From positions 4,402,001 to 4,466,000 of the forward strand of contig NC_015321.1 in the NCBI RefSeq assembly GCF_000194605.1: a stretch of DNA of 64,000 nt. Direction: 5' to 3'. Below the pieces are notes generated by a model. The model saw only the letters and a list, made by a program, of their open reading frames with translations. It did not search any database and was not told the origin of the DNA. This document shows, one piece after another, positions 1 through 64,000 of this stretch. The position numbers were made by a program, and so were the translations under genes. This DNA is from Fluviicola taffensis DSM 16823 (GTDB taxonomy: Bacteria; Bacteroidota; Bacteroidia; Flavobacteriales_D; Crocinitomicaceae). How positions within the stretch are numbered: position 1 is the stretch's first letter; each line of letters opens with the position of its first letter.

Positions 1-198
1 GAACTGGATTCTCATTATGAAACTGTATTCTCGATGAACGATCCGAATGAGAAGCCAAGCAAGGGAAGTTTAATTATTGCGAAGCATGGCAAAGGAAACT
101 TCGTTTATACAGGATTGGTCTTTTTCCGCGAATTACCTGCTGGAATTCCGGGAGCTTATCGTTTATTTGTGAATTTGTTGAGTTTGCCTAAAAATTAA
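1..198 (+). CDS. PIG-L family deacetylase, C-terminal end (partial)
   Basis: The frame is open from the window edge to a TAA, giving the last 65 residues of a protein that starts outside the window. The tail contains the strings GKGNFVYTGLVFFRELPAG and PGAYRLFVNLL, which I recognise from the C-terminal glutamine-amidotransferase-like part of long (about 800 residue) Bacteroidota PIG-L/LmbE deacetylases. The catalytic domain is not in the window, so the assignment rests on this tail and on the downstream sodium:solute symporter, a common neighbour. I am moderately sure of the family and do not know the substrate. Confidence 0.6.
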   Translation, partial: ELDSHYETVFSMNDPNEKPSKGSLIIAKHGKGNFVYTGLVFFRELPAGIPGAYRLFVNLLSLPKN

Positions 199-203
199 TA
201 GTC

Positions 204-328
204 GTTTTGCTTTCAGTTCGAATCCCGCAGATGTCAGTTCGAGTGTCCGACTTTTCAGTCGGATGTATCGAGAAAAGCACCCGAGACTCGAACTAACACA
301 GCAGCATGTATCGAGAACAAAGCAAAAC
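204..328. repeat. Nested inverted repeat element
   Basis: Three nested pairs of perfect arms lie here: GTTTTGCTTT at 204-213 with AAAGCAAAAC at 319-328; AGTTCGAGT at 236-244 with ACTCGAACT at 286-294; and TCCGAC at 246-251 with GTCGGA at 258-263. A 12-bp direct repeat, ATGTATCGAGAA, sits at 263-274 and 306-317. The element fills the gap between the deacetylase gene and the next reading frame. It could fold as a branched RNA in the intercistronic region or be a member of a dispersed palindromic repeat family. It has no U tract, so it is not a simple terminator. Confidence 0.6.
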
Positions 329-342
329 TTTAAAATAAAGTA

Positions 343-450
343 ATGGAAGAACAAGACAATAAAAACTGGAACTGGGCTTATGCTGGAGTCATTGGAGCTT
401 TAGTTGCGCTACTAGTATTCTTTTACTTTTTCACACAGTATTTCTCATGA
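343..450 (+). CDS. 35-residue single-pass membrane peptide coupled to the symporter gene
   Basis: A short frame from ATG 343 encodes 35 residues: an acidic, Trp-rich N-terminus (EEQDNKNWNW) and then one hydrophobic helix at about residues 12-30. Its TGA stop overlaps the ATG of the symporter gene as ATGA, the usual arrangement for translational coupling. Size, single helix and exact coupling suggest an accessory subunit or assembly factor of the transporter, like the small subunits known for some other transporters. I do not recognise a named family. Coding status is supported by the overlap and composition only. Confidence 0.6.
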   Translation: MEEQDNKNWNWAYAGVIGALVALLVFFYFFTQYFS

Positions 451-2168
451 GTATCATTGATTGGATTGTTCTCAGTATTACTTTACTGGCTGTAATTGGT
501 TACGGCTTGTATAAAAGCAAGAGCGAAAAAACCTTAGATGGGTATTTCAAAAGCAGCAATTCGATGAGCTGGATTTTGATTTTACTTTCCATTATGGGAA
601 CGCAAGCAAGCGCCATTACTTTTCTTTCAGCTCCTGGTCAGGCATACACCGATGGAATGCGCTTTGTTCAATACTATTTCGGATTGCCTTTGGCTATGGT
701 TGTTTTATGTGTCACTTTCATTCCAATTTATCACAAACTAAAAGTATTTACTGCTTACGAATACTTAGAGCAGCGTTTTGATTTAAAAACACGATCTCTA
801 GCCTCTATTTTATTCTTAGTTCAACGTGCACTTTCTACTGGAATTAGCATTTATGCTCCTTCCATCATCTTAGCGTCACTACTTGGTTGGAACATTTATT
901 ACACCAATTTAGTAATGGGTGGATTTCTAATCATTTACACCGTAACTGGGGGAACAAAAGCAGTAACTTATACACAAATGCAGCAATTGATTGTGGTATT
1001 TGTAGGAATGTTTTTGGCAGGATACATGGTGGTTCACATGCTTCCAAAAGATGTTAGTTTCACAGATGCTTTACACGTTGCAGGTAAAATGGGGAAACTC
1101 AATGTGATAGAAACCAAAATCGACGTAACGGATTCTGCCTGGTGGAAAGACAAATACAATATTTGGAGCGGAGTAATCGGTGGTTTTTTCTTAGCTCTCT
1201 CCTATTTCGGAACAGATCAATCTCAAGTGGGACGCTACTTAACAGCGAAAAACACCAAAGAAAGTCGAACTGGATTATTGATGAACGGATTAGTCAAAGT
1301 CCCTATGCAATTTTTGATTTTACTGGTAGGAAGTTTAGTTTTCGTGTTCTACATGTTCTTCCAATCTCCTATTTTCTTCAATCAGAAAGAAGTCGATAAA
1401 GTACTCACTTCAGAATACCGAGAAGAGTTTCAAGGTTTACAAGCTCAAAACGATTCTCTGAATCTCATTCGAAAAGCACAGACTACAAAATTAGCAACTG
1501 CTTTACATGCTGAAGACGAATCTCAAATCAAAACCTTACAATCTCAATTACTCCAAATCGAAGCCGAAACAAAAGTAGTTCGTGAAGATGCTTTGGCTGT
1601 GATGAAAAAAGCAGATAGTACGGCAGATACAAATGATACCAATTACATTTTCTTGTATTTCGTGGTAGAAAATCTCCCAAAAGGATTAATTGGTTTGCTC
1701 ATAGCAATGATTTTCTTAGCCGCTTGGGGAAGCATTGCTGCGGCCTTGAATTCCTTGGCTTCTACAACTGTTATTGACCTATACAAACGCATGTGGGTGA
1801 AAGACAAACCCGAATTGCATTATTACAAAGCGTCCAAATGGTTTACTTTCGGCTGGGGAATTTTCGCCATTGCAACTGCTATGTTTGCAAGTAAACTTGG
1901 AAGTTTGATAGAAGCAGTAAACGTATTGGGATCTTTATTCTACGGAACTATTTTGGGAATTTTCCTAGTTGCATTTTACCTCAAACGCATTGGTGGGAAA
2001 GCTGTTTTCTGGGGAGCAATTATCACGGAAGGAATTGTAATTGGAATCTACGTAGCTGATATTATTTCATTCTTGTGGCTGAATGTTATTGGTTGTTTAT
2101 TGGTATTAATTATCGCTGGAATCATTCAATTATTTGTGAAGAAAAATTCAACACCAGAATTAATCTAA
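447..2168 (+). CDS. Sodium:solute symporter (SSS family)
   Basis: A 573-residue polytopic inner-membrane protein with about 13 predicted helices and the SSS-type N-terminus (helix 1 followed by the LDGYFKSS segment and the SILGT-like SIMGTQASAITF at about 50-65). It should use the sodium gradient to import a solute; the substrate cannot be read from the sequence. Residues about 315-390 form a long charged, coiled-coil-like insertion between helices (LQAQNDSLNLIRKAQ and following). The ATG overlaps the stop of the 35-residue peptide upstream. The deacetylase end two genes upstream suggests uptake of a sugar-like or acetylated compound, which is inference. Confidence 0.88.
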   Translation: MSIIDWIVLSITLLAVIGYGLYKSKSEKTLDGYFKSSNSMSWILILLSIMGTQASAITFLSAPGQAYTDGMRFVQYYFGLPLAMVVLCVTFIPIYHKLKVFTAYEYLEQRFDLKTRSLASILFLVQRALSTGISIYAPSIILASLLGWNIYYTNLVMGGFLIIYTVTGGTKAVTYTQMQQLIVVFVGMFLAGYMVVHMLPKDVSFTDALHVAGKMGKLNVIETKIDVTDSAWWKDKYNIWSGVIGGFFLALSYFGTDQSQVGRYLTAKNTKESRTGLLMNGLVKVPMQFLILLVGSLVFVFYMFFQSPIFFNQKEVDKVLTSEYREEFQGLQAQNDSLNLIRKAQTTKLATALHAEDESQIKTLQSQLLQIEAETKVVREDALAVMKKADSTADTNDTNYIFLYFVVENLPKGLIGLLIAMIFLAAWGSIAAALNSLASTTVIDLYKRMWVKDKPELHYYKASKWFTFGWGIFAIATAMFASKLGSLIEAVNVLGSLFYGTILGIFLVAFYLKRIGGKAVFWGAIITEGIVIGIYVADIISFLWLNVIGCLLVLIIAGIIQLFVKKNSTPELI

Positions 2169-2225
2169 ACAATTAATATACATTCTCGTTATCCGTGAAT
2201 CTATGTGAACATAAATGAATTTAAT

Positions 2226-2233
2226 TACCTTTG
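2226..2233 (+). promoter_or_regulatory. Promoter -7 element TACCTTTG
   Basis: This is an exact match to the Bacteroidota -7 consensus TAnnTTTG, ending 3 nt before the ATG at 2237. Transcription would start at or next to the start codon, so the mRNA is probably leaderless. No clear -33 TTG is visible. Confidence 0.5.
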
Positions 2234-2236
2234 AGA

Positions 2237-2722
2237 ATGCAAATAAAAACAACACTCACTCAATCCCAATTCGCGAAATTAACGGGTATTTTATTACTCA
2301 AAAGACTTCAAGTTCTCTTTTTAATTTTAGCAGTTTTAGGCTTGATTATCGGAGCTTTGATTGCCATGATTGTGTTTAAAAACAAAGATGCATACATGCT
2401 TATTTTTGTGGCTTTTGTATTTCTAGGTTTGTTTGGATTCAGTATTTTCAACAATGCAAAAAGACACTATCAAAATAATCCCCGAATTCGACAAGAAACC
2501 ACTTACGATTTTTCAGACAAAGGAGTTTCCATTTCAAAAGAAGGTTTTTCATCAACTATTAAATGGAATGAAATTATTCGCATTCGAAAAAGAGCGGGTT
2601 TGATTTTAATTTGGCAGAATAAATTGGTTGCAAATGTTATTTCAGCGAAAGATGTAAGTCCGGAACAATTGCAAACTCTTAAAACTTTCATTCAAAAAAA
2701 GAATATTCAGTCTAAGCTTTAA
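2237..2722 (+). CDS. YcxB-like membrane protein
   Basis: The 161-residue product has two hydrophobic helices at about residues 25-70 and a C-terminal soluble part (TYDFSDKGVSISKEG, then IKWNEIIRIRK and WQNKLVANVISAKDV) that resembles the YcxB-like domain found behind a pair of membrane helices. Its biochemical role is unknown. I chose ATG 2237 rather than the upstream in-frame TTG because the TTG lies inside the TACCTTTG promoter element. The gene appears to be monocistronic. Confidence 0.7.
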   Translation: MQIKTTLTQSQFAKLTGILLLKRLQVLFLILAVLGLIIGALIAMIVFKNKDAYMLIFVAFVFLGLFGFSIFNNAKRHYQNNPRIRQETTYDFSDKGVSISKEGFSSTIKWNEIIRIRKRAGLILIWQNKLVANVISAKDVSPEQLQTLKTFIQKKNIQSKL

Positions 2723-2808
2723 TATTCGAAACATTTTATGTAAAAAATAGTTTTATCTCTTTTGTTCAGTTAATTTCTCTACATTAGAGCAACTATTACC
2801 TTTCTTCA

Positions 2809-5033
2809 ATGGGTCCAACAAAGATTTGGCACAAACTACTATTCGGAATGCTAATTTCACTGGTTATATCACTGGCTGCTGTTTCGCTAGTTGTATACAA
2901 GGAAATATCTCAAAACATTACCAAAAAAACAAATAGCCGATTAGTTGTTATTCGTAACTTAAAAAAACAGCAAGTAGAAACTTATTTCGATGAATTGAGA
3001 AATCAAACTGAGTTAATGAGTTCCTCTAAGTCATTTGTAAACAAATTCATTGAGTGTAAAGAAGCTTTTCGAGAAATATCCGAGTATCAAAATATTGATA
3101 ATCAATTATTTATTCGTTACAAGAAACACCGAGACAGCATTTATTTCAATAAAGTAAAATCATTTTACGGAAACCGTCATTTATCTCTTGACTTAGCATC
3201 CAAAGATTTAGCAAACAACAAAGAAGCTCTGATTATTCAGAACTCATTATGGGACGTCAACTTCCCTATCATGGAATGCACGAAAAAATACAGAGAAGTT
3301 GAGGCTAAAATAGGAGCTAGAACTCAAAGAATTGCAAACAAAATAGGGTTTCACGACGTTATTCTAATTGATTCAAAAACAGGCGACATCATTTTTACCA
3401 ACGATGAACATTCAGAAATTGGTGCAAACGTACTGGAATCCCCATATAATAATACTAGTATTCGAAAAGCATTTGACGCTGTTCGAGGATATAAAGATGC
3501 AAGAACATTCATTGTTGATTTTGAATCTTACCCACCGTCAAATAACAAACAAACGGCTTTCATTGCATGTCCCATAATCAAGGACAACATCAATGTTGGA
3601 ATATTAGTTGCTGAGATTGGAATTGAAAAGTTAGATGATATCCTCACATTTAACCGCGATTGGGGAAACCAAAACATGGGAAAAACTGGAGAAGTATATT
3701 TGGTCGGTTCTGATAATTATATGCGTTCTCAAAGTAGGTTTTTTATTGAGAACAAGGACAGCCTATTAAAAATAATTGCTCAAAACAATTCTATTTCGAA
3801 ACAGGATTTTAATCAACTACAAGATAGCAAATCATCTATTAAGAGTATCAAAATCAACTCAGAGGCTTCCAAAAGGGCAATTGCAGGAGAATTTGGAGTT
3901 ATTCAAACAATAGATTATCGTGGGGTTCCAACATTGGGAGCTTACTCTCCATTAAAACTAAACAATGTTTATTGGGGAATTGTCTCTAAAATGGATCAGA
4001 GCGAAGCATTCTCCGAGATAGACGAATTGCGTTATTTTTTAATCATCACATATTTGATTGTACTTATTTTATCAACACTGATTGCACTATTTATTGCCAA
4101 ACGAATAGCCAAACCAATTCAACAATTAAATCACCATGCAAAAGAACTCAGCACAGGGAACTTTAATACGAGTATCACTGTCAGAGGAAATGATGAAATT
4201 GGCGAGTTAGCGTCTAGCTTTCGGATCATGCAAAACACCATTGTCCATCTCATTGATAGTTTAACCGATACAAATAAAATCTTATCTGAAAAAAGTAAAG
4301 ACCTGTTTGACTCTATTGCCTATGCACAACAAATACAAAAGAATATTTTCCCTTCCAAGGAGATGGTAAACAGTTATGTTCCAGATTCGTTTGTTTTCTT
4401 CCAACCAAAAGATATCGTAAGCGGAGATTTTTACTGGGCAGCTGAACGAAACAAGGAATTGTATTTGGGAGTTTGTGATAGCACTGGACATGGAATTCCT
4501 GGCGCATTTATGAGTTTACTAAATGTTTCTTTCTTAAATGAAGCATTAATGAATGAAAAAATTGAAGAACCAGGAGACATTCTTGAAAAAGTTCGCGGTC
4601 TTTTGAAAAGTGTTTTTCAATATGAGCGACAAGATGGAATGGATGGAATCTTAATTCGCTTTAATCCAAACACAAATGTAATTTCTTATGCAGCATCAAA
4701 CAATGCCCTATTCTAATTCGCAATGGAAACTACCAAATTTTCGAATACGATAAAATTCCAGTTGGAAACTCTTACAAAATGGAACTTTTTAAAACTTATT
4801 CCTTTGAAATTCAAACTGGAGACATGTTGTATTTAATTACAGATGGATTTCCTGATCAATTTGGTGGACCATTGAACAAAAAATACAAATACAAACCATT
4901 TTATGAATTTTTAAGTTCCATTTCTCATCTACCAACTGAAGAACAAAAAGAATTAGTGAAAAACGAGTTTGTTTCTTGGCAGAATAACAATGAACAAGTG
5001 GATGATGTGATGGTCTTAGGAATTCGGTTTTAA
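2809..5033 (+). pseudogene. SpoIIE-type PP2C phosphatase with Cache-like sensor and HAMP, frameshifted
   Basis: The first frame (2809-4716) encodes 635 residues: a membrane helix at 9-31, a long extracytoplasmic sensor region, a second helix at about 407-430, a HAMP domain at about 432-480, and a SpoIIE/PP2C phosphatase domain from about 525 (KDIVSGDFYWA, CDSTGHGIPGAFMS). It stops abruptly after ISYAASNNALF. The expected continuation (LIRNGNYQIFEYDKIPVG, then GDMLYLITDGFPDQFGG and ending DDVMVLGIRF) is in another frame up to 5033. Restoring one base near 4709-4713 (CTATTCTAATT) rejoins it. Either this is a recent inactivating deletion or a sequencing error at a short T run. If intact, it would be a membrane sensor that dephosphorylates an anti-sigma-factor antagonist-like partner. 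Confidence 0.8.
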
Positions 5034-5039
5034 AATCTA

Positions 5040-5441
5040 CCCCCCTCCCGTATTTACACGTTCTTTTAAATCGTCTGCTCCAGTTCCTCTGTTTGTCAAC
5101 TTTTTTTGCGCAATATCTCCAGAATAAAGGACAATATAGGCATTCACATTATTTACACTATTCCACCATTTGGTAACTTGAATTGGCGCAGAAATATTTA
5201 CGTAAATCAAATCAGCACGCTTTAAATTGATACTTGTTTGAACGGTTACATTTTAGTTTTGAGTCAAATATGTTGAAGGATCCAAATAAAACTTGAATGG
5301 ATTCAACTGATCGTAACTTAGCTGGTCAATTCTTCGATTCATAGACAGCTCAAAATGATGAGTTTTAGAAGGATTGAAACCCAAATAGACCAGACCGTTG
5401 GGAATCGTTGAACGGTAATCAAAGAGGTGAAAAAGGTTCAA
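5040..5441 (-). pseudogene. Decayed gene remnant, leftward strand
   Basis: Read leftwards, one frame runs from about 5441 (NLFHLFDYRSTIPNG) to YLTQN, meets a TAA, and continues in the same frame as NVTVQTSINLKRADLIYVN and ISAPIQVTKWWNSVNNVNAY to a stop near 5040. The sequence after the stop is as protein-like as that before it, so this looks like a gene broken by a nonsense mutation. No convincing start codon remains. I do not recognise the family. Confidence 0.45.
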
Positions 5442-5446
5442 ACAGA

Positions 5447-5554
5447 TTTTTGCATTTTGATCTCGACAACTATCCGGAGATCATTTCAAATTTATTTCAT
5501 GACTACAACGCTTTAGCAATTTTACTCTGTAAACTAGCTCGAAAAAAGGAGTAA
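5447..5554 (+). pseudogene. Possible 3' remnant of a rightward gene
   Basis: In the rightward direction an open frame without a start encodes FLHFDLDNYPEIISNLFHDY, then NALAILLCKLARKKE and a stop. It reads like the C-terminal tail of a real protein abutting the decayed leftward frame, which suggests a deletion joined two unrelated remnants here. Together with the preceding entry it fills the 540-bp stretch between the phosphatase and the DMT transporter. The evidence is composition only. Confidence 0.3.
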
Positions 5555-5575
5555 TTTTAGATTTCAAATAAGTGT

Positions 5576-6457
5576 ATGAGTAAGTTGAAAGGGGTGTTTT
5601 TAGTTGGATTTGGAGCTGCCAGTTATGGAATTCTTGCTACCATTGTGAAATTTGCCAATAACTCCGGAGCCCATACTAGCGCACTTACTTTTTATCAAGC
5701 ATTGGTTGGAGTTATATCATTATTCATCTTGATGACTTTGCAGAATCAGAAAGAAAAACCACATTCGAAACCTGCTGTGAAATCCAAATTAAAACTCTTG
5801 CTTTTTGGTACTTCTATGGGATTAACCAGCTGTTTGTACTACATTTCAATTCAGTATGTTTCCGTATCAATCGGAATTATTTTATTGATGCAATCTATTT
5901 GGATGAGTGTTGTTTGGGAAATGATTCAATTACAAAAACTGGCTCATTGGAGTAAATTGGTTGGAAGTTTAATGGTAATCATTGGAACCGTTCTTGCGAC
6001 CAATCTCATTCAACAAGAAATCGAACTTTCGGTAACAGGTGTTGCTTATGGACTGGCAGCTGCACTTTCCTACACCATTAGTTTACATGCATCTAATCAT
6101 GTTGAAAAACAACTTCCTAGCATTACAAGAAGTTTTTATTTGATCAGCGGAGGATTTATAGCTGTGGTTTTATTCTGGAATGTTCAGATTCCACCAAACC
6201 TGGATTGGATGATTCTGTTGAAATTCGGACTTGTCTTGGGATTATTTGGAACCGTGATTCCTCCTATTCTATTCACAAAAGGAATTCCGTTAATTGGTCT
6301 GGGACTCGCAGGAATATTGATTGCCTTGGAAATTCCAGTGTCTATTTTATCAGCACATTTTGTATTAGGCGAACACATCTCATTGATTCAATGGTCGGGA
6401 GTATTGCTGATTGTATTGACGGTTGTGTTTATGAATAGTCGGAAGAAGAAATCATAA
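5576..6457 (+). CDS. EamA/DMT family transporter
   Basis: The 293-residue protein has about ten hydrophobic helices arranged as two EamA halves (about 5-140 and 152-290), with the family's typical second-half ending (LGLAGILIALEIPVSILSAH, then LGEHISLIQWSGVLLIVLTV). It belongs to the drug/metabolite transporter superfamily of the inner membrane. The substrate is unknown; members export amino acids or metabolites. It stands alone after decayed genes. Confidence 0.85.
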   Translation: MSKLKGVFLVGFGAASYGILATIVKFANNSGAHTSALTFYQALVGVISLFILMTLQNQKEKPHSKPAVKSKLKLLLFGTSMGLTSCLYYISIQYVSVSIGIILLMQSIWMSVVWEMIQLQKLAHWSKLVGSLMVIIGTVLATNLIQQEIELSVTGVAYGLAAALSYTISLHASNHVEKQLPSITRSFYLISGGFIAVVLFWNVQIPPNLDWMILLKFGLVLGLFGTVIPPILFTKGIPLIGLGLAGILIALEIPVSILSAHFVLGEHISLIQWSGVLLIVLTVVFMNSRKKKS

Positions 6458-6514
6458 TTTATTTCCTACTGAGTTACGCAGATAAATATACGTATTCTTT
6501 CTACAGATTTAGAA

Positions 6515-6718
6515 TCAATCCTCCCAACCGCAAATTTTCAATCCGAGTTTTTCTGCATCTGCCTGATTGGTTTTAATAACTTCATGTTTGCAGTTATTGA
6601 GTCCACGGCAATCTCTTTTAAAATGATAGGCAACAGAAAGAGAGGAATCACAGATATAAACAACACCATCTCCAGAAGAGAAGTAACACGCAAGGGCTAA
6701 AGCTAAAATGAATTTCAT
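6515..6718 (-). CDS. Small secreted Cys-rich protein
   Basis: A 67-residue product with an N-terminal hydrophobic segment that looks like a signal peptide or lipoprotein signal (Cys11), followed by a compact domain with Cys23, Cys37, Cys43 and Cys63 in the pattern VYICDSSLSVAYHFKRDCRG, then NNCKHEV and LGLKICGWE. I have seen similar small proteins in other Bacteroidota but know no function. The four domain cysteines and nearby histidines could bind metal or form disulfides in the periplasm. It converges on the DMT transporter gene. Confidence 0.65.
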   Translation of the reverse strand: MKFILALALACYFSSGDGVVYICDSSLSVAYHFKRDCRGLNNCKHEVIKTNQADAEKLGLKICGWED

Positions 6719-6823
6719 GTGAATAGTTTTGGTTTTGTTAAAATGGTTTCAGCAATTTTAAGACGAATATACTCAATTCAAATAAAATAAGTCTTCAGGA
6801 GCCCCCCCCACTTGATTTTCACT

Positions 6824-6831
6824 AACTTTGC
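6824..6831 (+). promoter_or_regulatory. Promoter -7 element TAACTTTG before trmD
   Basis: Exact TAnnTTTG match, separated from the trmD ATG by four bases (CGCC). With the usual distance from this element to the start point, transcription begins about at the A of the start codon, predicting a leaderless mRNA. Confidence 0.6.
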
Positions 6832-6834
6832 GCC

Positions 6835-7527
6835 ATGCGATTTGATATTCTCACCATCCTCCCAGAGTTATTAGAAGGACCGTTCAATGTTTCGATGATG
6901 AAACGTGCACAAGACCGTGGGCTTTTGGAAATTCATATTCACAATATTCGAGACTACTCGACGGATAAACACAAAAATGTGGATGATTATCAATATGGTG
7001 GAGGAGCTGGAATGGTAATGGCCATACAACCCATCGTGACCTTGATTGAGAAATTGAAAGCAGAACGCAACTACGACGAAATTATCTATATGACTCCAGA
7101 TGGAGAATTATTAGAACAAAGACACAGCAACGCTTGGAGTTTAAAAGAAAATATCCTGATTCTCTGTGGTCATTACAAGGGAGTGGATGAGCGTATCCGC
7201 GAACATTACATCACTAAAGAAATTTCGATTGGGTCTTACGTTCTGACAGGAGGTGAATTAGCCGCTGCTGTTGTTGTTGACAGCATTGGAAGATTGATTC
7301 CAGGAGTTATGAATGATGAAACATCTGCCTTAACAGACAGTTTTCAAGATGATTTGTTATCCCCACCTGTTTATACACGCCCCCCAGAATTTAATGGATG
7401 GAAAGTCCCCGACGTTTTATTATCGGGGGACTTTGGAAAAATAGAACTTTGGAGAGAGCAACAGGCCATTGAACGAACTCAAACTCGCAGACCCGATTTG
7501 TATAAAAAGTTTATTGGGGAGGAATAA
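6835..7527 (+). CDS. trmD: tRNA (guanine-N1-)-methyltransferase TrmD
   Basis: TrmD transfers a methyl group from S-adenosylmethionine to N1 of G37 in tRNAs, preventing +1 frameshifting. The 230-residue length is normal. Recognised motifs are [17 protein letters not shown] at the start, [11 protein letters not shown] (about 52-62), [15 protein letters not shown] (about 112-126) and the trefoil-knot segment [19 protein letters not shown] (about 131-149). Its TAA is directly followed by the stop codon of the convergent YoaK-family gene. Unlike in proteobacteria, it is not next to rpsP, rimM or rplS. Confidence 0.96.
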
Positions 7528-8343
7528 TTACTTCGTCTCTGATAAAACTCTATTCTTTTTAGAACCACTTTTTAGGGTGTTTTGAATCTTTTCAATATTT
7601 ACCTGTAACGCTGTGTCATGTTTTTTTTTGTTCACAAAAAAAGGAACATACGTTTTCACGAAATCATATGTCAATACACCCAACATTGCCGCTGAAATAA
7701 AGTAGAACACTTGAAATTGAACATAATGGATAATCAATCCTGAAACAATTCCTCCCAACAAGTATGATCCCATAATCGCTGCCATCAATTTTGTTTTTTC
7801 AACTACTTGGATATTCTGACGGTACTTTTTCTTCGTTAACATCGATAAATGAATCGCTAAATCGGTTGTTAAACCTGTCAAATGTGTCGTTTTAACCTGA
7901 AAATTCGAAATACTTGCAGTCAAACCATTTTGAAGTCCCATTGAAAAAAGCAATACTGAAACCAAGATTTCAGTTTGTGTGAGCGTTTCAGTATAGAAAA
8001 GCTGTCCATAAATCCCTACAAACACAAAACACAAAATTTCAAGTACCATTGGAACGCTGTGAGAAATGAACGCATTCTTTCTTGAGCTATTGATAATCAA
8101 GTTGTTTGACAAGAAACTTCCAGCAAAAAACAAAAGAATCCAGAATAAAACCACCAGCATTTGGAACCATTTTCCATCTGCAATTTCTTGCGCTAAAATG
8201 GCAAAATGCCCTGTTAAATTTGAGGTAAAGGAGTAAAACAAAATTAAAGAAGCAACATTGACCATTCCTGCAACGATTGCTGTAAACACTCCCAATTTCA
8301 AGTTATCTTGAAAAGTCCTACTATTGCTATATCTACGTAACAT
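7528..8343 (-). CDS. YoaK/DUF1275 family membrane protein
   Basis: The 271-residue protein has six predicted membrane helices and motifs typical of the YoaK (DUF1275) family: AGMVNVASLILFYSFTSNLTGHFAILAQE at the N-terminus (about 20-50) and GLQNGLTASISNFQVKTTHLTGLTTDL (about 137-163). The function of the family is unsettled. It is the last gene of a tight leftward cluster, one base after the lipocalin-like gene, and its stop touches that of trmD. Confidence 0.8.
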   Translation of the reverse strand: MLRRYSNSRTFQDNLKLGVFTAIVAGMVNVASLILFYSFTSNLTGHFAILAQEIADGKWFQMLVVLFWILLFFAGSFLSNNLIINSSRKNAFISHSVPMVLEILCFVFVGIYGQLFYTETLTQTEILVSVLLFSMGLQNGLTASISNFQVKTTHLTGLTTDLAIHLSMLTKKKYRQNIQVVEKTKLMAAIMGSYLLGGIVSGLIIHYVQFQVFYFISAAMLGVLTYDFVKTYVPFFVNKKKHDTALQVNIEKIQNTLKSGSKKNRVLSETK

Positions 8344-8344
8344 C

Positions 8345-8806
8345 TTACTTCAATTTTTTAAGTGTAATTTTTACTATTCCTCGTGCATGAACATCTGTAT
8401 CAAAATGCAAAACCAACTCGTTTTTTTTCAATGATTCCACAGAATAAATCTCCTGAGTTCCATCTTCATTAATTAATGTCAAGATTCTACCTCTATCTTT
8501 CAAACGCCATTTTGCTATATGCTCTTTCCCATTTCGTTCATGAAGTTTAATCGAATAATTCTTGCGGAAAGTCCAATTTTCAAACTCGTGAATGACCAAA
8601 TGATTCGCGATATCTACCCGTTCATCTGTTTCAATTTCTTGCTTCACTTTTTCATGAATATTATTTCGATCATATACCCATGAAACCTCCTTCCACTCTC
8701 CGACAATTGCTTTTTCGGGGTAGTTCGCATGGCTGAACACATAATACCCGAAGGAACTCAATGTAATCAGCATTAAAAGGGCTACTATGATGATTTTTTT
8801 ATTCAT
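8345..8806 (-). CDS. Lipocalin-like membrane-anchored protein
   Basis: The 153-residue product has an N-terminal membrane anchor or uncleaved signal (about 4-25) and a soluble beta-rich domain beginning KAIVGEWKEVSW, then FENWTFRKN and DRGRILTLINEDGTQEIY. The W-x-(E/K)-x3-W start and alternating strands resemble lipocalin-like domain proteins of Bacteroidota. The ligand is unknown. Its ATG overlaps the stop of the upstream stress-protein gene by 4 nt and it is one base from the YoaK gene, so the three are very likely one transcript. Confidence 0.6.
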   Translation of the reverse strand: MNKKIIIVALLMLITLSSFGYYVFSHANYPEKAIVGEWKEVSWVYDRNNIHEKVKQEIETDERVDIANHLVIHEFENWTFRKNYSIKLHERNGKEHIAKWRLKDRGRILTLINEDGTQEIYSVESLKKNELVLHFDTDVHARGIVKITLKKLK

Positions 8807-9285
8807 ACTAATGCGGTAACGTACGCTTGATTCGACTTACTTGAATATTCGTTATTATCCCAAGCAATTAATTGTTTTATAATCTTAGATTTCTTTAGAA
8901 AAGGAAGAATATCCATACTTTTCTTGTGCGACCAATCAAATTCCAATTCATATGGAATGATTATACGATCGACCCCATTTGCCTCTGCAAATTGATCAAA
9001 TGAATGGCTTGTAAATCCACTAAAGAACAATATCTGAATTGATTCAATTTTTGGAGCTAATTCACTTTCTAGATTGTATACTCTTTGCAAGAAAGATTTT
9101 CCAGCCATTTCTAATTTCAAATCACTTTGATCAAAGAAAAGTAAATCAGAAATTGAATTTGATTGATAAATTCCATGAACTAAAATAACTCGAATAGTAT
9201 CTTCCTTTTGAAATTGAAGCAACGATTTCAAAGGTTCTATAGAACTCATTTTAAAATCTGTTGGTATTAGAATTGTTGTCTCCAT
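8803..9285 (-). CDS. Universal stress protein-like
   Basis: The 160-residue cytoplasmic protein starts METTILIPTDFKMSSIEPL, the typical first strand of UspA-like folds, and continues with alternating helices and strands (VILVHGIY; GVDRIIIPYELE). The glycine-rich ATP-binding signature of classical Usp proteins is not evident, so it may not bind nucleotide. It heads the Usp/lipocalin-like/YoaK cluster and lies 93 nt downstream of a histidine kinase gene on the same strand, so the two-component system may control it or share its transcript. Confidence 0.6.
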   Translation of the reverse strand: METTILIPTDFKMSSIEPLKSLLQFQKEDTIRVILVHGIYQSNSISDLLFFDQSDLKLEMAGKSFLQRVYNLESELAPKIESIQILFFSGFTSHSFDQFAEANGVDRIIIPYELEFDWSHKKSMDILPFLKKSKIIKQLIAWDNNEYSSKSNQAYVTALV

Positions 9286-9301
9286 CTCTTATTGTTTTAA
9301 G

Positions 9302-9309
9302 CAAATTTA
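9302..9309 (-). promoter_or_regulatory. Promoter -7 element TAAATTTG before the Usp-like gene
   Basis: Read leftwards this is an exact TAnnTTTG match in the 93-nt gap between the histidine kinase and the Usp-like gene, 16 nt before the ATG at 9285. It suggests the Usp/lipocalin-like/YoaK cluster has its own promoter. Confidence 0.4.
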
Positions 9310-9378
9310 GAGCGAGACAATAAGGATGGTATAAGAGTGGGATTAGAACGAGATTAGAATTTGAATTTTAACGTTTCT

Positions 9379-10743
9379 TTAGGATTTATAGGGGATCACT
9401 AAAGTCAACAAAGTTCCAATATCCTCTACTGAGTGAACCAGAATTTTACCATGATGTTGGCGCATAATATTCCTTGTCAAGGGCAAACCAATCCCATAAC
9501 CTTCAAATGATGTCGTATTTGAGGCTCTGAAAAACGGATCATAAATATGGCTTAACTCATGCGGAGGAATTCCAATTCCATTATCTTGAACATGGATAGA
9601 AATGGACTCTTTTGTATGAGATAGATAAATTCGAACATCTTCATTATCGGAATATTTACTCGCATTCAATAGTACATTCGACAAGGCCAATTGTAACAGT
9701 TGAGAATTTCCTTTGACTTCTAAAGCATTTAAATTTTCTGGAAGACTTTCGAAATCGAACTTTATTTTGTTTCCAGGAATTATTCGATTCACGGTTTCCA
9801 TGGTTTCAAAAATCAGTTCATCAATTCTTAAACTTTCAATGGTCATCTTTTTCCCGTCAAATCCAGTTTGAGCTAGGAACAGCAGGGCCTTTGTTTTCTT
9901 GTTTAATTTTTCAGCTTGCTCCAAAATATTCCCCAAAGCACTTTTATAATCTTCCGAACTACGATCTTTACTCAACATTAAGTCTGCCTGACCAATAATA
10001 CTTGTCAGGGGGGTATTCAATTCGTGAGATGCATTGCTAATAAAATTGTTTTGCGTTTCAAAACTTGTCTCCAACCTATCAAGCATGTTGTTCATCGTTC
10101 GAATCAATTCACCTAATTCATCTCCTTCTTGATTATTTTCAATTCTAAAATTTAGATTTTCTGTACCAATCCTATGAATGCTTTTACTTAAATCACTTAT
10201 AGGTTTTATTAATCGTTTTGAAAGCCACAGAGAAACGATAATAATCAATACAATAGAAGCTAAAAACATCGAGATTAACAATCCCCTCAAATACGTTTTA
10301 TACTTGGTGTAATACATGTTCTTTGCAGAAGTGTAGACCACATAGCTTTTATTGTCTTTGGCTTGATATAAAACTCCATATTTCAATATGTTATCATTTC
10401 TATCTTGACTAAATCTAGATTGAATAACCTTTTGGATAAATTCATTCTCTTGGTTATTTCCACTCCTAATTAGTGGTTTTAATTCTTTATCCAACTTTAC
10501 AATAACACTTTTCTCCTCAGGTAATTTTTCTAAATACTCCTCCTTGAATTGCTTCACATATTTTTTATCCTCACTGTGATCTAACTCAATTCGAATGGTT
10601 GTATTGGTTCGGGTTTTTAATCGATCGTAAAAATCATTAAACACATAATTTGAAGAAAGTACATATACAAAGATGCTAAACACTAAAATTAATGAAGCAA
10701 AAGTGCTACTTAACAATAATATGATTCTTACCCTTATTTTCAT
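9379..10743 (-). CDS. HAMP-containing sensor histidine kinase
   Basis: The 454-residue inner-membrane kinase has helix 1 at 5-28, a periplasmic loop of about 120 residues, helix 2 at about 153-173, HAMP at about 174-226, HisKA with the phospho-accepting His240 (ISNASHELNTPLTSIIGQ) and a HATPase domain at about 340-452 (N box NASKYSDN, G1 DNGIGIPP, F box DPFFRA, G2 GYGIGLPL). It overlaps the response-regulator gene by 4 nt and should phosphorylate that product. The signal is unknown. Confidence 0.93.
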   Translation of the reverse strand: MKIRVRIILLLSSTFASLILVFSIFVYVLSSNYVFNDFYDRLKTRTNTTIRIELDHSEDKKYVKQFKEEYLEKLPEEKSVIVKLDKELKPLIRSGNNQENEFIQKVIQSRFSQDRNDNILKYGVLYQAKDNKSYVVYTSAKNMYYTKYKTYLRGLLISMFLASIVLIIIVSLWLSKRLIKPISDLSKSIHRIGTENLNFRIENNQEGDELGELIRTMNNMLDRLETSFETQNNFISNASHELNTPLTSIIGQADLMLSKDRSSEDYKSALGNILEQAEKLNKKTKALLFLAQTGFDGKKMTIESLRIDELIFETMETVNRIIPGNKIKFDFESLPENLNALEVKGNSQLLQLALSNVLLNASKYSDNEDVRIYLSHTKESISIHVQDNGIGIPPHELSHIYDPFFRASNTTSFEGYGIGLPLTRNIMRQHHGKILVHSVEDIGTLLTLVIPYKS

Positions 10744-11423
10744 TCTTCTTCACGCATTACATATCCCATTCCTATTACCGTATGGATTAGTTTAGAATCT
10801 CCAAATTGCATCAACTTCTTACGTAAATAGTTAACATAAACGTCTACCACATTTGTTCCAGATTCAAAATCAATTCCCCAAACCTCTTCTAAAATATCTA
10901 TCCGCGAAAAAACCTTTTTAGGACTCATCATAAATAATAATAACAAACGATATTCTGTGGAAGTAAGTGTGATCAAATGTCCATTGCGAATAACTGTTTT
11001 TCGATCATCATCAATCACCAAATCTGAAAATGAAAATAGGGTGCTTGAAGCAGTTACTTGATTTTCAATTCGACGCAACAAAGAGCGCACGCGGGCATTT
11101 AATTCGATAAATTTGAATGGTTTAGGCAAATAGTCATCCGCTCCAGAATCTAATCCTAAAGCCACATTTTCTGGAGTACCTAATGCGGTTAACATCAAAA
11201 TCGGAACTTGACTTGTCTCTCTAATTTTTGAGCAAACTTGAATACCATTCAGTCCTGGAAGCATAATATCCAAAATAATCAAATCAGGCTTCCAAAAATG
11301 AAATTCATCTAACCCCTTTAATCCATTGTTTGCCGTTTTAGTTTCAAAGTTCTCTTCAGTTAATCCTTTCTGAACAATGGAGCTAATTTGTGGATCATCT
11401 TCGATTATCAATATTTTTTTCAC
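10740..11423 (-). CDS. OmpR/PhoB-type response regulator
   Basis: From a GTG at 11423 the product is 227 residues: receiver domain 1-115 with acidic pocket EDD (8-10), phosphorylated Asp52 (LIILDIMLPG) and Lys101 (YLPKPF), then an OmpR-type winged helix at about 130-227 (LTSTEYRLLLLF; TNVVDVYVNYLRKKL; IHTVIGMGYVM). The frame is open further upstream to a TTG, but that extension is not receiver-like, and the GTG places KKILIIEDD at the expected N-terminus. It is cotranscribed with the histidine kinase and probably controls genes nearby, such as the Usp-like cluster. Confidence 0.92.
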   Translation of the reverse strand: MKKILIIEDDPQISSIVQKGLTEENFETKTANNGLKGLDEFHFWKPDLIILDIMLPGLNGIQVCSKIRETSQVPILMLTALGTPENVALGLDSGADDYLPKPFKFIELNARVRSLLRRIENQVTASSTLFSFSDLVIDDDRKTVIRNGHLITLTSTEYRLLLLFMMSPKKVFSRIDILEEVWGIDFESGTNVVDVYVNYLRKKLMQFGDSKLIHTVIGMGYVMREEE

Positions 11424-11665
11424 TGAAATTTGATTGAGTGATAAAATTAAGAAAAAGAGTTCACAGAATACTAAGCAATCAAAAAATATCAACTATTTGA
11501 AAATCAATATTTTAATATTAAATCTGTTCATAAAGATGTGAACAAGAGAATTCTCGAATTTCAAAATTCTAAAATTTATTTTTTTTGAAATTTCCTTTTT
11601 TCAGGAGATAATTTTCACTATCTTAAATTTATAGAATCCATTATTCATTTAATTCACAATGCTTT

Positions 11666-12004
11666 ATGCCAACGATAAAACCTCTTGATTACACGCCAAA
11701 ACAAATCTCTATTTCGCTTCTTGGAAGAGCAATTGCCCATCCTTGCAGAGTCAAAATGATTGAACTACTTATTAAATATCCCAAACTAACAAACAAAGAT
11801 TTAGCAGAAATACTTCATTTATCAAAATCTGCTATTCATACCCATCTCATCAAACTTTGGGATGCGGGATTAATCAATGTGAGTTACTCTCCGCATTCAC
11901 TTTGTGTAGAAATCACCCAAGAGCAAATTCTGAATTATAGGAAATTAGAAGCAATTTTCAATTTTGAACAAAGAAAAACTTATCATTTAAGTCTTCTGCA
12001 GTAA
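11666..12004 (+). CDS. ArsR-like winged-helix transcriptional regulator
   Basis: The 112-residue protein contains a winged-helix domain at about 15-90: LLGRAIAHPCRVKMIELL, then NKDLAEILHLSKSAIHTHLI as the helix-turn-helix and WDAGLINVSYS leading to the wing. It lacks obvious metal-binding cysteine motifs (only isolated Cys residues), so the effector is not evident. It is divergent from the OmpR-type regulator gene. Targets are unknown. Confidence 0.75.
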   Translation: MPTIKPLDYTPKQISISLLGRAIAHPCRVKMIELLIKYPKLTNKDLAEILHLSKSAIHTHLIKLWDAGLINVSYSPHSLCVEITQEQILNYRKLEAIFNFEQRKTYHLSLLQ

Positions 12005-12024
12005 CTTTACAGAAAATTCTTGAA

Positions 12025-12582
12025 ATGGTTTTAGATCAAACTATCATCGAAGCTCTCAAAAACGGTAAAACAATTCTTTATCCCACAGACACAATTTGGG
12101 GAATTGGTTGCGACGCTACAAATGAACAGGCTTGTCAACGGATATTAGAGATCAAACAACGTCCAAAGGACAAAAGCTTCATTTTGCTAGTCGACAGTTT
12201 TCAGATGATTGAAAAATACATTCCAGAGTTTCCTGCTGTTTGTTATGATTTGGCCGACTTAGCAGATAAACCATTAACTATTATCTACCCAAATGCACAA
12301 GGATTGGCTCCAAGCGTTTTGGCTGAAGATGGTTCGGTCGGAATTCGAATAACCAAAGACCCTATTTGCTTAGCTTTGATTCGAAGCATTCGTTTGCCAC
12401 TTGTTTCAACTTCAGCAAATATTTCAGGAAAGCCCTTCCCTACTAACTTTAGCGACATTAATTCCGCTATAAAACAACAAGTTGAAGCTATTCTAGAACT
12501 AAAAACAAATGAACAACTTTCAACTCCTTCGCAAATCATAAAAATAGGATTAGACAGTTCAATCCAAGTTATTCGAAGCTGA
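12025..12582 (+). CDS. Threonylcarbamoyl-AMP synthase (YrdC/Sua5 family)
   Basis: The 185-residue protein is a single YrdC domain. It should make threonylcarbamoyl-AMP from threonine, bicarbonate and ATP for the t6A37 modification of tRNAs. Visible motifs are YPTDTIWGIGCDA (19-31), the K-x-R signature at Lys44/Arg46 (KQRPKDKSF) and SANISGKP near 130-137. It lacks the C-terminal Sua5 domain, so it is a TsaC/YrdC-length form. The CCA-adding enzyme follows 30 nt later, so two tRNA-related genes are adjacent. Confidence 0.9.
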   Translation: MVLDQTIIEALKNGKTILYPTDTIWGIGCDATNEQACQRILEIKQRPKDKSFILLVDSFQMIEKYIPEFPAVCYDLADLADKPLTIIYPNAQGLAPSVLAEDGSVGIRITKDPICLALIRSIRLPLVSTSANISGKPFPTNFSDINSAIKQQVEAILELKTNEQLSTPSQIIKIGLDSSIQVIRS

Positions 12583-12597
12583 TTCTTCTAAATTCAG

Positions 12598-12605
12598 TAA
12601 CTTTG
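12598..12605 (+). promoter_or_regulatory. Promoter -7 element TAACTTTG before the CCA gene
   Basis: Exact TAnnTTTG match ending 7 nt before the ATG at 12613, in the short gap after the YrdC-domain gene. It predicts a separate transcript with a leader of at most a few bases. Confidence 0.5.
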
Positions 12606-12612
12606 CACCCGC

Positions 12613-14037
12613 ATGCAAATAGAAAATTTCGCTCACAAACTCAAACATCCTGTTTTTAAGGTTGTTTCTCAAATAATTTCCGAAAAAGGCTTGGAAGCTT
12701 ATGTAATCGGCGGATTTGTGCGTGATTTATTATTGGAAAGACCCTCCAAAGACATCGATATTGTAGTCGTTGGAAATGGAATGGAATTGGCTCAAGCTGC
12801 TGGAGATAAACTACGGGTAAAACGCGTAAATTTGTTCAAAAATTTCGGTACAGCACAATTCAACTACAAAGATTTGGATGTAGAATTTGTGGGTGCTCGA
12901 AAGGAATCTTACCAACGAGACTCTCGAAAGCCTATTGTAGAAGACGGAACTTTGAGCGACGATCAGAAAAGAAGAGATTTTACCATTAATGCGCTCGCTT
13001 TAGATCTAAGAGCGGAAAGTTTTGGAAATTTAATCGACCCATTTAACGGATTAGCAGATTTGGAAAAGGGAATACTTCGAACTCCACTTGATCCAAACAC
13101 CACTTATTCGGACGATCCTTTGCGCATGATGCGGGCAATTCGTTTTGCTACTCAACTCGATTTTCAAATTGAAATCAGTAGTTTGAAATCGATTTTGGAA
13201 AACTCAAGTCGACTAGAAATCATCTCACAAGAACGTATTGTAGATGAACTAAACAAAATAATTTTAGCAGAAAAACCTTCTCGCGGATTCGAATTATTGA
13301 ATTCCACGAAACTTCTTCATCAGTTTTTTCCAGAAATGATTGCGCTTCATGGAACAGAAACTCGCGATGGAAAAAGCCACAAAGACAATTTCTACCACAC
13401 TTTAGAAGTATTGGATAATGTGGCACAACATTCAGACAACCTTTGGTTGAGATGGGGAGCAATCCTTCACGATATTGCTAAACCTCCAACAAAACGTTTC
13501 GATTCACAAGTTGGATGGACATTTCACGGACACGAAGAATTAGGTGCTCGAATGGTTCCAAAAATTTTTACTCGACTGAGACTTCCATTGGATGCCAAAA
13601 TGAAGTATGTTCAAAAACTCGTCCGACTTCATTTAAGACCCATTTCATTGGTGAAAAGCAATGTCACCGATTCTGCAATTAGGCGACTTTTATTTGAAGC
13701 TGGCGATGACATTGACGATTTAATGACCTTGTGTAATGCCGATATTACTTCCAAAAATGAATTCAAAGTAAAGAAGTACAAGAAAAACTTCGAATTGGTG
13801 ATTGAAAAACTAAAAGCGGTTGAAGAAAAAGACCATGTGCGAAACTTTCAGCCTCCAATTTCAGGTGATTTAATCATGAAAACGTTTAATCTGAAACCTT
13901 GCGGTGAAATTGGAATCATTAAAGCAAAAATTAAAGAAGCAATCTTAGAAGGAGAAATTCCCAATGATTTTGAAATTGCCAAGGAATTGATGTTCAAAAT
14001 TGGCGAGGATATAGGGTTAAAAATCAATGTAGAATAA
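12613..14037 (+). CDS. CCA tRNA nucleotidyltransferase with HD domain
   Basis: This enzyme adds or repairs the 3' CCA end of tRNAs. The 474-residue protein has the class II nucleotidyltransferase head with GGFVRD (33-38) and the metal-binding pair Asp47/Asp49 (KDIDIVV), the RRDFTINALALDL motif (about 121-133), the DDPLRMMRAIRFA arginine motif (about 171-183) and a C-terminal HD domain (HDIAKPPTKRF and HLRPISL). Head-plus-HD architecture is normal for Bacteroidota. The HD domain may give phosphohydrolase activity on tRNA ends, which is inferred from the family. Confidence 0.94.
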   Translation: MQIENFAHKLKHPVFKVVSQIISEKGLEAYVIGGFVRDLLLERPSKDIDIVVVGNGMELAQAAGDKLRVKRVNLFKNFGTAQFNYKDLDVEFVGARKESYQRDSRKPIVEDGTLSDDQKRRDFTINALALDLRAESFGNLIDPFNGLADLEKGILRTPLDPNTTYSDDPLRMMRAIRFATQLDFQIEISSLKSILENSSRLEIISQERIVDELNKIILAEKPSRGFELLNSTKLLHQFFPEMIALHGTETRDGKSHKDNFYHTLEVLDNVAQHSDNLWLRWGAILHDIAKPPTKRFDSQVGWTFHGHEELGARMVPKIFTRLRLPLDAKMKYVQKLVRLHLRPISLVKSNVTDSAIRRLLFEAGDDIDDLMTLCNADITSKNEFKVKKYKKNFELVIEKLKAVEEKDHVRNFQPPISGDLIMKTFNLKPCGEIGIIKAKIKEAILEGEIPNDFEIAKELMFKIGEDIGLKINVE

Positions 14038-14099
14038 CTAATTAAGATAACGGATAAATTCTCCTCTTAATTCTGCATTATCAATTCTACATTAAACTG

Positions 14100-14107
14100 T
14101 ATCTTTG
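14100..14107 (+). promoter_or_regulatory. Promoter -7 element TATCTTTG
   Basis: Exact TAnnTTTG match 16 nt before the ATG at 14124; it gives a leader of about ten bases. It follows a low-complexity stretch (TAATTCTGCATTATCAATTC) like those in other gaps of this window. Confidence 0.45.
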
Positions 14108-14123
14108 TAAAAAAAACAACTGC

Positions 14124-14666
14124 ATGGGTGCGCTTAAATTTCGCGTGTTATTAGATTCTGAGAAAGACCAAGAAATCTTTAGAGACATTATCATAAATGA
14201 AGATGAGAACTTTGAATCATTTTACCGAACGATTTTAAATTCATTTAACTTCGAGGGACAAGAAATCGGTTCGTTCTTTATGTCTAATGATGATTGGGAT
14301 AAAGGTCATGAAATTAGCTTAATGGACATGAGTTACTCTGATGAAGACCAAGAGCTTACCAGTGTAATGTCTGAATCGAAATTAACCGATTTCATGGAGG
14401 CACCCGATCAAAAAATCATTTTGGTTTATGATTTCCTAAGAATGTGGATTTTCTTGATTGAATTACAAGAACGCATTGAAGAAACGTTAGACAAACCAAA
14501 AATTGCCCTAGCAGTAGGAATAGCCCCACCTGAAGATTCAAAAATAGTTCAAGACGATGCTTTCTTTGGCGACGAAGAAGATGAAGATATGAATGAATTT
14601 GACGAAGATTTTGGAGACGGATATGACGAAGATGATTTGTCTGGTTATGAAGAATACGAATATTAA
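14124..14666 (+). CDS. pRiA4b ORF-3-like acidic protein
   Basis: The 180-residue protein has an N-terminal domain (ALKFRVLLDSEKDQEIFRDI, FESFYRTILNSFNFEG, SFFMSNDDWDKGHEI) resembling the plasmid pRiA4b ORF-3/IS1096 passenger family, followed by an extremely acidic tail from about residue 140 rich in Asp, Glu and Tyr. Despite the family name there is no sign of a mobile element. The function is unknown. The low-isoelectric-point tail suggests binding to a basic partner, which is speculation. Confidence 0.65.
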   Translation: MGALKFRVLLDSEKDQEIFRDIIINEDENFESFYRTILNSFNFEGQEIGSFFMSNDDWDKGHEISLMDMSYSDEDQELTSVMSESKLTDFMEAPDQKIILVYDFLRMWIFLIELQERIEETLDKPKIALAVGIAPPEDSKIVQDDAFFGDEEDEDMNEFDEDFGDGYDEDDLSGYEEYEY

Positions 14667-14759
14667 ATAAAGATTATTAGACATCAGACCAAAGACTAAA
14701 GACAGATTAACTGTCTATTGTCTTGAGTCTTGAGTCTTTTCAGTCTAACAAAGAAAAAA

Positions 14760-15479
14760 ATGAGCAACGAAAAAAAATACGGAGATCCAATTGGATATGC
14801 CATTCAAGAATACGCCGATAAAAGAAGACCAGAAGATATTATTGTAATTTCAGATATCTGTGAAGATGACATTATTCCTTTAGAAGTCCTTTTTAGAAAA
14901 TTTGATGAAATGCCCGCGATTGAGCAAAAAGCGCTTTCATTGGCAAAGGGACATGTTTTGGATGTTGGAGCTGGAGCTGGAATTCACGCTACATATTTGC
15001 AAGATCAAGGATTGAAAATAGATTGTATCGACATTTCTGAAGGAGCAGTCGATTTTTTACAAAGCAATGGATTGAATGCTGAACAAAAGAACTTCTTTGA
15101 TTTATCGGGTAAAAAATACGATACCATTTTGATGTTGATGAATGGAATTGGGATAGCTGGAAAATTATCCAACTTGGAAAAAACCTTGGAACATGCAAAA
15201 ACATTGTTGAATCCCGGAGGGAAAATACTCTGTGATTCTTCGGATATTCATTCCTTGTATGAAGATGAAGATGGAGCGCTTTGGATTGACTTGAACACCG
15301 AATACTATGGAAATTTCAGGTTCCAAATGAAATACAAAAAGGAAAAAGGCCCGTGGTTTGATTGGTTGTATGTAGATTTTGACAATTTATTCCAAGCTTC
15401 AAAAACTGTTGGACTAAAAGCAGTTCGTGTAATGGAAGAAGACGATCATTATTTAGCTGAATTAACATTAGAAAAATAG
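14760..15479 (+). CDS. Class I SAM-dependent methyltransferase
   Basis: From ATG 14760 the product is 239 residues with a Rossmann-type methyltransferase core: motif I VLDVGAGAGIHATYL (67-81), motif II region IDCIDISEGAVDFL and the post-motif LMLMNGIGIAG, then LLNPGGKILCDSSD. The substrate is unknown. I reject the in-frame TTG at 14730 because it lies in a repetitive intergenic stretch (GTCTTGAGTCTTGAGTCTT). The TraB/GumN gene begins one base after its stop, so the two are cotranscribed. Confidence 0.85.
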   Translation: MSNEKKYGDPIGYAIQEYADKRRPEDIIVISDICEDDIIPLEVLFRKFDEMPAIEQKALSLAKGHVLDVGAGAGIHATYLQDQGLKIDCIDISEGAVDFLQSNGLNAEQKNFFDLSGKKYDTILMLMNGIGIAGKLSNLEKTLEHAKTLLNPGGKILCDSSDIHSLYEDEDGALWIDLNTEYYGNFRFQMKYKKEKGPWFDWLYVDFDNLFQASKTVGLKAVRVMEEDDHYLAELTLEK

Positions 15480-15480
15480 T

Positions 15481-16326
15481 ATGAAGTTCCTAGTTGGTCT
15501 CTTTTTATTCATTACGAGTTTCATTTTTGGACAAGACAACTCGCTTCTTTACCAAATTAAAGGAAAAGACAAAAAAGTGTCTTACCTCTTTGGAACAATT
15601 CACATGATTCCTGATTCTTTGTTCTATTTTCCTAGTAAATTGACAAAAATCATTTCAAAATCGGACGAAGTAGTTCTAGAAGTAGCAAATTTGTCAAACC
15701 AAGGTTCTTTGATGAAACTAATGACACTAGAATCGGGGTCTTGTTTTGATATCTTCACGCCAGAACAAAAAGATTCCGTAATCAATTGGGGAGCGAATCT
15801 ACTAGGAATAAAACCAGAGCAATTTGAAAAAGGCTTCGAAACGAGAAAACCTTTCACCTTACTTCAATTGAGTTTCCAAAAAATGATGACTGGGAAGATT
15901 CGAATGGTTGATATGGAAATTGAAACCAAGGCTCAAAATGATAAAATCCCAGTAAGTGGGCTTGAAACAATTGAATACCAGTTATCTATCTTTGATAAGA
16001 TGCCTACGAAAGAAATGGCTAAATTCATTCTGGAAATAGTTCGTAACCCGGATGAAGGAGAAAAAACATTTCAGAAAATGGTTCAGTATTACCACAAACA
16101 AGACTTAGAAAGCTTAGCAAAATTAATCCTTGAAAGCGATGAACTAGGAAATTCCTCCGAAGAATTACTGGACAAACGAAACAAAAATTGGATTCCGAAA
16201 ATGGAAGAATTGATGAAAATCAAAGCCTGTTTTTTCGCTGTGGGTGCTGGACATTTAGGCGGACCAAATGGTGTCATTCAATTACTCCGCGACAAAGGAT
16301 ACGAAGTAACACCAGTGAAATACTAA
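15481..16326 (+). CDS. TraB/GumN family secreted protein
   Basis: The 281-residue protein has a signal peptide (1-17, ending FGQ) and the TraB/GumN (PF01963) features: SYLFGTIHMIPDSLF (about 34-48), VPVSGLETIEYQL-like mid-region and the C-terminal FFAVGAGHLGGPNGVIQLL (about 251-269). The GxxH motifs are typical of this putative metal-dependent protease-like family; activity is not established for bacterial members. It sits between a methyltransferase and an FKBP lipoprotein with one-base gaps on both sides. Confidence 0.85.
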   Translation: MKFLVGLFLFITSFIFGQDNSLLYQIKGKDKKVSYLFGTIHMIPDSLFYFPSKLTKIISKSDEVVLEVANLSNQGSLMKLMTLESGSCFDIFTPEQKDSVINWGANLLGIKPEQFEKGFETRKPFTLLQLSFQKMMTGKIRMVDMEIETKAQNDKIPVSGLETIEYQLSIFDKMPTKEMAKFILEIVRNPDEGEKTFQKMVQYYHKQDLESLAKLILESDELGNSSEELLDKRNKNWIPKMEELMKIKACFFAVGAGHLGGPNGVIQLLRDKGYEVTPVKY

Positions 16327-16327
16327 T

Positions 16328-16783
16328 ATGCGAAATCTCTTATTCATCTTTTTAGCCGGAATCACTCTTTTCGGTTGCAATACGTATTCAGAAGAACAAA
16401 AGTCTAGTTTAAATGCTGATGCTGAAAATTATGCTAAAAAGAACCAGTGGAAATACGAAGTTCTTGATGGAGGATTAATTCTAGAAGTTCTAAAAAAAGG
16501 AACTGGAACAGAAAAAATCCAAGCAGGAAGTATGGTTTCAATTTCCTACAAGGGAACTTTAACCAATGGCAAAAAATTCGATGTAACGGAACCTGGAAAA
16601 CCCTTTGAAGCAAATTTGAAAGGACTCATTGGAGGTTTTCAAATCGGACTTCTAAACCAAGTTTCTGGCACTAAATTGCGTTTAGTCATTCCACCACATC
16701 TGGGTTATGGAGATGATCCTTTGGATAAAATTCCAGCAAATTCAATTCTGATTTTTGAAATAACTATCGAAAAGGTTTTCTAA
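16328..16783 (+). CDS. FKBP-type peptidyl-prolyl isomerase lipoprotein
   Basis: The 151-residue product carries a lipoprotein signal (FLAGITLFGC, Cys17) and one FKBP domain at about 45-150: GSMVSISYKGTLTNGKKFD, FEANLKGLIGGFQIGLL, TKLRLVIPPHLGYGDD and IPANSILIFEI. It should catalyse proline isomerisation of envelope proteins. Its 3' end overlaps the end of the convergent barrel-like gene by 20 nt. It is the last gene of the methyltransferase/TraB/FKBP unit. Confidence 0.92.
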   Translation: MRNLLFIFLAGITLFGCNTYSEEQKSSLNADAENYAKKNQWKYEVLDGGLILEVLKKGTGTEKIQAGSMVSISYKGTLTNGKKFDVTEPGKPFEANLKGLIGGFQIGLLNQVSGTKLRLVIPPHLGYGDDPLDKIPANSILIFEITIEKVF

Positions 16784-17675
16784 TATCACTGAATTCATAT
16801 CGAAAATTTAAGCCCCAACTTCTACTTTCGTTATAACTTGTCTTACCTTTTGTAAACTGAAGTGCTATTCCGTAATTCATTTCAAATCCCAAGCGCATTC
16901 TTTTTAACACTGCGTTTTTCTTTGATAAAGCAAAACTGATATCCAAAGGCACACAGATTAACAATCCTTTTGCCATTTTTGCAGAATATTCGCTGATTTG
17001 AGGACTATTCAAACTGGGAGCAGAAATCGGTGAAGTGTAATTACTCTCATTTACTCCCTGAATAACATAAGTTTCTGTAACCGCTGATTTCACTTCAGAA
17101 GAAGATCCTATCAGGAAAAAGATGTCTAAGCCCGTTTCAAATTGAAAAATGCGATCTGGCCTTAGAGTGAAGCGCTCTCCAACTCCAATCATAAATGATT
17201 TTATCTTGTAATACTTTTGAATGTCCTGTCGTTTGTTTCCATATACATAATATGGGTTTCCCGTTTGATTTGAAAACAAGGTATCAATAACAGTTCTGTT
17301 TTCATGAAACCAATACTTGGATACTTTTGCTTCTGGACCACCACCCAAATGAATAGTGGTCTTGGTTTGGAATTTCTTTCCAGCACGTTTCTCCTTGTTA
17401 TTGATAAACGAAAAGGAAACTATACTGTAAAAATCGTCGGCAGCTGAATCAAACTGATCTACTCCGTCTGTGTTTACTTGAAATGAATCAGGGACTTGAA
17501 ATCCAGGAGTCATTCGCTCCCACTCAGCATCCGTAAAAGCAATCTTATTAAGACCAATCCCACCAATACTCGTTTTGATAATGTAAGCTGGTATATTTGA
17601 TTGTAAAGAATCTTTTTGTTGGGCAAAATTGATTCCTGTAATTAAAAGGAACAAACAGACGATATGGGTTTTCAT
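16764..17675 (-). CDS. Predicted outer-membrane barrel-like protein, paralogue 2
   Basis: From ATG 17675 the product has a signal peptide (MKTHIVCLFLLITGINFAQ) and about 285 residues of alternating beta-strand pattern ending in an aromatic-rich C-terminus. It shares a collinear set of segments with the next gene upstream: QQKDS, the WERMTPGFQVPDS-like block (versus WDRLTPGFEIPDS), FSFINNKEKRAGKKFQT and a FETG block. The two are a tandem duplication. The function is unknown; the strand pattern and final FRYEFSDI suggest a barrel. The frame extends to a TTG further upstream, which I reject. Confidence 0.65.
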   Translation of the reverse strand: MKTHIVCLFLLITGINFAQQKDSLQSNIPAYIIKTSIGGIGLNKIAFTDAEWERMTPGFQVPDSFQVNTDGVDQFDSAADDFYSIVSFSFINNKEKRAGKKFQTKTTIHLGGGPEAKVSKYWFHENRTVIDTLFSNQTGNPYYVYGNKRQDIQKYYKIKSFMIGVGERFTLRPDRIFQFETGLDIFFLIGSSSEVKSAVTETYVIQGVNESNYTSPISAPSLNSPQISEYSAKMAKGLLICVPLDISFALSKKNAVLKRMRLGFEMNYGIALQFTKGKTSYNESRSWGLNFRYEFSDIRKPFR

Positions 17676-17730
17676 TAGTTGGTTTTTCACCAAAATTAGA
17701 AATTAAATCTTTATCTCTTGTGAATGAAAT

Positions 17731-18636
17731 TTAAAACGCAAAACGGAAATTCATTCCTCCGCTGATACTGAAACTATTACTCGTTTTTCCTTTTGTAAAC
17801 TGCATTCCTAGTCCTGGATTTAACTCTCCACCGATTCGCATTCTGCTAAGAATTTCATTTTTCTTTGAAAGCTTAAAGCTCATCTCTAGTGGAATTCTTA
17901 GAATAAATCCAGGAACAAAAGTACCTTTAAATTTTTCACTTCTTGAATCATTCAAAACAGGAGTTGGGTAATAGGCATTCGCTATACTATCATTGCTATC
18001 TGGTATTCCATCGATTCTGTAATCATCTATATAAGATGCTTTAACATCACTATTAATGCTTAACAAGCATAAAAGATCCACTCCCGTTTCAAACTGAAAC
18101 AACCGACTCGGATTTGTCGCAAAATGTTGTCCAATTCCAAAAGCCAAAGTACTCGATTGATATGTTTTGACAATGGTTTGAGTTCTATTTCCCGTTACAT
18201 AATAAGACGCGGCTGTTTGATTCGAAGTAAGTGTATCTATAATTTGTTCACTTTCATGTCCCCAATACTTTGTAGCGTTATTTCCAGGCCCATATCCCAA
18301 ATGAATCGCTGTTGTAGTTTGAAATTTTCTACCTGCTTGTTTATTCTTTCCATTAATAAAGGAAAAAGAGAACATGTAATAAGAAGTGCTACTAAAAGAT
18401 CGAAAATCATTTGAATAGTAACCATTGCCTATATCAGCTTTCAAGGAATCAGGAATTTCAAACCCTGGCGTCAATCTGTCCCATTCTGAATTTGTAAAAT
18501 CAAATCGATTCAAGTTTGTCATTCCATGTGTCATCTTCACGATGTATGAAAGTGTCTTTGTTTTTACAGAATCTTTTTGCTGTGAAAAAGTACTTCCAAT
18601 GATCAAAACAAAAAATAAAGTAATAGGGCTTTTCAT
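17731..18636 (-). CDS. Predicted outer-membrane barrel-like protein, paralogue 1
   Basis: From ATG 18636 the product is about 301 residues: signal peptide (MKSPITLFFVLIIGSTFSQ), then the blocks shared with its downstream paralogue (WDRLTPGFEIPDS, FSFINGKNKQAGRKFQT, TAIHLGYGPG, FQFETGVDLL, LRIPLEMSFKLSKKNEILSRMR) and a C-terminus ending FRFAF, the aromatic end typical of outer-membrane barrels. Identity is clear by eye across most of the length. The role is unknown. The 250-bp gap upstream contains the divergent sucD promoter. Confidence 0.65.
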   Translation of the reverse strand: MKSPITLFFVLIIGSTFSQQKDSVKTKTLSYIVKMTHGMTNLNRFDFTNSEWDRLTPGFEIPDSLKADIGNGYYSNDFRSFSSTSYYMFSFSFINGKNKQAGRKFQTTTAIHLGYGPGNNATKYWGHESEQIIDTLTSNQTAASYYVTGNRTQTIVKTYQSSTLAFGIGQHFATNPSRLFQFETGVDLLCLLSINSDVKASYIDDYRIDGIPDSNDSIANAYYPTPVLNDSRSEKFKGTFVPGFILRIPLEMSFKLSKKNEILSRMRIGGELNPGLGMQFTKGKTSNSFSISGGMNFRFAF

Positions 18637-18852
18637 AATTATTCGGTTATACTGATTGATTAACAACGATATCTGTTATTTATTGTGTTCTAAACTCAAA
18701 AATAAGGCTTCAACAAGAACTATAACAAAGAATACATATTCATAAACCTTCAGTAAAAAACCAATTATTTAATTCTCAAAATACTCATTATCAAATACTT
18801 TTAAGAATGTTAAGAAATATAACAAATTAGCAATTTAAAATCGGCTAAAACA

Positions 18853-18883
18853 TTGCTAAAACGAAAAGAAACTCCTATTTTTG
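18853..18883 (+). promoter_or_regulatory. sucD promoter (TTG-N20-TATTTTTG)
   Basis: A -33 TTG at 18853-18855 lies exactly 20 nt before the -7 element TATTTTTG at 18876-18883, matching the Bacteroidota sigma-A promoter consensus in both boxes and spacing. It gives a leader of about 33 nt before the sucD ATG at 18921. Confidence 0.7.
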
Positions 18884-18920
18884 AATCGCATTTTAAAAAC
18901 GAAATTCTAAATTCTCAAAC

Positions 18921-19799
18921 ATGAGTGTTCTAGTTAATAAAAACTCTAAAGTAATTGTACAAGGATTCACAGGAAGTGAAGGTACTTTCCATGCAGGTCA
19001 AATGATTGAATATGGAACAAACGTTGTTGGTGGGGTGACTCCAGGAAAAGGAGGTTCTTCTCACTTAGATCGTCCTGTTTTCAATACAGTTGCTGATGCA
19101 GTAGCTAAAACTGGTGCAGATGTTTCTATTATTTTCGTTCCGCCAGCTTTCGCAGCAGATGCTATTATGGAAGCTGCAAATGCTGGAATTAAAGTAATCG
19201 TTTGTATTACTGAAGGTATTCCTGTAAATGACATGGTGAAAGCGAAAGAATACTTAAAAGGTTCTGGAGCTCGTTTGATCGGTCCAAACTGTCCAGGTGT
19301 TATTACTGCAGGTGAAGCAAAAGTTGGTATTATGCCAGGTTTTGTATTCAAAAAAGGAAAAATTGGAATCGTTTCTAAATCAGGAACGTTAACATATGAG
19401 GCAGCAGATCAAGTTGCTAAAGCTGGATTAGGAATTACAACAGCAATCGGAATTGGTGGTGACCCAATCATTGGAACTACTACGAAAGAAGCTGTAGAAT
19501 TGTTAATGAATGACCCAGAAACAGAAGGTATCGTAATGATCGGTGAAATTGGTGGTAGCTTAGAAGCAATCGCTGCTCGTTGGATCAAAGAACACGGTAC
19601 AAAACCAGTAGTTGGATTTATCGCAGGTGAAACTGCACCAAAAGGCCGCACAATGGGTCACGCAGGTGCAATCGTTGGTGGTGATGATGATACTGCTGAA
19701 GCTAAAAAACGCATCATGCGCGAGTGTGGAATTCACGTAGTTGATTCTCCAGCTCAAATCGGTGCAAAAATGGCAGAAATTTTAGGAGTTACAGCGTAA
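18921..19799 (+). CDS. sucD: Succinate--CoA ligase subunit alpha
   Basis: SucD carries the phosphohistidine and CoA-binding site of the tricarboxylic-acid-cycle enzyme that makes succinate and ATP or GTP from succinyl-CoA. The 292-residue length is normal. Visible are the CoA-binding loop [17 protein letters not shown] (about 13-29), [19 protein letters not shown] (about 118-127) and the active His247 in [13 protein letters not shown]. The beta-subunit gene sucC is not beside it, as is common in Bacteroidota. A strong promoter and a strong terminator bracket the gene, so it is monocistronic. Confidence 0.97.
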
Positions 19800-19819
19800 T
19801 CGCTACTAGTGAATACTAA

Positions 19820-19856
19820 AAATCCCGTTCGTCAACTGATGAACGGGATTTTTTTG
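19820..19856 (+). terminator. Rho-independent terminator after sucD
   Basis: An 11-bp perfect stem, AAATCCCGTTC (19820-19830) with GAACGGGATTT (19841-19851), has a 10-nt loop and runs into a T tract. Confidence 0.9.
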
Positions 19857-19921
19857 TTTCAAATTTTAATTTTCTATCCAACAGATTGATTAATTTCAAA
19901 TTACAATTAGCACAAACGATC

Positions 19922-20863
19922 ATGGGGAATCCAGACAAATTTGAACAATATGAATCCCAAGACCCAGGCTTAGGAACTTCCTATCAAAAATCTGTAAAAC
20001 GAATATTAAACGAAGATGGATCTTACAATATTAAACGTATTGGAACAATCCGAATGTTGAAAGATTTCTACAAGTATCTAGTCGATTTAAATGCCTGGAA
20101 ATTTGGAACTTTTCTAGTAGGTAGCTTCTTAGTTGCAAATCTATTATTTGCTGGAATCTATTGTTGGATTGGAACTGAGCACTTACATGGGATAAATCCG
20201 AATCAAAATCCATTTATAGCCGCCTATTATTTCAGTGCCCAAACATTTACAACCGTTGGTTATGGAGCAATTGCTCCTATTGGAAATCTTACATCATTCG
20301 TTGCGGCAATGGAAGCTTTTGTAGGTTTGATTGCTTTTGCCATTGCAACAGGTTTAATTTATGGCCGCTTTTCAAGACCTTCAACCAAAATTGCCTTTTC
20401 ACACAATGTAATTATTACGCCACATAAAGACAAAATGGCTCTGATGTTTAAAATCGTCAATCAGCGAAATAGTGTTTTATTAAATACAAAAGTACACGTT
20501 TTACTATCGATGATAGATGAGGATTCATCGAGTAATATGATTACTAGAAAATATTACAATATTCCTCTAGAAGTTGATTTTGTACGTTACTTTCCGCTTA
20601 CTTGGACGCTCGTTCATGTCATCAATGATGATTCTCCTTTATACAACATCAATTTATCCGAAATAAGAGAAAAACTTTCAGAATTACTCATTATTATCGA
20701 AGCTTTTGATGAAACCTATTCACAAACTGTTATTCGCAAACATTCTTACGCAGAACATCAATGGGCAACTGGTGTGAAATTTAAAAAGAATTTCAGCGCA
20801 GATGATAATGGAACAATCATTCTAAATATCAACGAAATAAGCGATTTGGAAGTCCTTTCCTAA
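19922..20863 (+). CDS. Inward-rectifier potassium channel (KirBac-like)
   Basis: From ATG 19922 the product is 313 residues: amphipathic slide-helix region, helix 1 at about 60-82, pore helix and selectivity filter TVGYG (111-115, within AQTFTTVGYGAIAPIG), helix 2 at about 124-148, then a beta-rich cytoplasmic domain (about 150-305) with IRK-C features (LMFKIVNQRNSVLLNTKVHVLL; YNIPLEVDFVRYFPLTWTLVHVI). It should form a tetrameric inner-membrane potassium channel. The in-frame TTG at 19886 is rejected because it is close behind the sucD terminator and adds nothing channel-like. Confidence 0.93.
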   Translation: MGNPDKFEQYESQDPGLGTSYQKSVKRILNEDGSYNIKRIGTIRMLKDFYKYLVDLNAWKFGTFLVGSFLVANLLFAGIYCWIGTEHLHGINPNQNPFIAAYYFSAQTFTTVGYGAIAPIGNLTSFVAAMEAFVGLIAFAIATGLIYGRFSRPSTKIAFSHNVIITPHKDKMALMFKIVNQRNSVLLNTKVHVLLSMIDEDSSSNMITRKYYNIPLEVDFVRYFPLTWTLVHVINDDSPLYNINLSEIREKLSELLIIIEAFDETYSQTVIRKHSYAEHQWATGVKFKKNFSADDNGTIILNINEISDLEVLS

Positions 20864-20944
20864 TTATCAATTAGCAATGTTACAATTATCAAGCTCATAC
20901 TTACTTATCACGCTTTATAATAGCTAATTCATAATTCAAATTAG

Positions 20945-20952
20945 TACTTTTG
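20945..20952 (+). promoter_or_regulatory. Promoter -7 element TACTTTTG before queE
   Basis: Exact TAnnTTTG match with four bases before the queE ATG at 20957, again predicting a start point at the start codon. The preceding gap is made of repetitive AATTATCAATTAGCAA-like words. Confidence 0.5.
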
Positions 20953-20956
20953 ATGT

Positions 20957-21571
20957 ATGACACAATATAGTTCTGCTTCTTACCCAGTAATGGAACACTT
21001 TTACACCATACAGGGTGAAGGAAAATATACAGGAACATCGGCCTATTTCATTCGTCTTGGTGGTTGCGATGTAGGGTGTGTTTGGTGTGATGTAAAAGAA
21101 TCTTGGGATGCGGATATCCATCCCAAAATGACCGTCGATGAATTAATAACTGTTGTTGCTCAATATCCTGGAGAATTAGTTGTTATTACTGGCGGAGAAC
21201 CAGCAATGTATGATTTGTCTGTTTTGGTAGATGCGCTCCACTCCATTGGAAAATATGTAGCAATTGAAACTTCTGGAACAAGCCCATTAGTTGGTGCTGT
21301 TGATTGGTACACTTTTTCACCAAAAAAATTTAAATCTCCCGTTGATGAAGCATACAACAAAGCTTCTGAGCTAAAAATTGTTATCTTTCATCAATCAGAT
21401 TTGAAATGGGCAGAAGAGCATTCATTAAAAGTAAATGATGCATGTGTTCTCTACTTGCAACCTGAATGGTCAAAAAGGGAACAATTATTGCCAACAATTA
21501 TTGAATACGTAAAAAATCATCCAAAATGGAAGATTTCACTGCAAACGCACAAATACTTAGAAATACCATAA
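20957..21571 (+). CDS. queE: 7-carboxy-7-deazaguanine synthase
   Basis: QueE is a radical SAM enzyme that contracts 6-carboxytetrahydropterin to 7-carboxy-7-deazaguanine in queuosine biosynthesis. The 204-residue protein shows YTIQGEGKYTGTSAYFIRLG (16-35), the cluster-binding Cys37, Cys41 and Cys44 (GGCDVGCVWCD), and ITGGEPAMYDL for SAM binding. The C-terminus KISLQTHKYLEIP is typical. Its stop is two bases before the PorE-like gene, so they are probably cotranscribed although unrelated in function. Confidence 0.95.
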   Translation: MTQYSSASYPVMEHFYTIQGEGKYTGTSAYFIRLGGCDVGCVWCDVKESWDADIHPKMTVDELITVVAQYPGELVVITGGEPAMYDLSVLVDALHSIGKYVAIETSGTSPLVGAVDWYTFSPKKFKSPVDEAYNKASELKIVIFHQSDLKWAEEHSLKVNDACVLYLQPEWSKREQLLPTIIEYVKNHPKWKISLQTHKYLEIP

Positions 21572-21573
21572 GC

Positions 21574-23589
21574 ATGAAAAACCTTGTATTGGCCTTGTTC
21601 ATTTTAGCTACAGCTTCTTGTTCAACAGCACAAATGACTTATTCTTCCAAAAACAAAAAAGCAATTGCATTATACGAACAAGGTAGAGATGAACCTGGAA
21701 AATCAGTTGACCCCATTACACGCGGTCCCAATTATGCTGGTGGAATTGCTCTTTTGGAGAAGGCTCTTAAAATAGATCCGACATTTTGGGAAGCTCACAT
21801 GGTAGAAGCAGAAATGTATGAACTAACAAATCAACCTTATAAAGCAATCGAACAATACCGAAAAGCATTAGCAATCAATCCAAATCATTCTCCGTCAGGT
21901 GGAACATATTATTACCTTGGAACACTCGAATACGCGGTTGGTGAGTATGAAAATGCCAAGAAAAATCTAACAACTTATACACAATCAAAAGGTGCACATC
22001 CAGATAATTTAGCAAATGCAAAGCAAATTATCATAGACTGCGATTATGCTATTGAAGCGATGAAAAATCCGAATCAATTTAAACCTATCAACCTTGGTCC
22101 AGGGGTAAATACAAAAGATTCAGAATATTTCCCTACGATTACTGTTGATGGAAAAACCTTATTATTTACGCGTAGAATTGAAGATAAAAGAGTTCCTATT
22201 TATGGTGAACAGGAGGATTTTTATGTTTCCAATTTAAGTACATTTAATACATGGGAAACTGCTATTTCGATGCCTAAAAACATCAATACGTTGAATAATG
22301 AAGGAGCTCCAACAATTGGTCCTGATGGTCGAAGTCTAATTTTTGTTGCTTGTACCGATGAATCTGGAAGTTATGGCGACAATCGAAAAGGAAAAGGAAG
22401 TTGTGATTTATTCTATACCAAACGTCTTGGAGCTCAATGGCTAGATCCAGTAAATCTTCCTGGAGCAATCAATACCCCAAGTTGGGAAACACAACCATCC
22501 TTATCTGCTGATGGAAAAACCCTTTATTTTATTCGTAAAGTGATGGCTCGAGGTGGAAGACCTGATTCAGACATCTATACTGCAACACAAAAAGAAGATG
22601 GATCATGGGATGTGCCAGTTCGCTTGCCAAATACGATTAATACGCCTTACATGGAAGAATCAGTTTTAATTCACCCTGATGGAAAAACCCTTTATTTCTC
22701 TTCTCAAGGACACAGAGGAATGGGAGGATTAGACATTTTCGTGTCTCGAATGAACGAAAAAGGTGAATGGGGAATTCCTGAAAACTTGGGTTATCCAATA
22801 AACACCAGTGCAGATGAAAATTCGCTGTTGGTTAGCGCTGACGGAGAAATTGCATTTTTTGCTTCCGATCGTGAAGGTGGATTTGGAAAACTAGACCTTT
22901 ATTACTTCATCATGCCTGAAAAATTCAGACCAATCAAAACAGTCTACTTCGATGGATTAGTATTTGATGCTTTAACGAAAAAAACAATACCTGGGAAATT
23001 CTCTTTAGTAAATATCAAAACGGGGAAAGAAGTCATCAAATCCGAAGCGGACCAAGTTAATGGATCTTTTACGGTTTCTCTACCAATCAATGAAGAATAT
23101 GCCTTGTCAGTGAGTTACCCTGGCTATACTTTCTTCTCACAAAATTTCAACATGACAGTTGCGGATAATCAGGAATCTTTCCACATGGATGTTCCAATGG
23201 TTCCGATTACCGATATATCAAACATAAACCCTTTGAAAAATGTATTCTTTGATTTAGACAAGGCAATCTTACGTCCAGAATCATTTTTAGAATTAAATAA
23301 ACTAAGAGATTTATTGAAAGCGAATCCAACTATGAAGATTGAAATAGGTGGACATACCGATACACGTGGGGATGCTGCTAAAAATATGCAACTATCAGAT
23401 GCTCGTGCCAAATCAGTGAAAGAATATCTAATTGCTCAAGGAATTGAAGCTTCACGCCTTTCTTCAAAAGGATTTGGTGCAACAAAACCAATTATTACTG
23501 ATGATGTGATTAATAAAATGGCAACAGAAAAAGAAAAAGAGAAAGCGCATCAAGAAAATCGTAGAACGGAATACAAGATCGTCAAATAA
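21574..23589 (+). CDS. OmpA family protein with TPR and WD40-like repeats, PorE-like
   Basis: From ATG 21574 the product is 671 residues with a lipoprotein-like signal (LATASCSTAQ). Domains in order are TPR repeats (about 50-165), a WD40/PD40-type beta-propeller (about 175-450, repeated DGKTLYFIRK-, DGKTLYFSSQG-like blades), a carboxypeptidase-regulatory-like domain (about 460-550) and an OmpA peptidoglycan-binding domain (about 560-671; NVFFDLDKAILRPES, GGHTDTRGDAAKNMQLSDAR). This order matches PorE, an outer-membrane-associated component of the type IX secretion system, but paralogues of the same order exist. T9SS cargo genes occur in this window. The UbiA gene overlaps its stop by one base. 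Confidence 0.8.
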   Translation: MKNLVLALFILATASCSTAQMTYSSKNKKAIALYEQGRDEPGKSVDPITRGPNYAGGIALLEKALKIDPTFWEAHMVEAEMYELTNQPYKAIEQYRKALAINPNHSPSGGTYYYLGTLEYAVGEYENAKKNLTTYTQSKGAHPDNLANAKQIIIDCDYAIEAMKNPNQFKPINLGPGVNTKDSEYFPTITVDGKTLLFTRRIEDKRVPIYGEQEDFYVSNLSTFNTWETAISMPKNINTLNNEGAPTIGPDGRSLIFVACTDESGSYGDNRKGKGSCDLFYTKRLGAQWLDPVNLPGAINTPSWETQPSLSADGKTLYFIRKVMARGGRPDSDIYTATQKEDGSWDVPVRLPNTINTPYMEESVLIHPDGKTLYFSSQGHRGMGGLDIFVSRMNEKGEWGIPENLGYPINTSADENSLLVSADGEIAFFASDREGGFGKLDLYYFIMPEKFRPIKTVYFDGLVFDALTKKTIPGKFSLVNIKTGKEVIKSEADQVNGSFTVSLPINEEYALSVSYPGYTFFSQNFNMTVADNQESFHMDVPMVPITDISNINPLKNVFFDLDKAILRPESFLELNKLRDLLKANPTMKIEIGGHTDTRGDAAKNMQLSDARAKSVKEYLIAQGIEASRLSSKGFGATKPIITDDVINKMATEKEKEKAHQENRRTEYKIVK

Positions 23590-24560
23590 TGCAGTTCATC
23601 CGACTCATTCGTCCGATTAATTTACTCGTTATAATCCTGACGATGTATGGAATTCGCGTGTTCTTCATTCCGTATATGTCGGAAGATCTATTACTGAAGA
23701 AAGCTCACCCGCATGAAGCTCTGGATTATTTCTTATTGGTATTTTCAACAGTCTTGATTGCAGCTGGAGGAAATATTATAAACGATTACTTTGATGTAAA
23801 AGCAGATCGAATCAATAAACCAAACAAAGTAATCATTGGCAAATACATCAAACCAAGATGGGCAATTGTTTCTCATTGGATTTTGAACTTCATTGCATTT
23901 TCTATTGCTTGTTATCTAACGTGGGCTTATGAAACTTTTTGGTATGTATTCATTCATTTATTAAGCATTAATATTCTGTGGTTTTACTCCATGTATTTCA
24001 AACGAAAATTTTTGATTGGAAACATCTTGATCGCCGCTCTAACAGGATTGGTTCCTATTCTTTGTGGAATCCACTTTTTAGGATTGACAACTCCATTTCA
24101 CAGCGCTAACTTCTTAAGTGATTTTGCCGAAGATGCGAATTGGATTTCCAGATTAAATCTAAAAATATTCTTTGTCGTAGCACTTGCTTTTTTCGCTACA
24201 AGTTTGAATTTGGTACGAGAAATCATCAAAGACATGGAAGATGTGGAGGGTGATCTACAGCTTAAGGCGAAAACAATTCCTATCGTTTTAGGAGTCAATA
24301 AGACAAGATGGATTTCATTCTTTTGTTTGTTGGCAATTATAGCAATTTCACTCCCGTTTTTGATTGAAGGATATGCTGTTTTCAACGAAACATTTTTACT
24401 TGTCATTGGACCTTGTTTCATTATTTATTTCTTTTTACTTATCTCTTGCTTCATACTTTTAACAAGTACAAATCGCTCATCTTTAAAACGTATTGATATT
24501 ATTTTGAAACTAACCATGCTCATTGGTTGTTGCATGCCTTTTTACTGGTACTTTCTATGA
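23589..24560 (+). CDS. UbiA family prenyltransferase
   Basis: The 323-residue polytopic protein has about nine membrane helices and the two Asp-rich UbiA motifs: NDYFDVKADRINKPNK (about 82-97) and REIIKDMEDVEGD (about 211-223), followed by KAKTIPIVLG. It transfers a prenyl chain to an acceptor. In Bacteroidota such genes beside Maf are usually annotated as geranylgeranylglycerol-phosphate geranylgeranyltransferase-like; the true acceptor is unproven. The start overlaps the PorE-like stop by 1 nt and its own stop overlaps the maf start (ATGA). Confidence 0.9.
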   Translation: MQFIRLIRPINLLVIILTMYGIRVFFIPYMSEDLLLKKAHPHEALDYFLLVFSTVLIAAGGNIINDYFDVKADRINKPNKVIIGKYIKPRWAIVSHWILNFIAFSIACYLTWAYETFWYVFIHLLSINILWFYSMYFKRKFLIGNILIAALTGLVPILCGIHFLGLTTPFHSANFLSDFAEDANWISRLNLKIFFVVALAFFATSLNLVREIIKDMEDVEGDLQLKAKTIPIVLGVNKTRWISFFCLLAIIAISLPFLIEGYAVFNETFLLVIGPCFIIYFFLLISCFILLTSTNRSSLKRIDIILKLTMLIGCCMPFYWYFL

Positions 24561-25126
24561 AAAATATTAGTTGGATTTTAGGTTCACAATCGCCCAGAAG
24601 AAAAGAATTGTTGGTTGGAATTGGAATTGAATTCGAAGTCAGAATCAAAGATACCGAAGAAGTTTATCCGGATTCACTCCCTGCAAACGAAGTTCCTGAA
24701 TTTCTCGCAACATTAAAAGCAGCGGCGCTTCTCCCCGACCTTACAGACAACGAAGTCATAATCTGCGCAGATACAGTCGTCATATTGGATGGGAAAATAT
24801 TGGGAAAACCATTCGACTATGAGGATGCACGACAAATGCTTTCAAAATTATCCGGTAAAAAACACACCGTGATAACCGGCGTTTTTATCGGGTCCAAAGA
24901 TAGATCCACTTCCTTTTCAGAGCGAACAGACGTTGAATTTGAAACATTGAGTGACAACGAAATAACGTATTATATTGAAAAATATATGCCTTTCGATAAA
25001 GCGGGATCTTACGGAGTTCAGGAATGGATCGGTTACGTGGCCGTGAAACGTATGGAAGGGACGTATACAAATGTAATGGGACTTCCAACTAATCGATTGT
25101 ATAAAGAGATACAGAAATTCATTTAA
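24557..25126 (+). CDS. Maf family nucleoside triphosphate pyrophosphatase
   Basis: From ATG 24557 the product is 189 residues with Maf signatures LGSQSPRRKELL (about 7-18), ADTVVILDGKILGKP (about 73-87) and the C-terminal FDKAGSYGVQEWIG. Maf proteins hydrolyse non-canonical or excess nucleoside triphosphates to monophosphates. The start codon overlaps the UbiA stop. I chose it over an upstream in-frame TTG because SWILGSQSPRR then falls at the usual N-terminal position. Confidence 0.92.
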   Translation: MKNISWILGSQSPRRKELLVGIGIEFEVRIKDTEEVYPDSLPANEVPEFLATLKAAALLPDLTDNEVIICADTVVILDGKILGKPFDYEDARQMLSKLSGKKHTVITGVFIGSKDRSTSFSERTDVEFETLSDNEITYYIEKYMPFDKAGSYGVQEWIGYVAVKRMEGTYTNVMGLPTNRLYKEIQKFI

Positions 25127-25152
25127 AGGTGGTTGAGTGTAACCTACCAAAA

Positions 25153-25184
25153 AAAACGCGATTCAATTGAATGAACCGCGTTTT
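25153..25184. terminator. Bidirectional terminator between maf and the PNGase F-like gene
   Basis: AAAACGCG (25153-25160) pairs with CGCGTTTT (25177-25184), with an internal ATTCAATTGAAT palindrome. A runs on the left and T runs on the right let it serve both convergent genes. Confidence 0.75.
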
Positions 25185-25203
25185 CAAAATTCGTTTGATT
25201 TTA

Positions 25204-28200
25204 TTATTGCTTGATAAACGGTGTAGTTTCAGAGCCATTATCTCCGCTTACACGTACCAAATAGTATCCGTTTTGTAAATCACTGACCTGGAAATCTGCA
25301 GCGTAAGTTTGATTGGTATTTTGAACAGCTTTCGTTTTCACAATTCTTCCATTCATATCAATCACCTCTACTTTCGCATTGTTTCCAACATTTCCTACCA
25401 ATTCCACTCTGATTTTATCTGAAGATGGATTTGGGAAAACAAGTAACTCATTTTCTAAAATTGCTTCATCCAAACCTAAAGTAAATCCTACCGAAAAATC
25501 ATATCGGTGATAAGTCCCAAAATCTGCGGGGAAACTCTCTATGAAGGAACCTCCAACTTTTCGAATCCTAAAACTACCTGTCGTTTCACCTTCAACTTGC
25601 GAAGAATACCAAAATCCAATTCCATCATCATCACTATCTTCCAAGATAATTGAATAACACCCAGATGCCAAATTGAAGGTATCTTTATAATCTGTCGTAT
25701 TTGTCAAAGTAGTTCTTTGGAAAATGACAGTTCCATTTTGATCAATTAATTTCCATTTGTTTTCACTCGCTTTATTATTGGTATTAAACCAAATGAAGAA
25801 TGGGCCATTAATCAGTTCAGGAGCAGTATATTTAGCTTTAAACACATTGTTATTTGGGTATTCATCCAAAGAAGCAGAACCATTTATTTGAAATACATCT
25901 GCATAGAAACCGTTTGCCGGATTTGCCCCGAACCAGAAATTTTGATTTGCAATTGGAATCTCGACAATCTCTTTTTGAAGGAATCCTAAATTTCCTGTCC
26001 AAGAATAATCAATGAAATTACCATAGCTTACCCAAATTCGAATCTTACAAGAAGTTAAAGGAAGAGCCCCGTTATTTTGTAAAATCACTCGTGGATTAGA
26101 ACAAGTCGGATTCCACTTACTGTAATATTCATAGCTATTTGGATTCAAAATATCCAAAATAGCTGCATCGTGTTGAAAATTCGGAGCAGAATAGGAAACC
26201 AAATCTATCGCCGTCACAAAATTACCCCCAGCTTGTCCAGCATCATTGGTTGGAACATCAGAAATATCATAATCAATTGAAACGGTATTTCCTGGTGTAA
26301 CGTACGAAGTTAATTCATGATCAAACTCTCTAACCATATCACCTGGACACCAACCTTCACGAGCATAAGGCCATGTACCTCCTTGTGCAATATTTGGATT
26401 TTGACCACAATCATCTCTCCATATACTCCAACTAAAACGCTCTACTCCATTCACAATAATTTTGTGTTGTTTGTCTTGCCATTCGCAACATGCACCATTT
26501 CCAACTTGTCCGTGACCTGTTAACCGTGTTCTGATTTTAAAATTTTGAGATGTATCTGATAAAGTAACTTGTTTAGCTTGCAAGACTACATCATTTGCCA
26601 TTTCTGCATAATTATATGATGTCCAATTTTGCCAAATTGGCTCAATATTGTGAACATCTCTTGCTGGAATACCTTCCACAAATGCAAATTTCAAGTCAAT
26701 TAATTCTTGCGTATTGTGCGCCGCTAAATCAACCATTCCATGCAAGTATTTTTGATAGTCTGTCACATCATAAATCCATGTAAATCCTTGAGGTCCCAAA
26801 TCAAATCCAATTCCATAAGGAGTAATGTATCGACCAATTTCAACATCATTTATTTCCTCAAAAGCGGCTTCATAATAAGTAATTGTTTGATTGATCAATG
26901 TTCCATCAACCACACTAGGTCCAGTATGAAGAAGCGCTCCATTACTTCCAAGTGTATCGATTGTTCCCTGATCGTATTTGATTGTATTAGAAACAATGTG
27001 AAAACTATGTTCTCCTGGTTGATATTCAAATACTACACTCGGTTTAGGGAATTGTGTAACTAAAACAGAATCTGCAGTTGCAGGATTCATTGTTCCTTGA
27101 ATTAAGTCAATTTTTGGAATACTTGTCGATGATTCCAAACCAGCAACAATAGTTTGATTATTTTGAACCAAGTTTAAATCTGAGCACATTCCTAAACGAT
27201 TATGACCTGAACGATCCATCATTGCAAGTTGACCATCGAAATCATAATAAACTTCCAAATCTGAATAATTCGGATGAGTCGCTGCAATCTTTTTATCTTT
27301 CCAAGCAGCTATTGTTGCAACATCTAATGCGGTTGACCATACCGAAAACTCATCGATTGATCCTTTCCAATTGGCGTTCAATTCCTTGGTAGTTCCTAAT
27401 ATAAATTTAGTAATCTTCCCAACTGGTAAATTTAATGCAGAGCCCGTATGCCATTGAACTCCATCTTTGTAAATAAACATCTGACCAGTTGAAGTTTTCT
27501 TAACAAAAGCCCAATGATGCCAAACATTATCAATATCTGTTGCTGTAGCTGCCTTTGAAATTCGATTATAAGAACCTCCCATTCCAGCGTCCCAATAAAT
27601 GGTGTTATCTGACCAAGGCATATGAATATTCAAAATACGATTATTTACAGAATCCGCAGCCTCAATAATCGAAGTTGATTGTGCTGAGTTTCCATTTCCT
27701 TTTGCCCAAAAAGCAATCGTAATATCGCCTCCAAGATCAACATTATTCAGATTGATCTCCGCATAATTCGTTCCATTGCTGGTGAAAACTCCATTTGAAT
27801 TATCAAAGCTCAAAGTATTTCCAGCCGAAACGTTAGTCATTGCCATATCAACCTGTGTTAATCCTTGACGAGCATCTAAAAATTTTACTTCAATTACTAA
27901 ATTGGATGAACCATCATAAATAAATGGATTTGAGAAATTTATGGTGTTCGATCCACTCACGATTCCAGTTAGCTCATTGTTATAAACGGTTGTGAATCCA
28001 GATGTTTCTAAAGAAGTCAAGGTGTTTAATAACGTTGATTTAATGCGAATTTGAACCCCTTGAAGCGAGCCCAATACATTCAATAAACTCAAATTCATTC
28101 CTTGAATATCTCCTGCCACAACTCCACTTGTTGCTAATTCACTTGCTGGAATAACCCACTGCAAAGTTTTCCCATTTCCATTCGCACTTACAAATGTAAT

Positions 28201-28638
28201 TGGCGCAGTTCCTGTTCCAGAGATGGGATGAATAGTTGTCGTTGCCTGTGATCGTTTTTGCACCTGCATCCACTTTTGATCGTAATAAGGAGCATTTGCA
28301 AATGGATAATTAGCAGGAGATAATGTATTCACTCTGTATTTTTTTCCATCCACTTGAACAGAATCCATAATTCCAGTATGATCAAAAATGCGTGTATATG
28401 CCAAATAATCCCATTCTCCGCAATTGTATTGATCCCAAGTGGTCAATGGAGAACATTTGAGTTTGTAATACATCAATACTTTTTCGAAACGTTTGGTATC
28501 TAAACTTGTCGGAAATTGGAATTCAGCCCTTCGTGTGCTGATAGTGTCAAACGTATACGTTTGAACCCAAGTGGTGTCCTGAGCAAAAGCAGTAACTGCA
28601 ATAAATGCTAAGAAACTGGAGAGAATGAGTTTTTTCAT
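25204..28638 (-). CDS. Peptide-N-glycosidase F-related T9SS exoprotein with LamG domain
   Basis: The 1144-residue protein has a signal peptide (1-19), an N-terminal PNGase F-like part (VLMYYKLKCSPLTTWDQYN and CGEWDYLAYTRIFDH, about 45-90), an inserted LamG/concanavalin-like domain (about 270-440; ITIAFWAKGNG, WHHWAFVKKTSTGQMFIY), a second PNGase F-like part (GHGQVGNGACCEWQDKQH, about 715-735) and a type A sorting domain at the C-terminus (LVFPNPSSDKIRVEL ... NGYYLVRVSG). It is predicted to be secreted by T9SS. Release of N-glycans from glycoproteins is suggested by homology, but active-site residues could not be confirmed. Confidence 0.85.
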   Translation of the reverse strand: MKKLILSSFLAFIAVTAFAQDTTWVQTYTFDTISTRRAEFQFPTSLDTKRFEKVLMYYKLKCSPLTTWDQYNCGEWDYLAYTRIFDHTGIMDSVQVDGKKYRVNTLSPANYPFANAPYYDQKWMQVQKRSQATTTIHPISGTGTAPITFVSANGNGKTLQWVIPASELATSGVVAGDIQGMNLSLLNVLGSLQGVQIRIKSTLLNTLTSLETSGFTTVYNNELTGIVSGSNTINFSNPFIYDGSSNLVIEVKFLDARQGLTQVDMAMTNVSAGNTLSFDNSNGVFTSNGTNYAEINLNNVDLGGDITIAFWAKGNGNSAQSTSIIEAADSVNNRILNIHMPWSDNTIYWDAGMGGSYNRISKAATATDIDNVWHHWAFVKKTSTGQMFIYKDGVQWHTGSALNLPVGKITKFILGTTKELNANWKGSIDEFSVWSTALDVATIAAWKDKKIAATHPNYSDLEVYYDFDGQLAMMDRSGHNRLGMCSDLNLVQNNQTIVAGLESSTSIPKIDLIQGTMNPATADSVLVTQFPKPSVVFEYQPGEHSFHIVSNTIKYDQGTIDTLGSNGALLHTGPSVVDGTLINQTITYYEAAFEEINDVEIGRYITPYGIGFDLGPQGFTWIYDVTDYQKYLHGMVDLAAHNTQELIDLKFAFVEGIPARDVHNIEPIWQNWTSYNYAEMANDVVLQAKQVTLSDTSQNFKIRTRLTGHGQVGNGACCEWQDKQHKIIVNGVERFSWSIWRDDCGQNPNIAQGGTWPYAREGWCPGDMVREFDHELTSYVTPGNTVSIDYDISDVPTNDAGQAGGNFVTAIDLVSYSAPNFQHDAAILDILNPNSYEYYSKWNPTCSNPRVILQNNGALPLTSCKIRIWVSYGNFIDYSWTGNLGFLQKEIVEIPIANQNFWFGANPANGFYADVFQINGSASLDEYPNNNVFKAKYTAPELINGPFFIWFNTNNKASENKWKLIDQNGTVIFQRTTLTNTTDYKDTFNLASGCYSIILEDSDDDGIGFWYSSQVEGETTGSFRIRKVGGSFIESFPADFGTYHRYDFSVGFTLGLDEAILENELLVFPNPSSDKIRVELVGNVGNNAKVEVIDMNGRIVKTKAVQNTNQTYAADFQVSDLQNGYYLVRVSGDNGSETTPFIKQ

Positions 28639-28764
28639 GTTTTATAATCAGTATAGGATTGTAAAGATACGTGAAACTCATCTTTTGCTATATCGATTTT
28701 GTGAGATTTAAATGTTAAATGCTTCAATTTTCAGTCAAATCACCTATAAATATTGAAATGCTGA

Positions 28765-30462
28765 CTAATAAACTTTAAAAATTGGAAGCCGATTAAACGT
28801 CTTTTTTTCAAAACGGTCACTATTCTGATAGACAAAGAAAAGCTGAGCTTCCCCACTTTTGGCAAATTCAGGATCAATCGATTTCTTGTTTTCCAGCATC
28901 TGACGAAGGCTTGGATTCTCTTTGAGTAAATTTGCCGCTTCATCTTCAAAAACATAAGCCGAGAAATATTCTTTTTCTTGAAGATAACTATCCATGAAAT
29001 TCCAAGCAAAGTATGAATCTTCACAACGAGGTTCTAAAACAGAGACTATAAATCGCGTTCTTTTCTGGTCACACGGAATCCAAACACTTCCTTTCGGAAC
29101 ACGCACAATTTCCTCTTGTTCTGTACTTTTTACTTTTCGGTGAATAAAATGACCTTCATATGGTTTGCTTCCAGTTTCAAAATCCACAATACGAATTGTA
29201 TGAACTTGTTTCATTGAACTATCCATTTCAATCATTTCAACTCCATTCATCTGTAAGCGCTCAATAATTTCTGTTGCTTCTTTTGAAATAATGTATCCTT
29301 TAGGAATTATTACAGAGTCTCGATACCAATAAGTTTGATAGTAAGGAATATACTTCGTAAATGGTTTCGAACGATTATAAAACAAACGGTTTTTTCCAGA
29401 TACTTCACTCGGCTTGTATCCAAATTCATATCCTTTGAACAAAATGGAATCTTTTTGATTCGTCAATTGATAATTGAAAGGTAGTTGAGCTTTCCTACCA
29501 ATATCTTCTCTAATTACAGATGACTCTCTTGCTTTTTCAATAGTTTCCCCATGCTTCTTCGACCAATGAAAAATCCAATCCATATAAGCTTTCGTTGCTT
29601 GTACACGTTGCGGAAATGGTTTTAGCATGTGCGTTTCAACTGTAATACTTATTGAATTAAAAATAGCCGCATATCCTTGCGCGTAGCGCGGTAAATCATT
29701 AAATACTTGTAAACCAGATTCTGGAGTCTCTTCCATTGTTTCTACATACGGTACCCAATCCCAGCCTTTCTTTTTCAAATCTGGAGTAAGCGCTGGAAAG
29801 TACTGATTTTTCATCAAATTCTTCATCGAAGCACTCATTCGCTCTTTCATAGAATGAATCAACGTAAGTGTATATTGATAATCAGCTCCGTTCGATACAT
29901 GATTATCCACAAATACATCAGGTTCCAATCCATGGTAGATCTTCGCAAATGTTTTCATATTCTTCGAATCCATTTTGATACAGTCCCGATTCAGATCCAA
30001 GTTCTGAGCATTTCCTCGAAATCCGTATTCTTCTGGCCCATCTTGATTTGCTCTACTCAACGAAGATCTATTCATCATTCCTCCAATATTGTAAGCCGGA
30101 ATAATTGCGATGACAGGTAAATCTTTAGTCGACTTTCCTTTTTTAATCCATTCTTCAATCCACAACAAACAAGCATTTACACCGTCTGGTTCTCCTGCAT
30201 GAATGGCATTATTGATTAAAACAGTTGTAGTTGATTTCGCTTTCTGAAAGGTTTTCAAAGAATCTCCTGCTCCATTAAGGAGCACCAAATATATCGGGAA
30301 TTCAGTATCCGATTCTCCCATTTGGTACAACTCAATTTCAGCGTGTTGTGAATCCCACTTTTTGTAAATCTCAATCAGTTCTGGATAGGTAGGAGTTCGG
30401 TTTCCATCCCATTGTGCGAAACCAAGGAGCGGAAATAGAATTGCGAAAAATGTTAGCTTCAT
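28765..30462 (-). CDS. M14 family zinc metallocarboxypeptidase
   Basis: The 565-residue protein has a signal peptide (1-16, ending GFAQ) and an M14 catalytic domain: zinc ligands His88 and Glu91 in NNAIHAGEPDGVNA, a third His in VFVDNHVSNGADY, and a catalytic Glu in SITVETHMLKPF. The remaining C-terminal 250 residues are a long beta-rich region without a sorting domain. It is predicted to be periplasmic or surface-exposed and to trim peptides. It lies upstream of the PNGase F-like gene on the same strand; together they suggest glycoprotein and peptide degradation. Confidence 0.9.
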   Translation of the reverse strand: MKLTFFAILFPLLGFAQWDGNRTPTYPELIEIYKKWDSQHAEIELYQMGESDTEFPIYLVLLNGAGDSLKTFQKAKSTTTVLINNAIHAGEPDGVNACLLWIEEWIKKGKSTKDLPVIAIIPAYNIGGMMNRSSLSRANQDGPEEYGFRGNAQNLDLNRDCIKMDSKNMKTFAKIYHGLEPDVFVDNHVSNGADYQYTLTLIHSMKERMSASMKNLMKNQYFPALTPDLKKKGWDWVPYVETMEETPESGLQVFNDLPRYAQGYAAIFNSISITVETHMLKPFPQRVQATKAYMDWIFHWSKKHGETIEKARESSVIREDIGRKAQLPFNYQLTNQKDSILFKGYEFGYKPSEVSGKNRLFYNRSKPFTKYIPYYQTYWYRDSVIIPKGYIISKEATEIIERLQMNGVEMIEMDSSMKQVHTIRIVDFETGSKPYEGHFIHRKVKSTEQEEIVRVPKGSVWIPCDQKRTRFIVSVLEPRCEDSYFAWNFMDSYLQEKEYFSAYVFEDEAANLLKENPSLRQMLENKKSIDPEFAKSGEAQLFFVYQNSDRFEKKTFNRLPIFKVY

Positions 30463-30585
30463 GCTCTAAAAATAAGAACTCTAATCCGAAATATTCACCG
30501 CAAAGAATCAAAGGACGCAAAGAGCCAATGTAGAACATTGTATTCTCAGCGATTAACTTTTTACAGAGTAGTAAGATAAATCAGA

Positions 30586-30972
30586 TCAAACTGCCAGTTT
30601 CTCCAAGGCAATCTCGCGTTTCGCTTCTTCCCGGTGGCTAATACCCCATTGAATCATGCTGTCCATTACTTCTTGTAGCTGTCTTGCAGATTCAGTCAAT
30701 TCATATTCAACCAAAACAGGTGTTGAATCATGAACCGTTCGTTTCACAATGCCATTCAATTCCAATTCTTTCAGTTCTTTGGAAAGCATTCGGGGAGTGA
30801 TCTTTGGCATGGTGCGCTGGATTTCCGTGAAACGACGACTTTTTCCAAAAAGCAATGCCCCGATAATCTGCAGTTTCCATTTACCTGAAATCACGTTCAA
30901 GGTATCAGTCATCGCCAATACAAACTGAATGGGGCAAGATTTTGCCTGCTCAAATGTCATTTTCTGTTCCAT
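30586..30972 (-). CDS. HxlR family transcriptional regulator
   Basis: The 128-residue protein is a winged-helix HxlR regulator: CPIQFVLAMTDTLNVISGKW (about 13-32), the helix-turn-helix FTEIQRTMPKITPRMLSKEL (about 48-67), LELNGIVKRTV and the wing PVLVEYELTESARQL. Cys13 is the position used for electrophile or thiol sensing in some relatives. It is divergent from an NmrA-like oxidoreductase gene with a palindromic operator between them, so it probably controls that gene and itself. Confidence 0.92.
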   Translation of the reverse strand: MEQKMTFEQAKSCPIQFVLAMTDTLNVISGKWKLQIIGALLFGKSRRFTEIQRTMPKITPRMLSKELKELELNGIVKRTVHDSTPVLVEYELTESARQLQEVMDSMIQWGISHREEAKREIALEKLAV

Positions 30973-30976
30973 ACCG

Positions 30977-30984
30977 CAAAGTTA
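30977..30984 (-). promoter_or_regulatory. Promoter -7 element TAACTTTG of the HxlR gene
   Basis: Read leftwards it is an exact TAnnTTTG match with four bases (CGGT) before the ATG at 30972, the same spacing as at trmD. It predicts a leaderless regulator mRNA. Confidence 0.55.
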
Positions 30985-30992
30985 ATCGGTAC

Positions 30993-31033
30993 AAGTATAC
31001 TAAAGTATATCGATATACAAAAGTATAGTACTT
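30993..31033. promoter_or_regulatory. Putative HxlR operator array
   Basis: The intergenic region holds a perfect 14-bp palindrome GTATATCGATATAC (31005-31018), preceded by AAGTATACT (30994-31002) and followed by AAGTATAGTACTT (31021-31033). The repeated AAGTATA core suggests cooperative binding of HxlR dimers. The array sits between the two divergent -7 elements and ends 22 nt before TAGCTTTG, a position suited to repressing both promoters. Confidence 0.6.
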
Positions 31034-31055
31034 CTTTTTGTATAGTCAGTTTCCA

Positions 31056-31063
31056 TAGCTTTG
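31056..31063 (+). promoter_or_regulatory. Promoter -7 element TAGCTTTG of the oxidoreductase gene
   Basis: Exact TAnnTTTG match 54 nt before the ATG at 31118. A TTG at 31038-31040 is only 15 nt upstream, so the -33 box is uncertain. Confidence 0.5.
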
Positions 31064-31101
31064 TCCTGATAACCCCGACGATGAATGTCGGGATAGGACA
31101 A
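31061..31101 (+). repeat. Two-tier hairpin in the 5' leader
   Basis: TTGTCCT (31061-31067) pairs with AGGACAA (31095-31101), and inside it CCCGAC (31074-31079) pairs with GTCGGG (31087-31092) around GATGAAT. It lies between the promoter and the oxidoreductase start. It may stabilise the mRNA or be a copy of a dispersed palindromic repeat. It has no T tract. Confidence 0.5.
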
Positions 31102-31117
31102 ATTAAAAAATAGACAA

Positions 31118-31978
31118 ATGATTTTAGTAACAGGTGCAACAGGTAATTTGGGAAAGGCAACAGTTGAATTTCTAGCAAAAAAGATTCCTGCAAAGGAAAT
31201 AGCAGTATTGGTTCGTGATGCAAACAAAGCAAGCGATTTGAAAGCATTGGGCGTGGATGTAAGAGTTGGTGATTACCATGATAAGGATTCATTGGTAAAA
31301 GCATTTCAAGGAGTTGAAAAAGTGCTTTTAATCTCTTCCAATGATTTTAATGATCGCTTAGGTCAACAAAAAAGAGCTGTTAATGCAGCGAAAGAAGCTG
31401 GAGTGAAACACATTCTTTACACAGGAGTTTCCATGCAAAACATCGAACAATCGGCTTTAAAACCATTCATGGGAGATCATTTCGATACAGAAAAACACAT
31501 TTTAGAATCTGGATTAACGTATACATTCTTGCGTGATAATTTATATGCAGATGTCCTTCCAATGTTTGTTGGAGAGCATGTACTTGAAACGGGGATTAAC
31601 TTTCCAGCAGGAAACGGACGCGTTCCTTACACTTTAAGAACTGAAATGGCAGAAGCTTTTGCGAATGTATTGAGTACAGCAGGACATGAAAACAAAACGT
31701 ATGAAATTTCGAATGTAGAAAGCTATTCTTACCAAGATGTTGCTGATGCGCTGTCTGCTCATTCTGGAAAAACAGTGAATTATACAGATGTTTCTGTTGC
31801 CGATTTTTCAAAAACGTTGAGCGAAGTTGGTCTTCCTGAAGCGATGATTGGTTTTTCAGTTGGCTTTGCAACAGCAACAAAAGATGGTGATTTCGATATT
31901 CCGAATACTCATTTGGAGCAACTTTTGGGAAGAAAACCAAGCTCTTTGAATCAATTCATCGGAAAGATTTTCCAATAA
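31118..31978 (+). CDS. NmrA-like NAD(P)-binding oxidoreductase
   Basis: The 286-residue protein begins with a Rossmann NAD(P) site, ILVTGATGNLGKATVEFL (2-19), and resembles NmrA-like SDR proteins such as NAD(P)H:quinone oxidoreductase QOR2. It lacks the SDR Y-x3-K pair in the usual form, as is common in atypical SDRs. Divergence from HxlR suggests induction by quinones, aldehydes or other electrophiles, which is inference. A hairpin terminator follows. Confidence 0.85.
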   Translation: MILVTGATGNLGKATVEFLAKKIPAKEIAVLVRDANKASDLKALGVDVRVGDYHDKDSLVKAFQGVEKVLLISSNDFNDRLGQQKRAVNAAKEAGVKHILYTGVSMQNIEQSALKPFMGDHFDTEKHILESGLTYTFLRDNLYADVLPMFVGEHVLETGINFPAGNGRVPYTLRTEMAEAFANVLSTAGHENKTYEISNVESYSYQDVADALSAHSGKTVNYTDVSVADFSKTLSEVGLPEAMIGFSVGFATATKDGDFDIPNTHLEQLLGRKPSSLNQFIGKIFQ

Positions 31979-31996
31979 TCAATTCGTGTTGATTTC

Positions 31997-32030
31997 AAAA
32001 AGCGGTTCGTTATTAGCGAATCGCTTTTTT
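31997..32030 (+). terminator. Rho-independent terminator
   Basis: AAAAGCGGTTCG (31997-32008) pairs with CGAATCGCTTTT (31 to 27 nt later, 32017-32028, one G-T pair) and runs into a T tract. It ends the oxidoreductase transcript. Confidence 0.8.
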
Positions 32031-32066
32031 TATTTTGTAATTTCAGGGTGAAATCAAATTATTCTG

Positions 32067-32351
32067 ATGATGCTAATTCTAGATTTTCTAATCGGATTCT
32101 TACTAGTAAACGCACTTCCCCACTTCGCGTTTGGAATGACGAAAACACGCTTTTTGGGCATATTTGGGTATAAACCTATTGCTAATATTTGGTATGCCAT
32201 TACCCAATTTGCTCTTGCATTGGTATTATTTCACGTCAACCACGGAATCGAAACAATTTTACAGAACGGAATTTTTCTAGGAGCAGTTTGCACGTGTTTC
32301 TTATTTTTAATATTCGGGAAAACAATATTGAAGTTCTATCAAAACAAATAG
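32067..32351 (+). CDS. Small four-helix membrane protein
   Basis: The 94-residue protein has about three to four hydrophobic helices with short polar links (LLVNALPHFAFGMTKTRFLG, YAITQFALALVLFHVNHG). I do not recognise a named family. ATG codons occur at 32067 and 32070; either could be used. It lies after a terminator and before an inverted repeat. Confidence 0.6.
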   Translation: MMLILDFLIGFLLVNALPHFAFGMTKTRFLGIFGYKPIANIWYAITQFALALVLFHVNHGIETILQNGIFLGAVCTCFLFLIFGKTILKFYQNK

Positions 32352-32367
32352 TTCAACGTAGAATTTA

Positions 32368-32408
32368 GAATGCAGAATTCAGAGAAATTCACTCAAAATT
32401 CTGCATTC
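32368..32408. repeat. Inverted repeat GAATGCAGAATT / AATTCTGCATTC
   Basis: Perfect 12-bp arms at 32368-32379 and 32397-32408 with a 17-nt loop lie between the membrane-protein gene and alkB. The word AATTCTGCATT also occurs near 14069. It belongs to the low-complexity intergenic words of this genome. There is no T tract, so it is not a canonical terminator. Confidence 0.6.
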
Positions 32409-32427
32409 AACATTCATAATTAGCAAC

Positions 32428-33033
32428 ATGGATTTATTCAGCTCTTCAGATCAAACAACGAACTTACTTCCGCATGACGGAACGGTGAATTACTATGGCG
32501 TTGTTTTTACGAAAGCACAAGCCGATCTTTTCCTCGATTATCTGCTGGAACACATTGAATGGAAAAACGACGAAGCAATCATATTTGGGAAAAAGATTAT
32601 CACGAAACGAAAGGTAGCTTGGTATGGAGATCGGGCATTTGAATATACTTACTCCAATACCACCAAACAAGCTTTGCAATGGACCAAAGAACTATTGGAA
32701 CTCAAAACAATCGTAGAAGCTAAAACGGGTGAAACGTTTAATTCCTGCTTGCTTAATTTGTATCACGACGGCAGCGAAGGAATGGCTTGGCATAGCGACG
32801 CAGAAAAAGACTTGAAGAAAAATGGAGCAATTGGTTCATTAAGCTTTGGAAGCGAACGAAAATTTGCTTTCAAACACAAACAGAGTACCCAAACTGTTTC
32901 AGTTTTGCTTGAACATGGAAGTTTGCTCGTAATGAAAGGAGAAACGCAAACGCATTGGCTCCACCGACTTCCACCAACCAAGTTATCCAAAAAACCACGT
33001 GTTAATTTAACTTTTCGAACGATTGAGAAATGA
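32428..33033 (+). CDS. AlkB-like alpha-ketoglutarate-dependent dioxygenase
   Basis: The 201-residue cytoplasmic protein has the iron ligands His122 and Asp124 (MAWHSDAEKD) and His179 (THWLHRLPP), with 2-oxoglutarate-binding Arg191 and Arg197 (RVNLTFR), plus the NSCLLNLYHDGSEG segment. It should repair N-alkylated DNA or RNA bases by oxidative demethylation. It is closest in layout to single-domain ALKBH2-like bacterial proteins. It stands alone and no Ada box is visible. Confidence 0.9.
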   Translation: MDLFSSSDQTTNLLPHDGTVNYYGVVFTKAQADLFLDYLLEHIEWKNDEAIIFGKKIITKRKVAWYGDRAFEYTYSNTTKQALQWTKELLELKTIVEAKTGETFNSCLLNLYHDGSEGMAWHSDAEKDLKKNGAIGSLSFGSERKFAFKHKQSTQTVSVLLEHGSLLVMKGETQTHWLHRLPPTKLSKKPRVNLTFRTIEK

Positions 33034-33056
33034 TATTTCAAATAAGAATTAAATTT

Positions 33057-33941
33057 TCATTGAGATATCGGAGGTAAAAAAACAATAGACTTCTCTTGAT
33101 ATACGGAGAAAAGATCCCTTAGATTTTCATTGTCCTCAAAAGAGAATATCTCATTAGTTTTATTCCATTTAATCCTTTCATAGTTTGAAAAAATGTAACT
33201 AAAAAAAACTCTCAATGGGGCAGGTTCTTCAAAATTGCCGTATACACTGGTCAAGTATGCATTGGATTTAGTTTCGACTGCAAGGTTTACAGTCTGATCA
33301 TCAGACCAGGGTGCACTATATTCAGACTTAAGTTGTCGAAAATTGATATACTTTAACTTATCTGCCAAAATCGCATAAAATTCTTCATCCTTTTTAGAAG
33401 TGTAATTACCTTCTTTCTCTGTAAATGAAATCCCTTGATAGAGCATATCTCCTGATTTTTTTATCTGAAATATAAAGCTCTGACAAGTACCAAAACACCC
33501 CGTACTGTAAAAAGTAACCTGATTCCAATTTAATCTGTTTCGCGCTTTGGCTTTGTGGAGAGATAAAGTGTCTAAACCATCTTTCGCGCACGATTCTTTT
33601 AAGTTCTTACTTAAGGGAAGTAAGCATAACATTTGATTATTTACGCTGCAAATCTTAAATCTCATTCTGTTACCAATTATTGGACTACTGGATGTAATTC
33701 GAAGTTCCAGAATAGAATCATGAATTTTATAACGATTCAAATTACTTTGATTATAAAAAACATGGCAAATACTATCATTAAAGTATAGATTGAACTGTTT
33801 CATCTCACCTTTAATGGTATCGTTCATCAACCAAAATCCTTGCAGTTCCTTCTTTATTTCTATTGATGTTTTTACTTTTTTTGATGAATTACACGAGAGA
33901 GTAAATAAAACTAAAAAAATAATTAGACTGTGAAATTTCAT
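33057..33941 (-). CDS. DUF6438-like lipoprotein
   Basis: The 294-residue product has a lipoprotein signal (LVLFTLSCNSSKK, Cys17) and two parts: residues about 25-125, resembling a lipocalin-like or repeat domain with WLMNDTIKGEMKQF, and about 135-240 with the DUF6438 pattern QVTFYSTGCFGTCQSFIFQI and KSGDMLYQGISF. It is predicted to be anchored in the envelope; the role is unknown. It follows the DUF1990 gene on the same strand after a gap of 9 nt. Confidence 0.7.
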   Translation of the reverse strand: MKFHSLIIFLVLFTLSCNSSKKVKTSIEIKKELQGFWLMNDTIKGEMKQFNLYFNDSICHVFYNQSNLNRYKIHDSILELRITSSSPIIGNRMRFKICSVNNQMLCLLPLSKNLKESCAKDGLDTLSLHKAKARNRLNWNQVTFYSTGCFGTCQSFIFQIKKSGDMLYQGISFTEKEGNYTSKKDEEFYAILADKLKYINFRQLKSEYSAPWSDDQTVNLAVETKSNAYLTSVYGNFEEPAPLRVFFSYIFSNYERIKWNKTNEIFSFEDNENLRDLFSVYQEKSIVFLPPISQ

Positions 33942-33950
33942 ACTATCAAA

Positions 33951-34526
33951 TTAATTGCTTTGATTCTCAAGTTGTAGCTTTACATTTTTCAATGCTTTTC
34001 GAGTGCAAAAGGTTTGATAAGGAATTGAAAAAACAGGCCCAACCAGTCTCGACAGAAAACTTCCTGGAACAGAATAAGTAGCAATTTTAAAAATGATTTC
34101 ACCCTCCATTTCTTCGGCTGTAAATGCAGAAATTCCTTTTTCCACATGGCCTTCCAATGTTTCGTAACTGAAGCCTTTCTTCGTAGGTTCATTGAAAATT
34201 TCCTTTATCCGAACACCAAATACAATCTTCTGTGAAAAGAATTTAATGGGCGGGATAAAAACTTGCTGAACAATCGTGTCTCCAATTTTCATCTTTCGAT
34301 TCTCTTCTTGCCACTGAGCTTTGAAAATGAGGATATTACTTGGGAAAATCTTATAGTCAAATAGAAAATCGAGGTTCAATTCCTCCAAATTTTTAGTCGT
34401 AGCAACTACGACAGTAGAGGTTTTCTCTTTTAAAAGTGCTTTGTCATAAGACATCACTTTCCCCAACTTCAATGAATGAAGATGTTTGGATAGTTTATCG
34501 GTTTGATTTATTAGAAAAATTCTCAT
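33951..34526 (-). CDS. DUF1990 family protein
   Basis: The 191-residue protein matches the DUF1990 layout: FDYKIFPSNILIFKAQWQEE, KIGDTIVQQVFIPP, KKGFSYETLEGHVEKGISAF and IATYSVPGSFLSRLVGPVFS. The family has a lipid-binding-like fold in my recollection, and its function is unsettled. It precedes the DUF6438-like lipoprotein gene and is probably cotranscribed. Confidence 0.75.
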   Translation of the reverse strand: MRIFLINQTDKLSKHLHSLKLGKVMSYDKALLKEKTSTVVVATTKNLEELNLDFLFDYKIFPSNILIFKAQWQEENRKMKIGDTIVQQVFIPPIKFFSQKIVFGVRIKEIFNEPTKKGFSYETLEGHVEKGISAFTAEEMEGEIIFKIATYSVPGSFLSRLVGPVFSIPYQTFCTRKALKNVKLQLENQSN

Positions 34527-34640
34527 TCCTTACAGAGATTAGCTCTTAAAATCAAAAATACATGAATTTCCAATAAGATTTGTTACTTCCTACGTGTTGA
34601 ATAATCCTTAAATTCGAGCAACAAACCGACAACTTATTTT

Positions 34641-35042
34641 ATGGAAGACCTTTTAGATCAAATCCCTTCAAAATCAAATAACACGATTCAATTTCGTTGG
34701 TGGGTCATTCTTATTTGGGTGAGTGTTTTTATGACGGGCTATTTCTTTAAATTCATGCACTGGCCTGGAAATAGCATTGTGAGAGTAATTGGTACGGGAG
34801 GATTTATGGCATATTCACTCTCTTTTTTGATCCTTGCCAAGCCTCGAACCACTCCAATCATTGTATGCAACAGCATTAGTCTATTATGGACTCTTATTCT
34901 CATTTGGGGAGCTCTTTTCAACGGTGGTTATCCTTTCAATCTACAAGGAATAACTATTCAAGGAATTCTATTTGTTATTTGTTTTCTCATTCATTTGGGT
35001 GTTTTGTATCTCATGAAAAAAGTTCGAGCGAAAAAAAACTAA
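34641..35042 (+). CDS. GldL-like four-helix membrane protein
   Basis: The 133-residue protein has four predicted helices and a polar N-terminus. The segment YFFKFMHWPGNSIVRVIGTG (about 34-53) resembles the FKxxHWPG segment of GldL, the T9SS/gliding motor protein. It lacks the long cytoplasmic tail of true GldL and is not in a gldKLMN cluster. I see it as an orphan GldL-related membrane protein of unknown function. Confidence 0.6.
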   Translation: MEDLLDQIPSKSNNTIQFRWWVILIWVSVFMTGYFFKFMHWPGNSIVRVIGTGGFMAYSLSFLILAKPRTTPIIVCNSISLLWTLILIWGALFNGGYPFNLQGITIQGILFVICFLIHLGVLYLMKKVRAKKN

Positions 35043-35051
35043 TTCATTCCT

Positions 35052-35059
35052 TATTTTTG
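35052..35059 (+). promoter_or_regulatory. Promoter -7 element TATTTTTG
   Basis: Exact TAnnTTTG match 22 nt before the ATG at 35082, just after the preceding stop. It suggests the nuclease-like gene has its own promoter. Confidence 0.45.
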
Positions 35060-35081
35060 GATTCAAAATTAAATCTTCAAC

Positions 35082-36053
35082 ATGTCCGACTCTTTTCAAA
35101 AACACCCCATAGTTTTTTACAACGTAGAAAACCTTTTTGACACCATTGACGACAAATCATTGTTAGGAAATGAAGAGTTCACTCCTGAAGGGAATAAATT
35201 GTGGGATGAAGAACGGTATCAGACAAAATTGAATCGTTTGGCAGAAGCTTTGATGTTCATTAATGGCTCCACTCCACTTGCATTTGGGATGGCCGAAATC
35301 GAGAACCGAAAAGTAGTAGAAGATCTAATCAAAACAGGGGCTCTTGCTCAACGAGATTATAAAATAGTCCATTACAACTCCGAAGACCGACGAGGAATGG
35401 ATTGTGCTTTTGTATATGACTCCAAATTTATCCAATCAGAACTCGAAACCCGATTAATTATTACTGTAGAAGATGAACCACATTTTAGAACCCGAGATAT
35501 CATTCACATGAAAGCGAAAATCGGAAACAATTCTATCCATTTCTTTGTGAATCATTGGCCATCCAGAAGAGAGGGTATTTCGGAATCTGAAAACAGAAGA
35601 AAAGCAGCAGCAATGACTCTCAGAAGAGAAATTGATGAACTATTAAACGCGGAGAAAAACGCAAACATCTTGGTAATGGGTGATTTTAACGATACTCCTG
35701 ACAATTACAGTATTAAAACGATTCTTCGTGCCAAAGGACAACACGAACAAACAAAAGGAGATCTAATTAATCTCTTAATTGAAGAACATAAAGATGGATT
35801 TGGAACGACCGTTCACCAAAGGGAATGGGATATTTTTGACCAATTGATTGTTTCCCAAGGACTTTTACAAGGTCAATCAGGATTAGAGGTACAAGGAAAC
35901 AATGCACATATTGCACATAGAAAAGAATTGGTTTTCACCTTTAAAGATGGAGGATCAAAACCAAGTGCAACTTATGGTGGAGATACTTATCACGGGGGAT
36001 ACTCAGATCATTTGCCTGTTTTTTTAAATCTAAAATCAAAGCAGTCCTTTTAA
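35082..36053 (+). CDS. Endonuclease/exonuclease/phosphatase family protein
   Basis: The 323-residue protein has the metal-dependent phosphohydrolase fold of DNase I-like enzymes: FYNVENLFDTIDD (about 9-21), FGMAEIENRKVVEDL with the catalytic Glu, FFVNHWPSRREG, NILVMGDFNDTPDN and the terminal SDHLPVFLNL. No signal peptide is seen, so it should be cytoplasmic. The substrate could be DNA, RNA or a phosphoester. The HEAT-like gene follows after 3 nt. Confidence 0.88.
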   Translation: MSDSFQKHPIVFYNVENLFDTIDDKSLLGNEEFTPEGNKLWDEERYQTKLNRLAEALMFINGSTPLAFGMAEIENRKVVEDLIKTGALAQRDYKIVHYNSEDRRGMDCAFVYDSKFIQSELETRLIITVEDEPHFRTRDIIHMKAKIGNNSIHFFVNHWPSRREGISESENRRKAAAMTLRREIDELLNAEKNANILVMGDFNDTPDNYSIKTILRAKGQHEQTKGDLINLLIEEHKDGFGTTVHQREWDIFDQLIVSQGLLQGQSGLEVQGNNAHIAHRKELVFTFKDGGSKPSATYGGDTYHGGYSDHLPVFLNLKSKQSF

Positions 36054-36056
36054 GTC

Positions 36057-36593
36057 ATGAATGCAGCAAGAGATTTTCTAACAGAATTCAAATCCATTCG
36101 AAACTTCGCAGAAATAGTTCCCGTTTTAGTCAAAGACGAAGAACTAAGAACTTCTATTTTTGCAGAAATTGAATCGGAAGAATATCCATTTCCAGAATAT
36201 GCTTCTTGGATTGCTGTTCATTTTTTCGATAAACATCCTAATTTGATGACTCAAAATCAGTTCGACTCCATGATTTCTGTACTTCTGAAAACATCCAATC
36301 ATTCTGTACAACGAAATCTAACCAATGCATTGGTAAACGCACCTTTCGATTGCTCAGAAAATGGAGAAGTCCTTGATTTACTCATTGATTTTCTCCATCA
36401 ATCAGAAGCACTTCCTGCACTCAAATACCACGCGCTTCGCATGATAGAAAAACACTTTTTGCCAGCGTATCCCGAATTGATGAGAGAATTAAAAACATTA
36501 TTTGAGGTGATTTCCAATCATCCAAAAAAATCGATGCAGTCGATGGCTCGAAATTTTGATAAAAAATACCGAAAACATCCCTTTTACAACTAA
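36057..36593 (+). CDS. HEAT-like alpha-helical protein
   Basis: The 178-residue protein is entirely helical with repeats resembling HEAT or ARM units (EYASWIAVHFFDKHP, HSVQRNLTNALVNAP, LPALKYHALRMIEKHF, KSMQSMARNFDKKYR). I do not recognise a specific function; such proteins are scaffolds. It begins 3 nt after the nuclease-like gene and is followed 18 nt later by a GNAT gene, so the three are probably one transcript. Confidence 0.6.
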   Translation: MNAARDFLTEFKSIRNFAEIVPVLVKDEELRTSIFAEIESEEYPFPEYASWIAVHFFDKHPNLMTQNQFDSMISVLLKTSNHSVQRNLTNALVNAPFDCSENGEVLDLLIDFLHQSEALPALKYHALRMIEKHFLPAYPELMRELKTLFEVISNHPKKSMQSMARNFDKKYRKHPFYN

Positions 36594-36611
36594 ATAGAAA
36601 TCTCTTAAATA

Positions 36612-37049
36612 ATGGAAATTCAAGAATTAAAAACGATTGAAGAAATGTTACCTCATCTTAGCGTTCTTCAGGAATTGTATCCAAAGCTGGATTTAGAAAG
36701 CTATGAGCGCATGTTACAAGCTATGATTCCCAATAATTACGGCCAAATCGCTTTGTTTTCAGAAGGTAAATGCATTGCAATTAGCGGATATTGGTTGGGG
36801 ACAAAATTATGGTGTGGATCTTATTTAGAATTGGACAATGTCATTGTATGTGAAGCAGCAAGAGGAACTGGAGCTGGGAAATTGATTCAACAGTATTTGG
36901 AAGAAAAAGCAGTCCAGTTAAATTGCACCTTAATGGCCTTGGATGCTTATACGAATAACTTCAAAGCACATCGCTTTTATTACAATCAAGGCTATGCTCC
37001 AAAAGGATTCCATTTCATCAAAATATTGAATGAAAAAGGGTTGACTTAA
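36612..37049 (+). CDS. GNAT family N-acetyltransferase
   Basis: The 145-residue protein shows the GNAT core: LDNVIVCEAARGTGAGKLIQ (about 76-95) with the acetyl-CoA-binding R-G-T-G-A-G loop, then LDAYTNNFKAHRFYYNQGY (about 115-133). The acceptor is unknown. It converges with the large hybrid kinase gene with a 4-nt gap. Confidence 0.88.
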   Translation: MEIQELKTIEEMLPHLSVLQELYPKLDLESYERMLQAMIPNNYGQIALFSEGKCIAISGYWLGTKLWCGSYLELDNVIVCEAARGTGAGKLIQQYLEEKAVQLNCTLMALDAYTNNFKAHRFYYNQGYAPKGFHFIKILNEKGLT

Positions 37050-37053
37050 CATC

Positions 37054-40000
37054 CTAATTCAATCTACCCAATTCAATTTTAGTTACCTCATCTCGAATAG
37101 TTTTTTCACAAAGCTGAATTTGATTTACTATTTCTGAAACCAATTCTTTCATTTCTTCTTCATTCAGCGTCTCATCTTTTTCCAATTTCAACAATAAATC
37201 TGCTGTTATGTGCATCCCAAACAATCGGGCTGGACTTAAAATTTGATGTGCTTGTTTACGCAATTCAACCAAATCCCTTTCTTCATAAAACTGAATCAAA
37301 TCCAATGAATATTGCGGCATCATTTCGAGATAAGCTCCGTACATATCCAGTAAATATTCCTCACTTCCTTCTGCACGTTCCTCCAAAATAGATAGATCTA
37401 TAAATTCTATTTCATCTTCCCGCTTTTCATTTTCAATTGTTGTACTGATTCCATGATCTTGGGAACTCCATTTTACAAGCAGCTGATACAATTTTTCAGG
37501 GTTAAATGGTTTAGATATATAATCATTCATGCCAGCTTCAAGGAACTTATTTTGATCTCCAACCATTGCAGCAGCAGTAATTGCGATAATTGGAATAGAA
37601 CAAGTTGGTTCAGCAAATTTAGTTCGAATAAAAGTTGTTGCTTCCATTCCATCCATCCGTGGCATATAGTAATCCATCAAAATTAAATCAAAGCTTCTAT
37701 CTTTCAAGATTGAAATAGCATCAATGGCATTGTCAACGGTATGTACATCAACATTCCATTTGCCTAAATCATATAAAATAACGCGCTGATTGATTTTATT
37801 ATCCTCCACAAGAAGAATACGCAAGCCATGCAGGTCTTTCATCAACACGATATCTTCCTGCTTCATGTTTTTCGTTTCAACATGCTGTTTGTGCAATTCA
37901 AAATCGAGCTCAAACACAACTGTTGTTCCATTTCCTTCCTGACTAAAAAGATGAATTTCTCCTCCCAATGCCTCCACCAATGATTTAGCAATCCCAAGAC
38001 CTAAACCTGTTCCAGAAGTTGTTCGCGTTCGATGATCTTCTATCTGCATGAAATTCTCAAACACGAAATCTTGTTTGTGCGTTGGAATTCCAATACCTGT
38101 ATCTTTTATTTCAAAATGAATGCGTTCCATTCCATTTTTCTGTTCAATGGAATAAACTTTCAGTGTAATACTTCCTTCGATGGTAAACTTGATAGCATTT
38201 CCTACAATATTCAACAAGATTTGGTTTAATCGAATGGGATCACCAATGATGTAATTAGGGAGTTTTTCCGTAAACTCTAAGTTAAAACGGAGTTTTTTCT
38301 CTTCCGATCGGTATGAAATTGAAGTAGCAAACGTATTCAGTAAATCACGCAGTGAAAAACGAACATATTCAAATGTCATCTTACCTGCTCGAATCTTTGA
38401 AACGTCCAATAAGTCATTCACCACATGAAGAAGGCCATTTGCTGATGAATCTAAAGTGTCCAAAATTTCTTGTTGTGAATGAGACAACTTTTCATCATTT
38501 AATTGTCTCGTTAACCCAATGATTCCGTTCATCGGTGTTCGAATTTCATGACTCACATTTGCCAAAAAGAGTTCTTGAGTTTTCAGTGCGTTTTCAGCCT
38601 TTCTTTTTTCACGAATAGCTAATTCTCGAGCTTCCAACAAATCGGTAATATCTGTATCGACATAAACCAAAAATTTCAATTCATCTTGCTCGTCAAAAAC
38701 CGGAGTTAGAGAAGTCTGAATGTACTTTTGTTCCTGATTCTTCAATTCCTTAAATGATTGAAAGATGATTGACTCTTTCTCATCTACCGCTTTCTCAATA
38801 AAGGAAGATAATTCAGCACGGGTTAAACCGCTTGCATTGTAAATACTAGTTCCTTTACTTTCTAAAAATTCCTCCGAAGAATTCCATCCATACAAACGTA
38901 CAAATCCTTCATTTATCCATGAAATAATTCCATGTGCATTCGTAATAGTGATTCCATTATTGGTATTACTAGCAACAATCGATAATCGCTCTAACTCTTT
39001 GTTTTTGGATAAAATAAGTTGATTAGATGAAACCCTGTCTTTGTATCGAACATAAATAAAAATCAACAAGGCAATCAATAAGGCTATACTTCCGATTAAT
39101 AAATTTCGAATAACCACCTGGTTTTCATTATTATCGCTTTGCAATAACTTATTCCGATTCAAAATCGCGATTTCTTCGTTTTTCTTGTTTAAGTCATACA
39201 AGAACTGAAGTCGAATCAATTCCTTGGCATTTTCATCATTACTATTTTCCTCGAACTTTAAATTGTATCGAAGTCTGTATTCATAAGCAGCCTTATAATT
39301 CCCTTTCAAGCTTTCCAATTCTGAATAATATTCATAGAAATACTTGTATTCTGACAAAAACTGAAACCGTTTAATATAAGTCTCATATTCTTTTAATAGT
39401 TCTTCAGCATCATTTACTCTCTTGGAAAAAAGGTAAGATTTCAGCAATAATCGACAATTACTAAAAATATAATCTGGCAAAGCTTGTCTCACATAAATTA
39501 CTCGAGAATAATCCAAATATTTCTTCAAACTATCAACTTTCCCCTCTAACCCATAAGCCTCTCCAAAATTTGAATATCCAACTGCATGGCTCAAAGTATC
39601 ATTTAAGTTTAATGAACCGTAGATGCATTTTAAAGCATAATTTCTACTAATTTCTAAATCTGTTTCTCTTTTTAGAATTTTATAATAAATCAAATATAGA
39701 TTTGAGAGATTGTTATTACACTGCAAAATGGTGCGACTTCGTTTTTTTGTTTTTGCTTCTAGTAAGATTGATTTATAAACTTTCTTCGCTTCATCTAAAT
39801 ACCAGGTACTGCTTTTTTCAGAGCCATAATCCGTCAAACAATGTCCAACATAATTTTTACTTTCTAAAAAACCCGTTAAATCTTTTGCCTTTTGATATGA
39901 TTTCATAGCTGCTTCAAAGTGATTTCGTGCTTTTAACAAAACATCAAGTTCCTTAAAAATCCAGCCGATAATGAATTGTGCTTCACCAATTCGAGAGTTG

Positions 40001-40323
40001 TTTTCTGTTGCTTGAGCAAAAGAAAGTGCTTGATAAGCGGTGTTTATTGCAGATTTATAATCACCACTTTGCATTTGAGCAGAACTAAGGTCTATCAATA
40101 TTCGATGTTTTAGTCCCTTATTGGAAGTAGCTTCTGGAAGTAAAATCGCTACTTTCAAAATACGAATACTCTCATGAATATTCGTGCTTTCTAACTTTCT
40201 GGAAATGTCAATTAATTTAGTTACTGAAATTTTCGAATAATCCAGTGAATCTGCAAAAGCCTGCGGTACAAAGAACAGCAAAAACAGCAAAAACGGATAA
40301 AATTTCTTACGCGCCTCAGTCAT
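37054..40323 (-). CDS. TPR-PAS hybrid histidine kinase with REC and HPt domains
   Basis: The 1089-residue membrane protein has a signal or anchor (7-24), TPR-like repeats in the periplasm (about 30-370), a membrane helix at about 405-427, a PAS/PAC domain (about 440-565), HisKA with His592 (ANVSHEIRTPMNGIIGL), HATPase (about 690-805), a receiver with Asp884 (LILMDYYMPRMDG) and a C-terminal HPt domain with His1026 (RKQAHQILSPARLFG). It carries a complete internal phosphorelay. No separate output regulator is adjacent. The 212-bp gap to the divergent M1 peptidase gene holds no further gene. Confidence 0.93.
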   Translation of the reverse strand: MTEARKKFYPFLLFLLFFVPQAFADSLDYSKISVTKLIDISRKLESTNIHESIRILKVAILLPEATSNKGLKHRILIDLSSAQMQSGDYKSAINTAYQALSFAQATENNSRIGEAQFIIGWIFKELDVLLKARNHFEAAMKSYQKAKDLTGFLESKNYVGHCLTDYGSEKSSTWYLDEAKKVYKSILLEAKTKKRSRTILQCNNNLSNLYLIYYKILKRETDLEISRNYALKCIYGSLNLNDTLSHAVGYSNFGEAYGLEGKVDSLKKYLDYSRVIYVRQALPDYIFSNCRLLLKSYLFSKRVNDAEELLKEYETYIKRFQFLSEYKYFYEYYSELESLKGNYKAAYEYRLRYNLKFEENSNDENAKELIRLQFLYDLNKKNEEIAILNRNKLLQSDNNENQVVIRNLLIGSIALLIALLIFIYVRYKDRVSSNQLILSKNKELERLSIVASNTNNGITITNAHGIISWINEGFVRLYGWNSSEEFLESKGTSIYNASGLTRAELSSFIEKAVDEKESIIFQSFKELKNQEQKYIQTSLTPVFDEQDELKFLVYVDTDITDLLEARELAIREKRKAENALKTQELFLANVSHEIRTPMNGIIGLTRQLNDEKLSHSQQEILDTLDSSANGLLHVVNDLLDVSKIRAGKMTFEYVRFSLRDLLNTFATSISYRSEEKKLRFNLEFTEKLPNYIIGDPIRLNQILLNIVGNAIKFTIEGSITLKVYSIEQKNGMERIHFEIKDTGIGIPTHKQDFVFENFMQIEDHRTRTTSGTGLGLGIAKSLVEALGGEIHLFSQEGNGTTVVFELDFELHKQHVETKNMKQEDIVLMKDLHGLRILLVEDNKINQRVILYDLGKWNVDVHTVDNAIDAISILKDRSFDLILMDYYMPRMDGMEATTFIRTKFAEPTCSIPIIAITAAAMVGDQNKFLEAGMNDYISKPFNPEKLYQLLVKWSSQDHGISTTIENEKREDEIEFIDLSILEERAEGSEEYLLDMYGAYLEMMPQYSLDLIQFYEERDLVELRKQAHQILSPARLFGMHITADLLLKLEKDETLNEEEMKELVSEIVNQIQLCEKTIRDEVTKIELGRLN

Positions 40324-40535
40324 AGTAAAAAATATTCATCTCTTTGAAAGACAGAGAATTAATGTGAAAATAACAATTATTATTCATCTGGAATTAGAGA
40401 AGTATTAAAAAGACATCTAAAATGAGTAATTCAAGCGTTACAGTAAATGAATCAGGTATTTGGCTACCTATTTTTCCAATTTCACTTCATTAATGATAAC
40501 TATTCCTTAAATTCGAAATTCGATAAAATAAAACT

Positions 40536-42500
40536 ATGAAAAACAAAATTCTCCTCTCTCTCCTTTTCCTTCCATTTTTTCAATTTGCACAAGATTCTCA
40601 AGGATCATGCTCTTCCATTAAAAAGCATAATCATTCTCACTTAAAAAGCAATACATTCACTGTTACACAAATTGCTCAAACGGAGCTTTATGATGTTCAC
40701 TATTACTTTTTGAACCTAAATATGACAAATCTGTCGACCACTCTTTCTGGATCGGCTGAAATACATGCAAAAGCGCGCGTAAATTTGGACACAGCTTTGG
40801 TAGAACTTTACAATTCATTCACTATTTCATCTATCGAAGTTGATGGTACTCCTGTTTCTTATAACAGACAAAATAGTGCATTGAAAATTCCAATCAATAA
40901 ATTACTTGGTCAAAACTTTGTAATCCGTGTGAATTACAGTGGAACACCTCCAACTTCAGCGACAAATCCACTAGGTGGAGGTGGAATGACCAATGCAAGT
41001 TCACCCTCTTGGGGAAATCAAGTAACTTGGTCTTTGTCTGAACCATTTTCAGCGTATGAATGGTTCCCTGTAAAACAATCCTTAAAGGACAAGGCTGATA
41101 GTTGTTCTGTCTGGGTCACGGTTCCTTCCAATTGTAAAGCAGGTTCCAACGGTCTTCTTCAACAAGTGGTGGATTTAGGAAATGGAACACATCGCTTTGA
41201 GTGGAAACACAAACATCCAATTGATTATTATTTAATTTCAGTGGCAGTTGCCAAGTATGTGGAATACAACGTTACAGCGAATCCAGCAGGTTCAGGTCCT
41301 GTATTGATTCAAAACTTCATCTACGATAATCCAGGAACTTTACCGAATTTCCAAAACGATATTGACGAAACAGTGGATTTCATAGAATTGTATGCCGATT
41401 TATATGGTCCTTATCCATTCGCTGACGAAAAATACGGGCATTGTATGGCTCCAATTTCAGGTGGGATGGAACATCAAACAATGACCACACAAGGTTTTTT
41501 CAATCCAACACTTACTGCACATGAATTGGCTCACCAATGGTTTGGAGATCATGTAACATGCTCTTCATGGGCAGATATTTGGGTAAACGAAGGGTTTGCT
41601 TCTTATTCCGAATACATCATGTTAGAAAATTTATATCCTGGTGACGAACTTCAAGACATGCTCGATAAGCATTCCAATATTATGTCGCAAACAGGAGGTT
41701 CCGTTTGGGTACAAGATTCATTAAACGATGGAAGTATTTTCTCTGAAAGATTGGTTTACAACAAAGGCGCTGCAATTGTGCATACTTTGCGTTTTTTAGT
41801 CGGTAATGACCAAGTATTTTTCGATGCTTTAAAAAACTTTCAAGTCATCTATGCTGATTCAGTTGCTTCAGCAATCCAATTAATTGATGTAGTCGAAAAT
41901 GAAAGCGGCTTAGATTTCACCAATTATACCGAAGAATGGTATTTTGGCCAAGGATACCCAACCTACTCTGTTCGTTGGAATACCGTTGGAAACGATTTAC
42001 TACTAGAAATCAATCAAACAACTTCCAGACCAGCAATTACCCCTTTGTTTACAAATGATTTGGAATTGTTATTTGATCGAACAACTGCTGCTGACACAAC
42101 TATTCGCTTTCAAATTACTGGAACTCAAAATCAGTTTATTATTCCAAATGCAGCTGATTTTGTCAACATTACGAAAATTGATCCGAATAACTGGATCTGC
42201 AATAAGTCAAATGGAATTGTAAAAGACGCAAATTTTACTGCTGGCATAAAAGAAAATCCAAACAGACCAAGCATTTCGATTTATCCAAATCCAACGAATG
42301 GACCAATTACTATTGAAATGGCAAATCATTGGGGCGATTTTCACTTGGCGCTTATGGATCACAAGGGAGGTTTAATTCTTTCCAAGGATTTCACTAGTTG
42401 GACCACACTTGATTTGAAAGAATACGCTCAAGGAACATACATTTTACAAGTAACAGATATTAAATCTGGAGAAGTGTTTTCCAAATTGATTAAGAGATAA
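40536..42500 (+). CDS. M1 family metallopeptidase with T9SS sorting domain
   Basis: The 654-residue exoprotein has a signal peptide (1-18, ending QFAQ), the M1 aminopeptidase N-like beta domain, the substrate-binding ISGGMEHQTM (a G-G-M-E-H variant of GxMEN), zinc site HELAHQW with His329, Glu330 and His333, third ligand Glu352 (WVNEGFASY), and a C-terminal type A sorting domain (ISIYPNPTNGPITIEM ... GTYILQVTD) at about 575-654. It should be exported by T9SS and cleave N-terminal residues from peptides outside the cell. A terminator follows. Confidence 0.93.
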   Translation: MKNKILLSLLFLPFFQFAQDSQGSCSSIKKHNHSHLKSNTFTVTQIAQTELYDVHYYFLNLNMTNLSTTLSGSAEIHAKARVNLDTALVELYNSFTISSIEVDGTPVSYNRQNSALKIPINKLLGQNFVIRVNYSGTPPTSATNPLGGGGMTNASSPSWGNQVTWSLSEPFSAYEWFPVKQSLKDKADSCSVWVTVPSNCKAGSNGLLQQVVDLGNGTHRFEWKHKHPIDYYLISVAVAKYVEYNVTANPAGSGPVLIQNFIYDNPGTLPNFQNDIDETVDFIELYADLYGPYPFADEKYGHCMAPISGGMEHQTMTTQGFFNPTLTAHELAHQWFGDHVTCSSWADIWVNEGFASYSEYIMLENLYPGDELQDMLDKHSNIMSQTGGSVWVQDSLNDGSIFSERLVYNKGAAIVHTLRFLVGNDQVFFDALKNFQVIYADSVASAIQLIDVVENESGLDFTNYTEEWYFGQGYPTYSVRWNTVGNDLLLEINQTTSRPAITPLFTNDLELLFDRTTAADTTIRFQITGTQNQFIIPNAADFVNITKIDPNNWICNKSNGIVKDANFTAGIKENPNRPSISIYPNPTNGPITIEMANHWGDFHLALMDHKGGLILSKDFTSWTTLDLKEYAQGTYILQVTDIKSGEVFSKLIKR

Positions 42501-42522
42501 TTCATTCAAAACTCATTTTGAT

Positions 42523-42557
42523 AAACCACTTATTCGTTGATGGATAAGTGGTTTTTT
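42523..42557 (+). terminator. Rho-independent terminator after the M1 peptidase
   Basis: AACCACTTAT (42524-42533) pairs with ATAAGTGGTT (42544-42553), 10-nt loop, followed by TTTT. Confidence 0.85.
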
Positions 42558-42649
42558 GATTTAGCAGATTCTGATAACATTAATTAATCACAATTTATGA
42601 TTCACCTTTCCAAAATCATCCCTAATTTTACGGAACTAAAAAACATTAC

Positions 42650-43090
42650 ATGAAAAAGATAGCTTTATTACTATTAGTTAGTTTTGGAATGGTTGCATTA
42701 GCTAACCAAACACTTGCTCAAAGCAAAATGCAAGACTGGGCTGAATTGAAAGAGTTCCACAAAGTGATGGCTCAAACATTCCACCCAAGTGAGGAAGGAA
42801 ATTTGGAACCCATTAAAACAAGAATTGGAGAAATGGTTGAAAAAGCGAAAGCACTTCAAGCATCTAAATTCCCTGCAGATTTCGACAACGAAAAAGTGAA
42901 GAAAGCAGTTGCTCAATTGGTAACAGATAGCCAAAAATTACAAACTGAAATCAAAGATGGTGCTAGTGATAAAAAAATCACCAAAGCAATCTCAGCATTA
43001 CACGATGTATTTCATGAAATCGTAGGACTTTGTTCTGCAACAGAAGATCATGGTCATGAGCACAAAGAAGGTGACGGACATAATCACTAA
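42650..43090 (+). CDS. Periplasmic helical protein with His-rich tail
   Basis: The 146-residue protein has a signal peptide (1-23, ending LAQ), a helical body (EFHKVMAQTFHPSEEGNLEP; IGEMVEKAKALQASKFPADF) and a histidine-rich C-terminus (HDVFHEIVGLC, then DHGHEHKEGDGHNH). The body resembles four-helix periplasmic metal-associated proteins, and the tail suggests binding of zinc, copper or nickel. I know no exact family. A terminator follows and the sulfate cluster converges on it. Confidence 0.7.
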   Translation: MKKIALLLLVSFGMVALANQTLAQSKMQDWAELKEFHKVMAQTFHPSEEGNLEPIKTRIGEMVEKAKALQASKFPADFDNEKVKKAVAQLVTDSQKLQTEIKDGASDKKITKAISALHDVFHEIVGLCSATEDHGHEHKEGDGHNH

Positions 43091-43107
43091 GAATATTCAA
43101 ACAACTA

Positions 43108-43145
43108 AAAAATCCCTTCCTTGTTCTTACAGGAGGGGATTTTTG
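43108..43145. terminator. Bidirectional terminator
   Basis: AAAAAATCCCTTCCT pairs with AGGAGGGGATTTTT with one G-T pair. The A run on the left and T run on the right serve both the His-rich gene and the end of the leftward sulfur cluster. Confidence 0.75.
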
Positions 43146-43166
43146 TTTCATGTCAGTTCCGAACCT

Positions 43167-44177
43167 CTAGAAGCCATTAACTCCATTTACGGTAGTGTAT
43201 TTCAGAATATTCTTTTTATCTGGATGGATGCGTGCAAAGGCAGATTGAACAGCCAAAGTTCCCTCATGAAAACCACACAGAATCAACTTCAATTTGTTCT
43301 CATACGTATTGACATCACCAATGGCATAAATTCCGGGAATATTTGTTGAATAATCCAGTGTATTCACCTTGACAGCACTTTTCTCTATCTCCAATCCCCA
43401 ATCAGCGATTGGCCCCAAAGATGGTTTCAATCCAAACAAAGGAATGAAATGATCTGCCTTTGTAACAATCTCTCCATTTTTTGAATGACTAATTACAACT
43501 TCTTCCAAACTTGTACCACCTTTTAAATCTGTCACTTCAGCTTCTGTGATTAAGGAAATTTTCCCAGAATCAGCCATATCAATCACTTTCTGCACTGAAT
43601 CCAAATGTCCGCGGAACGAGGCGCTTCGATGTACCAAAGTGACTTCCGAAGCAATGTTGTTTTCAGCTAAATAAATAGACCAATCCAAAGCGGAATCACC
43701 ACCACCAGCAATCACACATTTCTTTCCCCTGAAAACTTCCGGATCTTTAATGATGTAATCAACTCCTTTTTCTTCAAAAGACCCGATGCTTTCAATCGGC
43801 GGTTTTCTAGGTTCAAAAACACCCAATCCACCAGCAATCATAACGATTGGCGCTTTGTGTTGCGTTCCTTTGACAGTAGAAACAATAAACGATTCGTCAG
43901 CTTGCTTTTCAATAGTACTTGCTGCTTCTCCCAATGTGAAACCAGGTTTGAAAGGCGCTCCCTGCTCCATCAGGTTATTCACCAAATCACCAGCCAAAAC
44001 AGAAGCAAAGCCCGGAATATCATAAATCGGTTTTTTTGGATAGATTTCAGAACATTGTCCACCTGGCTGTGGCAAAGAATCAATTAAATGACAACGCAGC
44101 TTTAATAATCCAGCTTCAAATACAGTAAAAAGCCCTACAGGACCCGCTCCAATGATAATGATATCTGTTTCAATCAT
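43167..44177 (-). CDS. Ferredoxin--NADP+ reductase-like flavoprotein (YumC type)
   Basis: From ATG 44177 the product is 336 residues: FAD site IIIIGAGPVGLFTVFEAG (about 6-23), CSEIYPKKPIYDIPGF, NADPH site CVIAGGGDSALDWSIYLA (about 155-172) and IPGIYAIGDVNTYE near the end. It lacks the CxxC of thioredoxin reductases, matching the YumC-type ferredoxin/flavodoxin-NADP+ reductases. As last gene of the sulfur cluster it probably supplies electrons through ferredoxin to the siroheme sulfite reductase. The frame extends upstream to 44204 but that start would lie next to a tandem repeat. Confidence 0.88.
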   Translation of the reverse strand: MIETDIIIIGAGPVGLFTVFEAGLLKLRCHLIDSLPQPGGQCSEIYPKKPIYDIPGFASVLAGDLVNNLMEQGAPFKPGFTLGEAASTIEKQADESFIVSTVKGTQHKAPIVMIAGGLGVFEPRKPPIESIGSFEEKGVDYIIKDPEVFRGKKCVIAGGGDSALDWSIYLAENNIASEVTLVHRSASFRGHLDSVQKVIDMADSGKISLITEAEVTDLKGGTSLEEVVISHSKNGEIVTKADHFIPLFGLKPSLGPIADWGLEIEKSAVKVNTLDYSTNIPGIYAIGDVNTYENKLKLILCGFHEGTLAVQSAFARIHPDKKNILKYTTVNGVNGF

Positions 44178-44200
44178 AATTTTGTTATTTCTAAATTGTT

Positions 44201-44260
44201 TCAATAGTTCAATAGTTCAATAGTTCAATAGTTCAATAGTTCAATAGTTCAATAGTTCAA
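44201..44260. repeat. Tandem repeat, 8-bp unit TCAATAGT, about 7.5 copies
   Basis: The 60-bp block is a perfect array of the 8-bp unit, between cysN and the reductase gene. It is outside both coding regions and begins 24 bp from the reductase start. Copy-number change by slipped-strand mispairing would alter the spacing between the two genes. Confidence 0.95.
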
Positions 44261-44312
44261 ATACTATTTCATTTTAAACTTTTTGAGCCTCTTTGAACAT
44301 TGGTTGAACTTT

Positions 44313-45554
44313 CTAAATGACTCCTGCTGCCACTGTTTGATTCGTGTTTTCATTGATTAGAATAAAAGCTCCCGTTTTCGGCAATTGTTTGAATAAGTCG
44401 AAACTAACTCCGTCTGCAGTTTTAATGGAAACCTTTGCCAATTCATTTAAGTGAAGACTCCCATCACTTCCAAGATCTTGAAAACTGTGAATGTCAATCT
44501 TCGAATGAATTTCTTTGATCATTGCTTTTGTGCGAAAACTATTTTGCTGCAATAAAAATTTTTGTCCTGAATTAAATGCAAAGCTATCCATCCAACAAAT
44601 CGTAGCATGCAATGACTTCTCGGTTTGAGGAAGTTCATTTCTAGGGACAATGGTATTCCCTCGACTGATGTCCAAATTATCCTCCAAATGCAAAACAACC
44701 GGTTGGTTTTTCACCGCAGTCTCTACTTCCTTCAAATTAGACTCTATTTTACTTATTCGTGTTTGTGCTCCAGAAGGTAAAATGGTCACCTCATCTCCTA
44801 CCTGAAAGTGTCCGCTCAAGACACTTCCCGCATAACCTCTGTAATCATGCAATGCTTCCGTTTGGGGACGAATGACAATCTGTACCTGAAAGCGTGATTT
44901 CTCTTTCAAATTTCCATCATCCATTTCTACTGTTTCCAAATACTCCAATAAAGGCAATCCCTTATACCAGCTCAGTTTTTCTGAACGATAAACCACATTA
45001 TCACCAGCTAAAGCGGAAGTTGGGATAAAATCGACCTGTTTCAAACCGATTAGTTCTGCAAATGCTTGATACTCGGAAACAATTTCATTGAAACGATCTT
45101 CACTGTAAGCCACCAAATCCATTTTATTGATACACAACAATACCTTTGGAATTCCAAGTGTTGCAGAGATAATGCTGTGCCGTTTCGTTTGATCCGTAAT
45201 GCCATTTCGTGCATCCACCAGAACAATTGCCAACTGCGCTGTTGAAGCTCCTGTGAACATGTTCCGCGTGTATTGTGCATGTCCAGGAGTATCTGCAATG
45301 ATAAACTTGCGTTTGTCCGTAGAAAAATACTTGTAAGCCACGTCGATTGTAATCCCTTGTTCTCGTTCTGCACGTAAACCATCTGTCAATAAAGCCAAAT
45401 CGATTGTAGTGTTATCACCAGTTGTTTTACTCTGACGAGTCAGTGTTTCTATAATATCAGTAGAAATTGATTCACTATCGTAAAGTAAGCGCCCGATTAA
45501 GGTACTCTTTCCATCGTCTACATTTCCTGCCGTAAAAAATCGTAATAAATCCAT
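44313..45554 (-). CDS. cysN: Sulfate adenylyltransferase subunit 1 (GTPase)
   Basis: CysN is the GTPase that drives ATP sulfurylase, making adenosine 5'-phosphosulfate (APS) from sulfate. The 413-residue protein is EF-Tu-like: P loop AGNVDDGKSTLIGRLL (about 9-24), switch II DTPGHAQYTRNM (about 88-99), NKMDL (about 143-147), then two beta-barrel domains. It has no fused APS kinase domain. It follows cysD on the same strand after 105 nt. Confidence 0.95.
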   Translation of the reverse strand: MDLLRFFTAGNVDDGKSTLIGRLLYDSESISTDIIETLTRQSKTTGDNTTIDLALLTDGLRAEREQGITIDVAYKYFSTDKRKFIIADTPGHAQYTRNMFTGASTAQLAIVLVDARNGITDQTKRHSIISATLGIPKVLLCINKMDLVAYSEDRFNEIVSEYQAFAELIGLKQVDFIPTSALAGDNVVYRSEKLSWYKGLPLLEYLETVEMDDGNLKEKSRFQVQIVIRPQTEALHDYRGYAGSVLSGHFQVGDEVTILPSGAQTRISKIESNLKEVETAVKNQPVVLHLEDNLDISRGNTIVPRNELPQTEKSLHATICWMDSFAFNSGQKFLLQQNSFRTKAMIKEIHSKIDIHSFQDLGSDGSLHLNELAKVSIKTADGVSFDLFKQLPKTGAFILINENTNQTVAAGVI

Positions 45555-45601
45555 TTTTTTTAAAATTATGTATTATCAATGTTGAATCCTCCCCCCTCAA
45601 T

Positions 45602-45616
45602 CCCCTTCCAAAGGGG
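45602..45616. repeat. Short C/G-rich hairpin between cysD and cysN
   Basis: CCCCTT pairs with AAGGGG around CCA within TCCCCTTCCAAAGGGGGA. It is preceded by a C-rich run. On the leftward transcript it could pause or process the cysD-cysN mRNA, but no U tract follows. Similar C-rich/G-rich words are common between Bacteroidota genes. Confidence 0.45.
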
Positions 45617-45659
45617 GAAGCTAGATCCTATTTCAAAATTGATAATTGCTAATTAACAC

Positions 45660-46559
45660 TTAAAAATACCCTCCTTTTTTTCTGTCTTCCATTGCTGCTT
45701 CTGAAACCCGATCGTCCATGCGAGTTGCTCCTCGTTCTGAGATCTTCGCATCTGAAATTTCAGCAATGATATCATCCACGGTGTAAGCTTCACTTTCAAC
45801 TGCAGCTGTGCATGTCATATCCCCAACCGTGCGATACCGAACTTTTTTAGTCACAATTTGATCTGTTCCATCCAAATTCAGAAATTCATTATTTGCCATC
45901 AGCTGACCATGTTCGGTTACCACGCATTCGCGCTCGTGTGTAAAATAAATTTTGGGCAATTGAATGTTTTCGCGTTTGATGTAATTCCATACATCCAATT
46001 CCGTCCAATTACTAATTGGGAACACACGTACGTTTTCACCTTTATCAATTTTACCATTGTAAATACTCCACAACTCAGGTCGTTGCAATTTGGGATCCCA
46101 TTGACCAAATTCATCTCTTACAGAAAACACACGCTCTTTTGCCCTTGCTTTTTCCTCATCTCTTCTTGCTCCGCCAATACAGGCATCAAACTCGAATTCC
46201 TCAATGACTTCAAGTAGAGTATGAGTCTGTAATGCATTTCTGCTTGGAAATTTTCCTTTGCCATCCTGCAATTTGTTTTTGGTAATGGTATCCCCCACAT
46301 TTCGAACAATTAATTGTTCTCCCAATTCTTTAGCTAATGTATCTCTGAAATCAAGCGCTTCCTGAAAATTATGTCCCGTGTCTACATGAACCAATGGAAA
46401 AGGAAACTTTCCAGGTCTGAATGCCTTCAATGCCAAATGCACCAGACAAATACTATCCTTTCCTCCTGAGAACAATAAAGCCGGTCGGTCAAATTGACCT
46501 GCCACTTCTCTCAGAATGTAAATGGCTTCCGCCTCTAATTCATCTAAATAATCTTTCAT
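45660..46559 (-). CDS. cysD: Sulfate adenylyltransferase subunit 2
   Basis: CysD is the adenylyl-transferring subunit of ATP sulfurylase. The 299-residue protein has the PP-loop LLFSGGKDSICLVHLALKAF (about 28-47), HVDTGHNFQEALDFRD, CIGGARRDEEKARAKER (about 131-147) and the C-terminal KKGGYF. Length is normal. It is in the leftward sulfur cluster, separated from cysH upstream by a 152-nt gap that contains a tandem repeat and a palindrome. Confidence 0.96.
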   Translation of the reverse strand: MKDYLDELEAEAIYILREVAGQFDRPALLFSGGKDSICLVHLALKAFRPGKFPFPLVHVDTGHNFQEALDFRDTLAKELGEQLIVRNVGDTITKNKLQDGKGKFPSRNALQTHTLLEVIEEFEFDACIGGARRDEEKARAKERVFSVRDEFGQWDPKLQRPELWSIYNGKIDKGENVRVFPISNWTELDVWNYIKRENIQLPKIYFTHERECVVTEHGQLMANNEFLNLDGTDQIVTKKVRYRTVGDMTCTAAVESEAYTVDDIIAEISDAKISERGATRMDDRVSEAAMEDRKKGGYF

Positions 46560-46560
46560 A

Positions 46561-46628
46561 TAATTCCTAATTCCTAATTCCTAATTCCTAATTCCTAATT
46601 CCTAATTCCTAATTCCTAATTCCTAATT
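46561..46628. repeat. Tandem repeat, 7-bp unit TAATTCC, about 9.7 copies
   Basis: A perfect 68-bp array of the heptamer TAATTCC starts 2 bp upstream of the cysD start codon. On the leftward mRNA the repeat (GGAATTA units) lies exactly where a ribosome would load, and GGA-containing units could act as weak ribosome-binding sequences. Copy number could vary by slippage. Confidence 0.95.
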
Positions 46629-46670
46629 AAAAAATATTCAATGTTTTAAAGTGATCATAAGTCAATCATT

Positions 46671-46710
46671 CGTAATTCGTATCCCGATAGCTATCGGGAC
46701 GTAATTCGTA
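46671..46710. repeat. 18-bp perfect palindrome flanked by 11-bp direct repeats
   Basis: TCCCGATAGCTATCGGGA (46682-46699) is its own reverse complement. CGTAATTCGTA occurs directly on each side (46671-46681 and 46700-46710). The right copy ends next to the cysH stop codon (46712-46714). The arrangement looks like a small insertion with a duplicated target, or an RNA-processing hairpin. Confidence 0.8.
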
Positions 46711-46711
46711 A

Positions 46712-47398
46712 TTAACTATGCAGTCCGCATTCTTTCTTTGAATTATCTTCCCACCACCATCTTCCGGCGCGAAATGATTCTCCTTCACGGATAGCGCGCG
46801 TACAGGGTTGACATCCCAAACTTATAAATCCTTTATCCTGCAAAACATTATATGGAATGTTGTATTGTTTGATGTACTCTTTCACTTCTTCCAAACTCCA
46901 ATTTGCCAATGGGTTTACCTTCACTATTCTCCGTTGCTCATCCCACTCGACCAATTCCAAACCAGCCCTGTTTTCAGAATGATCCGCACGCAGTCCGGTG
47001 ATCCATACGTCCACATCTTTCAAAGCCCGATTCAATGGTTCAACTTTCCGAATGAAACAACATTCTTTGCGGTTTTCCAGTGATTCATAAAAACTAAGCG
47101 GGCCTTTCTCTGTGAGTAGATTTTCTACAGCTTGTGACTGAGGAAAATAAACCTCCAGTTTCTTTTGGTATCGCTGACGAGTAGATTCGATCACACTGTA
47201 TGTTTCCGGAAACAAGCGTCCAGTATCCAATGTAAATACACGGATGGGTAACTCTTGTGAATAAATGGCATGAGTCAGTACTTGATCTTCCCAGCTCAAA
47301 CTAGAGGAAAAAGCTACTTTCACTCTTTCAATCGAAGCAATCCGGGACAAATAATCTTCCAGATTCGTATAAGCTATTGCCTTTATTTTTTCAATCAT
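46712..47398 (-). CDS. cysH: Phosphoadenylyl/adenylyl-sulfate reductase, APS-type
   Basis: CysH reduces activated sulfate to sulfite with thioredoxin. The 228-residue protein has the PP-loop region FSSSLSWEDQVL, the cluster-binding pairs CCFIRKVEPL and CQPC (four Cys, for a [4Fe-4S] cluster), RADHSENR and the catalytic C-terminal ECGLHS. The four cluster cysteines indicate use of APS rather than PAPS, consistent with the absence of an APS kinase gene here. It starts 3 nt after the siroheme/TSUP fusion gene. Confidence 0.94.
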   Translation of the reverse strand: MIEKIKAIAYTNLEDYLSRIASIERVKVAFSSSLSWEDQVLTHAIYSQELPIRVFTLDTGRLFPETYSVIESTRQRYQKKLEVYFPQSQAVENLLTEKGPLSFYESLENRKECCFIRKVEPLNRALKDVDVWITGLRADHSENRAGLELVEWDEQRRIVKVNPLANWSLEEVKEYIKQYNIPYNVLQDKGFISLGCQPCTRAIREGESFRAGRWWWEDNSKKECGLHS

Positions 47399-47401
47399 TT
47401 T

Positions 47402-48886
47402 TTAAAATATTAGCGTCAGAAAATTGCGTAAACTGACTATTACTACTACAATTCCAACAAACAACATCATTGCTTTAATATTCAACTTGGACGCCAGATA
47501 AGCAGCAATAGGCGCTGCACAAACTCCTCCTAAAACCAATCCGGCAATCGGTTGCCACACATTGGATGTACCGATGACTGTGAAAAAAGTAAAGGAACTA
47601 GCCAGAGACACGAAAAACTCAGCCAGATTCACCGATCCGACAATCATTCTCGGGTGCTTTCCACGAGCGATCAGGGTTGAAGAAACGACGGGGCCCCAGC
47701 CTCCACCGCCTATGGAATCTAAAAAACCTCCTAAAAGTCCCAGCCAACCTACTTTGGTCACTTTCTTTCGTGCTTGTTTCTTGCGAAGTACCTTGTATAT
47801 GATCAATCCTCCCAAAAACAAGGTGTAAGCACTTACGATCGGTTTGATGATCTCATTGTATGATTCAAATTCAGACAATACATACGCTCCTACAATCGCA
47901 CCTAAAACCCCAGGAATCAGGATCGATTTGAACAAACGGTTATTCACATTTCCGAAGCGCAAATGCATGATTCCGGAAACTCCGCTTGTAAATATTTCGG
48001 AAGCATGTACAGCCATACTTGAAACTGCCGGCGTAATCCCGTACGACAATAAAAAAGTAGTTGCACTAACTCCGTACGCCATTCCTAATGCTCCGTCGAT
48101 CATTTGAGCTACAAATCCGGCCAAAATGAAGTAAGCAAAATCAATGGTCAATGAATCAACCATTCCAGAAGCTGAATTCCAAATGCTTTCCAGTGGAATT
48201 AAGGTAAAGAGCAAATGTCCGGTGAGTAAAACTCCCACTATTCCACAGAAATAGGCCAACAATTTCCATGGAGAAAAGAAATACCACGGTCTTTTCGGAT
48301 TCACCAACAAACTTGCCGTTGCCTTGTTGAGTTTCTTTATCTTATCTGTAAAATCCCCTTTGAGATACTCCCGAAACTGATTCAGATACAACGCAGAATC
48401 ATCCAGTTCTTCAGGCAAATTTTCGTCAAACAATTCCTTGAGTCTTTTTGCCAAAGTGGGTGATTTTCCATTAGTGGAAATGCCGATTTTCACATTTCCC
48501 TTTTTAACGACTGATCCCAAATAAAAGTCACACAATTCCGGTTTGTCTGCTGCGTTGTACAAAATGCCGGCCTCATTACTGATTGTTTTCAAGGAAGCAG
48601 ATAATTCTAAATCATTCAGGGCAGTTATTACCAATTGCTTCCCTTTCACATCGTCTTCCTCAAAGGCCCTGTTTTCTAGATAGACCTGCTCGTGTCTTTC
48701 CGCAAAATCAATAAACGATTCGCTAAAATCCAGTGCTATAACAGATACCGTGGTATGCGGTGAGTTGGTCAACAACGCCTTGAGTTTTTCCAAAGCCACC
48801 GCCCCACCGCCAACCAGTAAAACTTGCAGTTCATTGGTTTTCAAGAATACTGGAAACAATTCGTTTTGCTCTGCTACTTCTCTCAT
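47402..48886 (-). CDS. Precorrin-2 dehydrogenase/ferrochelatase domain fused to TSUP transporter
   Basis: From ATG 48886 the product is 494 residues. Residues 1 to about 195 are a Met8/CysG-N siroheme synthase domain: NAD loop QVLLVGGGAVALEKLKALL (21-39), NAADKPELCDFYLGSVV and GISTNGKSPTLAKRLKEL. Residues about 200-494 form eight to nine membrane helices of a TauE/SafE (TSUP) permease, with the repeated GFVAQMIDGALGMAYG and GGFLDSIGGGGWGP loops. It thus combines the last steps of siroheme synthesis with a sulfite/sulfonate/sulfate-type transporter. The start codon overlaps the cobA stop. The in-frame TTG at 48898 is rejected. Confidence 0.9.
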   Translation of the reverse strand: MREVAEQNELFPVFLKTNELQVLLVGGGAVALEKLKALLTNSPHTTVSVIALDFSESFIDFAERHEQVYLENRAFEEDDVKGKQLVITALNDLELSASLKTISNEAGILYNAADKPELCDFYLGSVVKKGNVKIGISTNGKSPTLAKRLKELFDENLPEELDDSALYLNQFREYLKGDFTDKIKKLNKATASLLVNPKRPWYFFSPWKLLAYFCGIVGVLLTGHLLFTLIPLESIWNSASGMVDSLTIDFAYFILAGFVAQMIDGALGMAYGVSATTFLLSYGITPAVSSMAVHASEIFTSGVSGIMHLRFGNVNNRLFKSILIPGVLGAIVGAYVLSEFESYNEIIKPIVSAYTLFLGGLIIYKVLRKKQARKKVTKVGWLGLLGGFLDSIGGGGWGPVVSSTLIARGKHPRMIVGSVNLAEFFVSLASSFTFFTVIGTSNVWQPIAGLVLGGVCAAPIAAYLASKLNIKAMMLFVGIVVVIVSLRNFLTLIF

Positions 48887-49659
48887 CAGATACAACAACT
48901 ACTACTAGATTCCGAATAAACTTTCGCTTGATAATTACTCGCCAAGGAAACAACTTCACCAATAACAATCACACCAGGACCTGAAGCGGAAGCTTGCTCA
49001 TTTTGAGCGACAATCGTATCAATTGTTCCAAAGACTTCCTTCTGCGTTTCCAATGATCCGTTGTAAATAATCGAAACCGGTATTTCTCCTTTGTTTGCTA
49101 ATTGATACAACTCCACAATTTTCGGAAGCTGAGCAATTCCCATCAGAATGACGATTGTTGCATTGAGTTCTCTTGCTTTTTCTAACTCTGGATTCAACGA
49201 TCCATCCGCTAATGTAGCTGAGAGAACCAAAAACGAATTACTGATTCCTCTGTGTGTTACCGGGATTTCAGCCAAAGCCGGAACTGAAATAGAGCTGGAG
49301 ATTCCCGGTATTACTTCCGTCGGAATCTGATGTTCTCTTGCAAATAGTATTTCCTCCATTCCTCTACCGAAAACAAAGGAATCCCCGCCCTTTAAGCGAA
49401 CCACATGTCCGAATTCAATTGCAGAATCCACCATCAATTGATTGATTTGCTCCTGTTCATAGGCTTTAAAACCTAAACGCTTGCCAACAAAAATCTTTTT
49501 CGCAGTTGGAGCATAAGTCAGTAATTCTTCATTCACCAAAGCATCATAAAGCACCACCTTTGCTTTTTTCAAGCGATTCAGTCCTTTTACCGAAATCAGT
49601 TCAACATCACCGGGTCCTGCCCCGACCAATGAAATAGTTGGATTTTCCCTAGTACTCAT
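48886..49659 (-). CDS. cobA: Uroporphyrinogen-III C-methyltransferase
   Basis: This enzyme dimethylates uroporphyrinogen III to precorrin-2, the siroheme precursor. The 257-residue protein shows LVGAGPGDVELISVKGL (about 11-27), VVLYDALVNEELL, VRLKGGDSFVFGRGMEE (about 86-102), VIPGISSSISVPALAEIPVTHRG and TIVILMGIAQLP. It overlaps the sulfite reductase gene by 11 nt and the fusion gene by 1 nt. Its product feeds the Met8 domain encoded next, and siroheme then goes to the sulfite reductase. Confidence 0.95.
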   Translation of the reverse strand: MSTRENPTISLVGAGPGDVELISVKGLNRLKKAKVVLYDALVNEELLTYAPTAKKIFVGKRLGFKAYEQEQINQLMVDSAIEFGHVVRLKGGDSFVFGRGMEEILFAREHQIPTEVIPGISSSISVPALAEIPVTHRGISNSFLVLSATLADGSLNPELEKARELNATIVILMGIAQLPKIVELYQLANKGEIPVSIIYNGSLETQKEVFGTIDTIVAQNEQASASGPGVIVIGEVVSLASNYQAKVYSESSSSCCI

Positions 49660-51760
49660 TTTTCACTTTCAATTTCGTTATCAATTCTTCTATTTCATTC
49701 AAATAGGCCTTCGCAAAGACTTTCGAAGCTTTTTCCTTGTTAATTCTCAATACAAAATCGCTAAACAAATTCGAGTCGGAATAACCGAAATCTGCTCCCA
49801 AATGCGTATCGAAATCTGTCAGGATTCCATGTTGCGAATTACATCTGATTCCTTTTTCAATCAACTTTGCTTTTGCCGAATGGACCGCTGCTGCATACCC
49901 GTAATAGATTGAATCAGCGTAACGATTCTCTATCCATGCTTCCTGAGCAGAAAACAATTTTTCTTCTGCATCAAAAAACAAGGTGCCAACCAGGTCAATG
50001 ATTACTCCGGCACATTCTCCTACTCCGATTGCCGTTGCGAAGCGTTCATTTTGTCCCCAATCCAAGTATTCTTCCAATTCCACCTGATTCAAATCCGTTA
50101 AGGGTTTCAGCAGGTTATAGAAATAGGTATTTCCCTGTTTGTCGTAATAGGCATTGAAGGCTTCGTCATTCTCATGAAATTGGAGGTAATCATCTAAAAT
50201 TGACTGAACAACTTTCAAGATGCGCTTGCTGGGTACTTTGATCACTTTCTCAGCAATTCTTCCGGTTCCAGCTCCCGTTTGTCCTCCTCCCAATAATACT
50301 TGTAAAGCTGGAAGTGTTCCTTCCTTTGTTTTAATGGAACTGCCGTGGAAACCGATGTGAGCCAAACCATGCTGACCACATGAATTCATACATCCGCTTA
50401 TCTTGATTCTGATGCCCGTTTCTTCAATGAGTTTTGGATAATTGGTACGAATAAATGATTCCAGTTCCAAAGCGACATTCGTACTGTTTGAAATTCCCAG
50501 ATTACAGGTATCTGTTCCAGGACAAGCTGTGATATCTGTCAAACCACCATATCCTGATCCGATCAGATTCAACTGTTCCAATTGCAAATAAATGGGTGAT
50601 AACTGTTCGGGTTTCACTCCTCTTATCTGGATATTCTGATTAATCGTAAAACGCAATTCAGGAAGATTCAAACTATCCAACAAATAGGCTAAAGAACGCG
50701 CCTGATCGGTATAAAAATCGCCCAAGGGAACTTTCACAAAAACAGCCAGATAACCTGGTTGTTTTTGTAGAAATACATTCGTTCGAATCCATTGGTTGTA
50801 AACCAAATCAGATGTATACAAATCGTCTCGTTCAACAGCTGTCTGTTCTTCGTATTCAAATTCAGTTAACGGTTTAACCTGATCTCTATTCAAATCGAAT
50901 TGAACGGCTTCTTTTTCTTTACCTACTAATTCTAAAAAAGTTTCCAAACCGATTTTAGAAATCAGGTATTTCATTCGGGCCTTGTTACGACTGTTCCGTT
51001 CGCCATAGCGGTCGAAAATGCGAATGGAAGCTTCAATAAACGGAATGATTTCTGATTCGGAAAGAAATTCATACGCAACATGAGCTAGGAAAGGTTGAGC
51101 CCCTAATCCACCACCTATCAGAACTTTGAAACCTTTTACTTGCAATTTACCTTGAAGTTTGATTCGAGGAATAAAACCAAAATCATGAATGAAAGTAAAT
51201 GCATCATCCTGATCATCGGAACTAAAGGCGATTTTGATCTTGCGCCCCAATTCCTGTCCGAAAGGTTTCCGCAAAAAGTATTGAAATACCTGTTCGGCAT
51301 AAGGAGTCACGTCAAATAATTCATTCGGATTGATTCCCGCATTGTCGCTTGCAGTGACATTTCGAACTGTATTTCCGCAAGCTTCACGCAAAGTCACATC
51401 GTCTTTTTCCAAATCGGACCACAATTGAGGAGTTCTATCCAATGAGACATGATGAATCTGGATGTCTTGTCGGGTTGTAATATGCAATCTTCCCGTACTG
51501 TATTCATCGCTAACCTGTGCGATTCTGCGCAATTGATTGGAACTCAATTTCCCATAAGGAAGTTTGATCCGAATCATTTGCACTCCTAACTGTCGTTGTC
51601 CGTAAACACCACGAGCCAATCTCAGTGAGCGAAATTTATCATCTGGGATTTTTCCATCCTTGAATGCGGCAATTTTATCTCCCAATTCAAGAATATCCTT
51701 TTCCACCCGTAGTTTTTTCGCTTCCACCTGAAGCTCATACTCGGTTCTAAAACTTTCCAT
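49649..51760 (-). CDS. Siroheme sulfite reductase with C-terminal HEPN domain
   Basis: The 703-residue protein has two nitrite/sulfite reductase ferredoxin-like halves with siroheme-[4Fe-4S] ligands Cys413/Cys419 (ACPGTDTC) and Cys457/Cys461 (GCMNSCGQHG), and TGRLHITTRQDIQIHHV near residue 100. It should reduce sulfite to sulfide with six electrons. About 150 residues follow the reductase (from about 545), with a helical HEPN-like segment (ALWIENRYADS-like; DSIYYGYAAAVHSAKAKLIE). This tail is absent from proteobacterial CysI. It starts 2 nt after the AKR-like gene. A nitrite reductase role is possible but the operon points to sulfite. Confidence 0.9.
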   Translation of the reverse strand: MESFRTEYELQVEAKKLRVEKDILELGDKIAAFKDGKIPDDKFRSLRLARGVYGQRQLGVQMIRIKLPYGKLSSNQLRRIAQVSDEYSTGRLHITTRQDIQIHHVSLDRTPQLWSDLEKDDVTLREACGNTVRNVTASDNAGINPNELFDVTPYAEQVFQYFLRKPFGQELGRKIKIAFSSDDQDDAFTFIHDFGFIPRIKLQGKLQVKGFKVLIGGGLGAQPFLAHVAYEFLSESEIIPFIEASIRIFDRYGERNSRNKARMKYLISKIGLETFLELVGKEKEAVQFDLNRDQVKPLTEFEYEEQTAVERDDLYTSDLVYNQWIRTNVFLQKQPGYLAVFVKVPLGDFYTDQARSLAYLLDSLNLPELRFTINQNIQIRGVKPEQLSPIYLQLEQLNLIGSGYGGLTDITACPGTDTCNLGISNSTNVALELESFIRTNYPKLIEETGIRIKISGCMNSCGQHGLAHIGFHGSSIKTKEGTLPALQVLLGGGQTGAGTGRIAEKVIKVPSKRILKVVQSILDDYLQFHENDEAFNAYYDKQGNTYFYNLLKPLTDLNQVELEEYLDWGQNERFATAIGVGECAGVIIDLVGTLFFDAEEKLFSAQEAWIENRYADSIYYGYAAAVHSAKAKLIEKGIRCNSQHGILTDFDTHLGADFGYSDSNLFSDFVLRINKEKASKVFAKAYLNEIEELITKLKVKNEY

Positions 51761-51762
51761 GA

Positions 51763-52635
51763 TTACTTTGTGGCATTGTAAAGAAAGTACCAGTCTTCCT
51801 GAGTCAATTCAAATGTATGCGCCGTTGCCGCATTTTGAATACGACGCTTTTCCTTACTACCAATAATTGGCAAGGCGCCTAATTTATTCAACCAAGCAAC
51901 GGCTACCTGTTCCACATTCGCTTCGTATTTCTTTCCTATTTCAATCAATGCCAAACGCAATTTGACTGCCTGAGCATCTTCTCCCAATAAGATCCTACCA
52001 TCAGCCAAAGGAGAAAAGGCTAAGGCACGACTGTGTTGCTCTCGAATAAAATCAAATCTTCCATCGTGCAGGGCTTCAGATTGAAGGAGATTTAACTCCA
52101 AATGATTGGTTATAATGGGTTGTGAAAGAGATGCAGAAAGCAGACGTTGTTGAAACACATTGAAGTTCGAAACACCTATGTATGAGATTTTTCCACTACG
52201 CTGCAATTTCAATAATGCCGAAGCAGTTTGTTCAAAATTGGAAAGAAAATCAAAATTCTCCAAGATGAGAATATCAATTTTATCTCGTTTCAAGCGACTC
52301 AAGGATTGTTCTACACTTTTTGTAATGTGTTGCGGGCTTAAATCATAGTAAATTCCACTACCATAAGCTCCAGAGTATTCTCGTTGTCCAACTTTTGTGG
52401 AAAGAATCAATTCTGATTGGTTAATCGCTCCTGATTCAATTAATTTACCGAATTGAGTTTCCAATTGTCCTCCACTCGAACTTAAATCATAAGTGTCGAT
52501 TCCCAATTCCCGCGTAAACAAAACAATTTCTTTGAATTTCTTTGAATCCGCCAAATCCTCTTCTGTCCATCTCCAGAAACCGTAAACCGCAGCTGAAACT
52601 CTTGGACCATATTCGTTGATATATACTTTTTTCAT
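51763..52635 (-). CDS. Aldo/keto reductase-like protein lacking catalytic Tyr and His
   Basis: The 290-residue protein has the AKR TIM-barrel layout: GIDTYDLSSSGGQLETQFG (45-63), STKVGQREY (79-87), SLSRLKRDKIDILILENFDF (111-130), SYIGVSNFNVFQQRLL and VAVAWLNKLGALPIIGSKEKRRI. Asp47 and Lys81 match catalytic positions, but the Tyr of the D-x-A-x-x-Y-G motif is replaced by Ser (52-54), and the usual L-H-R-P-D His segment reads LILENFD. It is the first enzyme-like gene after the attenuator and is tightly coupled to the sulfite reductase gene. A non-redox or regulatory role is possible. Confidence 0.82.
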   Translation of the reverse strand: MKKVYINEYGPRVSAAVYGFWRWTEEDLADSKKFKEIVLFTRELGIDTYDLSSSGGQLETQFGKLIESGAINQSELILSTKVGQREYSGAYGSGIYYDLSPQHITKSVEQSLSRLKRDKIDILILENFDFLSNFEQTASALLKLQRSGKISYIGVSNFNVFQQRLLSASLSQPIITNHLELNLLQSEALHDGRFDFIREQHSRALAFSPLADGRILLGEDAQAVKLRLALIEIGKKYEANVEQVAVAWLNKLGALPIIGSKEKRRIQNAATAHTFELTQEDWYFLYNATK

Positions 52636-52658
52636 TTTTTTCTTTACTTAATGACAAT

Positions 52659-52692
52659 AAAAAACCCTTCTTTCGACAAGCGAAAGAAGGGT
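52659..52692 (-). terminator. Conditional terminator (attenuator) before the sulfur cluster
   Basis: Read leftwards, ACCCTTCTTTCG (92 to 81) pairs perfectly over 12 bp with CGAAAGAAGGGT (75 to 64 of 526xx), with a 5-nt loop, followed by a U tract. It lies between the leader reading frame and the ATG of the AKR-like gene at 52635, in the correct orientation to stop the transcript before every enzyme gene of the cluster. A terminator in that place only makes sense if it is regulated. Confidence 0.88.
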
Positions 52693-52715
52693 CATAACTC
52701 ACTGTTAATTTATAA

Positions 52716-52787
52716 CTATTCCTTCCGCATTTCCTTTTGGGACATACAGCACATCTGCATTTGAAGCATGAAGTTCTTTTGAATCAT
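52716..52787 (-). CDS. Met/Cys-rich leader peptide (23 codons)
   Basis: Read leftwards from the ATG at 52787, a frame of 23 codons ends in TAG at 52716. It begins MIQKNF, then the core MLQMQMCCM, and ends SQKEMRKE. Six of 23 residues are Met and two adjacent ones are Cys, an extreme composition for sulfur amino acids. The stop is 23 nt before the terminator stem. This fits a leader whose translation senses charged Cys- or Met-tRNA. The GAAGG of codons 22-23 can pair with CCTTC of the terminator's 5' arm, a possible but weak antiterminator. Promoter, leader and terminator are in the right order. Confidence 0.75.
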   Translation of the reverse strand: MIQKNFMLQMQMCCMSQKEMRKE

Positions 52788-52808
52788 CTCTTTTTTAATT
52801 TGATAGTG

Positions 52809-52839
52809 CAAAGTAAAGGGCTAGATTTAAAATGGACAA
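52809..52839 (-). promoter_or_regulatory. Promoter of the sulfur cluster (TTG-N20-TTACTTTG)
   Basis: Read leftwards, a -33 TTG (52839-52837) is 20 nt before TTACTTTG (52816-52809), a 7 of 8 match to TAnnTTTG. Transcription would start near 52804, about 17 nt before the leader peptide ATG. Confidence 0.65.
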
Positions 52840-52884
52840 GCAAAAGTGAATTTATTTTCCATTACTCCTATCGGACAAGTAGGA
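52834..52884 (-). promoter_or_regulatory. Possible Rrf2 operator region
   Basis: Read leftwards there are two copies of CTTGTCC, at 52882-ish within TTCCTACTTGTCCGATAGGA and at 52840-52834, the second overlapping the -33 TTG. The first copy is inside a dyad with TCCTA/TAGGA arms (52880-52884 and 52866-52870). The location between the Rrf2 gene and the operon promoter suits an Rrf2 operator; binding is inferred from position only. Confidence 0.35.
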
Positions 52885-52903
52885 ATTAAAATCAAAAAAC
52901 ACC

Positions 52904-53359
52904 CTATTTACGTTTGCTTTCAGATTTTCTCATTAGTTTTTTTTCACGCAAAATTAAATCTGCCAAACTTGTCTTAGACAAAATATGAATGCTCGCTTCC
53001 CGTACTTCAAGCATCACATCATGCAAGCCACAGAGTTCTTCATGCGGGCATTCGATGCATTCTTCGTAAAAATTTAAGCTCACACATGGCAACAACGCGA
53101 TTGGTCCACCAGTTACGCGAATGATGCTACTCAAGACAATTTCATCTGGATGTTTTACCAGAAAATACCCGCCATTCGCTCCCATCTTACTCCCAACCAT
53201 ACCACCATTTCGCAGTTGTAAAAGTATCGCCTCTAGAAATTTCCGTGGGATATTTTCTTCTTCCGCAATCGTTGCAATGGACAAATGTTTTTTATCGCGA
53301 TATACTTTCGCTAAACACTTCAGGGCCTGAATGGCATATTTGGATCTCTTTGGTATCAT
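52904..53359 (-). CDS. Rrf2 family transcriptional regulator
   Basis: The 151-residue protein has the Rrf2 winged helix: SKYAIQALKCLAKVYRDKKH (6-25), SIATIAEEENIPRKFLEAIL (27-46), then LRNGGMVGSKMGANGGYFL. Cys92, Cys101, Cys104 and Cys110 (PCVSLNFYEECIECPHEELC) resemble the cluster-binding cysteines of IscR-type members. It could sense an iron-sulfur cluster or a cysteine-synthesis signal. It lies directly upstream of the attenuator on the same strand and is a good candidate for control of the sulfur cluster, as CymR-type Rrf2 proteins do in Firmicutes. Confidence 0.9.
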   Translation of the reverse strand: MIPKRSKYAIQALKCLAKVYRDKKHLSIATIAEEENIPRKFLEAILLQLRNGGMVGSKMGANGGYFLVKHPDEIVLSSIIRVTGGPIALLPCVSLNFYEECIECPHEELCGLHDVMLEVREASIHILSKTSLADLILREKKLMRKSESKRK

Positions 53360-53363
53360 AAAA

Positions 53364-53371
53364 CAAATATA
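53364..53371 (-). promoter_or_regulatory. Promoter -7 element TATATTTG of the Rrf2 gene
   Basis: Read leftwards it is an exact TAnnTTTG match with four bases before the ATG at 53359, predicting a leaderless mRNA. Confidence 0.5.
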
Positions 53372-53374
53372 CTA

Positions 53375-54034
53375 CTAATTTAATAGGAGTTCGTAAATTC
53401 CGGAAACCTGAATAATATGAATATTCCTAATCGCACCACTCTCATTATTTTGATAGATATATCCTGCTCCTAATTTCCATTTCTTACAAACTTTTTGTTG
53501 GATTGAAATCCCACCTCTCCATTCCCATGGCTTAACATTTCCGCAGATATAAAACCATTCACTGAAATAAACCAATTTTGTATTGAATTCGGAAATCAGC
53601 GAGTGTGAAAAAAGCACCTGAAATCGCATTCGATTCTGATCTTTAGTTGATCCATCAAAAAAGCGAAATTCATTCCTGAGTCTTAGTTGAAACTGTTTGT
53701 TTTTTAATGGGAAAAGCTGAGTAACTTGTAGAAAGGGTCTTATTTCCGTTTCTAATCCTCTAGCCTCTTTCCTTTCATGAATGAAGCTTGCTATTCCTCC
53801 TCCAAAACCAGTTCTTTTTGAATTGGCTTGATAACTCAATGTATATCGAAAGAGACTTTGTCTATGATTGTTGAAGAATGAGTCTTGTCTTCTGTGACCT
53901 AATTCCACCACATGGAGATACCTTTTAAAATCCAAACGGAACTGTGATAGCAACCAAGTGTTTGTTGTGTATTTATCCTGACCAAAACAAACAGCACAAT
54001 AAAGGAATAAATTCCCCATGAGTATCATTTTCAT
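53375..54034 (-). CDS. DUF2490-like outer-membrane protein
   Basis: The 219-residue protein has a signal peptide (1-18, ending CFGQ) and a pattern of amphipathic strands: TNTWLLSQFRLDFKRYLHVV, RRQDSFFNNHRQSLFRYTLS, QLFPLKNKQFQLRLRNEFRF, WRGGISIQQKVCKKWKLGAG. This matches DUF2490 proteins, which look like small outer-membrane barrels. The function is unknown. Its stop region contains the Rrf2 promoter, so it ends about 15 nt from the Rrf2 start. Confidence 0.7.
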   Translation of the reverse strand: MKMILMGNLFLYCAVCFGQDKYTTNTWLLSQFRLDFKRYLHVVELGHRRQDSFFNNHRQSLFRYTLSYQANSKRTGFGGGIASFIHERKEARGLETEIRPFLQVTQLFPLKNKQFQLRLRNEFRFFDGSTKDQNRMRFQVLFSHSLISEFNTKLVYFSEWFYICGNVKPWEWRGGISIQQKVCKKWKLGAGYIYQNNESGAIRNIHIIQVSGIYELLLN

Positions 54035-54098
54035 GGGACAAATTTAATAAGAGATTTTATTAATCTACTTATCCTATGGAATAAAAAGATTTAATAAA

Positions 54099-54884
54099 TT
54101 ATTCCACAAGCTCTCTTGTAACAAGTTGATATTTCCCTTTTACAATTGGTCTAGGAAAAGCATTGAAATGCCACCATTCGGTAGGAATATTCGAAAATCC
54201 TTGACTTTTCAACGCTCTTCTGAGCAATTTGCGGTTATCTATTTGAGCTTGACTAATTTCTCCTGTTGCTAAAAATTCAGATTCCAAAGATGGATAAGCA
54301 ATTTTGCGAATATCATCATACTCCGCCCCCATGTCTAATGGCTTCTTATTCGACATACAAATTGTTAGATCTACTGCCGCTCCGTAATTGTGAACACTTC
54401 CATTTTTCGGATTACTTACAAACTTTCCTCTTTCGAAAGCTGGAATGGTATCCAATGCATTCCACATTTCCCATTGAACACTCAAAGGTCTCAATCCATC
54501 ATAAACCAATAAATGGTAATCCGAGTTTCTTCCTGTCAAGTATTCTTGTGATTTTGCCAATCTTCTTGCAACATCTATCTGAACATAAACCTTTTGCATC
54601 GTATCATACAAAACGCGGTGCATGAAATTATCTTCGGTCGCATACTTTAATTCCCACCAAATATTTTTATTGAAATGATCAACGCATACAAGTGTATCTT
54701 CTTTGTGAAGAATGTATTCCTCTTTAGAAACATCCAGTTTCCGTGCATTTTTTTCATCGGACAAAGCATCTGAATCAGATTTATTTGATCCAAAATCAAC
54801 CTTTAGAGATTGTTCTGACTTCACTGATTCCGAGCAAGCGCTAATCAATAAACCACTTAGAAGTAAAAATTCCATTCTTTTCAT
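54099..54884 (-). CDS. M15 family D-Ala-D-Ala dipeptidase-like lipoprotein (VanX type)
   Basis: From ATG 54884 the product is about 261 residues with a lipoprotein signal (LLLSGLLISACSES). The catalytic domain shows the VanX/M15D zinc motifs: SVHNYGAAVDLTI (His and Asp ligands) and PTEWWHFNAF (catalytic Glu and His ligand), plus LLVYDGLRPLSVQWEMW. It should cleave D-alanyl-D-alanine dipeptide in the periplasm, for recycling of cell-wall material. No vancomycin-resistance genes are nearby, so a resistance role is unlikely. Confidence 0.88.
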   Translation of the reverse strand: MKRMEFLLLSGLLISACSESVKSEQSLKVDFGSNKSDSDALSDEKNARKLDVSKEEYILHKEDTLVCVDHFNKNIWWELKYATEDNFMHRVLYDTMQKVYVQIDVARRLAKSQEYLTGRNSDYHLLVYDGLRPLSVQWEMWNALDTIPAFERGKFVSNPKNGSVHNYGAAVDLTICMSNKKPLDMGAEYDDIRKIAYPSLESEFLATGEISQAQIDNRKLLRRALKSQGFSNIPTEWWHFNAFPRPIVKGKYQLVTRELVE

Positions 54885-54927
54885 CCTGTAAAAATTAGGA
54901 TTTTTACGCACATGTCAACATTTACTG

Positions 54928-54935
54928 TACATTTG
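54928..54935 (+). promoter_or_regulatory. Promoter -7 element TACATTTG
   Basis: Exact TAnnTTTG match 24 nt before the ATG at 54960 of the aminotransferase gene. Confidence 0.5.
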
Positions 54936-54959
54936 TTGTCCCCAAAATAATATTAAGAA

Positions 54960-56159
54960 ATGCCAAAAATTGCTCAGAAAGCCATTGACATGCCTGCTTC
55001 ACCAATTCGTAAATTGGTTCCTTATGCTGAAAAAGCTAAAAAAGCAGGAAAAACTGTTTACCACTTAAACATTGGTCAGCCGGATATTGAGACTCCGAAA
55101 GTAGCTTTAGATGCTATTCGCAACTTTGATCATAAGGTTATTGAATACAGTCACTCAGCGGGTTTTGAATCTTACAGAACAAAATTAGCTGAAACATATC
55201 GTTTAGGAGGTCTTCCAGTAAATACAGAAGATATCATTATCACAACTGGTGGATCTGAAGCATTGATTTTTGGATTCATGACCACTTGTAATCCAGGTGA
55301 CGAAGTGATTATTCCTGAGCCCTTTTACGCAAACTACAATGGATTTGCAGTAACCGCTGGACTAACCGTTATTCCTGTTACATCAACTATTGAATCAGGA
55401 TTTGCTTTGCCCCCAGTATCTGAAATTGAAGCAAAAATCACTTCAAAAACAAAAGCAATCGTTATTTGTAATCCTGGAAATCCAACCGGATATTTATACA
55501 GTAAAGAAGAATTAGAGCAATTACGTGATATCGTTAAGAAACATGATTTATTCTTGTTTGCTGATGAAGTTTACCGCGAGTTTTGCTACGATGGAGCTCA
55601 ACCTTTCTCTGTTTTGAACTTAGAGGGCATTGAGAATAACGTTATTATGATTGATTCTGTTTCCAAGCGTTATTCGATGTGTGGAGCACGAATCGGAGCA
55701 TTGGTTTCTAAAAACCAAGAAGTAATGGCTGCAGCCTTGAAATTTGGACAAGCGAGACTTTCTCCTCCAACAGTAGATCAGATTGCTTCTGAAGCTGCTT
55801 TAAACACTCCGCAATCTTATTTTGATGACGTAGTTGCTGAATATGTTCAACGTCGAAACATTATGGTTGATGGATTGAATAACATTCCAGGGGTATTTTG
55901 TCCAAAACCAAGCGGTGCTTTTTATTGCGTTGCAAAATTCCCGGTGGATAATGCAGAAAAATTCTGTCAGTGGTTATTAGAAGATTTCGAATTTGAAGGT
56001 CAGACGGTAATGATGGCTCCAGCAAATGGCTTTTACTCCACACCTGGTGCAGGAATGCAAGAAGCACGTATTGCTTACGTATTAAATCAAGATTCATTGA
56101 AAAAAGCAGTGATTTGTCTAGAGAAGGCATTGGAAGTTTATCCTGGAACAATACGCTAA
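54960..56159 (+). CDS. PLP-dependent class I aminotransferase (aspartate aminotransferase-like)
   Basis: The 399-residue cytoplasmic enzyme has fold-type I aminotransferase motifs: YHLNIGQPDIETP (about 36-48), TTGGSEALIFGFM (about 97-109), CNPGNPTGYLYS (about 172-183), DEVYREFCYDG and the PLP-binding Lys236 (DSVSKRYSMCGARIGAL). It probably transfers the amino group of aspartate or another amino acid to 2-oxoglutarate; exact specificity is not visible. The CorC-type gene starts immediately after its stop. Confidence 0.92.
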   Translation: MPKIAQKAIDMPASPIRKLVPYAEKAKKAGKTVYHLNIGQPDIETPKVALDAIRNFDHKVIEYSHSAGFESYRTKLAETYRLGGLPVNTEDIIITTGGSEALIFGFMTTCNPGDEVIIPEPFYANYNGFAVTAGLTVIPVTSTIESGFALPPVSEIEAKITSKTKAIVICNPGNPTGYLYSKEELEQLRDIVKKHDLFLFADEVYREFCYDGAQPFSVLNLEGIENNVIMIDSVSKRYSMCGARIGALVSKNQEVMAAALKFGQARLSPPTVDQIASEAALNTPQSYFDDVVAEYVQRRNIMVDGLNNIPGVFCPKPSGAFYCVAKFPVDNAEKFCQWLLEDFEFEGQTVMMAPANGFYSTPGAGMQEARIAYVLNQDSLKKAVICLEKALEVYPGTIR

Positions 56160-57440
56160 ATGGAACTACTCATAATCCTCTTTTTAATTATCCTGAATGG
56201 TGTTTTTTCCATGGCAGAAATTGCTACGGTATCCGCTCGAAAATCTAAGTTGGACGCCGCCGCAAAAAGAGGTGACAAAAGTGCAAAACTGGTTATTGAA
56301 ACCTTGAATGCACCAAATAAATTCCTTTCAACAGTCCAAATTGGAATTACGTTAATTGGAATTTTAACGGGTATTTTCTCAGGAGAAAAAATGACAACCG
56401 ACATTGAAGGCTTTTATCAAGGCTTTGTTTTGACAAAGCAGTACGCTCATTTTTTAGCAGTCACTTCAGTTGTTGTAATCATTACTTTCTTTTCATTGGT
56501 CTTGGGTGAATTGGTTCCGAAACGCATTGGTTTAACGAATCCCGAAGGGATTGCAAAAACAATGGCTCGACCAATGCTCATTATTTCAAAAATCACAGCT
56601 CCATTTGTTTGGTTATTGACAATTACTTCGGATTTACTACTCAAAGTATTGCGAATCAAGCAATCTTCGGATGGAAAAGTAACCGAGGAAGAAATTAAGG
56701 CCATCATTCAAGAAGGTACAGACGGAGGTGAAGTTCAAGAAATTGAACAAGATATTGTGGAACGCGTTTTTCATTTAGGTGATCGCAACATTAGTTCTTT
56801 AATGACGCATCGAAATGATGTAATTTTCATCGATATTCACGATACCAAAGAGGAAGTTCGCGAACAAGTAGAAAAAGAAATGCACTCTGTGTATCCGATT
56901 TTTGACGAAGAGCGCGAACAAGTTTTAGGTGTTGTATTGCTAAAAGATTTATTTAGAACAATCAACCACGATGATTTTGAGTTGAAAAAACTCATGTTGA
57001 AACCTCAATTTTTGATGGAAAACATTTCTGCTTATGAAGCTTTAGTCCATTTTAAAGAGTCTAAGACACATTATGGGATCATAACAGATGAATTTGGTCA
57101 AACACAAGGAATTGTAACATTAAACGACTTATTACAAGCACTTGTAGGTGATTTTAATGACTTCTACGCAGAAGAATTTGAATTTATTCAACGTGAAGAT
57201 GGTTCTTGGTTAATTGATGGTCAATATCCAATTGCCGAATTCTTTCGTCAGTTTGGTTTGGAAGACAATTCTTCTGAACTGAATTTCACAACAATTGGTG
57301 GATTGGTCTTGAATGAATCGAGAAGTGTTCCTTCTACTGGTCAGAAATTTCATTGGTTAAACTTTGAGATTGAGGTAGTAGACATGGATGGAGCGCGGAT
57401 TGATAAGCTGATCATTAAAGAGATTGAGGCCGAGGATTAA
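56160..57440 (+). CDS. CNNM/CorC-type hemolysin family membrane protein
   Basis: The 426-residue protein has a DUF21 (CNNM) transmembrane domain (1 to about 190; NGVFSMAEIATVSARKSKLD, LGELVPKRIGLTNPE), a CBS pair (about 205-330; MTHRNDVIFIDI, FGQTQGIVTLNDLLQ) and a CorC/HlyC domain (about 340-425; WLIDGQYPIAEFFRQF). Family members are linked to magnesium or sodium efflux; the hemolysin label is historical. It starts with no gap after the aminotransferase stop. Confidence 0.93.
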   Translation: MELLIILFLIILNGVFSMAEIATVSARKSKLDAAAKRGDKSAKLVIETLNAPNKFLSTVQIGITLIGILTGIFSGEKMTTDIEGFYQGFVLTKQYAHFLAVTSVVVIITFFSLVLGELVPKRIGLTNPEGIAKTMARPMLIISKITAPFVWLLTITSDLLLKVLRIKQSSDGKVTEEEIKAIIQEGTDGGEVQEIEQDIVERVFHLGDRNISSLMTHRNDVIFIDIHDTKEEVREQVEKEMHSVYPIFDEEREQVLGVVLLKDLFRTINHDDFELKKLMLKPQFLMENISAYEALVHFKESKTHYGIITDEFGQTQGIVTLNDLLQALVGDFNDFYAEEFEFIQREDGSWLIDGQYPIAEFFRQFGLEDNSSELNFTTIGGLVLNESRSVPSTGQKFHWLNFEIEVVDMDGARIDKLIIKEIEAED

Positions 57441-57537
57441 ACTCCTTTTAAGATAAAATTGTACGTTTTCTCGTTTCATTCAAGAGCGCATCCATTTGTT
57501 TTTCAAATCACAAAAGTTTATTTGTTGTTTTGTATTC

Positions 57538-57545
57538 TATCTTTA
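57538..57545 (+). promoter_or_regulatory. Promoter-like TATCTTTA
   Basis: A 7 of 8 match to TAnnTTTG that ends 4 nt before the histidine kinase ATG at 57550. The intervening GGAG also resembles a ribosome-binding site, which is rare in this genome. Confidence 0.35.
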
Positions 57546-57549
57546 GGAG

Positions 57550-59364
57550 ATGAAAATCATTCTGTTGCTTCCTATTCTATTCGTATCATTTGCCTATCAT
57601 GCGCAAGTATACGAACTTCCTGCAACGATGAAAAATGCAAAATACGAAGATGTTCTTTCGTATGTCCAAGAGCAAATAAATACTGAAAAAAAATGGACAA
57701 AGAAGAAAGTTTCGTTGAGTTTATTCCTGAGTAAATGGTATACCAGAGATTGGGAATTCGACCAGGCAAATAATATTATCAAGAGCATTCCACGTTCAAA
57801 AATACGTTCAAATAAATTGGAGGGGGATTACTTTCTAATCAAAGCCACCTTGTTTCAAGGCGAGCAGAAAAAAGCAGCCTATTTTTACCAACGTTCTATC
57901 CATCAGTTTGAGAATGAGCGCAACCGGAAAGGAATCTTAAATGCAAATATAGCCTATGCTGAATTTCGAAGAGGAAATGGCCAGTATGAACTTGGATTGG
58001 CAATATTGGAACAAGTTGAACAAGCATTAAAAAAAAATCCATCAGACTACCTGATGATGAAAGTTGCCAACAGACGCGCAGCTATCCTGAATGAAAAAAC
58101 ACTTCTCAACGAATCCATTGAAAGTTCCAGGTTGTGTATTCAATTGGCAAAAAAAACAAACGACATCTATTACGAGGCAATTTCTTATAAAGAACTGGGA
58201 GCTTGCTACAGAAGCATGTCGTATAACAACCATGCCATGTTGGACTCGAGTAGACTCAACTATCAACTCTCGGAAAAGCGTTTTAGAGATATTGGCTTGA
58301 TCAAAGAGGCAATACAGGCCAAAGAAGTTTGGATAACTACCGATATCAATAACTCAGATCATAAGTCAGTAATCAATGGGTATAAGGAAATCGAAAATGA
58401 AATAAAAAGCAACCGATTAAACTATCCCCTCAAAGATATTTATCTAAAAATATCTTCGATTTATTTAGCTATTGAAGATTACGAGAATGCATTTAAATAT
58501 AAAGAGTTGTATTCTCAAGAAAATGAACGATCCATCTATGAAAAAAAGGAAAGTGAACTAAAAAAAGTGAAGGGAGAATTTGTTGCTCTTATATTGCAAT
58601 CTGAAAATGACAAAATAAAACAGGACAATAAACTCAAGCAATCTGCCTTAAAAGAAGAACAAAAAAGAAGCAGCAGATACATCATCGTAGTGATCGTGTT
58701 AGTTATTCTATTAACGACTGTCATTGTGCTTTTGTCCCGAAACCGAAAGTTGACCAATCATTTAACGGTACAAAACAAAGAAAAAGATTTTTTGATTCAG
58801 GAAGTCCATCACCGAGTAAAAAACAACTTGCAATTTGTGAAATCAATCCTCCTTCTTCAATCAACGAAACAAGGACAAAAAGACGAACAAATACTGAATG
58901 ATATTTCCAGAAGAATTGATGCCATGTCATTAGTTCATGAAATGCTTTATACGAACAATGAATCCAATCAAATTTTCGTGAAAAATTATTTGGAAAAACT
59001 CATTCAACATTCCGATGAATTATTTTCGAGTAAGAAAAAGGTAAAAATCAATTTAGAAGTTGCAGATATTCAATTGCCGATCGAAAAAATGGTTTCGATC
59101 GGAATTATTTGTTCTGAGTTACTAACCAACTCCATTAAACATGCGTTTCATGAAGTTGAAAATCCGGAATTTACCATTCAATTAAAGATTGAGCAAAATT
59201 CCTGTGTGTTTAGCGTGAATGACAATGGCAGCATCAAAAACCAAGAAAAACAATCAGAAGGTTTGGGGATGCAATTAATCGATATTTTCTCCAGGCAGTT
59301 AAAAGGTGACTATGTACTCACGAAAAAAAATGGGTATTATTACAATCTGAAATTCAACATCTGA
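57550..59364 (+). CDS. TPR-containing HisKA_2-type sensor histidine kinase
   Basis: The 604-residue protein has a signal peptide (1-19), TPR-like repeats in the periplasm (about 75-350), a coiled-coil segment, a membrane helix at about 375-395 (YIIVVIVLVILLTTVIVLL), the HisKA_2 phosphoacceptor segment HHRVKNN (420-426) and a HATPase domain (about 500-604; CSELLTNSIKHAF, VNDNGS, GLGMQLI). It pairs with the LytTR regulator encoded 37 nt downstream. Such pairs are typical Bacteroidota signalling modules; the signal is unknown. Confidence 0.9.
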   Translation: MKIILLLPILFVSFAYHAQVYELPATMKNAKYEDVLSYVQEQINTEKKWTKKKVSLSLFLSKWYTRDWEFDQANNIIKSIPRSKIRSNKLEGDYFLIKATLFQGEQKKAAYFYQRSIHQFENERNRKGILNANIAYAEFRRGNGQYELGLAILEQVEQALKKNPSDYLMMKVANRRAAILNEKTLLNESIESSRLCIQLAKKTNDIYYEAISYKELGACYRSMSYNNHAMLDSSRLNYQLSEKRFRDIGLIKEAIQAKEVWITTDINNSDHKSVINGYKEIENEIKSNRLNYPLKDIYLKISSIYLAIEDYENAFKYKELYSQENERSIYEKKESELKKVKGEFVALILQSENDKIKQDNKLKQSALKEEQKRSSRYIIVVIVLVILLTTVIVLLSRNRKLTNHLTVQNKEKDFLIQEVHHRVKNNLQFVKSILLLQSTKQGQKDEQILNDISRRIDAMSLVHEMLYTNNESNQIFVKNYLEKLIQHSDELFSSKKKVKINLEVADIQLPIEKMVSIGIICSELLTNSIKHAFHEVENPEFTIQLKIEQNSCVFSVNDNGSIKNQEKQSEGLGMQLIDIFSRQLKGDYVLTKKNGYYYNLKFNI

Positions 59365-59401
59365 ACTCCATTTTAGGGTCAAACTCCCGTTAAACAGGTC
59401 C

Positions 59402-60097
59402 GTGAAAGAAATAAAAACATTAATTATTGAAGACGAAGTGATCATTGCCGAGTCCATTAAGATTCATTTACTAAAAATGGGACTTGAAAACATTCGCATG
59501 ACCCACGACCGTATTTCTGCTATACGAGTCATTGATGAATGGAATCCTGAAATTGTACTTTTGGATATTCACCTGGAAAATGAGGACGATGGTATTTATC
59601 TGGGAAAACTCTTGCAAAAAAAAGAAATTCCGTATATGTACATTACAGCCAATACGGATACTTCTACCATTTTAAAAGTATTGGAAACAAAACCCGTAGC
59701 CTATATTTCGAAGCCCATCCGTTTCAATGAATTTGCGGTCAATCTCTCCCTGTTAATCAACAAGAATTCAAAAAAGAATGCACAGGTTTTTACACTAAGC
59801 AACGGTACGGAAGAAATTCAATTTTACGAAAACGAGCTAAAATATTTACGCAGTAACGGGAATTACATTGAAGTTCATTTGGATTCCGAACGAAAAATCA
59901 TCCGAAATACGATGGACAATTGTTTGTCAGAAATTCCTTCGTCAAAAGTCGTTCGAACACACCGTTCCTATGCTGTTGCCATTAATCGTATCCAAAAAAT
60001 AACAAACAACATCGTTTTTATCCAGAATGAACAGATTCCTGTTTCACGGCTATATTTAAGCGCATTAAAAGAGTTAGTGGCATCCGATAAAAAATAG
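59402..60097 (+). CDS. LytTR-type response regulator
   Basis: From a GTG at 59402 the product is 231 residues: receiver 1-120 with EDE (10-12), Asp55 (VLLDIHLEN) and Lys104 (ISKPIRF), then a LytTR DNA-binding domain at about 135-228 (LKYLRSNGNYIEVHL, VVRTHRSYAVAINRI). It should be phosphorylated by the preceding kinase. The next gene downstream, a giant surface protein, may be its target. GTG is chosen because no ATG precedes KEIKTLIIEDE. Confidence 0.92.
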   Translation: MKEIKTLIIEDEVIIAESIKIHLLKMGLENIRMTHDRISAIRVIDEWNPEIVLLDIHLENEDDGIYLGKLLQKKEIPYMYITANTDTSTILKVLETKPVAYISKPIRFNEFAVNLSLLINKNSKKNAQVFTLSNGTEEIQFYENELKYLRSNGNYIEVHLDSERKIIRNTMDNCLSEIPSSKVVRTHRSYAVAINRIQKITNNIVFIQNEQIPVSRLYLSALKELVASDKK

Positions 60098-60100
60098 CAC

Positions 60101-60121
60101 TGTCAAAAAATCATTTTGACA
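60101..60121. repeat. Inverted repeat TGTCAAAA / TTTTGACA
   Basis: Perfect 8-bp arms at 60101-60108 and 60114-60121 with a 5-nt loop begin 3 nt after the LytTR regulator stop. It may be a weak terminator or a protein-binding dyad upstream of the surface-protein gene. The rest of the 198-bp gap shows no gene that I trust. Confidence 0.6.
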
Positions 60122-60295
60122 CATTTATTATCAACTGGTTAAACAACTTGTTCGATGCTTTTTTGTTTCAATCCATTTAATTAAATCGATTGAAAGTCCT
60201 TTTATGTCATTCGTCACAAACCCGTGTCAGTCATCCCATATTTTTTTGGCTTGGGTAATTGAAAAGTACTTTCGTTCTCTGAAATTTATTCACTT

Positions 60296-63200
60296 ATGAA
60301 AAGTATTGTTCACCGACGAAAGCCTCTTTTGTACTCGCTGCTTTCAACAAGTTCTCTGGAAAAGAAAAAAAATCAATCTGTAAAAAGACTTGTTTTGTAT
60401 CTTTTTCTAATCTCGGGCTTTGTTTTCAATTCCAATAAATCCTATGCGAGTCCTTATCCTATAGGCAATACGATCAGTTGGGATCAATGTAGATATGCCA
60501 TTACATGGGATTGGAGTATATTCAGAGACTTCACTGGTACTACCATTGATGACGATAAATTGGAATCGGCAACATTGAGATATAAAGCTCAGGACAATAC
60601 CTGGAAGACACTGATAGCTATTCATGCTGCAGGCGGAACGCCAACAATGGTTACTGCTGGTGGAACAAGCTTTGGTGTAACCGCTATTGCCCCCGGATTT
60701 TCTGCTTCCGGGACCAGTGCCTGGCCAAACACACACGATATCCAAGCTAATTACTCTCCAACCGGTGATGCCACTTTTCAGTGTTTTAAACTTCCTTCAG
60801 ATATCCTGATAACCAATGGATCAATTCAGTTACGACAACGCATTGAGTGGAACAATCGTTATGATCTTATTCCTGACAACCTGGATACCTTATCTTACGC
60901 AAGTACTTTGGCTATCCAAACAATTAGTGCTCCGCAAGGGTTGGTTGCCTCCCAAAATAATTGTAGTGCGATCAATCTGACCTGGAGCATGCCTTTTCAG
61001 AATTGGCAGTTGAATACTACCTGCCCGAATTACGGAGCATACTATACCCATATCTATCGCAATGGAACACTAATAGCGTCGGATCTGAACGTTACAGCAT
61101 ATACTGATTCTCATCCATCTTTAGTTCCCGGAACAGATTATACCTACACAGCCCGAACTTTTTGGAAACCCTATCAAAACAATTCTGCCGGAGTTGGTAT
61201 TCTAAGTTCGGTTTCTTCCTCAGCAACGGGTAAGCTAAAAGATAATCCGAATCAAGTACCTAATTTTACTGCAACGGATAACCTTTGTACAGGAAAAATC
61301 CGACTTGATTGGGGATGGTATGAACAAAATCCACAGGACTTTCTCATTTTCCGAGATGGGACTCCAATAGCCACGGTAAATGGAGCTATCCGAACAACCG
61401 AAAATACGGTCACAAGAGGCGTAACACATTCGTATACTATTCAGGCAAGAAATAATTGTAACCGGGTTTCATCTGACGCTGTCGATGCCGGTCTATCTCC
61501 TGCTGATCCTGCGTTAGCAACCGATGTGACCACCAGTTATAACTCCGCAACACAATCAGTAACCGTAACCTGGGATGATAACGCGAACAATGAAACTGCT
61601 TATCAAATCATTCGACAAGATGACCTTGGAAGTACCATTTATTTTGATGTCAATCCGGATTCCACTTCTTTTGTAGATGACGGTATTTCTACCTGTCGTC
61701 AATATACGTATAAACTAAAAGTGAAATCAGATTGTGTACCTAGTGGGTTGATTTCGACCTCTCAAAGCACCATACTCATTCCTCCACCTAACATTTCAAC
61801 AACTTTTGATGCAACACACAAACTAACGGGTTCTAAAGGTTACTTCACCAACCGGGTAGAATTATCCTGGTCTGTAAACAACGTTCAAAACCTGGATTTG
61901 GTAAAAATCTATCGGAAAATCCTGGGAACAACCGATTCAGTATTGATTACTGCAACAAATCCTTCTACGGGCTTATTCATCGATCAAACGTCAGATGCAC
62001 GGGTTTATTACGAATACACGATTGTGGCAGAGAAAAATTGCAATGATTCTGTACTAACATCCAATCTTTCAACCGATATCGGATTCAGAAACCCGATGGG
62101 TACGCTTTCAGGTCATGTGGAATACACCGGAGGAATTGCCGTTGCTGATGCACAAATTGTTGCTGAAGCTTCTTCGGGGGATGCCGGAAATGCATTAGAT
62201 TTTACAGGAGGTTCTGCAACTTGCGTGGATCAACCACCATTAGAGGCAGGAACCGGTTTACGCATCGATTTTTGGATCAATCCATCCAATACGACAGCCG
62301 GAAACGTTTTATCGAAGTCGGGAGCATATTCGATCACTCAAAACGGATCGGGATACCAAGTCGGAATTACTACCAGTAACGGATCTTACTCTGTAACGAT
62401 TCCAAATGCTTCTGTAAATTCAGGAAATTGGAACGGAATCTCCCTTCAATATGATGGAAGCACATTGGCTGCATATATCAACGGGGCAATTGTCACCAGC
62501 ACATCGGCAACCGGTACAATCATTGATAATACGAATTCATTAATCATCGCTGGCGGCGCACATCATTTCAAATTTGATGAATTCCGCATGATGAATATTG
62601 CTGTTGATTCAGCTACAACGGTAAAAGATTATAGCCGTTATATGAACGGTAACGAGGTTGGTTTCAAGCTCTACTTACATTGCGATGAAGGCGTTGGTAC
62701 TGCTACTTATGACGTTTCTAAAGTTGGTAATGTTTACAATGCCAATCATGCTCAACTTGCCGGAAGTTATGCCTGGACAACCAATCGTCCTTCGAGCGCT
62801 CAATTAGGTTATGTAGCATACACCAATCCGCTCGGAAACTATGTAATCTCAGGAATCCGTTACAATGGCTTTGGAGATAATTACACCATTGTACCAAGTA
62901 AAGGAGTTCACAGTTTTGCTCCGAACAGCCGTTCTGTTTACATCGGAGATTTATCCCAGGTATTCAATAACCAGGATTTTGAAGATATCTCTTCTTTTCA
63001 GGTTACCGGAACTGTCAAATACGGAATTCCATTTGGAGACACCCTTTCTTGTTTTGTACCTGCTGTGAATTTATTAATTGATGGTTCACCTGTCATCAAA
63101 AACGGTGTTCCTGTAAAAACTGATGCAAGTGGATCTTTTGATATACGCGTTCCAATCGGTGAACATACCGTTGGAGTAGAAAAATTCCAACACGTCTTTA

Positions 63201-64000
63201 CGGATTCAGTCACTCCTACTCTTGATTTCCAACAACCAATGACTGGTTTGTTATTCATCGACACCACCACTCGCTTAGTTGTGGGCCGTGTTGTAGGAGG
63301 AAAAATAGAAGCTGATAAAGCTCCGGGAATGGGAAGATCGAACAACAACATCGGACAAGCTAAGCTGAGATTCGCGACTCCGATTGTGGGAGCTCCGTGC
63401 TACAACCCTGAAATACTAACCGATATAAACACGGGTGAATATCGGATTAAACTGCCTCCGATGCAGTTTAAAGTAGATACCGTTTTTGTCCTTAATTCCG
63501 GAGTCATTCCTACCATCAATCCAGGTAATCTGACGAATGGGACTACCACCATTAATTTAACCAATTTCAGTCAGCCGATTAAAGAAATCGATACCCTTTA
63601 CGATGCCGCTACCGGAGGTCTTTTAAGCATTGATTCCATTGAATACACCCGGGAATTGAATTTCATCTACCGCACAGCTCCGATTGTTGCATTAACCGAT
63701 ACCCTTGGAATGCGCTTTGACGGAGAAGAGTCATTAGATGTGAATGGGATCGCCATTCAAATTACTCCACCGACAGGTGCGAACTTATGGTCTGAGTTCA
63801 ACTGGCCGGTGTTCAAACAAGGTGCGAAGTACTCTTGTGATATTACTGCTATTGAGGAGTATACCAACTTTGATAACACTATCAAGGATACGGTTAAACT
63901 ATCAGGAACCATATTGATCAATAACGAATTGGTAAATGGAAGTGATCCGAACGGCAATATTCCTTTTTCAAATGGAAAAGCACGTTACTCGTTCGTTGCC
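60296..64000 (+). CDS. Giant FN3/LamG surface protein (partial, runs off the edge)
   Basis: The frame is open from ATG 60296 to the window end, 1235 codons with no stop. It has a long N-terminus with a delayed hydrophobic signal segment (about 34-47, LVLYLFLISGFVF), several fibronectin type III-like repeats (about 215-600; INLTWSMP, IRLDWGWYEQNP, VTVTWDDNANNETAYQII, VELSWSVNN), a LamG-like domain (about 630-780; IDFWINPSN, WNGISLQYDGSTLAAYING) and carboxypeptidase-regulatory-like beta domains thereafter. It is predicted to be a secreted or cell-surface adhesin. A T9SS sorting domain would be expected at its missing C-terminus. Confidence 0.85.
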   Translation, partial: MKSIVHRRKPLLYSLLSTSSLEKKKNQSVKRLVLYLFLISGFVFNSNKSYASPYPIGNTISWDQCRYAITWDWSIFRDFTGTTIDDDKLESATLRYKAQDNTWKTLIAIHAAGGTPTMVTAGGTSFGVTAIAPGFSASGTSAWPNTHDIQANYSPTGDATFQCFKLPSDILITNGSIQLRQRIEWNNRYDLIPDNLDTLSYASTLAIQTISAPQGLVASQNNCSAINLTWSMPFQNWQLNTTCPNYGAYYTHIYRNGTLIASDLNVTAYTDSHPSLVPGTDYTYTARTFWKPYQNNSAGVGILSSVSSSATGKLKDNPNQVPNFTATDNLCTGKIRLDWGWYEQNPQDFLIFRDGTPIATVNGAIRTTENTVTRGVTHSYTIQARNNCNRVSSDAVDAGLSPADPALATDVTTSYNSATQSVTVTWDDNANNETAYQIIRQDDLGSTIYFDVNPDSTSFVDDGISTCRQYTYKLKVKSDCVPSGLISTSQSTILIPPPNISTTFDATHKLTGSKGYFTNRVELSWSVNNVQNLDLVKIYRKILGTTDSVLITATNPSTGLFIDQTSDARVYYEYTIVAEKNCNDSVLTSNLSTDIGFRNPMGTLSGHVEYTGGIAVADAQIVAEASSGDAGNALDFTGGSATCVDQPPLEAGTGLRIDFWINPSNTTAGNVLSKSGAYSITQNGSGYQVGITTSNGSYSVTIPNASVNSGNWNGISLQYDGSTLAAYINGAIVTSTSATGTIIDNTNSLIIAGGAHHFKFDEFRMMNIAVDSATTVKDYSRYMNGNEVGFKLYLHCDEGVGTATYDVSKVGNVYNANHAQLAGSYAWTTNRPSSAQLGYVAYTNPLGNYVISGIRYNGFGDNYTIVPSKGVHSFAPNSRSVYIGDLSQVFNNQDFEDISSFQVTGTVKYGIPFGDTLSCFVPAVNLLIDGSPVIKNGVPVKTDASGSFDIRVPIGEHTVGVEKFQHVFTDSVTPTLDFQQPMTGLLFIDTTTRLVVGRVVGGKIEADKAPGMGRSNNNIGQAKLRFATPIVGAPCYNPEILTDINTGEYRIKLPPMQFKVDTVFVLNSGVIPTINPGNLTNGTTTINLTNFSQPIKEIDTLYDAATGGLLSIDSIEYTRELNFIYRTAPIVALTDTLGMRFDGEESLDVNGIAIQITPPTGANLWSEFNWPVFKQGAKYSCDITAIEEYTNFDNTIKDTVKLSGTILINNELVNGSDPNGNIPFSNGKARYSFVA

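Follow-up and report, generated by a model that had tools for sequence, protein, structure and literature searches.

The leader preceding the sulfate assimilation operon of Fluviicola taffensis DSM 16823 is very probably a ribosome-mediated transcription attenuator that responds to cysteine, and probably also to methionine. The parts of the device, their conservation, the mutually exclusive pairing, the covariation, the codon enrichment, and the operon specificity across Bacteroidia were shown by computation; the transcription start, translation, ribosome stalling, and regulated read-through are inferred. The window, meaning the whole stretch of DNA analyzed, comprises 64,000 nucleotides of a complete genome of 4,633,577 bases, and the coordinates of the leader locus are given in its numbering.

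The minus-strand order at the locus is rrf2, leader, aldo/keto reductase (AKR), sulfite reductase (HEPN), uroporphyrinogen methyltransferase, siroheme synthase-TauE fusion, cysH, cysD, and cysN. The rrf2 gene (52904-53359) ends upstream of the leader on the same strand. The AKR (PF00248; 51763..52635) is the first structural gene, and the genes from sulfite reductase to cysN occupy 44313..51760; co-transcription of this operon is inferred from orientation and spacing. AKR orthologues, 52-99% identical, directly follow a leader-terminator unit in relatives and in other genera. The sulfite reductase is a NIR_SIR protein (49649-51760, minus strand) with a C-terminal HEPN domain (PF05168, E 3.5e-6), which is unexpected for such an enzyme, and a siroheme synthase N-terminal domain is fused in a single frame with a TauE/SafE sulfite exporter domain (47402-48898, minus strand).

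The leader peptide gene has 23 codons (MIQKNFMLQMQMCCMSQKEMRKE; 52787-52719, minus strand), starting with ATG at 52787 and ending with the stop TAG at 52718-52716. The peptide contains six Met, the start included, and one Cys-Cys pair, with Met12 and Met15 flanking Cys13 and Cys14; the putative sensor codons TGC TGT ATG (Cys13 Cys14 Met15) are located at 52743..52751 (minus strand). The frame is followed by an intrinsic terminator (52659..52692, minus strand; ACCCTTCTTTCG-CTTGT-CGAAAGAAGGGT) with a 12-bp stem that counts the closing A-U, a 5-nt loop, CTTGT, and a U6 run; the T tract extends to 52659 and ends 23 nt before the AKR start at 52635. Upstream of the frame, a promoter-like sequence near the Bacteroidota -33/-7 type was found at 52809..52839 (minus strand), with TTG at 52839-52837, a 20-nt spacer, and TTACTTTG at 52816-52809. 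The flavobacterial -7 consensus is TAnnTTTG (PMC9723704), and the TTG and a (T/A)nnTTTG box are retained among Fluviicola relatives. Assignment of this sequence as the leader promoter is inferred from sequence, and the start site is unmapped.

Nascent-RNA folds of the window leader contain an antiterminator that excludes the terminator. Its 5' strand (52710..52728, minus strand) consists of GCGGAAGGA (52728-52720) and GTTATAA (52716-52710) and overlaps the last codons and the stop of the leader frame. Its 3' strand (52680..52697, minus strand) consists of TTATGAC (52697-52691) and TTCTTTCGC (52688-52680) and overlaps the 5' arm of the terminator. The pairs formed are GCGGAAGGA:TTCTTTCGC and GTTATAA:TTATGAC, and the leader segment pairing with the terminator arm is GCGGAAGG. 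When a ribosome was modeled at Cys13 or Cys14, the nascent RNA formed the antiterminator, and when it was modeled at Met20 or the stop codon, the antiterminator could not form; ribosome placement was modeled with a roughly 30-nt footprint only, without ribosome data. Once the RNA was complete, the terminator was more stable than the alternative at every modeled ribosome position, so antitermination would have to be kinetic, as it is in the classic systems. The leader fold was more stable than shuffled sequences (z -3.8; 0/200 as stable).

These results bear on a first-pass annotation made without database searches, which had placed here a promoter (TTG-N20-TTACTTTG), a 23-codon frame with six Met and a Cys-Cys pair, and a perfect 12-bp terminator with a U tract ahead of the sulfate cluster. 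All of these held and were present where it had put them, the composition of the frame by direct reading of the minus strand. A GAAGG assigned to codons 22-23 was slightly misplaced, as the element spans codons 21-23. The suggested pairing of GAAGG with CCTTC also held, with GGAAGG:CCTTC forming one segment of a more extended antiterminator whose strands covary across lineages, and the RNA folding that it had proposed as a check was positive, the mutually exclusive antiterminator using the 5' arm of the terminator.

The same intergenic region was reached in 11 Fluviicola genomes by searching relatives with the peptide and the family with Rrf2. The frame and the terminator were present before the AKR, at the same place, in all 11 Fluviicola genomes with an adjacent Rrf2 orthologue, a conservation that excludes chance as the origin of the frame and meets the check on relatives named in the first-pass annotation. 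The CC pair is the best conserved part of these leaders: 10 of the 11 carry CC or CCC, and one (L025) has a single Cys (Cys-Ser-Trp). The peptides read MIQ(K/R)NFMLQMQMCCM..., MIKKNFMRQMPMQLCCM..., MNKKFFHKAMCCCM..., and once MNTHNRHNTMCSWMM. A six-base difference in their first part corresponds to two codons, and a four-base insertion after CC in L023 shifts the C-terminal end of the leader. The Cys codons vary between TGC (19) and TGT (42) in 19 leaders. Synonymous changes are only weakly in excess in the frame (17 of 77 codon differences, with 10.6 expected; P 0.02), and the pairs compared are not independent. Compensatory changes were found in the terminator, where four stem pairs are altered on both sides in 10 sequences and 92% of cells are paired compared to <=64% when the stem is slid. 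For the antiterminator, the Fluviicola alignment has 2-3 pairs changed on both sides versus <=1 in slid controls, and the upper helices are not retained in every species.

A model of the Fluviicola leaders found no second copy in the genome of the window, only three weaker matches without a Cys frame. Early weak peptide matches (L005, L010-L016) were discarded as chance matches in unrelated sequence. One record, L049 (CP034120.1), carries a Fluviicola leader under the label Glaciecola amylolytica, a gammaproteobacterial genus name; it falls in the genus of the window by genome search, and the record looks mislabeled.

More distant leaders were found by an AKR scan of named genomes and by covariance-model searches into another Bacteroidia order. 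AKR-sulfite reductase operons located in this way have leaders in front of them, among them MKANTSNSIFFSHQIAMCCCMRRCC and MKNTVLNINFTNKHMMCCWMLRCC, that contain CC or CCC; CGGAAGG and then a GCCCCTCCGT... terminator come after the leader. In L084, the second Cys pair is replaced by RLY and CCC is retained, which suggests that sensing relies on the first Cys run. The RCC-type alignment has 94% of antiterminator cells paired, against <=50% when slid. The RCC-type covariance model matches the Fluviicola leaders only weakly (E 0.41 for the window); position and the CGGAAG element suggest, without proving it, that the two types share an ancestor. A phylum-wide DNA pattern with an RCC-stop-CGGAAG core gave only chance matches inside or near unrelated genes, and four weak model matches in other genomes (L071-L074) were ordinary terminators.

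Across lineages, the tail of the leader and the 5' arm of the terminator are matched to each other. When leaders were folded without the 3' arm of the terminator, the tail paired with the 5' arm in 19/19 cases, and the Cys codons lay about 24-33 nt upstream of a CGG(A/G)AG element in nearly all 19, although the antiterminator z-scores of individual leaders were modest (mean -1.7). Each leader tail was then paired in silico with its own terminator arm and with all other arms. Own pairing was better than permuted pairing for 60 leaders (z -9.8, 0/20,000 permutations) and for 16 mutually dissimilar arms (z -5.4, 0/20,000 permutations), indicating that leader tail and terminator arm evolve together. 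Examples of such tail and arm pairs are GCGGAAG with CTTCCGC, CGGGAG with CTCCCG, and GAGGCC with GGCCTC.

The survey covered 94 loci around sulfite reductase genes from Flavobacteriales and Bacteroidia. The frames counted were short, began with ATG, and had their end roughly 10-60 nt ahead of a terminator; they were classed as near when that terminator was <=400 nt from the sulfite reductase (SIR) or AKR gene. A CC leader and terminator directly before one of these genes was present at 47 of the 94 loci, in 17 of 27 families. CC occurred in 60/86 near frames versus 38/982 others, and MM, the second most enriched of 20 amino-acid doublets, in 31/86 versus 23/982. These two were by far the most enriched, with other raised doublets far weaker (NN 14/86 versus 46/982, p 1.4e-4; TT p 2e-3). 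Near CC leaders consist of 13.9% Cys and 12.1% Met, versus 3.1% and 2.4%, respectively; the Cys value results partly from choosing the leaders for CC, which is not so for Met, and CC-holding frames elsewhere have 4.5% Met. The loci are related and the p-values, which ignore shared ancestry, are only indicative. Half of the surveyed loci had no CC leader under the strict rule, which missed a few leaders (L095, L115, L162, L169). Outside the core, the peptides vary (CC, CxC, CCCC, CCCCC), as do their position and length, and this free variation together with the spread over families makes a single inherited accident unlikely. The first-pass annotation had put forward a candidate attenuator sensing Met and Cys at this locus and had proposed a search for such leaders and hairpins across Flavobacteriales. 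That search was positive and was extended across Bacteroidia, so the local device becomes a class-wide one, and the sensing is refined, with Cys as the constant signal and Met as an additional, strongly enriched one. Its reading of the leader as a ribosome-mediated attenuator was supported by all computable checks, with the transcription start, stalling, and regulated read-through inferred.

Two complete Cys/Met leader-terminator units in series were found upstream of SIR/AKR at 13 loci, before the same operon in each case (L094, L100, L110, L113, L114, L118, L119, L122, L125, L138, L151, L155, and L167). In L114, for instance, MNNNFTYTLSTINRPMMCCMMCI comes first and MTTFNFQLLTFNLLMCMCCMMYLRMRSATTMQCCKS second, and both units have a terminator of their own. 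Related arrangements were observed near other genes. Short frames in L147 and L170 close with seven consecutive Cys codons (NNCCCCCCC, NPCCCCCCC); a weak hairpin and cysH come immediately after them. In L095, tandem Cys leaders (MCCLMCIEMYAKGKII; MNTTYQMCCCLMAMCCAHIMELYYPN) shortly before 6368 precede a small membrane protein gene, itself ahead of cysD-cysN-SIR on the same strand. In L115 (minus strand, 7900-8730 in reverse-complement coordinates), tandem Cys leaders precede a peroxiredoxin-like gene upstream of sulfite reductase. At three loci of one family (L101, L102, and L103), the leaders have C3-C5 runs but hardly any additional Met (MVLIPNACFVACCCCCPTPPSGRQSAVS), which suggests a version that reads Cys alone.

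In the proposed mechanism, RNA polymerase would start near 52802 and transcribe the leader frame, which a ribosome would translate. With charged Cys-tRNA, and probably Met-tRNA too, in plentiful supply, the ribosome would reach the stop codon and cover GCGGAAGGAATAG..., the terminator would form, and transcription would end before the AKR/sulfite reductase operon. With Cys (or Met) in short supply, the ribosome would stall at the Cys13-Cys14 (or Met) codons, the free leader tail would pair with the 5' arm of the terminator, and the polymerase would read through.

The adjoining Rrf2 regulator is likely to add control of the operon at the promoter level, which is again an inference. An inverted repeat upstream of the promoter, TCCTA-N9-TAGGA (TCCTACTTGTCCGATAGGA; 52866..52884, minus strand), is a candidate Rrf2 operator. 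The repeat occurs at the same place in the Fluviicola relatives L018-L026, and in several genera varied forms of it follow orthologous rrf2 genes that stand ahead of sulfate genes (several of L027-L046). It probably constitutes a second control layer; binding is inferred from sequence, with no binding data.

Among the alternative explanations, the one that survives best keeps the same attenuator but has it sense cysteine only, the Met codons being passengers, for example, where ATG overlaps other constraints. In its favor, Cys is constant, the CC pair is the best conserved element in Fluviicola, and leaders with C4-C5 runs and few extra Met exist (L101-L103). Against it, MM ranks second among the enriched doublets by a wide margin (31/86 versus 23/982), with Met raised to 12.1% of residues from 2.4%. 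Sulfide from sulfate assimilation feeds the synthesis of both Cys and Met, which also speaks against a Cys-only sensor. The balance of these points tilts against the Cys-only version, without ruling it out.

It is unlikely that the nascent leader chain itself is sensed, as an arrest peptide or through a thiol- or metal-binding CC motif, rather than uncharged tRNA. The motif M-C-C-(C/W)-M does recur between distant leaders, but the peptides differ freely outside the core, which fits codon content and not a fixed arrest sequence. Still less plausible is that the terminator marks the 3' end of the rrf2 transcript and acts as a constitutive brake, with the frame a chance occurrence or an unrelated small gene and no conditional control. 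Since rrf2 ends upstream on the same strand, its transcript could also stop here; however, the promoter-like sequence sits between rrf2 and the terminator, conservation covers the frame with its Cys codons as well as the antiterminator, and loci with a gene other than rrf2 upstream show this layout too. Control of the terminator by a ligand-binding riboswitch (e.g., SAM type) or a T-box, which is often found before sulfur genes in other bacteria, can be practically dismissed, as Rfam scans of the window and relatives gave no family match at or near the leader, SAM riboswitch and T-box covariance models had no match up to E = 1 in 45000-60000 or in relatives, and the leader is short, with the frame, antiterminator, and terminator as its conserved elements.

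Ribosome-mediated attenuation at this leader would provide a concrete mechanism for the control of sulfate assimilation in Bacteroidia, recurring in at least 17 families; no description of how sulfate assimilation into cysteine and methionine is controlled in Bacteroidia was found in the literature searched. It would extend amino-acid attenuation to Cys and Met in a phylum largely without Shine-Dalgarno-led initiation, and would imply that the ribosome there trails the polymerase closely enough to control termination. It would also give a reporter of sulfur amino acid starvation that is simple to read. A bolder reading, which we favor by a narrow margin, is that class-wide dual Cys/Met attenuators, often in tandem pairs, together with Rrf2 at the promoter are a principal control of sulfate assimilation in Bacteroidia. 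If true, this would be an undescribed RNA switch that has been remodeled repeatedly and responds to both sulfur amino acids simultaneously. The architecture of the tandem units is unusual and lends itself to direct testing, and such arrays could act as two-input gates or as gates with a steeper response.

Several known systems resemble parts of this arrangement. The Rrf2 protein encoded beside the operon has CymR, the Rrf2-family regulator of cysteine metabolism in Firmicutes, as its best equivalog-type match, but the score (69.6) is far under the model cut-off of 195, and this control would act at the promoter, separately from the attenuator. In the same phylum, a Flavobacterium psychrophilum transcriptome paper (PMC9723704) reports strong indications that leader peptides attenuate amino acid biosynthesis operons, with no cysteine or sulfate assimilation example in its main text. 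A Cys/Met attenuator was not described in the open-access literature searched, and the first-pass statement that none was known in Bacteroidota held within that scope; papers behind a subscription, Lopatovskaya 2010 (cited in PMC4833913) above all, were outside it, as were supplements, and absence is unproven. The poly-Cys leader ORFs of Mycobacterium are likewise Cys-rich frames before cysteine or sulfur genes. In its title, Canestrari 2020 (cited in PMC13236596) calls them cysteine-responsive, their control is described as translation attenuation (PMC13236596), and no terminator hairpins were found in the mycobacterial cys operon leaders (Seliverstov 2005, PMC1262725). The Bacteroidia leaders share with them the Cys run before a cysteine-pathway operon but not the terminator-less translational mode, since every one of the Fluviicola leaders has a terminator; they differ further by the covarying antiterminator and high Met. 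The closest likeness is to the trp/his-type attenuators of Proteobacteria and Actinobacteria, in which a short frame carries the regulated amino acid in runs, antiterminator and terminator are alternative structures, and the stop codon is placed so that the terminating ribosome masks the antiterminator. The Bacteroidia leaders match these features in having a frame enriched in codons of the pathway products, a terminator between the frame and the first structural gene, an exclusive antiterminator that includes the 5' arm of the terminator, and, by modeling of the window leader only, opposite outcomes for a stalled ribosome and one at the stop codon. They differ by the Cys and Met codons, the sulfate assimilation operon, and the frequent tandem units. 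By analogy, the Bacteroidia leaders would work like trp/his attenuators and would extend this kind of control to Cys/Met codons with intrinsic terminators before a sulfate operon.
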